This document shows positions 1-64,000 of a DNA stretch of 64,000 nt, in pieces; the stretch's first letter is position 1, and the number at the start of each line of letters is the position of its first letter. The stretch comes from Pagrus major (Eukaryota > Chordata > Actinopteri > Spariformes > Sparidae), in the NCBI RefSeq assembly GCF_040436345.1, contig NC_133225.1, forward strand, positions 23,579,040 through 23,643,039. Direction: 5' to 3'. Both the position numbers and the translations under genes were made by a program. The notes below the pieces were generated by a model. The model was not told the DNA's origin and ran no database searches. It saw only the letters and a program-made list of their open reading frames with translations.

Positions 1-2030
1 AGTCTGAGGAGGAAATGCAGTATTCATCTGCATGTGTTCAGTTGGACTTCACAGCCAGAATAGCAGAAAAGGAGTCGTGTTGAGAATTACCTGCTGCTCT
101 GAGTTCAAATACTTCCTGGTTTTGGACTTATTGCTAAATTCCTGATAGTAAAACATCATCAAAGTCGCCTGAAGGTTGTCAACGTTCACAGGATTGTTTC
201 GGTGTACAGTACAGTGGTACAGAGTCGTCATAATGTTGCACCAACAGCTACCTAGCTTAGCTTCTTCATAGAGTTAATTTGAGTTAATATATAAACAAAT
301 TATTGACTAAAGAATACAAAATATATTATATATGAATATATAAAGTAACTATTTTTAAACAAAAGTTAATGAGACTCTGACTTGAAAGACCCTGATAGAC
401 AAATGAGTGAAACTTGTTGACATGTATTTCTATCTTTCTCACTGTCGGACAAAACTCCCACATCTTATCCAGCTAGGATCAGTAGATAACAAAAAGTAGC
501 AACATGTTTTTCAAAGTTTCCAGATAATGTCATGTTCAAACTGATTTTACCACAATCAGGAAATATATAAGGTTTCACTGGCAACATTATCAGTGACTTC
601 CTTGTTCCTATGATGGAAACAAGGTGCATACTGAACCGTCACAGAGTTTGACTTATCTAATTTCTGACAGCACTCGACACAGAATGGTTTCTCTTTTCTA
701 ATCCTAATCTTCATGCTACAGCATAAACACACATCGAGTCTTGAGTTTGAGCAAGTGTTTTCCCAAACTGAGATTAAATGTATATAAATATCATAACAAC
801 ATATCTCAGATCGAGTATCCTCACATAACCTGGAAAGAGGTTGAGAAAGAAGTAATCACAACATCAGTTTAGAAATCTGGCTCGTTGTTGGACTCACTTT
901 TGGGTCTAATTTTAGACCCTGACATCATGGTATAGATGTTATGCGCAATAAGTGATTGTTAGTTAAAGGAAGCCAATTAAGAAATGAATGGGAAAATACC
1001 TGTGAGTTAAGTTTCAACTTTTCTTTACCACTCATGACATGAATGTCACACTACTTCCTGCACTGGATGTGAATGTGAATGAAAACAGCAAATGCAGATT
1101 TCTTCCAAGCTTTGGCAGAGCAACGTTTTGTGAAATGAGCACAAATTAGAATGCAATTTCTATGTATCAACATAACAATAACTGTGTGTAGTTTATTGTG
1201 GAGTAACATCTCTCCACCAAAGGACTGCAGTCAAACAAACATGTTAGGTGGATACAATTTTAACATGCTTATTAGCTAACTGAGTTTGGTTGAATGTAGC
1301 CCAGTCACCAGGATATAATGTTAGCAGTTTCTGCAAACCACAGATACATCCAAGTTTGTTCGTGGCATACTGTTTTGCCTTTTGTACAAAATGCTTCATG
1401 TGTCACGTTACATGTTTACCACCGTTACAGCATTTGCAACTGTGAAACTACTGGATATTTTTGATGAGGGACCAAGGTGTTTCAACATTAGTAAACATGG
1501 CACCACTTGATTGTTTTAAAGAAGAACTTCTAGCCAAGTTTGTTGCAACCAAAACAGGCATTTTAAGCCAAACTTTGGGGTTTTCCTGAACATAACCAAG
1601 TGGTATATGTGCCTAAACCTAACAAGAGCATAAGCACAGTGTTGTGACAATGATGAGAAATAGAAAAATCTAACCTAAACAAACAAAAAGCTGCAACATA
1701 AAGAAACGTAAAGCTTTAACTTATCTGTGGTTTTGCAGAAACATACTTAGCTAACATTTATTCTGGCAAGCAGGTTGGGTGAGACAGGTCACTACAGTGG
1801 AGGCCCACGTCTACCAAACTACTTACTAAAGGTGAGAAAATATACTTCCGCTACTCATTGTACAAGGAACACATTATTTCCACTTGAAGAGGACACTCAT
1901 TTATGACATTTTGCTGGCTTTGTTGCTGCTGCTGCTGCTGCCATGGAGAGATGAGACAGTGTAAAGCAGTGTAAGGCTGAGGTGAAGGTAGGCTGTAGCA
2001 CAATTAAATGTTAAATATAATGTCACTCAC
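1..2030 (-). other. Gene A intron 2 (partial), inverted paralogue of gene B intron 2
   Basis: Reverse-complemented, this stretch aligns with about 39003-40200 of gene B, and its far-left 400 bases also align with about 51720-52050 of gene C. Recognisable blocks include the string around 661-705 (matching about 39805-39860) and 1-240 (matching about 39980-40210). A short CTG run at 1924-1941 is expanded relative to B. A palindrome GGGTCTAATTTTAGACCC lies at 902-919 and has a counterpart in B. No conserved coding exon is seen apart from a doubtful 78-nt block, described in the findings. Confidence 0.6.
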
Positions 2031-2045
2031 CTGTTGAGTTGTTAC
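2031..2045 (-). other. Gene A coding micro-exon 2 (15 nt)
   Basis: Five codons (phase 1 to phase 1) flanked by perfect AG and GTGAGT signals. It differs from the micro-exon of gene B by one base, which turns N-N-L-T into N-N-S-T; each version still holds one N-glycosylation sequon. Confidence 0.72.
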
Positions 2046-5000
2046 CTAGAAAAAGAGAAAACATGTGTAAATCATCGCTGCTTTTTTGTCATAAAACATT
2101 CCAGTACACTGAATATAATATGAAGAAAATGGACAAAAACATCAACAAAAATATTCTTTATGTTAAGTTTCATTAAAGTGTCCACGTCTGTAAGACCAAT
2201 AAAACTCTTCTGAAGCATGTTCAGCTCAAAAAGAGGAAAAGGCGACTATTTTCATCTGATGTTCTGTGCGAGGCCGCGCTGTACAACCTGGTTGCTATGA
2301 CAATGCTGCAAAGAGCCACACTTGCTATTCCAGGAGGCAAACCGCTACTTCCTGCTTCACACTAAGAGCTTGAAACCTCCCCATACTTACAAAATGGGTT
2401 TCAGTTTGGACAGACGATTGGCTCATATTGATGCACAAATGGACTTCCTTTCTTATATCCTGACTTTTACTCATTAGAAATGACTGTGTGGCCAAATGTT
2501 AGTTAAACTAATGTGTGCTTTATGCTCACAATATAAATAATCTATACAACACTTTGTATTCTGATATAACATTAGTTTTACCTACTTAGTATTAAGACAA
2601 GATGCAGAAAAAGGGCTTGTACACATGTCTTAGCTGCTTTGTTCATTTGTTCTTTATGATAATAGCAGTGAGTAATGAAGAGATGGGGGACAATCAACAA
2701 TGAGTCTCAGGATGTGGTTTTGTGCATTCTTGTTTCACTACATCGAGCAACGATGCATGCTCTCTGCAGTGACATTTCACCACGTTATACTTTGTGGTGA
2801 CTGAATTTGTTTCAGTGAGGTGAGTGACACTGTGCTCTGTAAATACTTCTGATGAGAAAACTTAATCCAAACTCTAATTTTATCATAACTGAGTTTGTTT
2901 CAACCGCACCATTGTAAAAATAAATAATAATAATTACAAATAAGCCTGTTCGGTTGATGTTTTAAATGGTGCTTTGGGTACTTTCTTTTTCAGCGTTGAG
3001 TGTGAAATGAAGTTGTAATATTCAGGGAAGAGGAAGGAGGTTTAAAGGCAGCTTAGTAATGATCAGAGCTCAAATGCTGCTAGGCCTTTCAAGCATGAAT
3101 TATTAAATCTCAAAGTAATGTGTGTGTTTTTACTCTCAAACAAGTGAAAAGTCAGAGCAATAACCTTTTTTTTCAATATATCTTATTGAAGAAGTCACAT
3201 ATGTGTACTCATGTAAAAGTAATAAAGTACAGCCTTTGAAATTTACTCAACGTATAAAGTATAAAGTATCCCTCTGAAGAATATTTCTACCGGCCACTTC
3301 TGTGCAAAGCTAACTGAACCACACGTCATATTTATGTAATTCAGACTATTAACTTTAAAGGTAAAACCAGATAACTGAAAAATCTACTTAAGTAGAGTAA
3401 CAAAATAATTGTGCTTTGTTACTTTCCACCTCTGAAACCAGACGGAAACAATATTTTATTTCCCTCTAAGTCTTTTTGCTGTGACTGAAAATAAATGTTT
3501 CCACTCCAGAGGACACCATGCAGCAAAGAGTATAATCTGCCTATTGGACCTCTATTTAGATAAAAATCGGCCGATTGTAACGTGACATGCAAAATGAGAC
3601 CTTCTCTGTCTCTCTCAGTTGCCTATCCAGGCCTGTGGAGGATTTGTTTAAGTTGTTTAATGCTGCTGGATTGTGAGATTTCTTTGTGAAGGACTTGAGT
3701 CAGATTTTCCGTCAGTCCAAAGGATGTGCCTCGTCTCTCTGCTCTGCTAACAGAGAGCAACAGATGCTAACGTTAGTTAAGAAATGGAGTCCGCTAACAC
3801 AAACTTATGACCGGCTTCCAGTGCAACACATTTCACAGAGCCCCTTTAAACTCTTCAAATGAAAATATATTAGAATTTGAAACATCAGGTATATTTTCAG
3901 TCACAGAATAAACTTTATTTAGTTGAAAAATTATTTTTGACTTGTCTGGTTTTCTGAGAATAAGATGATTTAACAGTTATTTTCCAGAGGTATATGGTGC
4001 ATCTTGTTTTTCCTTCGACCATTTTGAATTTATGATGCCATATTTTAAAATGACGAAAAGAAAAAAACAAATGGAATGGTGGACAAGGCTTTGGGGATCC
4101 ACCACCAGGTGACTTAAATGGTTCAAAATGGCTTCAAAATATCTGTCCGCCGTAGTGGACGGCATGTGTGAGAGGGCTCGGTCCCTGAATCCATTTACTC
4201 GTCTGACATTTAGTAAAGAAACTGATACGGTGTCAGCGTCTGTCTCATGCAGCAGTTTTTTTCTTTATCACTGTTCACCATCAGTTTTTCTCTGTCTTCT
4301 TATATTTTGCATTCACCGCAGAGCAGATCTTCGACAAGCACCCTCCCCCCTCCTCCCAGTTGCTGCTTTAATCGTGCAGTATTCTGAACAACTCTGACCT
4401 CACTTCTTCATTTTAGACACTGCACTTCCCCTTTTGTTCTTCATGAATTCTCAAGTCATTTACTTTTGCTCTGTCTCTGTCTGCCCGCGCTGCGCTGCGC
4501 TGCACTGTGCTGCGCTGCCAGGAAACACAGACAACGCAGAGTGGAACACGGAAGTGGTCAACTTCTTGATCACACAGCTCAGTACTGTTAAAGCTAAAGA
4601 AAGCTTGGAAATCTGCATCTTAACACTCTCACACAGTTTGTTTTACTAAGTTAAACTGGTACTCATATGATGTTTAGCTATCAGGGTTGATCTGACCACT
4701 CTTTACTCGAAAACATATTTTATATTCACTTTTAATTTGAAACACAAGAAAAAGCTTGTATAGCATTAGCCAAGTTTTTAGATAGATTTAACTCCACTGA
4801 TAAAGCTGTTCACTACATTTTCTGTTATTTATCATAATGTTTAAACGACACTGTGTGCATACTTTTAATACTAATACAAACTGCATGTTTCAGTACAGTA
4901 TGTACATGACTGATATTTACTGTTTTAATATATATTTTCTCTCACAAGGGCCCGGCATTTTTCTGCAGAGCCAGTACTTCTACTTTTACTTGAAATTGAA

Positions 5001-6479
5001 ATGTAGGACAAATATTTTCACACTGTGGTATCTCCACTTTTAGTTGTGCAAGGCATGTGAATACTTCTTCCAGCACTGGGTAAAAGCAGCAACACCACTC
5101 TGTAAAAATACTCTATTACAATTAATTCAAGTATTATGTGTAATGCCCTAAGCCAAAAAGTATTTTGAGCTCTGTTGGAGATACTGTTTAACGTTATATT
5201 ACTCTACTGAATTATTGCCAAATAATTTACATGTAAATAGCATTATAATGTTGTGGTTAACTGAATCTGAGCTGATTCTAAGTGTGGTTTAGTAAAGTAT
5301 GATTTAATGAACTGTATAACAATGCATTGTGTTTTATTTGCTAATTATAGGTTTTTAAATCATAATCTGCAAAGTAAAATGTACAATATCATCCTCTAGA
5401 ATGTAGTGCAGTCCGTTAAGAAGTGATGGATTATAACTAGTATATTTACTTAAGTACTGTACTTGAGCACAGTTTTGAGGTATCTGTAGTATACTTGAGC
5501 ATTTCCATTTTCTGCTACTTTATACTTCCACTCCAATACATTTTGGAGGCAAATGTTAAACCTTTAACTCCACTACATTTATTTTAATAACTTAACTTAA
5601 GTTACTAGTTACTTTACAGACTGCATGCTGCATCAGGGTCAAAGTAGCACACTTTAATGTTATTTAATCATCAATTAGACTTAAAAACAAAAAACCACTG
5701 ATTCTGAAAAATGTTGACTGTTGGATCTGATAATGAGTCGACCCATAGTATTCAGTATATAGAGTAAAAACATGTTAATATGAATATTTCACCTCTACTT
5801 GTACTTTCAATACTTACTGTTAGTACAATTATTGCCAGAAAATTACTTTTAAATACTTAAGTACATTTAACATCAGATACTTAAAGACTTTTACTCAAGT
5901 ACTATTTGTATGGGGGACTTTCACCTTTACCAAAGTAATTTTTTAACACGATATCTTCACTTTTACTAATGTATGACTTTTGGGTACTCGTAAAACACAT
6001 CAGTACTTCAGTACAATAAGTGAATTTAGTTATTATTGACCACCGGTTTTATGTTATTAATGTTAATAAAAGTAAATCATTATACATTTTAAAACATAGC
6101 CTCATGTTTTTAATGAAATACAGCTTCTTTTTGAACAGTGCACAGTTTTATGAAAAACTGAAGCTCAATCAATGGAAAAGTTTAGTCGTATATAAATAAG
6201 AAACGTCTGTTGATGCGGTGTACCGTGATGGCTCACCTCCCACACTAGCTGAGAAATACAGTACATGAGAAACAACTGGCACATACTGACCCTGACTAAC
6301 ATTAAAGACAATGTGGTGAAATAAATAGGGCCAAGGGTTTATTTCAGCTCATGTGTACAGCAGCTCAGCTGAAAATAGCAGAAATTATTTGATGTGCTGA
6401 ACAGTAGCAGAACTCTGAGTGATGCAAGAGGCAGTAAGGTGGGTCTGACTTAACACGCGAATATATGCATGCATGCACA

Positions 6480-6558
<79 letters not shown>

Positions 6559-7436
6559 AGATGTGTATCATATACACCCACAGCCACTAGGGTTGAAGTG
6601 AAGAGCTTGTAGGGACACACCCCAAAGATTCTCTCATCTCTGACAGACACGAACCCCACCACCACCACCACCCTCTTTCACACATACACACACACATACG
6701 CACACACATCATACACACAATGTCAAAGCAGAACAGAAACATGATTGCAAAAATTCCCACAGCTTGTACCAAATGAAAGAATGCGTTTTAAAGAGAGTCT
6801 TCTTATTAACAGCAGTCTTTGATTGAACATAACTGTTTATTCTTTTGCCAAAGGGGCTCACAAACCTGTCACTTTTTTAGCTTCTCACATCACAAGTGTG
6901 CGCTGTACTGTCTTGTGTTCTTGGGTTTGGAAAGTTTAAAAAAAAAAGTGAAGTAGCACAAACAGAGGCACGACTCAAAGACATGATATACTGTAGCTTG
7001 TCATTCCTGCCCTCAGTTTATGCTTTAAATGATTACATTTTGTGCGGTGATGTTTTCCGGCTTTCAAAAAAAAACAAGCTAATTGTCAAGGGTGCGTCCT
7101 GACAGATTCATGTCTCTATCTCAGGCGTGGAAAGTGCTTCACCTTTTCTCATAAATACGATCACATGCTCAACAACCAAATGCTAAAACTTTAAAAACTG
7201 TCAAGTTAGGGGTTTAAAATAAAAGACCTCATCACTTCCAGTCAGCTATCACTCATGTTTTGTACCTTTTACAGATTTTTCCCTCCTAGAGAACTTTCAG
7301 ATGACAGACACGAGGACACAACTTCATAAAACACCATTTCCTTCACAAAACAAGATGCAGTTGTTTACTTACAGTTGGCCAAACCGATGATTCCAGCCCA
7401 AAGCAGCAGGATCTTCAGACCGAAGAGACCTGCCAT
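2031..7436 (-). CDS. ptprc-like: Gene A: 5' part of a CD45 (PTPRC)-like receptor, runs off the left edge
   Basis: Two coding exons are visible on the minus strand. Exon 1 (7436 down to 7373, 64 nt) starts at ATG and encodes a hydrophobic signal peptide (MAGLFGLKILLLWAGIIGLA, then N and one base), followed by a GTAAGT donor. Exon 2 (2045 down to 2031, 15 nt) sits between a pyrimidine-rich TCTAG acceptor and a GTGAGT donor and encodes C-N-N-S-T, with an N-glycosylation sequon. Both match the first two exons of gene B in sequence, phase and order. The DNA from 2030 to 1 is an inverted copy of intron 2 of gene B, so the mucin exon should lie a few hundred bases beyond the left edge. It could be the true full-length CD45 or another tail-truncated paralogue. 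The exon model is clear; the identity is inferred from B. Confidence 0.75.
3200..3435. repeat. Fish interspersed inverted-repeat element (fragment)
   Basis: Contains blocks also present at 50527-51310, such as the string near 'ctgtgcaaagctaactgaac', and ends with 'gtgctttgttactttccacctctg', the usual end of a common hAT-type non-autonomous fish family. It is in the same text orientation as the copy in gene C although gene A runs the other way, so the two were probably independent insertions. Confidence 0.5.
4955..6015. repeat. Old fish hAT-type MITE sequence, probably nested
   Basis: Several stretches read like the abundant teleost element with 'acttaagtactgtacttgagcac', 'ggtatctgtagtatacttgag', 'tactttatacttccactcc' and 'actcaagtacta'. 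The blocks are repeated and interrupted, suggesting more than one insertion. Boundaries are approximate. Confidence 0.5.
6479..6556. repeat. Microsatellite (CGCA)n followed by (CA)n
   Basis: About 30 bases of ACGC repeats run directly into about 46 bases of AC repeats. Confidence 0.95.
7373..7436 (-). other. Gene A coding exon 1 (signal peptide)
   Basis: Start codon at 7436-7434 on the minus strand; the exon ends before the donor at 7372. The bases just upstream of the ATG (a CACACCCTAACTCCTGG-like string) are shared with the start regions of genes C and D, so A is closer to C/D than to B at its 5' end. Confidence 0.78.
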
Positions 7437-7800
7437 ATCCAGGAGTTAGGGTGTGTACGGCGACACACCATACAGTATAGTACTGGTGGGGACCAACAGG
7501 CAAAAATTTAATGCGCCAAATCGAAGCTTTACTTCCGAATTCTCAACTCTAAGATAATAAGAAGGTAAAAACGTTGTCTTATTTTAAGCTACATACGTTT
7601 TCTGTCTTATCAGTTGACGCAGCTTCCTGGACTTGTTCCCCAAACCCTAAACCTCACTGCTGGTTTCAAGTCAAGCAAGTGGGAGTGATGTCACACCAGA
7701 AGAGGCTGCCTTTACCTTAACATTTAGTGACAGGAAGTTTCTTTTCAGCTACGCCACCAAGAACAGGAAGTCTCCTCTCATCTAATCTCTACATGCTTTT
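7437..7800 (-). promoter_or_regulatory. Likely promoter-proximal region of gene A, with ETS-type motifs
   Basis: Immediately upstream of the gene A start codon. Two CAGGAAGT strings (about 7731-7739 and 7763-7770 on the + strand) fit the ETS/PU.1 core GGAA, and several TTCC cores occur on the same strand. ETS factors drive many leukocyte genes, so this would suit a CD45-like gene, but such cores are common by chance and no TATA box or start site is evident. Confidence 0.3.
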
Positions 7801-9442
7801 GCTCAAGTGTGAACACCCTCTGACTTATGAGAGGAAGAGTTTAGCAGAAATGTGTGTTTAGAGATGTTAGGCTTTTAGACACAAGACCGTTTCCACATTC
7901 ACAGTTAATCTTTTTATGAACAGACACAGAAATGAAACACACATTGAGTCTTACTGGTTATTGTCTTCTCTCTAAATTGGCTTCTGTTCAACTTTCTGAA
8001 ATCAGATCATAAAGAGGAATAATCTAATGAAACTTCTTAGAGCTGCTTTTCTCTCTCTCTGACTCCTCCCTGCTCTTCAGCTTACAGGCCTACAGACAGA
8101 CACACGGCCATGTAATCAAAAACGCACGAGGAGCTAGCGCTGCAACGAGCAGGGGAAAAAAAGATGCAGCCCTTCCTTTCTCAAACTTTGTTCTCTGTTT
8201 TTTTTCTTCTTCTTCTCTCCGTCTAAAGAGAGAAAACATGTGGCCATTGGCTCCAGAAGTGAATTTCTTCATTTCTGCTGTTCCTTGTGTGTGAAATACA
8301 TTTATAAGGGATGTTAGATCTCTTCAAAGTCATTGATCGTGCATGGTGTTTGATCATCGTGCTCTGCCTCGGAGCCCAAAAATGCTTTACTTCTGTTTAC
8401 ATACACAAGAAAATAGGGGATAAAAGAGGAAGGAGAGGAGTAGAGAAACTCTCTGGGGAGCGAGACTCACACACACTGGGTGGTGAGCTGATGTGAATCT
8501 GGATGAAACACAGTCAGCTATTTCATGCAGTTATATGAAAATAATACACGCAACGAAGCAGAACCATTTTTGAGTTTGGACAGTTAGATACTGAGCTGCT
8601 GGAGCCTTTCATTAATCCTACAGCAGCTATACAATGTGTACAAAATACATCATGTCAAACCTTTAAATAATATTTGTGTTTATTCTGAAGAGTTGAAAGT
8701 GTTTACGTGATGGTTGCCTTCTTTCTAAGTCATAATATATCTAAGTGGAAATAAGTTTGAACCTGAAACCCAACAGGAACATACTGTGTTTCTCACATTA
8801 TTAGTATGACAGTCTAAATATGGATTTCCTCCTAGACCGGTGAAACACATGGTATTTGGCTATTTCCACTTCTGAGAGTATAGATTCTTGTAATGAGGAA
8901 GTGGTTCTTAAACAAGCAGCATCGGGTTAATGCAATTCAATTGAAACTGTGTTTTGGGTTTGATGCGTAAGGGTCCTTAAAGTTACGTAACCATGTGAAC
9001 TGACATCATTAGAACATATAGACCAGCACTACCGACGTGCTACCTCACTGCAAAATGCATCCAACCGTAAGAGCCGCACAGACATTTAACCAACATTAGA
9101 GCGCCAAACACACTTTCCTTAATGCAGAGAATACTGGCAGTGTTTATTATTTTCTTTATTGTAAAGATGGAGAGTATATCTAATAAGGGAGGACAAATTA
9201 TCCCTTTGGCTGCTGCTTCTATTTATGTATGTTGAGGCTGTAAAAAGTTAGCAACCTCCTTAAGAACAATGTAATAATTCTGAATGAATATAATGTACCT
9301 GAGTGGAAGTAAACATATCTTGAATTTGACTATAGTAGTAAGTGTATGTATATTATTTGTTTTTAATATTTTAAAACACAACAGATTATGATGATATAGA
9401 CCTACAAACCATGACCTGACTTTGTAAATCCAATTTAAACAC
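7801..9442. other. Intergenic, no gene seen
   Basis: Upstream flank of gene A. Only short open frames without splice context or recognisable motifs are present. A pyrimidine-rich run occurs near 8190-8220. Confidence 0.5.
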
Positions 9443-9942
9443 TAAAGGATAAGTTCACCCCAAAATGAAAATTCACAATAAAATGCCTACTAACAGTTTG
9501 CTAGTGTAAACAAAGTCTCTGGAAACCCCGGTCCCAAATTGACTTGAAAAGATGTTACACCCTGTTGAAAGCAAAACAAAACTTCACTGTAGCTGCTAAG
9601 CTAAAGGCATTAGCGCGCACCCTGTCTCAAGTTGGTGAATGAGCTCAAACGTGTGTCAAGAATAAAGTCCCCTCAAATCAATTTGGGATCTTGGGACTTA
9701 CAGAGACTTACAGTACACCTGATTAGCTGTATGGAGCCATTTTATGTGTTTTAGTGGTTGTTTTTTGACATTTTAAAAAAGTCCCCATCTACTTCAGTTG
9801 TCAAGGAGAATGCTGCGACGCTGTTTTGCTGTGAAGCTCCAGAAATGTTTTGTGGACTATGAAACTTCACAGGTCTTTCTGTCTGCATGGGGGTGAGAGT
9901 GTAATGACTGAATTTTCATTTTTGGGTGAACCTATCCTTTAA
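9443..9942. repeat. Inverted-repeat transposon (MITE-like), about 500 bp
   Basis: Begins 'taaaggataagttcaccc' and ends with the near-perfect inverse 'gggtgaacctatccttta'. The internal sequence (gctgctaagctaaa...; catctacttcagttg; gctgtgaagctccagaaatg) recurs at about 49060-49512 and 61180-61635. No protein is encoded. The target duplication is short and ambiguous (TA or TAA). Confidence 0.7.
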
Positions 9943-10559
9943 AGCACCCATGTCTGGGTGAGCGGCAGACTCTGCCACATTACAAGACACCGGACGGTTA
10001 ACATGGTTCTGAATTTTCATGACCGTTGTACACCCTCTAATTACATGTTGTGTTATGTTCAAGTGTGGACCACACCATGAAATGGCAGGGCTCAGTCAAC
10101 CGGCCTCCCAGTGATCACAGCTCAACACCAGACTGGGACTGAACACAACCTCTGAGACCAACAGATAGCAGTTTGAAGACAGGGGATACAGTACAGAGGT
10201 GATTTACACCAGCTCTGACCAGGACTGACTCAGGGAAGAGAACTGAGAGAGAGCTGGATATGAGCAGCAGGTGATAAACTGTGTGTGAAATATTTTCACA
10301 TTATTTTCAATAATAATTACTCCTTGCATTGGACCAGTCAGCACTCAGGCCCTAGTAATAACAAAAAGAAAAATGCCAGAATTGAGCAGCTGCGGTTCTG
10401 GATTCAGTGTCGGGAGAGAATGGAAGTGAACAGAAACGTGCCACCGACAGAAGTGGTTGTCATCCCGTGACTCACTGACCAAAAATATCAGTGAGTTTGT
10501 TGGCTTTTTTCTTCTCTCCAGTTTATTATTTTTAGATTTTAGTTTTATCAAAGCACTGC

Positions 10560-10695
10560 TTGCCCCATTACCAACACTGAGGTGCTCTTGAGCACGGCCC
10601 TTAACCCCAGCTGCTCAGGTGTGAATGCAATCAGGACATTCCTGAAAAAGAGAGCATTGCTCTCAGTGAACCCTCCCTGAATAAATAAAGGTTAA
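10560..10695. repeat. SINE-like dispersed segment
   Basis: Contains 'gagcacggcccttaacccc' and 'agctgctcaggtg', typical of a widespread fish short interspersed repeat. It ends in an A-rich tail 'aataaataaaggtt' plus an A run. Boundaries are uncertain. Confidence 0.45.
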
Positions 10696-12532
10696 AAAAA
10701 GGACAATTATTAGTATTTGTATTAGTTTTTGTTCTTATTATCCCCACAACGAACACAGGTTGTAAAGTGAATGAAAGACGTTTTCTTTGGTCTGAATGGC
10801 ACGATATAATGACGCACATTTACACATGTTAATTTGAGCTTCTCTCTGTTTTTCCTCAAAGCAACCACAAAATGAAAACATAAGTCACATGGCCTGACAA
10901 ATGACTCACTGGGCAGTGTCAGCTAACCACTGTATCTCTGTCCAACACTGTCATACTTCCTGTGTTGAGCTTAAATTAAAACTATGATTATTTTGATTTT
11001 TAGTTGGAAGCTGTACGTCATTTGGAAAAATTCAAAAGATGATCCACTAGAAATAGAACGATGCCAGCTATCAGACCCCCCTCCGACTACAAACCTGACT
11101 GAAATGTGTGTCCCTACAATGCTGCTCAAGCTTGAGAGTCACCATGACAGCTGTATCCACCTATCTATAGGAACTTTTTAGTCTCTTTGCATCATTTTAA
11201 AACATTTTATCAAGACCATCAACAAAATGTTTCCTCTCACAACCTCCAATGAACTTTATCAATGTATAACGTACATTCATCCTGCATTAGCAGTTTGCTA
11301 TCTATGTTCACTTCCATGGCAACACAATGTGATGTTCATATATGGATGTGGAGTTTGGTGTTGTGCATGGGCGTCCAATTAATAGACTTCAACACTTGTG
11401 GTTTCAGTCAACGTTCTGTTTCATTCAGTTTGTCACTTTTGACTTTTATAATTCAACATTGACCACAATTTTTCCATGATCAGTGAAAGGTTGTGGTTAT
11501 GTAACGGTCTCCTCCTAACTTGACTTGACTGAGTGCTTTTAGTTGCCCAACCTCCATCGCAGTCCTCCTCCCTACATGGATTTAACGTACATTTCCCAGC
11601 TTTGGTGACCAGCCCCCTGTGTCAGGATAACGTTATGTTATAAACCGGTTGTTCTGATGCCGTCTGGCAAGTATCCACCGCCGTACCACCCGACTACAGG
11701 GCAACTTCTCTCCTCAGGCTGTGAGACTTCATCCTGAGCACCACGTTTAAAAAAACGGTTATTTAAATTTCTGTAATCTAACGTGGTGGCAGCCATTAAG
11801 AATAACCATACAGAAAGAGCCAATCTTCTCGCTTGATTTCTCATTTGTGTATGTAGGTCATAGAGAGACATCAGTATTAAATTTAGACGGTTTCATAATC
11901 AGTTGAAAATTCCTTGTTGTATGCTTGATATGATCAAAGAGAAACATCCCACATTCATGACATACATGTGAAAACTTTCTAGTGTCAACCTTTGTGCTTA
12001 AATCAGTCTGTAACAATATTTTCAAATGTAAGAGAGAGAAGAGAAACAAAGAAAGATAATGGTATCTAGAGATAGAAACAGAAAGCATGTGGGCAGACGA
12101 GACAGAGTGTGCCTATGAATAGAGGAGAGACACAAAACCTAAACTTAAACGTTTAATTTATAATTGTTCATGAGTCCTTTTCTTGTTCATCAGTAAAGTG
12201 TATGGACTGCAGACTGGACAGATTACAGTTGATTCATATGAATGTGTCAACTGGGTGAACATGCAGTACAGCAGAGAGAGTGCCATGTGTGCATCTGCTG
12301 TCTGAAAGCAGTTTTATACAGACCCAGCGCAAAATAGTTCAGTCATGTGAATGAAAGTGAAAGAGGTGAATCATTGGCCAGCAGGTACTTCTGTCCACTG
12401 GATGAGTATTGTAGGTAGTTTTTTTTGCTCACGTTACACATTCAGCCAAGAAAAGTCGCTCTAGTACAACATGCTTCTTAGCCTGCATTGTTGACCCCAC
12501 ATTCTGTATTGTAGTTTTCATAAAATCATTTA

Positions 12533-12690
12533 AAGGAATAGTGTGACATTTAGGGAAATGGCCTTATTTGCTTTCTTGCTGATAGCTTGATGAGAAGCCT
12601 AGCTTAGCATAGGAAACAGCTAGCCTGGCTCTATCCAAAGATGAAGACAAAGGCCTACCAGCACCTTTAAAGCTCACTTATTTGATTTTA
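12533..12690. repeat. Fragment of a common fish repeat
   Basis: Has the blocks 'ttgctttcttgctgatag', 'gatgagaagcctagctta', 'aacagctagcctggctct' and 'taccagcacctttaaagctca'. The same blocks recur, broken up, between about 18058 and 20097. Confidence 0.5.
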
Positions 12691-15459
12691 ACCAATCTAA
12701 ATATCATTAACTAATCAACAGCAGCCAAAATCCTCACAGTTTAAAATGATTAATGTCATGTGTCTTATGGTAAGGTGTATAGATATATGTGTGTGCTATT
12801 TGTCTATACATACAAACAAACTAAACTGGGACTCAGTAGAGAGCATACCTCCACCAAAGCCCAACGTCCCTCAAGCCTAGTCCAATATCAAACTCAACAG
12901 CCCTGTATCGGACAAATCACTTCTAAACTACCTATACCTGCTTAATACGGTGGCCCTGAAGGTCAAAACACAACAACATTTCACATGATGGAAAATGATG
13001 GAGGGACGATGTTCTTATTTGTGATTGGACAGAACCCAAGTCGCATTGCCTTACACGATATTATGGATCCCACTGCTTTACTTACTTTACTTGGCTGAGA
13101 CCCATCCTCCATCCGTGTTTTGTGGAAATCGGTTCAGTAGTTTTTGTGTAATCCTGCTGACAAACCAACCAACAAACAGACATTGGTGAAAACACAACCT
13201 CCTTAGTAGAGGTAATAATTATTCTGGTACACAAACTGTGGACTGTATCACATGTCATCTGTATTATTCCTATATCAGTCCTAAATTGAGGCTGTAATAC
13301 AGTATACTTCAGTTTAATGTCTTGCGAACTCATGAAAACATGTGTTTGAAGTACACCATGGTACACTGAGGAAATCAGAGGTTAAACTTTAAAAGAAATG
13401 ATCTTTCAAACCAAAATCTGAGTTACATTATCATTATATCACATTGTTATTTTTCTCTCTAACCTTAACTAACCTGGGTTAGGCTCAATGAGCTCCATTG
13501 TAGCAGCTCCCTGTTTCACATCCATCAGAGAGAAACTTGTGAAGCAGCAAGGTGAAGGGAAACTAGACAATGTCTTTCCTCCCACATAACAGACTCTTTT
13601 GTTAGGTATGAAATCAGGGGGAAATACTGATTTTACCTAGATTAGGTACATTCCCAACGCTATTACTATTGTGCAAAGAACTGAAAACAGTCAAAAAGTA
13701 AAACTGAAACTTCCTCTTTTATCAAAGTAAATGTCAGAAGCAGAGATGGTAAACCGAGTGAGGGCAGGTAGTGTTCATTGATTTCCAGCTACTGCGTGAT
13801 GAGAGTTTGCATAGTTGTTGGTGTTAACAGTAAAAGTGTCTCTGGCCTCTATTTTAAGCTCTAGATGTTTATGAGGAGGTTGAGGAAGGGGGCGTGGTTT
13901 GGATGAGAAACTAGTCACAGCTTCCCCAATTTTTTTTTTTCTTCAATTTCTACAATCTTGGGTTGTTGCTCAAAACTTTAATCTCGCTTCCTCTATTGTC
14001 TCCTTCTCTCATATCCTCTCCTTTCCTCTCCACTCATGACTTCTTCTATCCTCCCTTTTTCAGATGTAGTAAACGTCTACAAAAGCTTGTTACACTGGCA
14101 GTGAGGACATTGGAGGAGGGAGGCTTCAGACTATCAATTGAAGCTGGTGCTGTTAGTTCCTCTGTGCAGTCACAGCTGTGACCACAGGGAGGTGTGATAA
14201 AAATGGATTGCAAGCGATGCATGAGCATGCCAGTATGTGCGCTACGCCCAGATGCAGATGCAGTTTCTCCTTTACTCTTTGCACAGTGCACCTACACTCT
14301 GTATTGTATGTGGGTTAAGGGTTTCACATGTTGTCGCTCTGCAGTTCACTCCTTTCAACATATGGCTGTTGTTTTTCACAACTGAAGTTTTACACCTCAG
14401 ATATAGTTTAAAGACGCTCGCTGGGCATCATTAAAACGGTGGCCATGATAGACTTGTATGCAAAACATCAACAATAATTTACTCAATGACACTTCCGCTG
14501 TGTTTCTCTTATCATGCAAGAGTGATCTTTAGTGATAAAAACTACTTTTTTTTGAGAGTCTTTAGCAGGTATTGGCAAGAAAAAGCATCTATTTTTCATT
14601 TTTGTTGTAACAGAATCATCATTATTCTGTTTGAAAGTGTTTGGTAGTGTGAGGAAAGAACATGATATTAAAGTTGGGTCAAAGATGATGAAAATCATAA
14701 AAGTTGTGCTGATTGTATCAAAGTGCTGTGTGTTTGTTACACATTTAGCCAGTAAATGTATACAAAAGTCTGAATAAATACATGATCAAATAAATATAAA
14801 TCTGGTTGGTTCTGAACGGCATCCTTTATTAAAGGTTGCACATGATCACACATCGCAGAATATCCGGCTCGTCTTCCTGATTTAAAAAAAAAAAAAACAC
14901 AATTTGAAGCCAACAAGATGCTTCATCCAAGCTCAGACTGAAAAATACTCCTCGTGCTTAAGGAATAAAAATGGAAAAAGTACATAAATAAAAACAAAAT
15001 AATCCAAACCAGAAACAAGATTTTTAGTTGAACTAAATGGAGACATACAACTTGTATTAGCAGGGCAGTGTAGAGTGTTAAAGATTAGAGTCAGAACAAC
15101 CTCTTTTACACTTCCTTTATTTACTTCCTGTCTGAGCTCTGAAGTGCACAATCTCATCGCACATTGTAAAAAGCTTTATTTACACATCCTCATCAGCTAT
15201 ACTGTTCACAAAAAGCCATACCTTCATGTTTAAGAAATACATTTTACACATCTTTTCATCCTCAAGCCTTCACAGCGAACGAGAAGGCTTCATGTTGTGT
15301 TCAGCAAAGTCAGTTTCACAACACACGTCTGTGTCGTCTGTGGTGGTGAAGCAGCTGAAAACCACTGGAGGGCAGTGTGCCTTCACGCTGCACCACAGCC
15401 ATCCCCCATTCTCACACGTTTCTCTCCTCACTTGTTTTTGGGAATAGCCAAGTGGCTGA

Positions 15460-17309
<1,850 letters not shown>

Positions 17310-17310
<1 letters not shown>

Positions 17311-18057
17311 AATCCGGTTCTGGGCTTTGAGTGGCCATTTAGAAATCTGGACGGCAGTTCACTGACCCAGCACTAACGAGGCAGCTAGCCCAGCCTTCGA
17401 GGAGTAGCGCCTCTTATCTAGTGACCACACAGCGCTGGCTATCGCCTGACCGTGTTTGACCACTGGTTAAACTGATTAGACAATCATCCAGTCAAGTTAC
17501 AGTAAGCAGAGACACGCTGATGTACATGCAAAACACTTTTTTGGCTCTGGATGGGGTTTTTGACTAATTGCAGAACGTGAGGTATCTCTTTGTGTACACT
17601 TGCAGCTGCTTAAGAGTGCGTGTTTGCTTGCCAGTATGATATGATAGCAGTGAGGACATGCTGCACTAGCACCGAGAGACAATAGCACAGTCACTCCACG
17701 GCTATCTGTCCAGTTGAATTGGACAAATGGTCAGTGGTGGCGAGATGGCAGAGTGGACGTGATGGCCAAGTGTCAGGGACAGGGGATTCACCCGTTTAAT
17801 GAGAATCTATGGCCTGGGCTGATAAAGGGCCTGACTGAGAGGCTGTGACAAGTCCTAATGCTCACATGTATAAATGATGTGGGTGGTTGAAGGGGGGTGT
17901 CCTGGTAGGATGTGTGGCCGTGGGGAATCAATCCTCAGAGAGCATGGGTAGAGTTTAAGAACAGGCCAGAGACAGAAAACCACAGAGTCCACTGCACAAA
18001 GAATGTTGGAGAAAGTGTAAAAATTCATATAACTACAAAGTGAAATGAGTCACACAT
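17310..18057. other. Intergenic, no gene seen
   Basis: Mixed-complexity DNA without recognisable exons or repeats. Confidence 0.4.
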
Positions 18058-20097
18058 TAGAGGAACATTTTGACATTTTGGGAAAATGTCTGTCAGAGAG
18101 TTAGCTGGATGAGAAGTTCCATACCACTCTCATATTTTCCTGCTAAATAAGGCTATGTTCAGACTGCTGCAGATCAGATTTGTTTCTCAAATCAGATCTT
18201 TAAAACAGACTGTCTACACTATTATGTGCAAGTGATCAGATTTTTGTGCCCAGACATAATTAATTTGTCTGCATGGGTTGCTGTGGTAACGACATTGGCA
18301 CCAGTAACTACATACGCCGGTGAATCGGCTTTCCAATGCAGAAGCATGAGAAATGGAGATCCATCATCTCGCTCTCCAAACAATCAGGCTGTCAAGTTGC
18401 GGAGCCGACAGTTTATTTCAGCATGACTGTCCACAGACTTCTGTTGTCTGTGCTGTCTTTATACCGCTCTGATAGTAGCAGCATGGCTTCTGCTCAGCAG
18501 CTCTGATGCACTTCCTTGACTTTGGATTTCACATCGTCATGTGTCGTGCTGTGAGTGACACTTGGACACAAATCCAATATGAGCGTCTGGACTGAGACAC
18601 AAATCCGATTTGAATCTCATTTCAAGCCACCTCCAAATTTGGATTGCAGAAATCCCATTTCATGTGATTTTTTTGCTTTCCAGACATCCTAAAATCAACG
18701 TGGATACAATCTGGATGTGCCAAAAAATGGATTTTAGATTTAGTCGCTTATCTTACCACAAAGACTAGAAACAGCTAGCCTGAGCTTAGTCCTCAGACAT
18801 TTCTCCAAAGTGCTTTGTCTGGCTGCACCCATTTTCTTTCTGCTACGGAGGAGAGCTGCTGAGGTTTGTTTGTATTTCTTTAAACAAATCACAATTGTCA
18901 AGCGGCATCACAATGTCCAGGATGCAGCGATAGTGTCATTGCAAGACAGTGTTGGGGGGAACTTGTTTTAAATGTAGACAGACGAGCCCTTGCAGTAAGA
19001 AAAAAAAAGATAACAGCTGCTAGCTTTTCAGTGAGTAGTTTGCTAGCTTAGAGGTTTTTGTCATTTCCAGTAGCTATAGGGGTTTCGAAAATGATAACAC
19101 ACAGCCTAAGGCGGCCAATGGCAGGCTTAGGTCTCATTCAGACCAAACCAGGTGTTGCGGCGAAACCGCCAGCTCTCCCGTCACCACTGCGGCGATGTCG
19201 ACCGCAGGGGTTACCGAAAAATGAAGCAGCCCAGTAAAAACTGTTAAACAGAATCAACTGTCAGAGAAATGCAACCAATGTCACGCTGTGGTTGCAAATC
19301 ACATAAGCTGGCGATCAGACCTGCTGGTCAACAACATTGTTGTTCAATCCTTTTACATTAAACTTCGCTATAAAATGGAATTATGGATCAGTCCCTTAGG
19401 AAAGCTGCAATGTTGCAATCACCACTTCCTTTGGCCAAAGTTTCCTGCAAATTTGACCCATCATCATAATGATGCAGTGTTTTGACAAAATTGCAAGGTT
19501 GTGCTGAATTTCCAGGGATTGGCGATTGCAACATTGCAACTTCCTGGTGGGACTGATAAATATAGCCTGCTGCTATTATACTTGCATACTATGCAGAAAG
19601 CCTCTCTGAAAGAGTTGTTGCTTCCAAGCCAGGAGCCTGAAACTGGGCACTATCTAGTTCAGGCACCAAACAATGATACTCAAATGCAACACCTTATTTT
19701 CTCTGAATGAGGCCTTCTGCCCACAGTCTAAATCTGATGAGTCACCTTTGCCTGGGCCTGCCCAGCAGTGACCAAATCCCCAGACCAGCACCTCTAAAGC
19801 TCAATAACTGACCTTTTTTATCGAGTTTGTTCAATCTATAGAAAATTAAAATGCAGAAATTAGTTGTATGGGGGTTTATGTTTTTTTCTGTTAACAGACC
19901 CAGTTACCAGACAGCTAGCAGAAAGTCCAGGAAGTTACTGCTCCCACCCAAGAAACTGTCCCTATTACCCCTGTTTCCAATCTTGGTGCTAAGATAAGCT
20001 AACTGGTTGCTGGTTGTAGACATATATTTAACAGACATAAATAAAATATAAACATGAATAAGCATATTTCCAAAAATGTGGGACCATTCCTTTAAGG
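18058..20097. repeat. Nested dispersed repeats
   Basis: An old fish repeat is visible in pieces: 18058-18150 ('gttagctggatgagaag'), about 18745-19125 ('aacagctagcctgagctta'), and about 19720-20097 ('accagcacctctaaagctca', ending 'ccattcctttaagg'). It appears split by two younger insertions at about 18150-18745 and 19130-19714. The order of the pieces matches the intact family as I recognise it, so nesting is the simplest reading. Confidence 0.5.
19130..19714. repeat. Inverted-repeat element, about 585 bp, without transposase
   Basis: The ends are imperfect inverse copies: left 'ggtctcattcaga' followed by 'ggtgttgc', right 'gcaacacc' followed by 'tctgaatgaggcc'. The interior has no conserved coding motif. 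Consistent with a non-autonomous DNA transposon. Confidence 0.55.
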
Positions 20098-20230
20098 ACC
20101 GAGTTGATTTCAAGGTCTTAAAATGTAGATTATAGTTTTTATTTTGATTTACGTTGACGCAAGTGGCACATTTGTAGTCCCATGTGTGTCGGCTATTCAA
20201 AGGGCTACACATCTGAAACAACAATCAAAA

Positions 20231-20272
<42 letters not shown>

Positions 20273-20599
20273 CCTTTGTTATGTTGAGAGCGTTTGTCTC
20301 TGTAAGGCTCCAGCAGAGAGGGGTTAAAATCCGATTGAGTCGATATCACTGGAGAATAACACATTCAACACGCAGTCTGAGTGTGTGTGCCGCTGTGTGC
20401 TTGTGTATGCCAGAGTGTGTGTGTGTTTGTGTGTGAGCAACATGGAGCCTAGGGACTTCCTCCCTCTCCGTCTGCAGCCCTCAGTTGAAATAGAATTGAA
20501 TAGTCTGAATCCTCAATGGTAAATGTTCACAAAGTCAATACCAACTGTTAAGTCTTCCCTGCATTGGGGTTAAGGGCATTACCATTTCTAAGACTTCAG

Positions 20600-20631
<32 letters not shown>

Positions 20632-21964
20632 TCAAACACACGCAGACAGTGAAGGCATACTCACCAGATGCCCCATGAGATGCTAAAATATTTTTGAGTC
20701 TTTTGCAAAATGCTTACTATACATTCTGTTTAAAAAGAAATCCCTTTTACTGTAACATATTCATTGAGGGCTTGTTTTCATTTTTGTTCACTAATCTCTG
20801 AACAATGATCCTGGTAGGCGTGTGGCATTTTTAAAGTGACATCAGTGCCTGAGGGACAGTGGTTTCACTGATCTGTCTCAGCATCGCATTCAGTTCAATT
20901 CAAGAGTGTTTAAGCACACAAGGGGAAAATAGAATAGTATTAATATTAACTGCATGAAATACGTAATCACAAAAGAAAAAAAGATTTAAGAGCTTAATAA
21001 AGAATACTGGAACACAGACGAAGGAGGCAAGACTTCTTCGTAAAGAATAAAACATGTTGTACAGTTGATGGGTTGTGTTAATAATGTAGTTTAGGGTTAG
21101 TTTGGGGACTTAAAGACCGACATATAAACCTGTGATTTTCTATTTTTTTTAGCTATTGGCAATAAATCCAATGAACAAAAACAAAGCTTACAGTTAATTT
21201 CTCAATACCTTCAGGATTAGCTGTACACATACAACTAGGGGTGTAATTGAGAGTGTAATTATTATTTGTGTATGCTTTTTTACAGTTACAGACTCTCTCC
21301 ACCTCCCACTCTCATTTTGAGGGTAAGTTATTTGCCAAAAAAGAGACAAAGCACACAGTAAACCAAGTTAAAGATTGAATCAGTTGCTAGCATTTTTTTT
21401 TTTCAAATTTCTATAGATGTCGTGTTAATATCGTTATCAGGAATTCGTTTGGCCACAATAATCTTGTGGTGAAAACCTGACAGCCCTATATACGACTATG
21501 CATTAATTCCTCCTTCAGAAGTAAATCTTTAAAAATGGATCATGAATATACCCCTTTAGTTTAAAGAAAAAGGCTGATTATCTAACTAAAACAGCTGGAC
21601 ACTGTAGTTTTAAGTAAATGGTACTCAAACAGGAGTAATAACTTACTTAGGGACTATCAGCAGTGGATGAATACACATTTTGTACTTTTGGTATTTCCGA
21701 GAGTGGGACAACTTAAACTTCAACTTAAAATAAACCACAGTGCCTGGGTTCATCATAATGATTGAAAATGTTCCCCAGTGCACCAGTGTGTCTCATTTGT
21801 GTTTTTAATAGTTTTTGGAAAACATGGAGGCCTATGGCACAGAGGATGATCAGGCTTTGGCTACACAATACTTAGTGGGACTAATTCATCGTCAGTCTTG
21901 TTTTTTTTACATGCTAATTAACTTAAGTATAACAGTAGCTGCACTTACATAGAGCCTAACATTT
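20098..21964. other. Intergenic, microsatellites only
   Basis: (CA)n at 20233-20271 and 20605-20632 and GT-rich DNA at about 20380-20435. No gene is recognised. Confidence 0.5.
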
Positions 21965-22291
21965 GACCAGCAGCTGTGGCCGGACGCTGTGGCGACAGCT
22001 CCGCTCAGACTTCTGCTTCTTCTTTTTCTGTAAATACTTTTGTCTTTGTCTCTTATTTATATCTATTTCTTGTTTATAATATGTATACATATATTTTTTT
22101 CTATTTAATTTTAAGTCTATTATTTTATTCTCTTTTTCAGTTTTATTTTCTTATCTAACTTGTATTTTCTGGTTGCACTATTTTTTTGCACAGTCGACAG
22201 AGTGGTTGCAATTCCATTTCACTGCTGCTGTACTGTACTGTATAATTGCATGTGACAATTAAACCTTTGAATCTTGAATCTTGAATCTTGA
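21965..22291 (+). repeat. Probable 3' end of a non-LTR retrotransposon with (GAATCTT)n tail
   Basis: The 3' end is a heptamer tail (GAATCTT repeated, 22268-22290) after 'gcatgtgacaattaaacctt', the usual termination of a common fish LINE-type repeat. No reverse transcriptase frame remains. Confidence 0.5.
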
Positions 22292-25200
22292 TTGTAATCG
22301 GTTTAAAAGCCCAAACAGAATAAAAAAGCTCCATCTAAACACCTCAATCAGAACAGTCTGGCCCAAACTGACCTAGATTTAAATCGCTTGCAGAGGGGTA
22401 GTTTAAACCTCTTCATAAAGCGATCAAGATAAAAATTGTCCTATGTAAACAATATTAACTGCTTATTTTCCGGCAGTGTTCTGTCTGTGCATGTCCGCCT
22501 TTTTGGAGTAAATGCGTAGTGATGTACGTTTTTCCATTTACCAAAGATGGTGGCTTTTGAGGTGAATTGATCTGCTGCGCCTAAAAAATAAATAAAATCT
22601 GACGAGGAGAAGGAATGGATGATGTGTATGTCACACAGCTGTTCCGATTTACATTTGTTGGTTCATGTAAACACCAGACTCGGGTTGACAGTTGACTCGA
22701 AATTTTCAATCAGAATGAAGAAATATTGTCCATGTCAACATAGCTATTGTGATATGAAGGTAATTCAGATAGCCTGAATGTTTTGATAACACATAAATCA
22801 ATCGCCCTTTTTGCGTTTTGGCAAGCCTTCAGAATGTATCCAGTCGCTCTTTAACTCAGCTCATGTTCAGGTTAGTAAAATATGGGGTAGTGGTCACTCA
22901 GCAGCTGTGTAGGACTGTGATATGTAAGTTTGGGCAAATGTGCTACCCAGTGGGGTAGCAAGCTTTACGACTGGTGCAGCCTCTAATACGTCCTACTGGT
23001 CATTAACGGTGGGCCGATGTGGACCGTTTATCACGGCGCGGTGTCTCATTGGAACAGCGAGCCATAAAACCCCGGGCTCTGTCACTCAGTGTCATTTAAA
23101 CCAGGACTGATTGGAACTATCTCTGGCCTTTGCTTTCCCACCTTCCTCCCCGCTTGCGTTCTTTCCTGGTCGCTTCATGAATAATGAATGAGGATATATG
23201 CAGGCTGGAGCTCAGATATTAATGGAGCTGAAAAACAGAGGGAGAACCATTCTTTTGTGCTGCCAGCCATTGCTTCCCTACCCTGCCGAAGCTGCCCCTG
23301 TCCGGCCCTTTTTTTGTTTAACCTTCCCCTTTCCTTTCTTATTCTTCCTCTCCGTCTCTCTGCTGCCGGTGGGCCTGGATGAGATAATGCTCACTCTCTC
23401 TTCACCATCTTGCCTAGAGATATTCGCTCTCTCCTGGCTGTCACGGCGGGGGCAAAAGGGTGGACGGTGACTTTGAAATGAGAAAGGCGAACTTTCAAAT
23501 TATTAAAAAAGGCAGACAAAACAGGGAAAGATGAGTGAAAAGTTGACTTGGCTGGAAGTGCAAGGTGGCTATTGTCTGTCTGTTAGAGCAGCTCTCATTC
23601 AAGGGCATGGCAGTGAGCTTCCGCCTTTGTTTGCCCCTGTCCTGTCTTTCTTCCAGCCCTTCCATGATCTGTCAACTCTGGCCAAAGAAGCCCCCGGCCA
23701 AACTGTGGCAGTCAAGGGCGAGAGGTACAGTAGGGTGGAGGACAGCTGACTGAACGCTGGTATCAGCAAGCTATTGTACTCAAGTCAAATCTGGAAATTT
23801 TTTACATTTTTTAAACTTTCTTCAAGTTAATTGATGACAATTATTTAATTTTGTGTTTCTAATTGTTTTGCACAGCTTTGTTGAGACCAACCAACAAAAG
23901 CTTGCTGACATTGTACATGTGGCACAAGGGGGCTGGCAGTCAGCGAGGTCTGGCCTCGGGCTGGCAGACTGGCTGCCCATCCTTGGATGACTCGCCCAAC
24001 TAGGCCAGAGGGCACAGATAATGGGCAGAGTCTTCTAACCCTTCATTTGTGCCAGAATGTCTCCACATTCAACAATGTTACATCCGCACCTTATATGGTC
24101 AAACACAGACAGAGAATCACTATTCTGTGGTCCAGGGGACTGTGAATTGGCTACTGATGGAGAGGCGTAGTAGGCAGGCCGCCCTCAACCTCTGACCCAA
24201 AGCTTTATTGTCCCCCTTGTCTCACGTGGACCACCTCTCATGTATAATGAGCCTTTTATCTGAGATATTTTTTAATTATAAACTGGCTCATTCTGTGGAA
24301 GTTCCACTAAATCAAATCATTTTCAGCTTTTATTCTTGAGAAAGTACTGCTTCGCAAATTTGCTTTTGAAGCCTAGCTAAGTGAAACAGTATCCCTAAAG
24401 CCTTCATGTGGGCCAAACTCAGAAAAACAGAAACACATTTGAACATTTTGTTTCAGTGGAGGCACCGAGAAACCGACAGAAATATAATAAATAATGGACA
24501 GGGTTGGATTCCACGGATTTAAAACAGTGGTCAGTGGATCCAATTACTCCGTCTGTCACTCTGTTAACATTGCATCAATATATTCATATATTCTCACAGT
24601 CATGACTTTTTTCATGCACAGGCTTTGCACAATTTTAAGTTTGCACAACTTGTTAATGGGACTTGCAAGTTGGCAGCGCTGTTTTGCTGTCCACGTACTC
24701 CAAAGACTCAAATAAAATATATTTCTACCATGAAGCAAGGTTTTGATCTTGGAAGTGAAGCAGAGTGTCAGTGAAATACCGCTAAAAAAAGGAGTATAGT
24801 TCAAAAAGTTTAAAATTTAACTTTTTGTGCTCGCTTGGGTGAGCGTTTCAGCTAATTACGCACAAATCCCTCACGCTCACAGCTCCAATCCACCGGCACC
24901 GCTGTCTCTGCAGAGGACAAAGAAAACAAAGGAGACTGACAAACAAACAGTGAGTGAAAAAAAAATATATAAAAGAGAGGAAGCTTTCTTTCCATATAGC
25001 AGCTGAGCTGAGGCGACAGTGGCGTTTAATCAGTTGGTTTTTCCAGCGCCGTCAGCGTGAGCAGCCTCGGTGGTGCAGCCCTCTGATCAGCGCTGGGAGA
25101 GGAGCTCCCCGCCGAGCTGCTGCCGCCCCTGAACCACAGGTCAGTCCTTGGTGAGTAGGTTTCATTCTGCTGTCGCCTTCATAGTACCGTCTCCTTCTCT

Positions 25201-26582
25201 CATTAAGATACATCTTGTGTCTGTGCATGTGCACGCGCATGTATCTGTGGGCTTGTGTTTGTTTCTGTGTGCACGTGCATATTCGTGTGTGTGTGTGTGT
25301 GTGTGTGTGGAGTAAATGCACCCCAGGACTAGCCTAAAGGGGATGTGGATTCCCGGCCTCCGCTGAGATCCGGCAGCACAACTAGGATTTCTACCAGTGG
25401 GGGGGTTGTGTGGGTGTGTGTGTGCGTGTGTATGTGTGTGCTTGTAAATGTGTGTTCGAGAGAGATGCAAGACGCATCAAGTGACTCGGTGCCTCGGGGT
25501 CAGACACACACACACATGCAGCGATGGAGCTGGTGCTGCGGCGGGGTAAACAAGAGCAGACTGTTAGATCTCATCAGCCTCATCACACGCTTTATTATGC
25601 TGATTTGGGAGTATACTGTAAACTAATCAGGAATCCAGGAGTCACGGGGGGCACTCGGCTTAAAGGTTAGGCGTATGGAGAGAAAAACTTGCTCTGCATC
25701 TGAGTTCTTAACTTTTCTTATCTTCTTATTTCCAGTTTTTGCTCACCAAGGCCCCTCCGCTGCCTGAATGCAGGGAGAGCTCCTGGCTCAAAGGTTATAT
25801 AACCTTTCACCCAGGTTTGAACGGTGCACTTCATGGCTTCAGAGGTGTGGGCTGATTGACTGGCACTAGAGGATCCAGCGTGGACGGGCGGTTTTGAATG
25901 GAAGTCAGGACTCCTGTCTGTCGCTATATGCTAATATTGGCCTTTAAACAAATTCACAAAACACACTTCCTGCCTCATGTTTGTTCACTTGCATAAATGC
26001 ATATGATTCTTATTCTGCACCGAACATCTACTCTGACTTACACAGCAACGCGACAGAGGAATGTGATAAAGTTCACGACGTCTATTAATTTTGAGGCATC
26101 TGAATCACATCTCAGTGTTTATTAGACCTGGCGGCACGCTTCATAAATAATGAATAAAACAGTCGCCTCTCGCTTGGTGGACGTGACTTTTTAAACATTT
26201 CTCTTTATAACTTTCTTTGATAAAAACGTCGCTCGGTTCCACCTTTTCTAAACCAGGCTCTGAAAGGAGATGTGCACAGTTTTAATTTGGCTCTCCGTCC
26301 GTTCGTGTTCTCAGTTCCTCAGTGACAGCGTATTTAACAAGCGCACCAACACATGCTGATGGTTCCCCCAAAACACACACGAGGATGTGGCAGATGAGCA
26401 AGTTGGAGAACAAGTGGCAAACAAGCAGACAGACTGGTGAGAAGAGGCGGCTGAGAGGTGGCAGATTTACCTTTTCTGGTGATGGTGACGGAGCAGAGAC
26501 AAGGGTGTTAATTAAAGGTTTTGGGTAAACGCATGTCATGTGATACACAATTATGTAAACCCACAACGATACGCAAAAAGCA
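22292..26582. other. Higher-complexity intergenic DNA; possible regulatory sequence, no gene proven
   Basis: Less repetitive than its surroundings, with GC-rich patches (about 22960-23160, 23280-23460, 25020-25150) and AT-rich palindromic patches (about 24235-24290, 25985-26015). A GC-rich stretch ending 'gaaccacag' and followed by GTCAGT and GTGAGT near 25140-25156 could be a noncoding first exon, but no coding continuation is visible. GT repeats lie at about 25284-25308 and 25410-25440. Confidence 0.3.
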
Positions 26583-28834
26583 GTGGTGGAAAGTGACAAT
26601 GTATTTTACTAAAGTACTGTACTCATGATCACTTTTACTATATTATGGTATTTTTCCACAAAAAAGTATAATTACCACATTAAAATGACCCTCATTAAAA
26701 AGTCTTTGCGAACAATTATTTGCAAACCAGAGCCGTGCTTGTCAAACCATCAGTCCAAAACCTACACACTCTTCATTTACTATCATAAATGACAAGAACA
26801 GCAGCAAAATATTACATTCAAGAAGCTGGAAACAGCAAATGTTTGACATTTTAGCTTGAAAAATGACTAAAATGACTGAGACGTTCCTTTAAACACAGCA
26901 GCACTCTGCAGATGTTCTTGTATGGCTGCATCTAGTGATGCTACAAAATCCACCAGTCCTCTGAAAACGCCCAGATTTTCTGAGCATACACTTTCATCAT
27001 GGCCACGCAGGGCGAGCTCAAACACACCACAGAACTTTACACAGTCTATTATTTAAACAAGATGTGCCTGTTTCTGTCAACCTCCTCGTTGTCTTCGGAT
27101 CCCTATTCTGTAGCCTTCATCAAGCTGAGCAGCAATATTTACTTGACTAAACATGCCAAGACGCATAGCGTTTTCCATGTGGCTCTTAGCTTGTTCATGC
27201 CTTTTCACTTTCTCTGCAAAGTGCTTTAAATCAGTCACACCTGACCGACCTCACTAGCCACGACTTCTTAGCAAACCAGCCTTGCGCTTGTTGTTTTATT
27301 ACAATTGTCCGGTTGGTCAGTTCCGAGCTCTTCTTGCAGTGTTTCTTTCTCCATTTCGAGCTATTCTCCGCAACTCACTCTAGGCTCCTCCAACTCTCTA
27401 CAATCTCCCATGTCATCTGCTCCTACTGTACATCAGCTCTTTCCAGCGGTGTTAATCGAGTCAGCCTGAAATAAGTCACCTCTCAGACTATACATGTTAC
27501 TCACCAACTGTATAATATTTAGGTTGCTCATTTAAAAAAATAAATTCTTATTCAGTGAAGGTCTATATGATTCTTCTCCATGCGGGACAGTAGGGGCGGC
27601 GCCCTAGCGCCCCCTATTGACGAGCCACTTTTACTATCTGACAGTTGTAGTTACCAGTTACTTTTCTATTTATGTATTTAACATAGAAAACACAAGGTAA
27701 GCTCATAAAATACAACACATTATTATCATGTGTTAAACCAGTGATTCACAAACATTTTGCCCTGCAGTCTGGTTGGGGCCCCTCAGATATCTATGAGTGT
27801 TAACAGTTCCTCCAAACAGAGATTCCCCCTCTACAGTTATTCAAATTACTGTTGATGCCTAAGGAGGTATTAATGATTTAATATTTTCCAAAAAGCAGAA
27901 ATTGGCTTTTCCCATATATCATCTCACTATCCCAACAGTAAAAGACTGTTTTTGCGTCGGTCCATCTGTATCAGAAATCTCATGTCATATAATGTATCAG
28001 TCACACTATTCTGCAGGATGATTTTTATTTTTGATATTTAGCTGATAAGACTTTTATTTCACAGATTTTCAATGCAACTCAACGCATCCTCATATGAAAG
28101 CAACTCGGAGGTCAATTGCCACTGACTCCCAAAACAACATAAAATAACCATTCCAAAAACAAGCCACGCAGCGTACCAGCAATAGGCGTACTGAACCTTT
28201 AACGTACAGTCACAGTTTGGTTAGTTTTAGGCACCAGAACTGTTTGGTTAGGTTGAGGAAAACATCATGGTTTGTGTTAAAATCGCTGAAAGGGCTTCAC
28301 TTTCTGTTGAAAAGTGGTGGGGACATAAAGGCTCAGATAAAGAGACATTTTTTAAATGGTCTTCAACATATACAATTCAAGGCAATGTAATAGCGGGATC
28401 AGTATGAGGTAAGAGTAGATCATTATGCATGACATGCACAACTTAAACATCATATATTGATGGGACCAATATTATATCCACTGTGTAAAGCACCAATGTG
28501 TGTCAGTCAGCAGTTTGTATTTGTTGGTTAACATTTCTTGGTATAAGTTATTTTTCTGAACATTTTTGACAAATTATGCTTTTAAAAAGTGATAGAGACA
28601 AAATCTTCCTATTAAAAAAGCAGTAGAGACTGTAAATGACACCAATACTTAAGTTACTTCTGTAACGTTAGCTTCAAATGTACCTACGTATTGTAAGTAA
28701 GTTACAATATGTATGTGACCTAACTTCAATTACTTTAGCTAAAAACATTCACTGTTGACTACTGGTTTCACAATGGACATCAACAGCGGTCTTCTGAATG
28801 AAAGTCATGTGCTTGTTTAACCCGAATAGCCATC

Positions 28835-28896
<62 letters not shown>

Positions 28897-29013
28897 TTTA
28901 TTTTGGCAGCGCCAATTCACAACAAAAGTCTCCTCATGACTGATGATGACGGACAACTTTAACTTGTATTACACTCTTGTATCAATTATACTTGTGTACT
29001 TCGTCCACCACTG
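26583..29013. repeat. Possible large or nested hAT-type element pair
   Basis: The left end 'cagtggtggaaagtgacaa' (26581 on) and the right end 'tacttcgtccaccactga' (to about 29013) are the two inverse ends of the common fish hAT-type repeat. Between them are further scraps of that family (about 27625-27665, 28640-28740), a 'gccctagcgccccctattg' segment (about 27600) and the AATC array. This may be one element swollen by insertions or two separate copies. Confidence 0.35.
28836..28896. repeat. (AATC)n array joined to a short dispersed repeat end
   Basis: Fifteen or so AATC/TCAA units, followed by 'tttattttggcagcgccaattcacaaca' to about 28930, the usual end of a fish retroposon written in reverse, with the tetranucleotide array as its tail. 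Confidence 0.7.
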
Positions 29014-29799
29014 ACAAAAACACACATATCATGGACTGTCTTTCCCTGTATCTCACCTGTTAATAAACAGACTGTGGTCAGCAGGCCGTTAAATGTACAA
29101 CATGAAACTTCTGCCACTAGGGGGCTCTCTATCAGAACAAAGCTAAAGATGTTTACGGAGCATGGTTCTGCTCTGATCCTAAACCGTTCACCGATGGGAG
29201 GAGAGCTCAGACATTACTTTTAAACCTTTGCGCTTAAAAGGTGGATTTAGCTTCACTCCTGTTTATCAGCCTGACTGCAGCAGCATTCTGAGGAGCTGAC
29301 CTCCGAGGCTAGGCCACTAAATTCACCATGTGTTGTCCTGAAATTGACCGCACAGATTGACCGCGCTTGGTGGATACAAAACTCAACAATTTATACAACA
29401 ACAGTCTCATTTTTAGACCTCTTAATACAGAATAAATACATATTATATTTTTAATCCCTCAGATTGTGTTTAGTCAACATGGACATCATTTCTTGACTCT
29501 GGTGATGCACTCATGTGGCCAAACGAAGAAAGCATCCGTTTTAATCTGCACCTGCGTGCACTGGTGCGTCTTGATATAATAAGCTCATCTAGAGTGTGCT
29601 CATGTGGGCTGTCATCATAAGATTGTGTTTGTGCTCAACCTCAGCAGATCCCCCGCTCCCCTCCTCTGACACAGGAGGCTCCAGCAGGGCTGCCTGTCGT
29701 TTAGGACTCGTAAACAAGGTGCATGTCGAGAGTCGAAGGGTCCTGCTGCTTTGGTGTCTCCTCTGAACTGTCAGAGAACATGCAACACAGTAGAGCTGC
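29014..29799. other. Intergenic, no gene seen
   Basis: No exon, repeat family or RNA gene recognised. Confidence 0.4.
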
Positions 29800-31310
29800 G
29801 TGGAAGAGATGAGGACAGGACAGAAAAAGATGGAAGAGGACAAGACAAGGCAGGAGGAGACGAATCAGAAGAGGAAGGGACAAGAGAGCGCAAAACAGAC
29901 GGGGGAATGTCAGGAACAAGGAGACAAAACAGAGGAGGAAACAGGAGAGAAGAGGGCGAAGAGAAAAGAACAGGAGAGAGAAGGACAGGTGCTCAATCGG
30001 AAGAGACAGTTTTGAACAAAAGACAGTTAATTCAGGAGGAGGAAAGAACTAGGGCTGAATCTAATGATTGTTTCACTTTTGCTTAATAAAATGTAAAATC
30101 TTGAAAAATGTCCATCACATTTTCCTGAGTGCCAGAAGACAGAAGAGGATGAACTAGACAAGGACAGGCCAGAAAGAGACAACAGAGGATGGAGGGCCAA
30201 ATGAGGCACAATGAAAAAGGTTGAATGGGAACAAAACCGAAGTGGACAGGAGGGGTAAAAGGACAGAAAAAAAAGAAAAGAGAAGAGGACATTTAAAGAA
30301 CAGAGATAAAAATAATAATTAAAGGCTACACGATGCAACAGAATAGAAGAAAAAATTAAAAAGGACAAAAGACAACAGACCTGAAGAGGACATGAAGGAA
30401 CAAAGGAAGACAAATCAACACGATAGAGGAGAACAAAACTTAAGGGGACGGGACAGGACAGATGAAGACACATGAGTGGGGGACACGACAACTGAGGTGA
30501 AAACAGACAACATGACAAGAAATGGGGACAAAAGGATGGGAATGAAGAAGTCAAGCGAGGACAAACGTAAGAACACACGACAGAACAAAAGACAAATCTG
30601 AAGTGAAGAGGAAGAAGGAGATGGAAAAGAACAAAAGAACATAAATCCTACAAAAACGGGACAGAAAAGATCTGAAGACAAAGATGACAAGCAGAAGAGG
30701 ACATGATAGAACCGAAAAAAGGGTTAGCATAGCATAGGACAGGACAGAAGAAGACAAACCAGGAGAGGATGTGACAGGAAAGGGTTAAATCAAAAAAGGA
30801 ATGACCAAAATTAGGACAGAAAAGACAAATCAGAAGAGGACAGGACAGATAAAGGCAGAAGAAGACAAAAGAGAAGCAAGACAGAAGAGAATAAGACAAA
30901 ACTGAAGGGGAGATAAATCCAACAAAAAGACAACAGAAGATAACAAAAGAGGACAAGAGGACAAGATCGTGGCTGAGACAGAACAAAAGAAATTTGGACG
31001 GAGCAGAAAATAACAAAACGGAAGGGAACATGAACACGAAACAAGGAGGAAAACAGAGTAAGACGAGGAGGAAGACAGAGGAGGACAAACTGAGGAGAAC
31101 ACGACAGCACAGAGCGAGATGGAAGAGGAAATGACAGGAACAAGCGATGATGATGGAAAAGGACAAAAGAAGACAAAAACTCCAAAAGGACGAGAAAAGA
31201 ATAAAACAGACGAGGACATGACAGGAACAAAGAGGTAAAACAGAGGAGGACAGACGAGGAAGATGAATCCAGAAGAGAGGAAAACTAGAGGAAGACGACA
31301 GACGAGGACA
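29800..31310. repeat. Degenerate purine-rich tandem repeat, about 1.5 kb
   Basis: The + strand is almost entirely A/G with scattered C, built from variants of 'agaggacaggacagaa', 'gaagacaaa' and 'gaacaaaag'. The reverse strand therefore gives long Ser/Leu/Phe/Cys-rich open frames (one of 284 codons at 30648-31502), which are composition artefacts. A short non-repeated insert lies near 30045-30130. Confidence 0.75.
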
Positions 31311-32536
31311 CAATTGTCCACAGCAAAACAGGCAAGTACTGCGCGGAATAACACAACCGCACACACTGTAACACACAGTAACACTGGCCAGCAGCTCGTG
31401 TGATGACCTGCCAGCTGACAGCACAACCTCATAGCATCCCTCTCTGTGATTCTTATAAAAACTGCTTTTTTGTTTTGTGTGTGTGTTCGTGTATGTGTGC
31501 AAAAAACATTTTGGTTAGCTCACACACACACACGCACACACACATACTGCTCACCTGGAGGTGGTGGGTGGGAGTGGGAGGATGGGGTCTGTGTTTAGCT
31601 GTGGGCCCTGCAGACAGGGCGATCAAAGGCTCCTCAGTCTTTGTCTGCTAACGTTGAATAGACAATAGTAAAGAGGGCCCGCTTTGATTTCAGCTCACTT
31701 TTATTGATCACAGAAGAGCAGGGATTGAAATATGAGAGACAACCCTGAACTGGATTCTTCTTTAGCTATTGATTATATCCAGAACAGACGGCATTTCACG
31801 ATGATCCAAGTTTTTTATTTTATCCTCTTTTTTTCCCTTTTTTTTTTTGAACCATGAAAAAGTGTGTCTGGCTCCTCGCCTGTCTTTCAGGTGCAGCTAC
31901 TGTAGTCATACACTGACTGCCGTTATTTTACCAGACAATGCCTCGTCTTAAGCCTCCTTTCTAAAGGTTGTCCTTAAAGCTGACGTCCAAAACTTATCGC
32001 GGATATACTGTTGGATAACCCCAACTCCCTGTGTGCTCTTTCATCCATCCTCTCCTCCCTCCTCAGCAACCTTTAAACTGTAGTTTTAGGAGGACATTTT
32101 GTTTCTGTAATTTCAGAGGGGGTACAGGAGGGTTGGCTGCTGCACAGAGAGGACCGTGGGAACAAGGAAACACAGCATGGCCAGGTACAACAGCCCCCAC
32201 CTCTTCCCTTTCACAACATAAAGCTGTTCTCCCCTGCGCTCATCTCACGGCAGCTGTGTTTAAATCACTCACGAGACGCAAACTGCGTGGCCTAAATTTG
32301 AGACCAGCAATCAGTTTATTGTCCCAGGCTTTACTGTTATGAGGTGAGATGCAGAGCTGCCTGTGAGCTCAAGTTGTGTGCAAGTGTGTGATGGTTTAAA
32401 TTTAACTTGGCCGGCAATAAAAACCAAGTCAGTTCTAGTACCACGGTAATTAGAGACAAACTGTTGTGTTACATAATGTTGCATGAGTGTACGTTTTAAT
32501 GGTTAAAATATGATCGATTCAGAAAGAACCTCAAAC
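31311..32536. other. Intergenic, no gene seen
   Basis: Short CA tract at 31521-31545; otherwise no recognisable feature. Confidence 0.4.
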
Positions 32537-32537
32537 C

Positions 32538-32902
32538 TTTAAAGGGGCACTACGTAGCTTTGGGGAATAAATTCTAATCAGAGTAGAAAGATCTTCATTG
32601 ACTAATTATTTATGCCTAAATAAACAAACTGTCTGTGTTTTCATGATTGAATAAACAAACTGACCTTAAAGGACAACACGGTTTCAAACTGTTTTACTTT
32701 GTTTATATGTGGGGGACCCTGCCACCTTTCTAGCTTCAAACAGTATTCTGGGACCTTATTTTCCTCTGAGAACAGCTTGTTTATTCAGTAATGGAAAAAA
32801 TAATATTTCTGAGTTTGTTTTATTACCTCATTCATATAAATAATAACATTCTGATTATGAGTTTGAAGTTCTTCTCCAAAACTACATAGTGCCCCTTTAA
32901 AG
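32538..32902. repeat. Inverted-repeat MITE, about 365 bp
   Basis: Terminal inverted repeats of about 25 bases: left 'ctttaaaggggcactacg', right 'atagtgcccctttaaag'. The AT-rich interior has no coding potential. Confidence 0.75.
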
Positions 32903-33870
32903 TTTTGATTTGCAAAGGGAAGAATCAATAAATATTGTTTGTTGTTTGTTTATTTGGTAAAAAATATTTTTTCATAATAATTCCTTTTTGTTTTAAACAT
33001 CAGAAGAACGAGTGTTCCATTCTCAAGCAGCACATAAATGTTTCTCACGATATCTACGTTTTTTTATTTCATGGCAAGTTCCTCCGACAGAGTCTATGTG
33101 CAGCCGGCGAGGTCCCTTCATCTTTAAAAGTGGCTCTTTAGGGCCTGTTTAAGCTGAGCTGACAGATGTGGTTATTTGGGGACAGCTCATTGGCAAGTTT
33201 ATGGCCAGAGTGCTTATTTTACTAGAGCCGAGCACATGTGCTAGTGACAGTGAGGGAAATCCTTTCGGAAGTCTGGCATACGGTTGAAATATAGGAGACT
33301 TAAGAGGATATAAAACCACAAATGTTTATCACCAGCAGAATCTCAGGGACTTTTGGCCAAGAACACAAGATGATAAAGTTTGACTGAAACAACATTCACC
33401 TAAAAATAAAAGCTGGTTTTAATTCAGCATCCTGTCAGCAGGGTCTAAGTGTTTTATTTGCTCTTAAATGTTTAGATGATCAAATTTGTATCATGCAAAT
33501 TAACTCCTCGAGCTCAGGATTAATGCAGTCATTATTTAAAATTTGTTTTGGGGATGTTACTGGGAGCTGAGTACCAAGTTACTGAGTGATATTTAGAGAA
33601 ACAAAATACTTTAAACTTATTTTATATTCATACACTTATATATGCTTATCATATTTGTACATTAGGAAGAAAACAATTGCTAACGTGCTGGCAGTCTTTC
33701 AATATGTACAAATACAGACACTCACACTATGCACACATACACACTGACCAGACCTGACATCTTTCTCTATTTACAGGCAGCAGTCTGGTCAAGACAGAGG
33801 GGAGGAGGTGGGGTGACTAAAGTCTCACATAGGAAGTAAAAACCAGCAGTGTGTATGTGTGTGGGTGTGT

Positions 33871-33928
<58 letters not shown>

Positions 33929-36510
33929 GTGTGTTGGTGTGATTTGGAGAGGGCTGTCTACGTCTGACACACCCCCGGCCACCTGTAAAGCGTCTCTGAG
34001 GATCAGGTTTCTTTTGAACACGTTTAAGACGGCATTTGTTTCCAATAGTTTACAGTTTGTGAAAACGCCGGTTCCGGAAGGCTGGACCGATGCTTCCAAG
34101 TTTAGTTTTGCGGGGCGGCGTTTTATAAAGCTCCTGTAGGGCTGCTGGACAGACGAGGGAGAAGAAGTGCGTGCCTTTTAAGAGCCCCTGACGGGTTTAG
34201 TGAGCCACTTGGCTTTTTATTTTGGCTCAGCTCACTGCAGGCTGCTTGTACTTTACTGTGCCCCCTCTGTGCTGGCCTGGTGGTTGCAGATTAAGGACAT
34301 GCAGAGCAAGAGTTACTCATTACACCAGCGTACACATGCTTATTACGTGTGGTGTTTATTGTGTGTGTGTGCCTGCCTTCACATATGTTAGTGTGTCAGG
34401 AACAGTGCTGATGAGTGACGCCAGTTGCGGCCTGCTGGGTGTAGCTTCCAGCTGATAAATGACTGCAGGGACCGTCTTTTCTCTACCTGAACCTCACAAC
34501 ATTTTCCCTGGAGAGCCGCCGCTGACAAATATTCCAACCTGAAAGCCGAGCAGGCCTACAAGACAAGCATTTCATTCTAAATATGAGTTTAACCTGTTTA
34601 AAGTTACCCAAGTTCAAACAATAGAAGCTTTCAAATGATGAACAGGACTGGGCTGCTGTTCCCGCTTGTGTTTGGAGACCGTCCCTGGTGATTCTTCTCT
34701 CCCAGCAAACTAATATGTTTGAAGCTCGGGCTGCCATTGCCAAGCATGCGCCACAAGCTATTTCAAATGTGCAAAAAATATTGATATTCCAGGCTTCTAA
34801 AAACAAAACAAACAAACAGAAAAAAAAAAAATCCAAGTCAATGTCCTCTGGAACGGCCCCATTTTTCTGCCTCAGAACACTCAGAGCTCACCTGGGACAA
34901 ATGATGAGCTGAGAGATTATTTTGCTATTTCTTCCCTGCTCTTTCTTTAATCTACACACACATACACCACACTTGTAAGGTGATTTAAAATCATGATGTC
35001 TTTCAACTCAAACCCTTTCCAAAGAATGAGTGCAGGCCTTCCTCTTTCTCTGTAGTCTCGTTCTCAGAAGTAACGTGGCCGCAATTTTCACAGAAAGGCT
35101 ATGACACTCTGTAGAATTTGGTTTCAGTTGTGTTTCTGTTGGACCACATTATCAGTTGGTTAATTCGACTGCATTTCCCCATTTGTCTGTCGCATTCATT
35201 TTTTTTTTTAACCACACTTTACCCTTTACTTTAATGCAGTGACATATTTAATCTCAAACTCTAATTATTTATATTTTCTCCTTGGGTAAAATATGTGATG
35301 GCACAGTAAATTATCTACTTGACAGGCTACATTTTGAATGTTTTTACTTTACAGCTGCATTACATAACTGCATGCATAAGCACTGTCGATTTGATTTGAG
35401 TGTACGTTTAACAAAGCTCCCAAGCATATTTATATGTTTATTTTTGAAAGGACTCACCAGCAGAAGCAAACTGCAGTGAAGACTTTTCACCACAAGATGG
35501 ACATATGGATGCATGGATTCGGGATGTATGGCAAACAGCAGGAAAAAAACAGCATGCTCCCTAACTTTTTCAAAAAGTGTTCATCATCATTAAACCCAAA
35601 AATGCAGAGCCAGTTTCTAACAATACATAATTATGTCTATACTGTGAAGCAGAGGAGTCCATGAGGGTGGGGCCATAGCCAAACAACCCGTGTATTAATT
35701 CCAGATATTTACTTTTGTTTGTTTTCACTGTGTTCAGGGCTCCATGGGAGCAATTTTTGCTGTGATGAAACTGAACAGCATTCCCTGTGGAGTTCATTAC
35801 AGTGAGAGAGCCCGTGCCTACCCCCACTGCTCCCTGGCCAAGAGGGATTTGGAGGACCCAGAGGGATGGGTTAGTTTGGTGGGTGGAGTGGAGGGAACCT
35901 ACAGAATGGAGTGAGGGTGGGTACTCAAGGGAGGCAAGAAGGAAGGAGACCATAAACACTCAGCTAATGACCTCAAACACACTAACAACACAGTAGAAAT
36001 TAATGGAAGAGACACAACATCCCTCTTGTGCCGAGTTGTTGGCCAGGCTGTGATACTGTTGGCCTGTAAATCTGAGAGCAGGAAAGAGTCTGCTAAATAG
36101 AGTAAAATATTTAGCTCTATGTTTCATGTTTCAAAACAGACGTCTTTGTGAAATTGTGAAACTATTCCATCACAGAGCAAACTGATGCAAACAGAACTTG
36201 ACATACCAGACGCACACTATGATGGAGGCCTCAGATAGTGTTTAAAGCAACAAATTGTAAGTTACTTGAGAAAGACATCCAACCCGAAGCATCAGCATTT
36301 GACGATCTGGGGATGAGCCTCAACAATCATCTCTCTTTGTCAAGTAAGTAATCCACTAAAAGCTTGATATGTCGCGATAGAGCCAGTCCATAAGGAAAAG
36401 GCAGTGATATTTTCAAAGACGACAGTACTCTTCATGAAGAAATGTTTTCACATGTGAAAATATACTGAGGGGATTATTTGTAGTTGAGATGCATCTCACA
36501 CCCATAACCA
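32903..36510. other. Intergenic flank upstream of gene B
   Basis: Contains a long (GT)n microsatellite at about 33848-33934. No exon could be recognised. Several short open frames (for example at 34483-34836 and 35570-35959) lack splice context or known motifs. Confidence 0.4.
33848..33934. repeat. (GT)n microsatellite
   Basis: About 85 bases of mostly perfect GT dinucleotide with a few interruptions. Confidence 0.95.
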
Positions 36511-36519
36511 CTGTAAAGA

Positions 36520-36529
36520 GGAAGTGAAA
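36520..36529 (+). promoter_or_regulatory. ETS-IRF composite-like element upstream of gene B
   Basis: GGAAGTGAAA fits the PU.1-IRF composite consensus GGAANNGAAA used by many lymphoid and myeloid genes. It lies 73 bp upstream of the gene B ATG, where a proximal promoter would be. I see no equivalent in the short upstream regions of genes C and D. The match is exact; function is inferred. Confidence 0.45.
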
Positions 36530-36601
36530 CTTTTGTCTTTGCATGCGAATATCTTCCTTTTCTCCCGACCTGAACGTTCACACACAACTTGACTCCCTGA
36601 T

Positions 36602-36665
36602 ATGGCAGGTGTCAGAGATCTGAGGATCCTGCTGCTCTGGGCTGCAGTCATCGGTTTATCCAGCT
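36602..36665 (+). other. Gene B exon 1 (signal peptide)
   Basis: Encodes M-A-G then a hydrophobic core (ILLLWAAVIGL) and S-S, ending in phase 1 before GTAAGT. It aligns residue by residue with the first exons of genes A, C and D, which supports the start choice. Confidence 0.85.
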
Positions 36666-39600
36666 GTAAGTAACCATCTTCAGCATCAATGTAATGGGCT
36701 TTTTACCTCTGCAAAGGAGGTTATGTTATCATCCGTGTGCGTTGTTTTCTTGTATGTTGGTTGGTTTGCAGGATTTCACAAAAACTACCGAACGGAGTTC
36801 CATAAGACTTGAATAAAGGATGGGTCCAGTCCCACGATAGACAATTACGGATTTTTAATGATGTAATATTTAATTAAATAAACATTATATGTTGTAGTGA
36901 AAATGTTTGGTGAGTTAATATAATATTCAACTTTTACTTTTAAGGATCAAAAAAGTACAAAAAATATTTTAGATCAATTTAGTTTTCTGTTCAACATTAC
37001 TTTAACATCCAACAGTCTCAAAACAGTTGAAATTACTTTTATCTAAGCGCACCACTTCTCGTTAGTAAAATCTGTTAAACAATGAGTGAGCTATCATCTT
37101 TCAAATTAAAACGCATCTTTCCTGCAACTTTAAATCGACTAATTTACAGAGTTTAGGTTCCAAAGTGGCCCACTGAACATATTAGATATTTTGTGCATAT
37201 GTGTTTTTTTTAAACAAAGTTGGGAGATTTGTTATGGATTTGAAGGGAACATGAGATGTCTAATTCAATCGCTCCAGTCTGTATGAAAGCAGTTAATTTC
37301 ATCATCGTCATTAATACCTGCCAGTGGCCTACTCTCCTTTATTAAAAACAATGGATTTTAAAGAGTCAAAATAAATAAGACTACAATTAATTTAATTTGA
37401 TTTAACACAGAAAAAAGAATCAGCTTTTGTGGCCAACACTTTATTATAATAATAAAATATAATAAATATCAATGTAAGATATATATACTTCATAAATAAA
37501 TGTTAAATTCACAGTTAATTAAACTTTAGTGACTGTTAAAAAACAGTTAAATGCTTCATAATCCACAGAGATTTATGTTGAGAAGGTAATGCAGAACATT
37601 ATATTTTGGTATTAATGAGAACTGCATAACAAAAAATAATAATAATAATAATATATATGATATTTATTCCTGAACACTGTAAATTTAACATTTTAAGCCC
37701 CATATAATTTATTTAAGACACAAGTGAGTCTTGACCTCACAGTAACCTTTAAGTTTAATTAATTTCATTTTAAAATCAATATATTGTAAAATCTTCCTAT
37801 TTATAATTCTAAAACTAAAAGGACATAGATGTATTCTGACTTTGTAGTAGTAATCCGTCAGTACTTTAAACTATATAAAATCAGATCGCTATCAAGGACG
37901 TGGGTTTGGTTGTCGGAGTTTCCTGTCAAAAACACAATGATGCACTGATGAAAAAGATACATACAAATACGTAGTTAAACTTAGAGTCCCATTTATTTTT
38001 AGTTTTAAGTATTGAGTGAATTTTATTTCATTAAACCATCTAGTTCTGATTTCTTTCAATAAACACATGACCAGATATGTTGACTTTCAAAGGTTATATT
38101 TGCAGAACATCCTAAGACGAACTTTACTGTTGATGCCTCACTGTAATAAATAATAAGTAATAATCTATAATTAAAGTGTTTTTTAAATTTATATCGCTCC
38201 TTTAAAAACTGAGTTTACAAAGTGCTTTGACAGACACAGCAACGAAAGGAAACTCAGGGAGACAATCTAACAGAATAAACACTAAATAGTCGAGTAAAAC
38301 AGAAAGATTCCCAGAGTAAGGACAAAATAAAACAACAAGTCAGAAAAAAATACAATTACAACAATGCGGACCTCTGCAGAAACCCTAATGATACAACAGT
38401 TTCCTCATCAACCCTGCTGTGTTTCGCACGTACAACATAATTTGTTGATGGCGACATTTTCATCTTATCAACCCATTTTATGTTGACTTGTGCTGGCAAC
38501 CTGACTATTATAGAGATGACAAACAGATGCCAGGGTCAGCTGGGTAACGCAAACATAGCTTACATGGTTAACTAACATCAGTTGACTTGGAAATGTTGGT
38601 GACTCTAGGTTTTGACTTTACATCAACATGGTTACTGGCTAGTTACATCACTACCTGTTTTCTATGATCTGGGTGGTAAAAAAGTTCCTGATATTTCTTC
38701 TTCTTTGGTGACATCATGCATGATATCTAAAGAGTACAAAACCTGTTAGGACAAATGATGTTATGTGCTGTGCAGAGCAAGAGAGTAAGTAATGACTACT
38801 TACTGATTACTTACTATATTCCAGGGAAAGTACAAAAGATGTTGTGACTCTCTCTTCATTTGCAACGACTGCAGTTAAAGTACATTTACAGCCAATCAGT
38901 TTTGTTCAGGTTTTGTTCTGCACATTACATACAGTATACTGGAATGTTTCATGACTGTGATGATTTACACCTTTTCTCTTTTTCTAGGTAACAACTTAAC
39001 AGGTGAGTGACATTACACAAGTTACCTAATATATAACACTGAATTGTTATAATGAATCGAATGTGTCATTCTAATTATGCCTGGCTGTGCTATAGCTTCA
39101 CCTCAGCCTCACACTCGCTTTACACTGTCTCATCTCTTCATGGCCACAGCAGCAACAAAGCCAGCAAAATGTCATAAATGAGTGTCCTCTTCAAGTGGAG
39201 ATCATGTGTCCCACGTACAGTGAGTGACAGAAGTACATTTTCTCACTTTTAGTAAGTAGTTTGGTTGATGTGGGCCTCCATTTTAGTGACCTGTCTCACC
39301 CAACCCACAACTCGCGGTTAGCTGATGTTTAAATTTGATCCACATAATGTGTTTGTTTGACTGCAGTCCTTTGGTGGAGGAATGTTCCACAGTAAACTAG
39401 ACACAGTTATTTGTGTTCAAAACTTATCAATTGCTTTCTTATTTGTGCTCCTTTCACAACATTTGCTTGGAACAAATCTGCATTTGTGATTTTCATTCAC
39501 ATTCAACTCATACATAATCATACTCATTCATATCATGAGTGGCAAAGAAAAGTTGAAACTTTACTCGCAGGTATTTTCTCTTTGATTTCTAAATCGGCTT

Positions 39601-42600
39601 CCTTTTAGCTGAGCTCAGGCAAACTAACAATAACTTCTACTGCATCTGCCGCATAACATCTACTGAATACCATGATTTTAGGGTCTGAAATTAGACCCTG
39701 AAATCATAGGAAAGTATTCCATTGAGTGTACGTCATGTTTATTATATTTATTAAGTTCTATACAGTAGCAATTTATTGAAATGTATTCATGCTTCTGAAT
39801 GGTTTCCCATGCAAAGAGAAACCATTCTGTGTCGAGTGCTGTCAGAAATTAGATGAGTCAAACTCTGTGATGGTTCAGTATGCACCTTGTTTCCATCATA
39901 TGAACAAGGAAGTAACTGATAATGTAGCCAGTGAAACCTTTTATTTCCTGATTGTGGTTCCCAAGTAGCTGTTGGTGCAGCATTATGACGACTCTGTACC
40001 ACTGCTGAAATAATTCTGTGAATGTTGGCAACCTCCAGGCGACTTTGATGATGTTTTACTATCAGGAATTTAGCAATAAGTCCAAAACCAGGAAGTATTT
40101 GAACTCAGAGCAGCAGGTAATTCTCAACACGATTCGTTTTCTGCTATTCTAGCTGTGAAGTCCAACTGAACACATGCAGATGAATACTGCATTTCCTCCT
40201 CAGACTATAAATCTGCTCTTGCCCAGTGCTGCTATGTTTTTTATCTCTTGCTTAAACAAATGTGTTGAAGACATAAATGAGACTAAGGACTGACAAGGAG
40301 CAACAAGTGGAAACAGGATCTGTATGGTCACAAACGTTAGAGGGAAAATAAAACATGTAGCACCTTTTATTGATGTAGGATATTGTGATATTGGGTTTGG
40401 CCTGATTTTTGTTTTCTCGGAATGCAGATGTTAAAACCACCTCACCTCCACGCACCATGACAGATTCCACTTTACCTTCAGTAACCAGCCAGTCTGTCAT
40501 CACCTCACCTCCACGCACCATGACAGATTCCACTTTACCTTCAGTAACCAGCAAGTCTGTCATCACCTCACCTACAAGCACCATGACAGCAGCTCCTGTC
40601 ATGTCTTCAACCAGCTCAGCCCTCAAACCTCCACGCACCTCGCCTACCCCCACCTCAAACTCCTCAATTCAAGCATTCAATTCCACTACCGTGTCTGGTA
40701 ACGTATTCAGCCTCAGTTTACAGTAAAATTGGAAACATGAAGTAGTACTTAGGCTTTATATCAGGTAAGACTGTTGGCAGTAAAGGTATTTCCACCTGAA
40801 GGTGACCTCAAGCATGCTCTCCATCCTACAGCCAGTCCTTCTCCTGCAAACACCTCACACTCACTCACCACCACTTCACCCAGCACGTCAAACCGCACTC
40901 AAAACGAGACCTCACCTGCAATCACCACGCCCACCACCACAGAGAATGCCTCCACCACAGGTTGGAATTTTCTCATCTACAAACCAACAACACTTCTTCT
41001 TGTATAGGACTGTGATAAAACTGTGTTACGTGAAACCTGCTTGAAGTTATTTTGACTTGACTTTTGACTATTTCTATGTTTTATGATCATAGAGTATATG
41101 AATATTTTTCCTTTTCTAATCCTCTTTGAATGCATTCTCTACCCACAGCAGGCCCACCAGTCACTCGACCTCCACTGTGTGAGTATCAGTCTTACGTCAT
41201 CTTAACAAACACTTGCACAGATTATAGTGATATTTCTCTCAGTGTTTCTCAGTGATTTCATTCTGTTTCAGCTCAGGAGCATGTTTAACGTCTACATGAA
41301 CCAACTGAGATTTTAAGAAGAAATCTCATCAGGTGGTTTATATTAACTAAGAGATTTCATTGTTCTGTTGATTTTGTTTGCAGGTTCTTACACTGTTACA
41401 CCCATCGACTTTGGCCTACAGATTAACATTACAAGCTCTACTCCTGGTAACTACATCATAAAGATTAATGAAGGGGGGCAACATGAGACTGAAGAGACAT
41501 TCAACATTGAGCACAATCAAACCTCATCACGTGACATCAAACACCTGAAGCCCTGTACTGAATATGAGCATAATGTGACATTTAATGATGGCACTGGACA
41601 AACACCCTGTAGCAGCAGCCCTGGACATAAAACAAGGACATCTAGCATGAGTAAGTAAAAATAATTCATACTGTTGAATTGCAACTTACTTTTACTTTAA
41701 GAAGTGGACCTGTGTGTGAAACTTACCATATGTGCATCACTTGTCTATTGCAGGTCAAAGTGACATTACGGACGTCAGCAACCCTGCATCATGCATCCCT
41801 GGATATGTTTGTTACCAGAGTGAATGGGACATCAGCTCCTCAATGTCAACATCAGATGATATTCCAGCTGAGTCGTGTACAAGTGACAATAAAACATTCT
41901 GCATCAAACCTGGTTTCAAGGATATTTGCTCAGATTTGACTACAACCTTCACTTCAGGAAACTGTTCTTCCTTCAGCCTCACCAAAAGCATCACTGTTGG
42001 TATGTACTGCAGAGTCCTCCTGTATTTTTGCATGTGGTGGAGACATTACTCCATCGTGTTTTAATGTCTGTGCTGTTTTCTTCCACAGGTTTCTTAATTC
42101 AAAGTGAGATACATTCAAGAGTTCAACCTGAACTTCCTGCAGAAATAAACACAACATTACCTTCAAAGTGTCATCTCACCACTGATTACACCTGTCAGGG
42201 TAAGTGGAAAGACAAGAAGTACAGAGACTTTGTCTGTCATCAACACTATGAATGGATTTACATGAAAATCCTTAAAGGCAGTATGCACTGTAAGATCACT
42301 CTGTAAAAAAACATATGATGATAAAAATCTGTTTAATTTAAAAACTTTTGGGGTAAGAGGAAGTCGAGGTATTGTGACTCTGAACAGATGATTTATTTAT
42401 TTGCTGTCCACATCTGAATCTAATCTAACCCCAAAGTGTAACTGCTCACAGGCACTGTGTTGAAGCAGTTGTTGAAGAAATGTTGTAATTCTTGTTTCTC
42501 CTCAGAAAATGGACAAATCAAGGGATTGTCTAAGCTGGAGCCCTTCACAGACTACAGCTGTATCGGTCACGTTAAGGACATCACCAATGTCACCATAATA

Positions 42601-43279
42601 AACACAACTGATATCCCCTTCAGGATTGACTGTGGTATGTTGAGATTCACTTTACCTCAGTGCAATGATAAGAACAATCAGCTTGTATCCTCAGATAACT
42701 CTGGACAGTGTTACAGATTTATAATGTGTCCTAACAGATCTTAAAGTAACCAACACGGAGAAGAAAGCAACCAACACCTCCATCCATTTGAGTTGGACCA
42801 CGACCAGTACCAACTGTCAAGCTGTTCTTCAAAATCTTTCAAATCTTTCTTATGACTGCAGCTGCTCACCTGGTCACAACCAATGTAAGTAAAATTATTT
42901 AGACTAACTTTATAATTCACTGAATTTCATTCACTTCACAGGAATGCATCTTTGAAAGATCATTTTAGTGACCATTTGACCTACATAGTGAAATATAGTG
43001 TGGACATTAGAATCCTCCATTGACCTTCAGTAAAGTGCTCCATGCTTCAGCGTGCTGAGTGACAGCAGGTGTAAAAAACCTGCTGCAGGTCAACAAGTTA
43101 TGACACAACATGAAATATGGCACAGAAATAACACTGAAATGTCAGATTAATATCTTTGTTTCTCTACGAACGAACGAGGTCAGAAAAAATATTTACAGCT
43201 AAAAGTTGCTGCACAGTTAATGATGAGCTGGTTGTTCATCAGAAACAAGTCTGATTCTATATATTTAGCCTGTTTTCAC

Positions 43280-43327
<48 letters not shown>

Positions 43328-46006
43328 GAAACTGTGTTACAGTTGCAGTTAATAAATATCCACAAGGAGGAACATGTGAGATTGATGGACTGAAACCATA
43401 CACCGACTACACCTGTAAAGTCCAACCCAAATATAACAACAACCCTGTGGGTGAATCAGCTGAAGTTAGACAGAAAACTGAGACTGGAAGTAAGTGTCAA
43501 AATAATATATTTTGGAGGAGATTACAGCAACACATGTATAATACAAACAGACTATCCTGACTGTTTATTCATTCATCCTTTGTATTTCACATGTTGTTGA
43601 ATATAAAGTTAGAACTGTGTGGCAGTAAAAGTTAATTTCTTTATGAAACCATTTCTTCAGAACATACAGTGAAACTGACATCATGTGTCATCACGTTATG
43701 GCTCGAGTAGAAGAAATAAATTTACTAAATGAATATTTTAATTTGAAATATCAACACAACATTTACTTTGGGCTAATTAATTATCATTAAATTCTGACAT
43801 CAGACAGTTTATCATTCCCTGATATTAATACCAGTTTAGATTATGTGGGCCGACAGTATAAGAACATCACGCTATGATGATGAGCTTCATGATGTAGCTC
43901 CAATAATTAGTGAAGAAGGGGCCTTGCACACAGTATGTACCGGGAATGTACAGTAATTATTGACTTCACATGTCAATAATGGTGGATATTATTACTTAAA
44001 TATCAACATTAAACATCTTTCAGCTTCGTCAGTTCTGATCTGTTTCTTTATCTCAGGTGCTGCAGTGAACAGAGTCTTGTGTTTCAGAGTATTATCATAT
44101 TTTTCAGTCTGAGATTAATCAGAGTATTGTACTAAAAATTCAAAGTAAACTTTAATTAAATCAGATCAGTAATGACCGTTTCTCTACACTTTAATAAACT
44201 TATAGAACTTTAAAATTGAATTAAAAATATATACTTTCCATTTTTATCTTTAAAAAAAAGGTTTAAAACTTTATTTTTAAATGTACTCATCATCTAAAAA
44301 CAAGACAAGAATATAGAATACCAACTTTAAAGAATATTACATCGTCTGATATTTTTATACCTTTGATTTTAAAAATCAAATCAAAAAATAGTTTTCAGTG
44401 TAAATTAAATTATCTTTGTTTGCTTTACACATTTTGTATTTGTATCATTGTTGACAACCAGCACAACCAACAGAGCAACATACTAAACACTGTTAAAACT
44501 TCTGTTTATAGGAAACTATAATATTAACACACTTTAATTGTGAGTAAGCACACAGCGCTGTATCTGACGCTTAATGTTTTTATTTCTCTCCTACAGTACC
44601 AGATACTGTTTCTTTACCAACACTGATAACTCTAGAGAATAATGAGATTAAAGCAACCTGTGGTCCTCCAAGAAGTTTTAATGGACCCAACGGGAGATAC
44701 ATTGCACGTCTTTATCCTCATGGTGACCCTCAGAAGCTGCTTAAAGAAGAAACAAAACAAAAATGTGATTTTGAATTCAAAGATCTGAGTTATTCTACCA
44801 CCTACACAGTGAAGGTTTGTATGATCCAAATTTTTGGAGACACAAAATGATCCCATCTTTATTCCTCATCTGTCTTCAAATGCTTGAATCCCTGATAAAC
44901 AGATTTTTATCTCTTTCCAGGTGACTGCTTCCAATGGAAAACATGAGAGCTTCCCCGCCATAGAGCATATTGACACGAAGTGTACGTGCAGTTTAAATTA
45001 ATGCCACAAAATGTCGCACATCGTTCTGTTAAATCATTTCACACATTTGGTTCTGACCTGTAGTACACACTAACTTTTCTTTACATTGTATCTTAAACAT
45101 GTATGCCACCACTTTAATATTATTTTCTCATCACTTTACAGACAATGACAAAGCACTGATTGGGTTTCTGGTCTTCCTCATCATCGTCATCATCATCATC
45201 ACACTGGCTGTGGTGGCCTACAAGATCTACGTTCAGAAGCGCAGAAAGTCCAGAAAGTAAAAATAATTTTACTAAATCTCTTCTCCTGCTCCAGTTTGAC
45301 TGTCATATTGTTTTCGGGATTATTTAACAGAAATTTGTTTTAATTTACTGTTTATCATCATCACTTTGCATTACTAACAGATGTAGTGTCACCACTGTAA
45401 TTATCTGCAGGATAATGACATGGGAACTAGTTTTTTCGCTCTATGGGACAATTTTCAAGGACATTATATATAAAGTATACATACATACAGGCAATCAGAG
45501 AGAACAGTGCAATTTAATCATGAAGCAATATGTTTGGACACAGACACAGTTTACGACGTGTATCCCATCATAAAACATTACATATTATTTAAAATACAGG
45601 CTGACTTTAATATTTTTCATCCAATCTTCACTATTTTCTCCACAGTGATGTGAATGAGGATGTGATGCTTGAATCAACAGCAAGTGAGTAAACTTTAGTT
45701 TTCTTTATTTTCATGTTTGATTTTTGTTTTTGTTTTTGTTTTCTACGATTGTCTTAACAGTCACATTCAGCGGCTACAAAATACAGATGATGTTTTAGCT
45801 GTTAGGTTGTTAGATTACATGCTGTAGATAAGGAATACAGTATTACAGTATTTTTTGAACTATTATAACTTGCAGTACTAAAACGTATTAATGGGATTTT
45901 ACATAAGACCTGTTGTATGAGTAACACATATTATGTTCCCTTTTTGTTGGTTGTAGTTTATGTTAATGCACCACCTCCTGGATGGCGTCGTAAAGAAGCT
46001 CGCTAA
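36602..46006 (+). CDS. ptprc-like: Gene B: CD45 (PTPRC)-like receptor lacking phosphatase domains, 16 coding exons, 677 aa
   Basis: Coding exons: 36602-36665, 38988-39002, 40428-40697, 40832-40960, 41152-41178, 41384-41650, 41754-41999, 42089-42199, 42506-42634, 42738-42884, 43343-43489, 44597-44814, 44921-44981, 45142-45256, 45646-45683, 45957-46006. All have GT/AG borders, phases agree, and the sum (2034 nt) gives 677 residues and TAA. Layout: signal peptide 1-21, mucin-like region about 27-160, Cys-rich and fibronectin-III-like ectodomain about 169-610, transmembrane helix about 616-637, basic juxtamembrane (KRRKSR), then an acidic tail with Y663-V-N. The start of the helix (NDKALIGFLVFLIIV) closely resembles CD45, which normally continues into two tyrosine phosphatase domains; here the frame stops after about 40 cytoplasmic residues. 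CD45 dephosphorylates Src-family kinases in leukocytes; this protein cannot. A ligand-binding, decoy or adaptor role is inferred. Confidence 0.88.
36666..38987 (+). other. Gene B intron 1 (2.3 kb)
   Basis: AT-rich, without recognisable exons. An AATAAT/AT run lies at 37625-37660. Confidence 0.6.
38988..39002 (+). other. Gene B micro-exon 2 (15 nt)
   Basis: Encodes C-N-N-L-T with one N-glycosylation sequon. The pyrimidine tract and CTAG acceptor, and the GTGAGT donor, are conserved with gene A. No counterpart was found in gene C. Confidence 0.7.
39003..40427 (+). other. Gene B intron 2 (1.4 kb), conserved with gene A
   Basis: Aligns in inverted sense with 1-2030. Holds a hairpin at about 39672-39706 (arms around GGGTCT/AGACCC) and a block at 39980-40200 shared by genes A, B and C. 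Confidence 0.6.
40428..41178 (+). other. Gene B exons 3-5: mucin-like Ser/Thr/Pro region
   Basis: Exons 40428-40697, 40832-40960 and 41152-41178, all phase 1 to phase 1, so any can be skipped in frame, as the variable exons A/B/C of CD45 are. Dense in Thr, Ser and Pro (for example TTTSPSTSN, ITTPTTTEN) for O-glycosylation, with some N-x-T sites. The donor after 40960 is weak (GTTGGA), and the acceptor before 41152 is a CAGCAG tandem. Exon 3 contains a 63-bp repeat. Confidence 0.82.
40439..40564 (+). repeat. 63-bp coding tandem repeat in the mucin exon
   Basis: Two nearly identical units (40439-40501 and 40502-40564, one or two base differences) encode a 21-residue unit beginning TSPPRTMTDSTLPSV. 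A third, degenerate copy starts at 40565. The length is a multiple of three, so copy-number change keeps the frame. Confidence 0.9.
41384..42199 (+). other. Gene B exons 6-8: Cys-rich membrane-distal ectodomain
   Basis: Exons 41384-41650 (89 codons), 41754-41999 (82) and 42089-42199 (37), phase 1. The first has a beta-strand-rich pattern with the CTEYEHNVTF signature of a fibronectin-III-like fold. The second has paired cysteines (SCIPGYVCYQ, ESCTSD, FCIKPG, DICSD), and the third ends KCHLTTDYTCQ. Several N-glycosylation sequons are present. This matches the Cys-rich linker and first modules of CD45. Confidence 0.8.
43277..43326. repeat. (GATT)n microsatellite in a gene B intron
   Basis: About 12 ATTG/GATT units just upstream of the exon at 43343. 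The paralogous array in gene C is at about 56668-56713. Confidence 0.95.
43490..44596 (+). other. Gene B intron between exons 11 and 12
   Basis: AT-rich, no repeat family recognised. It lacks the foldback element found in the matching intron of gene C (57261-57373). Confidence 0.6.
45142..46006 (+). other. Gene B exons 14-16: transmembrane helix and short tail
   Basis: Exons 45142-45256 (transmembrane plus KRRKSR), 45646-45683 (N-DVNEDVMLESTA) and 45957-46006 (IYVNAPPPGWRRKEAR, then TAA). The exon 14 donor GTAAAA is weak; if it is not used, the next codon is TAA and the protein would end at KRRKSRK. Tyr-Val-Asn-Ala fits the pYxN Grb2-SH2 consensus, and the following PPP could suit an SH3 or WW partner. 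Confidence 0.78.
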
Positions 46007-46173
46007 TGAAGAAAGTCCTGGTGGATCTGCTCAACTAACCATCATTAACTGTTGGTGCTTTTAAGTTGTTCAGTATGTAGTAGGTGTTTTAGTCATTTTA
46101 GAAACTTTACTCCAAAACTTTTAATTACCTTGTTTGTTTTGTAGCTAAGACCTCCAGTATTAGTATTATTATT

Positions 46174-46193
46174 ATTAAAGTTGGATAATTAAA
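46174..46193 (+). terminator. Candidate poly(A) signals of gene B
   Basis: ATTAAA at 46174-46179 and again at 46188-46193, about 170-190 bases after the stop codon. A variant signal in AT-rich DNA, so weak evidence alone. Confidence 0.3.
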
Positions 46194-46363
46194 CTTAATG
46201 GCCTGCTTCCATATGTGTAAAATGTCCTTGGGTACCTTGAAAGAGGCTATGAAAAAATTAAAGTTATTATTATTGTTTTCCCAACTTTTAGAGTTCTTTA
46301 ATTATTTTGGTGCTAAAAAAAGTAGTGACATCAGATAACAATAGAAACAGGGATAAAATGTAA

Positions 46364-46510
46364 AAGGACAGGAGAAACAATGACACGGACAGACAGACAG
46401 GTTTGAGCGCTGTGTATACCACAGTTGACGTACATGTTCATGGAAGTGGAGGCTCTGAGGTCACCAGCTATGTGGGGGTTGTTACCTGGCTGGTGTGCCA
46501 TAGATTTTAA
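46364..46510 (+). other. Short open frame with a Tyr motif downstream of gene B, conserved after gene C
   Basis: Reads ...NNDTDRQTG-LSAVYTTVDVHVHGSGGSEVTS... to TAA at 46508. The copy at 59123-59311 encodes the same stretch and the same stop; the two copies differ by indels of 6 and 3 bases, both multiples of three. It could be a relic or alternative cytoplasmic exon of an immune receptor, or chance conservation inside the duplicated block. No linking splice is proven. Confidence 0.25.
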
Positions 46511-46584
46511 TAGAACCTAGATAGGTTTTGCCTAGTGGCCACTCCTGGTATTGCAGCCAAAAAAAAGCTTTTTGTGCCCGGCGG

Positions 46585-46945
46585 GCAGTGTCAGGGAAAC
46601 ATTACATTTAAAAGTGACTCATTACGTTATGATCAAAGCACAAAATCAAAAGTGCCCTGGCTGTTTTTTTCTTACAAAACACATTCCTACACACAAACGA
46701 TTAAAGTGCATAAAGGCCTTTTAAAACAACAAAAAAGTTTTAGGGCCATATTAAAGAATACAAATTTTGAGATTTCGACACGATGAAATAGTAATGTTGT
46801 GAGCATAAAGGAAAGGAAAAGGAAAGACAGCAATTTTTTACAGTAACAGATTACTTTTATTAAAAAACTAAATAAAAAACAGATTACTTGAATTGAAGAA
46901 CTAACACGTTACATTACTCGTTACAAAAACAGCCATCGACTACTA
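46585..46945. repeat. Fish MITE ('gtaacgttacatttaaaagtaact' type)
   Basis: Begins near 'ggcagtgtcagggaaac', with 'attacatttaaaagtgactc', and ends 'aacacgttacattactcg', the inverse end. The paralogous copy at 59378-59735 shows the insertion predates the segmental duplication. Confidence 0.55.
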
Positions 46946-49059
46946 ATCCCTGAGCATCGTAACCTTAGCTTAGCTTCCTTGGCTAGTTGGCCACCATTGT
47001 TTTATGCATGCGAGGCTGAACAAAGTTAAGTTACGGACATGTGGTGCGGAGACGAGGATGCTTTTGAACCTGGCACAGGGATGTATGTCGGTTTCCTCTG
47101 CAGGGTGAGACATTTGGAGATTCATGTAAGTGCAACAGTAGGAAACAGCGACAGCTACAGTGTGAGCTAATACGCAACTGCTGCCTTACGACAAAACACT
47201 GAGGGGACACAATGCCTTAAATTTGGAAACAACGATGTCATCGTCCATCATGATGGTTCATTGTAGACATCGTCATATGCCAATTTGGCAGACAAGTTAC
47301 TCCTAACTGCTGGCGAGCATTTCCCATTGGACGCACATTGGATAGTGTGTTCACTACCTAGATCTATTAAAATCTATGGGATGTGTCCGTGTGTGTATGT
47401 ATATTTTTTGGTGTTAGGTATGAAAGTGTTATGAATGAATGTGGTCCAACATTTGTAAAAAAAAAAATCGATGTGGATGTTATTTTTTTGAAATGCTATT
47501 TGTATTTCATATAAATGTATTCAGTTAACAGAAGGCACCATTGGGATGTTGACAGGTTATTTCTGTCTTTTCAGCTTAGTAAGATTGTTTTTTTAGTGAC
47601 TGTTAAGATGAGCAGTATGGGTTGTTCATATTTCAGAGGTGGTTCAGCTGAGAAAAGTTGAAAAGCATTTAAGCGTGTCTGTAGATTTGATGTATCATAT
47701 TGTAACATGTAGTGCAATTTTTTTATTGATGTTTTTAATCCCCAAAAGAGCCTGAAATAAATAAATTTTAAAAATCAACCAGACTACAGGTGTTGTTGAT
47801 CATATGACTGGCATCTTTTAGCTGCAATCAATCCCTTCAACTACCCACAAATTCAAAATATATCTTTGGCTGACAAACAATGGGCTATACAAATAATTGT
47901 CTAGATTTGAATCAACTTCTGGGACTGGCTTGGGAATTGCAGCAATGGCAATGAATGTTAATGGAGCTCACATTACAGTTAATAATTTGCATTTTGTGTG
48001 ATTTGCGCCCCTCTCCCTGCCACAATTTCTGAGTGCATCACAGCTGTCATAAATACAAATTCCAGGTTTCTGTAATGACTTCTCAGAAGTAATGGCACAT
48101 TACGTGCTAAATACAAAAAAAAAAAAACTATGTCTTATGTCCTGTACTAATGTCTTAAAAAACATCATTCTTGAGGTAAACATGTATGCTCAGGCATTTT
48201 TGCTATGCGGCACTCAAAGTTTGCACGAACGCTGCACAAAACAAAACTTGACAGTAATACCAACTAAAGATACCTGAACCAGGGACAATAACACATAGCT
48301 ATAACATGCTATTGGCTGAACTTGCTGACTTGCCTTATGATCAAAATCTGGCAAGTCAATAACTTTGCTTACACAGCCAAACATTAAGCAAGTGCAACAA
48401 CACAAGACATAGCAACAGCAGTTTGGTGTCCGTTGTGCAGCTGTTTATTTTGTGAAGCTTATATATGTGCGCTGGCGTGTCTGTGTTGCTGGTGGCAGTA
48501 AGCAGATTGCCAGCTGTACTTTCCCCTTAACAAACAGACTCCTTCAGCTCATAGCTGGGTCTCTGAGCTAGAGAGAGCGGACAGGCAATGTCTGCAGGGA
48601 GGGCAGCCTCTCCACACAAACCCAGCTTAAACGACTTGGTTTCAGCAAGCCAGCGTTTGCCAATGGGCTGCTCGTTGACGGGCAGCCTGCCATTTGGACA
48701 TTCAGCCGGTCTGCTCTCTCTTGCCCAGAGACACTCCTGCAGTGGAAAGTGGCTCCAAACGAGGAGTATAAGAAGAGCAGCTAGCCAGTCAGGAGGGACT
48801 GCAACAGCCAAAGAGAGCAGTGTGTTTACTGGGGATACCACAGGTTACAATCTGCGCAATCTGCACCGCCGCTACACACCGGAAGAGAAACTAAAAAATG
48901 TTGATGCATCCAAGCAGACCAATAACAGTTGTTGTGGTTCCACGTCCTGCAACAAAATTCAGCAAATGTATTCCTTCTTGCCTCCAGTATCCCATAATCT
49001 GCAAGCCCAGCAAACAAACAACTTAAGGAGATGGGGACTTGTTTTAAAGCGTAAAAAAA

Positions 49060-49512
49060 CAACCAAAAAAATACTAGTTGGCTCCATACAGCTCTTCAAT
49101 CGTCATCCAAGTCTCAAGAAGCACAGTTCCCAAACTGATTTGAATTTTTTTTATTTAAACACTCCTCACTATAGCTGCTAAGCTAAAAGCATCAACGAGC
49201 ACCCTGTCTGGATGGGGGAAAGCTCAGCCAAAGGTGTAAATATCAAAAAATCAATTTAGGATCTCAGGGCTTCTGGAGAATTGGATTATACCGATGAGCT
49301 TTATGGGGCCATTTATTTATTTATTTATTTATTGTTGTTGTTGTTGTTTTACATTTTAAAACAAGTCCCTATCTACTTCAGTTGTTTAGGAGAATGCTGC
49401 AGCGCTTTTTTGCTGTGAAGCTCCAGAAATGTTTGGTGGACTATGAAACTTCCATCGGCATGGGGGTGAGCAGGTCATGACTAAATTTCATTATTGTGTG
49501 ATGAATCGAAAG
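49060..49512. repeat. Dispersed element, same family as 9443-9942
   Basis: Shares 'gctgctaagctaaaagcatc', 'tctacttcagttg', 'gctgtgaagctccagaaatg' and 'tggactatgaaacttc' with 9443-9942, but its ends are decayed. Contains a TTTA/TTG run at 49310-49348. Confidence 0.65.
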
Positions 49513-49834
49513 ATTAAAAAAAATAAAAAACTATGAAGAAAATAGATTCTAGGTGTAGATAAAACACTATATCATGCCCCCAGAAATGGGGCTTCCTGTC
49601 ATAATATATAGTGGAGGCGAAGCCAGACTGTGGGTGCAACATTACGCCCAATCAGATGACTTGAAACCACGGGTAAGGTATAGTTCATGCAAAAAGCTCC
49701 GTCAAAAGGTGAAATAAGTCATTTCTTTCTAAGCCTTAAATAGAGAGGAAATACAACTTCCCTTTGGGTCATTGAATGTCTCCCTATTGGACTGTCTTGC
49801 ATTTTTGTAGCTGTGCACACCCCAACTCCTGGAA

Positions 49835-49895
49835 ATGGCAGGTCTCTGTTGTGTCAAGATCCTGCTGCTCTGGGCTGGAGTCACTTTGGCCAACT
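49835..49895 (+). other. Gene C exon 1 (signal peptide)
   Basis: M-A-G-L-C-C-V-K then a hydrophobic core ILLLWAGVTLAN, phase 1, donor GTAAGT. Almost identical to gene D exon 1. Confidence 0.85.
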
Positions 49896-52800
49896 GTAAG
49901 TAGCCATCTTCAACATCATCATAATCATTTTTTGTTTTTGTTTTTTAATAATGGGACAGTGTGGGGATAAAAGATGTTTTGTGAAATTTGCTAATTTTTC
50001 TTTTTGAATATTGAAAGTGTTAAAACACTATTTTAGATCAGTATAGTTTCCAGTTCAACGTTGCTTTATTAACAGCCAATAGTCTCAAAACAGTTTCAAA
50101 AACAAAATCTTTTAGTGCAACATTTTTAGGCAAGGAAGACAAAAATGCAACTGCACCCTTGAGTATCTTTGTTAAGACTCATGAGGTTATCATTTAATAA
50201 TATTAATAATGTGGGCATCAGCCTTACTGTTTGTCTGCACATTCAAAGAAACATTTCCACAATCTACCAACCAGAAGATAAGTCAACCCAAAAGAAGCAT
50301 GTCCGTGAAAACATCACGACCTAAACTATAACAGAATAATAGACACATATAATATGTAGTTCAGATACACAATGTGTCAGACTCGGCATAATCATATAAC
50401 AGTCAATACTTCCTGCACATATCAGATAATCTGAGGTTCAGCATCGCGGAAGTTAAACAGAAAACCACGTAGGCAGCAGAGAGTGAGGACTGTAATTTTC
50501 CACTTGATGACTGAACCAAACATTAAGAGGTGGCAAAAGTACACACACTCATTACTCAAGTACAGATGGCAGTGTAAAAAAGATTCTGGTAAAAGTAGAA
50601 GTACTCAACTTCTCTACTCAAGTAAAAGTGATAAAGTACAAGCTCTGTGTACTCAAGTGTAAAAGTAAAAAAGTATCCCTCTGAAGGAGATTTCTACCAG
50701 CCATTTCTGTGCAAAGCTAACTGAACAGCACGTCATGTTAATATAAATCAAAGACTATTAAACTTCAAGGTAGAATCAGTAGGATTTGTTAGAGCTGTTC
50801 CTAAACTCACCACAAAGATATTTGATTGTTGATTCTCATTCACAGGATGTCAAATATCGACATTTTTGTTTGGTAAAGCACCTCGAGCAGCAACAAAGTG
50901 AGAAAATAATAAAAATACAGGCAGAGGGCTGCAGGGTTTCTGCAGATACATGTTAGTGTCAAACATGCCTTTCTCCCCATTTGAGTCTCCCTCTGTCTGT
51001 TTCTGTCTTATTACGTCTTTTGTGTTGTTTCGTCACACTGACAGCTTGGAATCAGTCTTGTGATGTTGCGAAGGCGGCATCCAAATTACACCAAATAAAA
51101 ATAATTGATAATTCCACTCAAATGCATTCAAACTAAAGTAATGAGCCTGTTTTGAAAATGTAAGAAGTAGAAAGTATAGGTATTTGTCTTAAAATGTTGG
51201 CAGTAAAAGTAAAAAATGATCAGAAAAATAAATATTCAAGTAAAGTACAGATACCTTAAAAAAGACTCAAGTACAGAAATAAAGTATTTGTACTTTGTTA
51301 CTTCCAACCCCAACAAAATGTTAGAGAGTTAATCTAATCTGTATGAAGAGGATCTGTAGAATATGTGAGATTCATCTTCCACTTTTACTCGACTTAACTG
51401 TGTGAAACGTTTTCTTAACCTTCACTGAGAGCTTCTGTGACATACAAGTGTCCACACCACAAAAGCAACACACTGGCCACAGCCTCCGTCACTGCTATGC
51501 ACCACTTGAAGTACTTCGGCAGCATTCACAGCCCAGTATAAAACCAGTGAAGTGAATTAGCTGTGTGTGAGAGCTGTATTGATATTTCAGCGTACTTGTT
51601 GCTCTATACTTTCTATAAGCATAGTGTAGAGAAGACAGAGAAACGCAAAATAAACTAGAATGGAAATGAACGACTTAAAGGTGGTTGTCTTACAGTGAGA
51701 AAGCTATAAAAATGTGTCAACAAGTTTTTCAAGTCAGAGTCTTTATTAACTTTTGTTTAAAAATCAAATTAACTCTATGAAGAAGCTAAGCTAGGTAGCT
51801 GTTGGTGCAGCATTATGACGACTCTGTACCACTGTACTGTACACTGAAACAATCCTGTGAACGTTGACAACCTTCAGGCGACTTTGATGATGTTTTACTA
51901 TCAGAAATTTAGCAATAAGTCCAAAACCAGGAAGTATTTGAACTCAGAGCAGCAGGTAATTCTCAACACGACTCCTTTTCTGCTATTCTGGCTGTGAAGT
52001 CCAACTGAACACGTGCAGATGAATACTGCATTTCCTCATCAGCCTATAATATGCTCTTGCCCAGTGCTGCTGTGTTTTTTATCTCTTGCTTAAACAAATG
52101 TGTTGAAGACATAAATGAGACTAAGGACTGACAAGGAGCTTTGCAACAGGAGGAAACAGAATGTATGTGGTCACCAACATTAGCAGGAAAATGCAGCATG
52201 TTTGAAGTTATTTTGGAAGGCTATTTCAAAGTGTTAAAATCAAATACAAATATTTTTCCTTTTCTAATCCTATTTGATTCTCTAGCCACAGCAGGCCCAC
52301 CAGTCACTCTACCTCCACTGTGTGAGTATCAGTCTTACGTCATCTTAACAAACACTTGCACAGATTATAGTGACATTTCTCAGTGTTTCTCAGTGATTTC
52401 ATTCTGTTTCAGCTCAGGAGCATGTTTAACATCTACATGAACAAGCTGAGATTTTAAGAAGAAATCTCATTGATTTCATTGTTCTGTTGATTTTGTTTGC
52501 AGGTTCTTACACTGTTACACCCATCGACTTTGGCCTCCAGATTACCATTACAAGCTCTCCCCCTGGTAACTACATCATAAAGATTAATGAAGGGGGGAAA
52601 CATGAGACTGGAAAGACATTCAACGTTGAGCTCTTCAATCAAATCTCATCACGTGACATCAAACACCTGAAGCCCTGTACTGAATATGAGCATAATGTGA
52701 CATTTAATAATGGCACTGGACAAACACCCTGTAGCAGCATCACTGAACAAAAAACAAGGACATCTAGGATGAGTAAGTAAAAATAATTCATACTGTTGAA

Positions 52801-55800
52801 CTGCAACTTACTTTTACTTTAAGAAGTGGACCTGTGTGTGAAACTTACCATATGTGCATCACTTGTCTATTGCAGGTCAAAGTGACATTACAGACGTCAG
52901 CAACCCTGCATCATGCATCCCTGGATATGTTTGTTACCAGAGTGAATGGGACATCAGCTCCTCAATGTCAACATCAGATGATATTCCAGCTGAGTCGTGT
53001 ACAAGTGACAGTAAAACATTCTGCATCAAACCTGGTTTCAATGATATTTGCTCAGATTTGACTACAACCTTCACTTCAGGACTGTTCTGTTCTTCCTTCA
53101 GCCTCACCAAAAGCATCACTGTTGGTATGTACCGCAGAGTCCTCCTGTATTTTTGCATGTGGTGGATACATTACTTCATCATGTTTTAATGTATGTGCTG
53201 TTTTAAATCTTCCACAGATTTCTTAAATCAAAGTGAGATACATTCAAGAGTTCAGCCTGAACTTCCTGCAAAAATAGAAATAACATTACCTTCAAAGTGT
53301 CATCTCACCACTGATTACACCTGTAAGGGTAAGTGGAAAGACAAGACGTACAGAGACTTTGTCTGTCACCAACACTATGCATTGATTTACATGAAAATCC
53401 TTAAAGGCAGTATGCAGCGTAAGATCACTCTGTAAAAAAAGACAAGAACAACAGATATGACGCTGACTCTGCTCTAACCTGGTTCACATCATACCTGACA
53501 AATCGCACCTTTCAGGTCATGTGGAATAGCTCCTTGTCCAAACCCTGCTTTCTGGAAACTGGTGTCCCTCAAGGCTCAGTACTAGGACCACTTCTGTTCT
53601 CACAATACACTAGATCACTAGGCTCTGCAATCACATTACATGGATTCTCTTACCACTGCTAAACAGATGACACTCAACTGTTCCTCTCTTTTCCCCTATC
53701 CTCCGACACCCATGTTGCAACACGCATCTCAGAATGTCTGGCAGACATCTCCGCTTGGACAGCTGCGCACCACCTCAAGCTCAACCTTCATAAAGCTGAA
53801 CTCCTCTTCATCCCGGGGAAAGACTGCCCTCACATGGACCTGTCAGTCACTGTCAAGGACGTCACAGTATCGCCTTCATCGACTGCGAGGAACCTGGGCA
53901 TAATCTTCGACAACAGACTATCCTGCACCCCCAACATCACTGCTGTGGCCCGATCCTGCAGATTTGCCCTCTACAACATCCGCAGGATCCGGTCTTTCCT
54001 CCCACTTGGACTAGGCTTGTACGGTATACCGGTACTAAATTGGTACCGCGGTACCGACGCATTTAAAAAGGTACTATACTGCGCTTGGATGAGACCGGTA
54101 CTTTTTTCATTTCATTTTATATAGCGCCGCGCTGCCGCGTAACGGCGCAGCGTGACGTCACCGCATTGTAATTTGAGCCGAGGCGAGGAAGTCAGAGCAA
54201 GCGAGGGAGCGAGCGAGTTACTGGAGCAACAGACGGAGCAGGAGGAAAGCTTGGACACAGGGAGAGATAACGGAGAGAAAGAGAGAGAGAGAGGAGCAGG
54301 GAGAGAATGGCAGCTGCTGCAACCGTCACCACTCCGCAACTTACGGACAAATCAGGTGCGCGAAGTGCATGGCGAAGTCATAAACACCGAAGCACCACGG
54401 TGTTATAAAACATGTCTGGCAAAGGGTGGAAACACATCCAACCTGGCCAAACATTTGAAGGACAAGCACCCAGACCTGCACAAGGAGTTCAAAGAACGAC
54501 AGGTAATACCCATGAAAAAAAAAGCCACATTCAGTGTTAAAAGCAACGCCAGCCCCCTTCACTCTCCACAAAAGTAGCTCTGGAAAAGAATTAAAGCTAG
54601 TTTTCAATTACCACTTTCTCTGGTTTAAATAGCCTATTTATATTATTATATATTATATCATTATATTTAGTAGTAATAAAAAGTAAAGTAATAAACTTTT
54701 ACATACACATTTAGCCATTTAATATGTTATAAAGAGTACAGCATAGTAATGTAACGTATCATTTAAAGACATTGGTCCTACATAAGACAGGCTATATTTA
54801 ATGAAAATATTTTTTAGGTTATGTATCTTAACGTAATTAAGGCCTCAGCTTGTATGACATATGCATCACCTTCATTTTATCTTTTCACTACAGAGTCTTT
54901 ATGGTATTTCATTTTATTTACTGATGTATAGTTCTAAGATTTTAAAGATTTTCTATGAAAATAAAGCCATTAATGACATTTTTTGTGTTCTCTTTTTATT
55001 TGGAAAAGTATCGAAAAGTATCGAAATACATGTTGGTACCGGTATCGATACCAAAATGTTGGTATCGTGACAACACTAACTTGGACTAGTGCAACTCGCT
55101 CTTGGCTGGACTCCCAGCCTCTGCGACTAAACCGTTGCAGTATATCCAGAATGCTGCAGCGCGCCTCGTTTTCAATCTACCCAAATTCTCCCATGTGACC
55201 CCCCTCCTCCGTGACCTCCACTGGCTTCCTGTTGCAGTCCAGATCCAATTCAAGACCATGGTGCTGGCCATCAAGGCCGTCAACGGAACTGCACCCATCT
55301 ACCTCCAAACACTGGTCAGACCACACGCCCCAGCACAAGCACTTCACTCCACTACATCAGCTGGCCGGCTGGTACCACCGTTGCTGAGGGCAAACAAAGG
55401 TCGCTCAGCGAAGTAATGACTCTTCTCTGTTCCAGCGCATCAGTGGTGGAACGAAATCCCGACCAATGTCAGGACAGCAGAGTCACTCGCCATCTTCCGC
55501 TAAAGACTCAAGACTCACTTCAGACTTCACCTTGACCCAGCATAGCATGACTCCCTCCCACTTGTGTGTTCTTACCCTTAGCACTTAAATCATAGCACTT
55601 ATGTACTTAATGTATCCTTGATATATAGCATCTACTATGCTCAGACGAGGGCTTGAAAATTGTTTCTATTTTTTCATTCTTTATCGACAGTGTTATGTTG
55701 TGGTTTCTTTCTTGTGATAAATGTACTTATTGTAGAATCTAATGAATCTAATCTAATCTAATCTGAATCTAATCTAACCCCAAAGTGTAACTGCTCACAG

Positions 55801-56676
55801 GCACTGTGTTGAAGCAGTTGTTGAAGAAATGTTGTAATTCTTGTTTCTCCTCAGAAAATGGACAAATCAAGGGATTGTCTAAGCTGGAGCCCTTCACAGA
55901 CTACAGCTGTATCGGTCACGTTAAGGGCATCAACAATGACATCATAATAAACACAACTGATATCCCTGTCAGGATTGACTGTGGTATGTTGAGATTCACT
56001 TTACCTAAGTGCAATGATAAGAACAATCAGCTTGTATCCTAAGATAACTCTGGACAAAACACCAGATACTCAGTGTTACAGATTCATAATGTGTCCGAAC
56101 AGATCTTAAAGTAATCTACACAGAGGAGAGAGCAACCGACACCTCCATCCATTTGAGTTGGAACACGACCAGTACCAACTGTCAAGCTGTTCTTCAGAAT
56201 CTTTCAAATCTTTATTATGACTGCAGCTGCTCACGTGCTGACAACAAACAGAAACGGGTGACTGGATGTAAGTAAAATTATTTAGACTAACTTTATAATT
56301 ATTTCATTCACTTCACAGGAATGCATCTTTGAAAGTCCTTGGAGGTCATTTTAGTGACCATTTGACCTACATAGTGAAATATACTGTGGACATCAGAATC
56401 CTCCATTGACCTTCAGTAAAGTGCTCCATGCTTCAGCGTGCTGAGTGACAGCAGGTGTAAAAAACCTGCTGCAGGTCAACAAGTTATGACACAACATGAA
56501 ATATGGCACAGAAATAACACTGAAATGTCAGATTAATATCTTTGTTTCTATACGAACGAACGAGGTCAGAAAAAATATTTACAGCTAAAAGTTGCTGCAC
56601 AGTTAAAGATGAGCTGGTTGTTCATCAGAAACAAGTCTGATTCTATATATTTAGCCTGTTTTCACTGATTGATTGG

Positions 56677-56713
<37 letters not shown>

Positions 56714-58752
56714 GGATTGAATTAATGAAACTGTGTTACAGTTGTAGTTAACAAAGATCCACAAGGAGGAACATGTGAGATTGATGGACTGGAACCATAC
56801 ACCGTCTACACCTGTAAAGTCCAACCCAAATACAACGACAACCCCGTGGGTAAATCACCTGAAGTTACACAGGAAACTGAGATTGGAGGTAAGTGTCAAA
56901 ATAAAACATTTTGGAAGAGATTACAGCAACACATGTATAATACAAACAGTCTATCCTGACTGTTTATTCATTCATCCTTTGTATTTCACATGTTGTTGAA
57001 GTTTTTATTTTTGTTACTGTTTGTTTATCCAAGGTGCTGCAGTGCAGAGAGTCTGGTGTCTTGAGAGTGTCGTTTAGAGGATTACATTATTGTTCAGGGT
57101 TAAATTGTAATCAGTTACTACAATGAACATTGTATGTGGAAAATAATGACTTTTTCTCTTAGTGATCCACTTTAGAATATTAACTTTGAAAGGGAATTCG
57201 AAAATATTCTTTCAGTTCATTTTTTAATATTAAACATTTGTTTTTATTCACTCATCATTTAAAGTTGCTATTTGTAAGAAAAGTTGATTTTTGAGTCTCA
57301 TTCCCAAAGCATCAGTTTTTGACGAGTTGGGAGTGCGAGTCAAAAATCCACTTTTCTTACAAATAGCATCTTTGAAGATTTAAGAATACAGAATGACAAC
57401 TTTAAGGAATAATACTAATTTTCTGATATTTTTATACCTGTTTTGCATTTGAGTTTACGTGCAAAATGAATTATTTTGTTTGCTTTGCACATTTTGTATT
57501 TGTATCATTACTGACAACCAGCACAACCAACAGAGCAACACACTAAAGAGTGATTAAGCTTCTGTTTAAATGAAACTATAATATCACTGTGAGTAAGCAC
57601 ACAGCGTTGTATCTAAAGGTAAATGAGATTGTTTTTCTCTCTAACAGTACCAGATGGTGTTACTTCACTGTTGCTGTCTAATCCAGAGAATAATGAGATT
57701 AAAGTAATCTGTGCTCATGGAGGACGTTTTAATGGACCTAACAGGAAATACCGTGCACGTCTTTATCTTGGTGGTGACTCTGAGAAGCTGCTTGAAAAAG
57801 ACAAATGTAATTTTGAATTCAAAGATCTGAGTTATTCTACTACCTACAGAGTGGAGGTTTGTATGATCCAAATTTTTGGAGACACAAAATGATCCCATCT
57901 TTATTCCTCATCTGTCTTCAAATGCTTTAATCCCTGATAAACAGATTTTCTCTCTTTCCAGGTGACTGCTTTCAATGGAAAATATGAGAGCTTCCCCGCC
58001 ATAGAGCATGATGACACAAAGTGTACGTGCAGTTTTAATTAATGCCACACACTGTCGCACATCGTTCTGTTAAATCATTTCACACATTTTGTTCTGACTT
58101 ACAGTGCACACATCCATTTATGTAAATTGTATTTTAAACATAAATGCTACCACTTTTATATTCTTCTCTTATAACCATCATTTTACAGACAACAGAAACA
58201 GACTTGTCTTTGCTGTTCGGCTCTGCTTCATCACCATTGGCATCATCATCATCATCATCACAGTTGTGGTCATCTACCAGATCTCTGCTCTGAAGCGCAG
58301 AAAGTCCAGAAAGTAAAGATCATTTGCATCTGATCTCCTGCTCCAGTTTGACTGTCAGATTGTTTTGAGTTTAATTCACAGAAATTAGTTTTAATTTCCT
58401 GTACATCAACATAATTTTGTGTTGCCTAACTGTAATCACTTCACTTTTTTCTCCACAGTGATGTGAATGAAGATGTGAAGCTTGAATCAACAGCAAGTGA
58501 GTAAACTTTAGATTTACTGTTTTTTTCCACAACTGTCACATTCAGCAGCTTCAAACTATGTATGATATTTAGCTGTTAGGTTATTAGATTATGTTATCAA
58601 TTAAGAATACAATTGCAGTATTTCCCACTCTAGAATAACTGCAGTACTAAAACTTTTGAATAGTATTACAAAAGTATTTTTATTGTAACAGTATTTCCGT
58701 TTTGTTTGTTGTAGTTTATGTTAATGAACGGCCTCCTGGATTGAGATCATAA
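49835..58752 (+). CDS. ptprc-like: Gene C: CD45-like receptor without mucin or phosphatase regions, 13 coding exons, 542 aa
   Basis: Coding exons: 49835-49895, 52295-52321, 52503-52772, 52876-53124, 53218-53328, 55855-55983, 56103-56267, 56742-56888, 57648-57856, 57962-58022, 58189-58312, 58459-58496, 58715-58752. Phases agree; total 1629 nt, stop TAA at 58750. Layout: signal peptide 1-20, short Pro-rich link, Cys-rich/fibronectin-III-like ectodomain about 30-476, transmembrane about 485-506, tail of about 36 residues with KRRKSR, DVNEDVKLESTA and Y532-V-N-E. Each exon is a close paralogue of one in gene B, but the micro-exon and both mucin exons are missing. The helix is more diverged from CD45 than that of B (RLVFAVRLCF start, then an Ile run). 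All exons are open despite a 2.3-kb transposon insertion in the intron after 53328, so the gene is probably functional. No phosphatase domain is encoded. Confidence 0.85.
49896..52294 (+). other. Gene C intron 1 (2.4 kb)
   Basis: Contains a hAT-type element (50527-51310) and, at 51720-52200, a block paralogous to intron 2 of gene B and to 1-400 of gene A. At about 52200 the match to B jumps from about 40360 to about 41042: the two mucin exons have been deleted. Confidence 0.7.
50527..51310. repeat. hAT-type non-autonomous element, about 780 bp
   Basis: Starts 'gaggtggcaaaagtaca' and ends with the inverse 'gtactttgttacttccaac'. The interior shares 'ctgtgcaaagctaactgaac' with 3200-3435. No transposase frame. 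Confidence 0.65.
52295..53328 (+). other. Gene C exons 2-5: Cys-rich membrane-distal ectodomain
   Basis: Paralogous to gene B exons 5-8, with single-codon insertions (E-L-F-N-Q in place of E-H-N-Q; one extra residue before C-S-S-F-S-L-T-K). The splice sites are the same, including the CAGCAG tandem acceptor before 52295. Confidence 0.8.
53437..54003 (+). pseudogene. L2-type LINE reverse transcriptase fragment, 5' piece
   Basis: Encodes the conserved GVPQGSVLGPLLF motif, then a decayed catalytic box (the Y-A-D-D position reads stop-T-D-D near 53660), followed by DTQLFLSF-like and HHLKLNLHKAELL blocks typical of L2/CR1-clade elements. Interrupted at 54012 by the hAT element. In-frame stops and frameshifts show it is dead. 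Confidence 0.8.
54012..55078 (+). mobile_element. Nested hAT-type DNA transposon with BED finger remnant
   Basis: Flanked by an 8-bp target duplication ACTTGGAC (54004-54011 and 55079-55086). The ends are imperfect inverse repeats (left 'taggcttgtacggtata', right inverse 'tagtgttgtcacgata'). The open frame 54152-54577 ends in a BED zinc-finger pattern (C-x3-C, GGNTSNLAKHL, H-P-D-L). No RNase-H-like transposase core remains, so it is non-autonomous and 1067 bp long. Confidence 0.82.
55087..55764 (+). pseudogene. L2-type LINE, 3' piece with (AATCT)n tail
   Basis: Resumes the LINE right after the target duplication: LAGLPASATKPLQYIQNAAA, then LHWLPVAVQIQFKTMVLAIKA, the conserved end region of L2-type proteins. 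It ends in an AATCT-type tail that merges with the host 'gaatctaatctaacccc'. Confidence 0.8.
56668..56713. repeat. (GATT)n microsatellite in a gene C intron
   Basis: Paralogous to 43277-43326, so it predates the B/C duplication. Confidence 0.9.
57261..57373. repeat. Foldback element, about 113 bp, in a gene C intron
   Basis: Left arm 'gttgctatttgtaagaaaag' and right arm 'cttttcttacaaatagcatc' pair over roughly 37 bases, including the inner 'tttttgagtc'/'gagtcaaaaa', around a loop of about 40. Gene B has no counterpart at this spot (near 44290), so it is an insertion in C. Confidence 0.75.
58189..58752 (+). other. Gene C exons 11-13: transmembrane helix and short tail
   Basis: Exons 58189-58312, 58459-58496 and 58715-58752. 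Tail: KRRKSR, then NDVNEDVKLESTA, then IYVNERPPGLRS and TAA. Compared with B, one extra base after the Pro-Pro-Gly codons shifts the frame and shortens the end by four residues; the Tyr-Val-Asn motif lies upstream and is intact. Confidence 0.78.
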
Positions 58753-58823
58753 AGAGGCTCACTGATGAAGACGGCCTGATGGAGCTGCCTACCAAACCAT
58801 CACTTACTCTTTCTGCTTGGTTT

Positions 58824-58829
58824 ATTAAA
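58824..58829 (+). terminator. Candidate poly(A) signal of gene C
   Basis: ATTAAA 72 bases after the stop codon. Variant hexamer, weak evidence. Confidence 0.3.
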
Positions 58830-59377
58830 TGTTCAGTATGCTGTAGGTCTTGCTGCCATTTTGTACTTTTAATTACCTTTCTGTTGTTGTGTTGTTGTAA
58901 GTTACTATTATGTTTCCCCACTTTTAAAGTTCTTTGATACATTGTTTTTTGATGCAGAACAGTAGTGACATTACAGATATAATGATGATAGAAACAGGTA
59001 GGACAAACAGAGGAATCTGACAGGATCTGACATGATACAAATTATGTGACAAAATGAAAAGTAAACAAACATTATATCATTTTTGTATCTAATAACAACT
59101 TCAAAATCAGTTTGATAGTACAGTGTCTTGTAATAGGGTGAATGGTGTCTCTGTCTCAGCCACAAGGATAGACAGGAAAAACAATGACACAGACAGACAG
59201 ACAGGCTCGAGCGCTGTGTATACCACAGTTGACGTACATGGAAGTGGAGGCTCTGAGGTCACCAGGTATGGGGGGATTGTTACCTGGCTGAAGATGTGTC
59301 ATAGATTTTAACAGAACCTAGATAGGTTTCGCCTAGTGGCCACTAGAAAAAAAAGCTTTTTGTGCCCGGCGGGCAGT

Positions 59378-59735
59378 GTTGGGTAACGTTACATTTAAAA
59401 GTAACTCATTACGTTACGATCAAAGCACAAATATGTTAAAAGTGCCTGGGCTTTTTTTTTTTTTTTTACAAAACTCATTCCGACACACAAACAATTAAAG
59501 TGCATAAAGGCCTTTTAAAACAACAAAAAAGTTTTAGGGCCATATTAAAGAATACAAATTTTGAGAAGTAGAAATGAAGTTTTAAAATAGTAATGTTGTG
59601 AGCATAAAGTAAAGGAAAAGGAAAGACAGCAATTTTTTACAGTAACAGATTACTTTTATAAAAAACTAAATAAAAAACAGATTACTTGAATTGAAGAACT
59701 AACACGTTACATTACTCGTTACAAAAACAGCCATC
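59378..59735. repeat. Fish MITE, paralogue of 46585-46945
   Basis: Starts 'gggcagtgttgggtaacg' and ends 'aacacgttacattactcg'. The preserved start shows the family more clearly than the other copy. Confidence 0.6.
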
Positions 59736-61179
59736 GACTACTAATCCCTGAGCATCGTAACCTTAGCTTAGCTTCCTTGGCTAGTTGGCCACCATTGTTT
59801 TATGCATGCGAGGCTGAACAAAGTTAAGTTACGGACATGTGGTGCGGAGACGAGGATGCTTTTGAACCTGGCACAGGGATGTATGTCGGTTTCCTCTGCA
59901 GGTTGAGACAGTTGGAGATTCATGTAAGCGCAACAGTAGGAAACAGCGACGGCTACAGTGTGAGCTAATACGCAACTGCTGCCTTACGACAAAACACTGA
60001 GGGGACACAATGCCTTAAATTTGGAAACAACGATGTCATCGTCCATCACGATGTTTTACTGTAGACATCGTCATATGCCAATTCGGCAGACAAGTTACTC
60101 CCAACACTGCTGGCGAGCAATTCCCATTGGACGCACATTGGATAGTGTGTTCACTACCTAGATCTATTAAAATCTATGGGATGTGTCCGTGTGTGTATGT
60201 ATATTTTTTGGTGTTAGGTATGAAAGTGTTATGAATGAATGTGGTCCAACATCTGTAAAAAAAAAAAAATCTATGTGGATGTTATTTTTTTGAAATGCTA
60301 TTTGTATTTCATATAAATGTATTCAGTTAACAGAAGGCACCATTGGGATGTTGACAGCTTATTTCTGTCTTTTCAGCTTAGTAAGATTGTTTTTTTAGTG
60401 ACTGTTAAGATGAGCAGTATGGGTTGTTCATATTTCAGAGGTGGTTCAGCTGAGAAAAGTTGACAGAGCATTTAAGCGTGTCTGTAGATTTGATGTATTA
60501 TATTGTAACATGTAGTGCAATTTTTTTATTGATTAAAGATTTATTTCAAAAGAGCCTGAAATAAATAAATTTAAAAAATCAACCAGACTACAGGTGTTGT
60601 TGATCATATGACTGGCATCTTTTAGCTGCAATCAATCCCTTCAACTACCCACAAATTCAAAATATATCTTTGGCTGACAAACAATGGGCTATACAAATAA
60701 TTGTCTAGATGTGAATCAACTTCTGGGACTGGCTTGGGAATTGCAGCAATGGCAATGAATGTTAATGGTGTTAATAGTTAGATAATGTTGCCTTAACATC
60801 AAGGGGATACTAAATACCCATGCTACACATAAGTGACCTTTGTTTTTATTATCTATGGAAATACTGTTTTGCCAGACTCCTAATCATTTTATCAGTAAAC
60901 AACAAATATGTATGTCCAAACGTAACTGCCTTATTTTGCCTGAATACAAAATTTATTGTTGCCTCCAGTACCCCATAATCTTCAAGCCCAGCATTTGTTC
61001 AGAACAGTCTAGTTATGTTGTAAATCACACCAATTATCTATATTAACTATTAACCTTGTCTGGTGGTCTGGTGACATTTCGTAGTCAACAAAACATTTCT
61101 GGAGCTTCACAGCAAACATACTGCAGCCGCATTCTCCCAAACAACTTAAGGAGATGGGGACTTGTTTTAAAGCGTAAAA

Positions 61180-61635
61180 AAAACAACCAAAAAAATACTA
61201 GTTGGCTCCATACAGCTTTTCAATCGTCATCCAAGTCTCAAGAAGCACAGTTCCCAAACTGATTTGAATTTTTTTTATTTAAACACTCCTCACTATAGCT
61301 GCTAAGCTAAAAGCATCAACGAGCACCCTGTCTGGATGGGGGAAAGCTCAGCCAAAGGTGTAAATATCAAAAAATCAATTTAGGATCTCAGGGCTTCTGG
61401 AGAATTGGATTATACCGATGAGCTTTATGGGGCCATTTATTTATTTATTTATTGTTGTTGTTGTTGTTTTACATTTTAAAACAAGTCCCCATCTACTTCA
61501 GTTGTTTAGGAGAATGCTGCAGCGCTTTTTTGCTGTGAAGCTCCAGAAATGTTTGGTGGACTATGAAACTTCCATCGGCATGGGGGTGAGCAGGTCATGA
61601 CTAAATTTCATTATTGTGTGATGAATCGAAAGATT
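61180..61635. repeat. Dispersed element, third copy of the 9443-9942 family
   Basis: Near-identical to 49060-49512, as part of the segmental duplication. Confidence 0.65.
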
Positions 61636-61955
61636 AAACTATGAAGAAAATAGATTCTAGGTGTAGATAACACAGGATATCATGTTTACTGTGGCCTAGC
61701 GGAAATGGGGCTTCCTGTCATCACATATATATTGGAGGCGAGGCCAGATTGTGGGTGCAATATTACGCCCACTCATATGACTTGAAACCACGGGTAAGGT
61801 ATAGTTCAACGAGTCAAAAAGCTCCGTCAAAAGGTGAAATAATTTCGTTCTAAGCCTTAAATAGAGAGAAAATGCAACTTCCCTTTGGGTGATTGAATGT
61901 CTCCCTATTGGACTGTCTTGCATTTTTGTAGCTGTGCACACCCTAACTCCTGGAA

Positions 61956-62016
61956 ATGGCAGGTCTCTGTTGTGTCAAGATCCTGCTGCTCTGGGCTGGA
62001 GTCACTTTGGCCAACT
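61956..62016 (+). CDS. ptprc-like: Gene D: first coding exon of another CD45-like gene, runs off the right edge
   Basis: Encodes the same 20 residues as gene C exon 1 (M-A-G-L-C-C-V-K, then ILLLWAGVTLAN), phase 1, followed by GTAAGT. The upstream 250 bases and the downstream intron start also match gene C. The rest of the gene is outside the window: intron 1 of its paralogues is 2.3-5.3 kb and only 2 kb is available here. It may be a full gene or a partial duplicate; nothing seen here breaks it. Confidence 0.72.
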
Positions 62017-62102
62017 GTAAGTAGCCATCTTCAACATCATCATAATCATTTTTGTTTTTTGTTTTTTAATAATGGGACAGTGTGGGGATAAAAGGTGTTT
62101 TG

Positions 62103-62762
62103 TACGGAAGCCCTAAAGGGCCACGCATTCATACATTTTATTTCCTCCATTATCTCGAAATAACAACTGCCGTTTTCCCGAGATAACGGGATAATTTTCT
62201 CGAGATCTCGAGATAACGAAACTTTGTTTTCCCGAGATAACAATATAATTAATTTGAGATCTCGAAATAATGACTGTGATATGATAGGCCTGAGATTATG
62301 GAGACGCCCGGGACCTCGTAGCTGGTCAGCTATGTAGTTAACGATGACATCAGGCTCACTTAGATTGTGCCGCCGATATAGCTGAAGCCTTGCTAACTGT
62401 CTTTTTAGACTATGCACACTAATGTGTATATTATCTGTAATAGCAAGGCATAATGCTATTTCAGCCTGTGTCAGGCCTTGATTGAAAAGATATGTGACGC
62501 GGTGATCGATATGACATATATGACAATGATCCTCTGACATTGCTACACTGAATGATGTTTCCTGCAATGATTTAATATACTACACTATCGTTTTGTTTTC
62601 TCAAGATCTCGAGAAAATTATCCCGTTATCTCGGGAAAACGGCAGTTGTTATTTCGAGATAATAACTCGAGATCTCGAGAAAACAAATGAAATTTAACTC
62701 GTTATCACGGGAAAACGGAGGAAATAAAATGTATGAATGCATGGCCCTTTAGGGCTTCCGTA
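62103..62762 (-). mobile_element. 660-bp inverted-repeat transposon with an integrase-like N-terminal remnant
   Basis: Ends are inverse copies (tacggaagccctaaaggg at left, its complement at right), followed inward by further long inverse repeats rich in CTCGAGAT and CCCGTTATC. Flanked by a 6-bp duplication GTTTTG (62097-62102 and 62763-62768). On the minus strand a frame (about 62567-62285) reads YLFNQGLTQAEIALCLAIT and QLARLQLYRRHNLSEPDV, like the start of a fish integrase-core transposase family (IS3EU-type by target length and protein style, from memory). The catalytic core is absent, so the copy is non-autonomous. The matching site in gene C (about 49976) is empty. Confidence 0.7.
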
Positions 62763-62768
62763 GTTTTG

Positions 62769-64000
62769 TGAAATTTGCTAATTTTTCTTTTTGAATATTG
62801 AGAGTGTTAAAACACTGTTTTAGATCAGTATAGTTTCCAGTTCAACGTTGCTTTATTAACAGCCAATAGTGTCAGAACAGTTGACATTACTTTTCAAATC
62901 CAATCTAATCGATTCAAGTGAGGAAGAACTTCCAAAAACGAGCAACAGCTGTCGCATCTACAGAACAGAACAAAATCACAGCGTATACAGTTCTAATTGA
63001 CAGAATATCTGACAGAAGTCTGATGAAGTAGATTATATTAAATATATGTGAAGAATGTGGATCCAGGAGGACGACTGAGCAGTCCGACACAATCTGTAAA
63101 ACAGAAAGGAGCAATGATCCATAAAGGCCCGAAGACCCAAGCCCATTACGCCTCGTCAATAAAGTCTTTGAAACCATGAGTAAGATATCGCCTTCACAAT
63201 AAAAACTCACTTTTAATTAGATTAATTTACAGTATAACATATAATATAAAACAACTGTGAACGGAACTGTTTTTGTATCTTTTAATGACCTTATTTATAT
63301 ACACTGACCCTTGATTAATTTGTGGTTTTATGATTGTATCATTTTATATTTTGTATCTTTTATGTCATTTTAAATTGTTACTTGACATCAACGTAAATGA
63401 GGGCCTGCCCTCAATGATCTTTGAGTTTAAATAAAGGTAATACATGTAATATATAGAGCACAAATAACAATCAGATTTTGTGTCATGACTAGACTAATTA
63501 TATATATATATATATAAAAATATATATATGAAAAAAATATATATATATATAGATATATAAATATATATATATATATACATATGTGTATGCACACACACAT
63601 TATCCATATTCTAGCTCTCTCTATATAAATATAAATATTTTTATATTATATATATTTGATATATATAAAAATATATTATTTATTAAATATAAATTGAATA
63701 TAATTCATCATTATACCATAATTATTCCTGGACACTGTATGTCTTACATATCCATATATATCATTTTGAATACTACAAGGATATAGGTTTACTTTGACTT
63801 TGCAAGACTACACTTTGACATCTTTCATCAAATTATATAAAATAAGTATATTTTAAAATCTTTCTGTTGTTACTATCAGTGTAGATAATGATAAAATAAA
63901 ACAGAGTTAAAAAAGCACTGACTGGATTTAAATGAATAAAAATGAGGGCAAGTTAATTTAAAAAAAAACATTCAAATATACGATAAAAGTAGCATTTAAG
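62769..64000 (+). other. Gene D intron 1 (partial)
   Basis: The first 110 bases match gene C intron 1, then the sequences part. AT-rich with (AT)n tracts at about 63498-63580 and 63640-63680. No exon seen up to the edge. Confidence 0.55.

Follow-up and report, generated by a model that had tools for sequence, protein, structure and literature searches.

Three adjacent genes in the Pagrus major genome, here called B, C and D, are most likely working and diversifying paralogues of CD45 that lack its phosphatase, as judged from their sequences. We analysed a window of 64,000 nucleotides (C11:23579040-23643039) together with its flanks; the genome searched comprises 786 Mb in 25 contigs. Gene A, the true ptprc, lies on the minus strand, head to head with gene B, and genes B, C and D all lie on the plus strand (Table 1). 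The original prediction described B and C, and both gene A and the third copy D were absent from it; the family is larger than was envisaged there, with three truncated copies.

Organization of the ptprc cluster

Left of the window gene A continues with membrane-proximal, transmembrane and juxtamembrane exons and then phosphatase exons, where VHC closes one exon and SAGVGRTG stands in the following one. In a search of solved structures the best match of the gene A catalytic piece was human CD45 (1ygr, E=2.3e-62), and we therefore take gene A to be the true ptprc. A run of exactly 5000 N (C11:23574040-23579039) abuts window position 1 and hides the middle ectodomain exons of this gene. The cluster is flanked on its left by an alpha/beta-hydrolase exon (L009:5424-6305, plus strand) and on its right by a nek7-like kinase exon (L014:7582-7947, minus strand); nek7 is a neighbour of human PTPRC as well. 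Gene D is intact: its 13 exons, encoding 546 aa, start at 61956 and extend past the window to coordinate 72649. When the genome was searched with protein C, all of the 27 matches listed (best candidates scored) fell within the cluster (C11:23573709-23651249), and no further copy outside it was among them. The spacer at window 29800-31300 is strongly purine-rich and strand-asymmetric, with an AT skew of 0.247 over 28001-32000.

Table 1. Features of the ptprc cluster in window coordinates
Feature	Position	Strand	Basis and remarks
Gene A (true ptprc), exons 1 and 2	2031..7436 (exon 1, 7436-7373; exon 2, 2045-2031)	-	Later exons left of window, partly hidden by 5000 N
Gene B, CD45 paralogue lacking the phosphatase, N-terminal part mucin-like	36602..46006	+	ATG 36602, stop at 46006; 16 exons, 678 aa; fn3; no phosphatase exon
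Mucin-like part of gene B, rich in S/T/P (exons 3-4)	40428..40960	+	Exon model; absent from C and D models
Gene B exon 14, transmembrane segment and tail start (KRRKS)	45142..45256	+	Exon model, transmembrane call
Short tail of gene B with IYVN, in exon 15 (45646-45683) and exon 16 (45957-46006)	45646..46006	+	Exon 16 resembles frame-shifted remnant of gene A juxtamembrane exon
Gene C, CD45 paralogue lacking the phosphatase and the mucin-like part	49835..58752	+	13 exons, 543 aa; fn3, CD45 structure match
Transmembrane segment and tail of gene C (31 residues, with IYVN), exons 11-13	58189..58752	+	Exon model, transmembrane call
Gene D exon 1, start of third truncated copy	61956..62016	+	12 more exons right of window, ending at window coordinate 72649

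Joining by splice signals on the plus strand brought all 29 exons of B and C together in phase (29/29) and with no internal stop, just as had been predicted, and the introns have GT donors and AG acceptors; the recomputed joins give 678 and 543 aa where the original lengths, 677 and 542, were one fewer each. Indeed, no stop or frameshift occurs in any exon modelled for B, C or D, and their splice sites are GT-AG, so that the disabled frame or splice sites of truncated fish CD45 pseudogenes were found in none of the three. Their ectodomains are of the CD45 type, with fibronectin III domains and one C-terminal transmembrane segment in each of B, C and D. The best solved-structure match was CD45 both for gene C alone (5fn8, E=8e-11) and for a profile of B, C and D (8vse, E=9.9e-14), in each case over the membrane-proximal fibronectin part, and Pfam fn3 scored above its cut-off in B and C. 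C and D have a clear hydrophobic stretch at the N terminus; that of B, at 1.55, falls slightly short of the Kyte-Doolittle cut of 1.6 over 19 residues. In the mucin-like part of B, S/T/P make up 61% of residues 24-165. A structure predicted for a single ectodomain exon from two sequences (C exon 3 and B exon 6) had a mean pLDDT of 43.6 and was set aside. The window gave 0 Rfam matches at gathering scores.

B, C and D lack the two tandem phosphatase domains of the cytoplasmic part, with their HCSAGxGRT signature. When six pieces of the juxtamembrane and phosphatase exons of gene A were compared by tblastn with 144 kb of sequence surrounding the window, 5 kb of which is N, the matches were gene A itself and the best elsewhere had E=0.34. 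Similarly, a scan for SAGxGR[TS] in six frames of the 144 kb found only that of gene A, outside the window, and none in B, C, D or the spacers. A genome search with the gene A catalytic exon listed 35 places, gene A at 96% identity and the rest at 61% or less; a PF00102 search scored 150 of 280 candidates, with part of the matches listed. Splicing of B-D into phosphatase exons elsewhere was considered and rejected: neither the window nor the 50 kb to its right yielded such exons, and the sole ptprc-type catalytic exon listed is that of gene A, on the minus strand. The view of B and C as CD45-like receptors without phosphatase domains is thus borne out by the structural matches, the fn3 domains and the agreement of six-frame scan and tblastn, and the phosphatase-bearing PTPRC for which a chromosome search had been proposed adjoins them as gene A. 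The original wording was that the genes have lost both phosphatase domains. Since an intact, phosphatase-bearing ptprc lies next door, B, C and D are better described, on sequence grounds, as 3′-truncated duplicates of this neighbour, in which the juxtamembrane exon was apparently kept as a frame-shifted remnant.

Evidence for this remnant comes from the last exon. In gene A, exon 15 continues into an exon encoding ...EAYKRKLADEGRLFLAEFQ. Aligned to this juxtamembrane exon, the last exon of B scored 37, whereas the best of 2000 shuffles reached 36; gaps in the alignment change the reading frame, so that the stop lies within former coding sequence. The match is weak for the other copies, with 1.3% of shuffles scoring as high for C and 5% for D; the argument therefore depends on B and on how alike the last exons of the three copies are. 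The last exon of B-D thus looks like a frame-shifted remnant of the gene A exon.

The introns of the copies also carry inserted sequence. A stretch in an intron of C (window 53440-55760), which by eye is retroelement-like, is present in D too, and a nested insertion of about 1.06 kb within it (54014-55079) is found in C only; Pfam searches of two ORFs of this repeat returned 0 families. Intron 1 of D holds a segment of about 660 bp with inverted ends (window 62103-62762) that is absent from the matching place in C. The same intron (L012:400-1760) contains what by eye are older, damaged exon remnants resembling B exons 5 and 6, and D looks composite.

Indels, substitution rates and mosaic likeness

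We compared the copies with one another, excluding the last exon, where B and C show a further 12-base difference, from all coding counts of indels and rates. The coding sequences of B and C differ by six indels, all multiples of three (6/6), versus 8/36 in introns, where 28 are not (p=6e-4); some of these introns align poorly, and with the well-aligned ones alone the test weakens to p=.028 (indels that are not multiples of three, 6 of 9 in introns versus 0 of 6 in coding sequence). Random placement of 167 substitutions in B left no stop with a probability of.004, and placement of 74 substitutions in C, for the C-D comparison, with a probability of.064.

Between C and D we counted changes at 66.5/1172 replacement sites, 5.5/331 silent sites and 24/1559 intron sites. 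Replacement change exceeds that in introns (p=3.5e-9) and at silent sites (p=.003), and silent sites and introns do not differ (p=.64). These intron counts drop poorly aligned stretches, use the ends only of intron 4 and exclude intron 7; the unfiltered C-D figures agree, replacement remaining higher than the 60/2475 of the introns (p=2e-6). A bootstrap over exon blocks gave C-D ranges of 1.95-6.26 for pN/pS and 1.64-9.16 for pN/pIntron. Replacement likewise exceeds introns in B-C (p=3.5e-7) and B-D (p=8e-6), and was not above silent change in B-C (p=.4) or B-D (p=.16). B-C silent sites are also above the filtered introns (p=.014), and the intron yardstick is therefore low for that comparison. 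Whole-gene dN/dS was 3.0 for C-D (p=.002), 1.47 for B-D (p=.06) and 1.30 for B-C (p=.2), so that the ratio between B and C, which the original prediction had singled out, lies above 1 in value and falls short of significance. The membrane-proximal fibronectin part (C residues 340-439) holds 36 of the 63 amino-acid differences between C and D.

Likeness among the genes jumps between adjoining segments. For example, B intron 12 differs from that of C by 1.9%, and for the next intron, 13, the difference is 3.8% to A and 14.4% to C; by eye, D exon 9 mixes B-like and C-like stretches. The natural reading of such jumps would be gene conversion among the copies, in which case their differences are non-independent, a problem that the bootstrap only partly addresses. 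In C and D the sequence ahead of the ATG resembles that of gene A, scoring 64 and 59 where the best of 300 shuffles reached 30 and 31, and no likeness to gene A was seen in the upstream region of B (score 23, highest of 300 shuffles 31). C and D may therefore have kept the ptprc promoter, and the promoter of B may differ.

Short cytoplasmic tail and its Y-V-N motif

In place of a large cytoplasmic part the three copies have short tails, 35 residues in B (KRRKSRNDVNEDVMLESTAIYVNAPPPGWRRKEAR) and, in C and D, KRRKSRNDVNEDVKLESTAIYVNERPPGLRS (31 residues in C). From KRRK to IYVN, a boundary chosen after viewing the alignment, only 2/69 bases differ between B and C, versus 97/523 in introns 13-15 (p=4e-4). 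Over the whole tail the count is 8/95 (p=.017), and over exon 15 alone 2/38 (p=.045). Y-V-N is present in all three tails and missing from the homologous stretch of gene A. Y-x-N is the SH2 consensus for Grb2-type adaptors, and the tails carry the pY-x-N of Grb2-docking receptors as a sequence motif only, with a 6-7% chance of finding Y-x-N in such a tail. The conservation hints at a possible role for the tail beyond that of an anchor.

Proposed function and known systems

As the best explanation of the whole, to which we give an even chance, B-D are functional truncated duplicates of ptprc that act as competitors or decoys of the real CD45. Their anatomy, truncation, adjacency, kept frames and faster-than-intron replacement are as observed above. 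Duplication of ptprc without its 3′ part would have given B, C and D, each a type I surface glycoprotein with a CD45 ectodomain, a transmembrane segment and no phosphatase, and the frame-shifted remnant of the juxtamembrane exon would have supplied the short new C-terminal tail. The ectodomain would have diversified, aided by gene conversion among the copies, with the tail held. We infer expression, location on leukocytes, ligands shared with CD45 and a decoy effect: there B-D would bind what binds CD45, either endogenous lectins or CD45-targeting pathogen proteins, and such binding without phosphatase output would make them competitors or decoys. The mammalian CD45 ectodomain is under positive selection, with common exons changing faster than an intron, and is bound by CMV UL11 and adenovirus E3/49K (PMC4379584). 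A similar signature on copies without the enzyme would fit proteins that meet CD45 ligands without phosphatase.

Neutral decay is a poor account of the indels and rates, and a diversifying ectodomain on a constrained tail would explain indels, stops, rates and tail alike. The original argument against simple pseudogenes drew on open frames; frame-keeping indels, replacement faster than introns and the conserved tail support it by stronger tests. It thus seems unlikely to us that B-D are young, still intact pseudogenes, functionless partial duplicates of ptprc in which lesions have not yet gathered. Such duplicates would share the truncated 3′ end, the last exon that reads a frame-shifted remnant, the dN/dS near 1 of B-C and B-D and the precedent said to exist in catfish and pufferfish, but every coding indel keeps the frame, 167 substitutions would rarely have spared B a stop, replacement between C and D runs above introns and silent sites, and the tail is conserved between B and C.

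The tail could also fit self-signalling paired receptors, in which ligand binding would lead to phosphorylation of Y-V-N and docking of a Grb2-type SH2 adaptor, turning an enzyme receptor into a docking receptor. Between B and C, no part of the 3′ half has changed less than the tail, and its motif, shared by the three copies, is missing from gene A there; however, chance alone would supply Y-x-N at the frequency given above, and B versus C/D is a single independent comparison, so that we regard this reading as doubtful. The 5000 N that abut the window and hide middle exons of gene A, together with the near identity of C and D in parts, could also suggest an assembly artefact or haplotype duplication of the gene A ectodomain beside the 5-kb gap. 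We consider this very improbable and rejected it, given that B-D share a tail unlike that of A and differ from one another exon by exon, by up to 19% in exon 12.

Extending the decoy reading, a receptor phosphatase may have become a small tandem family with a varied ectodomain, no phosphatases and a reframed juxtamembrane remnant as a conserved tail with an SH2-docking tyrosine, giving paired or decoy CD45s in an arms race with CD45-targeting pathogens; this joint version we put forward tentatively, as a possibility with the odds against it. CD45 sets the threshold of lymphocyte activation, and viral proteins bind its ectodomain (PMC4379584). If our reading is true, natural enzyme-less CD45 ectodomains would offer a ready-made test of how the ectodomain works alone, whether by binding ligands, by being excluded from contacts or by acting as a decoy, and fish CD45 'pseudogenes' would merit a second look. 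It also affects the locus to which a CD45 antibody signal or a read should be assigned in such fish. One ptprc is tabulated for zebrafish (PMC2933243), and a sea bass transcript is named 'phosphatase c-like (PTPRC)', a label that does not single out one gene (PMC5684396). Judged by titles and abstract openings, the papers listed in literature searches include no report of functional phosphatase-less CD45 paralogues in fish.

Compared with PTPRC/CD45, including gene A, B-D are alike in their signal-peptide-like start, Cys-rich and fibronectin III ectodomain, transmembrane segment, exon phases and locus, and B also in its mucin-like exons; unlike it, they have neither D1 nor D2 phosphatase, and 31-35 residues replace the large cytoplasmic part. 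Kountikov et al. in 2005 reportedly described, beside the catfish CD45 gene, 3′-truncated copies in channel catfish and one in pufferfish, and called them pseudogenes. These too are 3′-truncated duplicates of a fish CD45 gene, and the kind is therefore already known; in contrast, the three copies here keep open reading frames and show signs of selection. What is new is thus the evidence, from sequence comparison, that truncated CD45 copies appear to be kept and diversified. KIR and LILR are clusters of paired or decoy immune receptors, and B-D resemble them in having tandem ectodomains that change fast and are prone to conversion, next to a relative whose cytoplasmic part differs, although the domains are of the immunoglobulin type there and of the CD45 type here.
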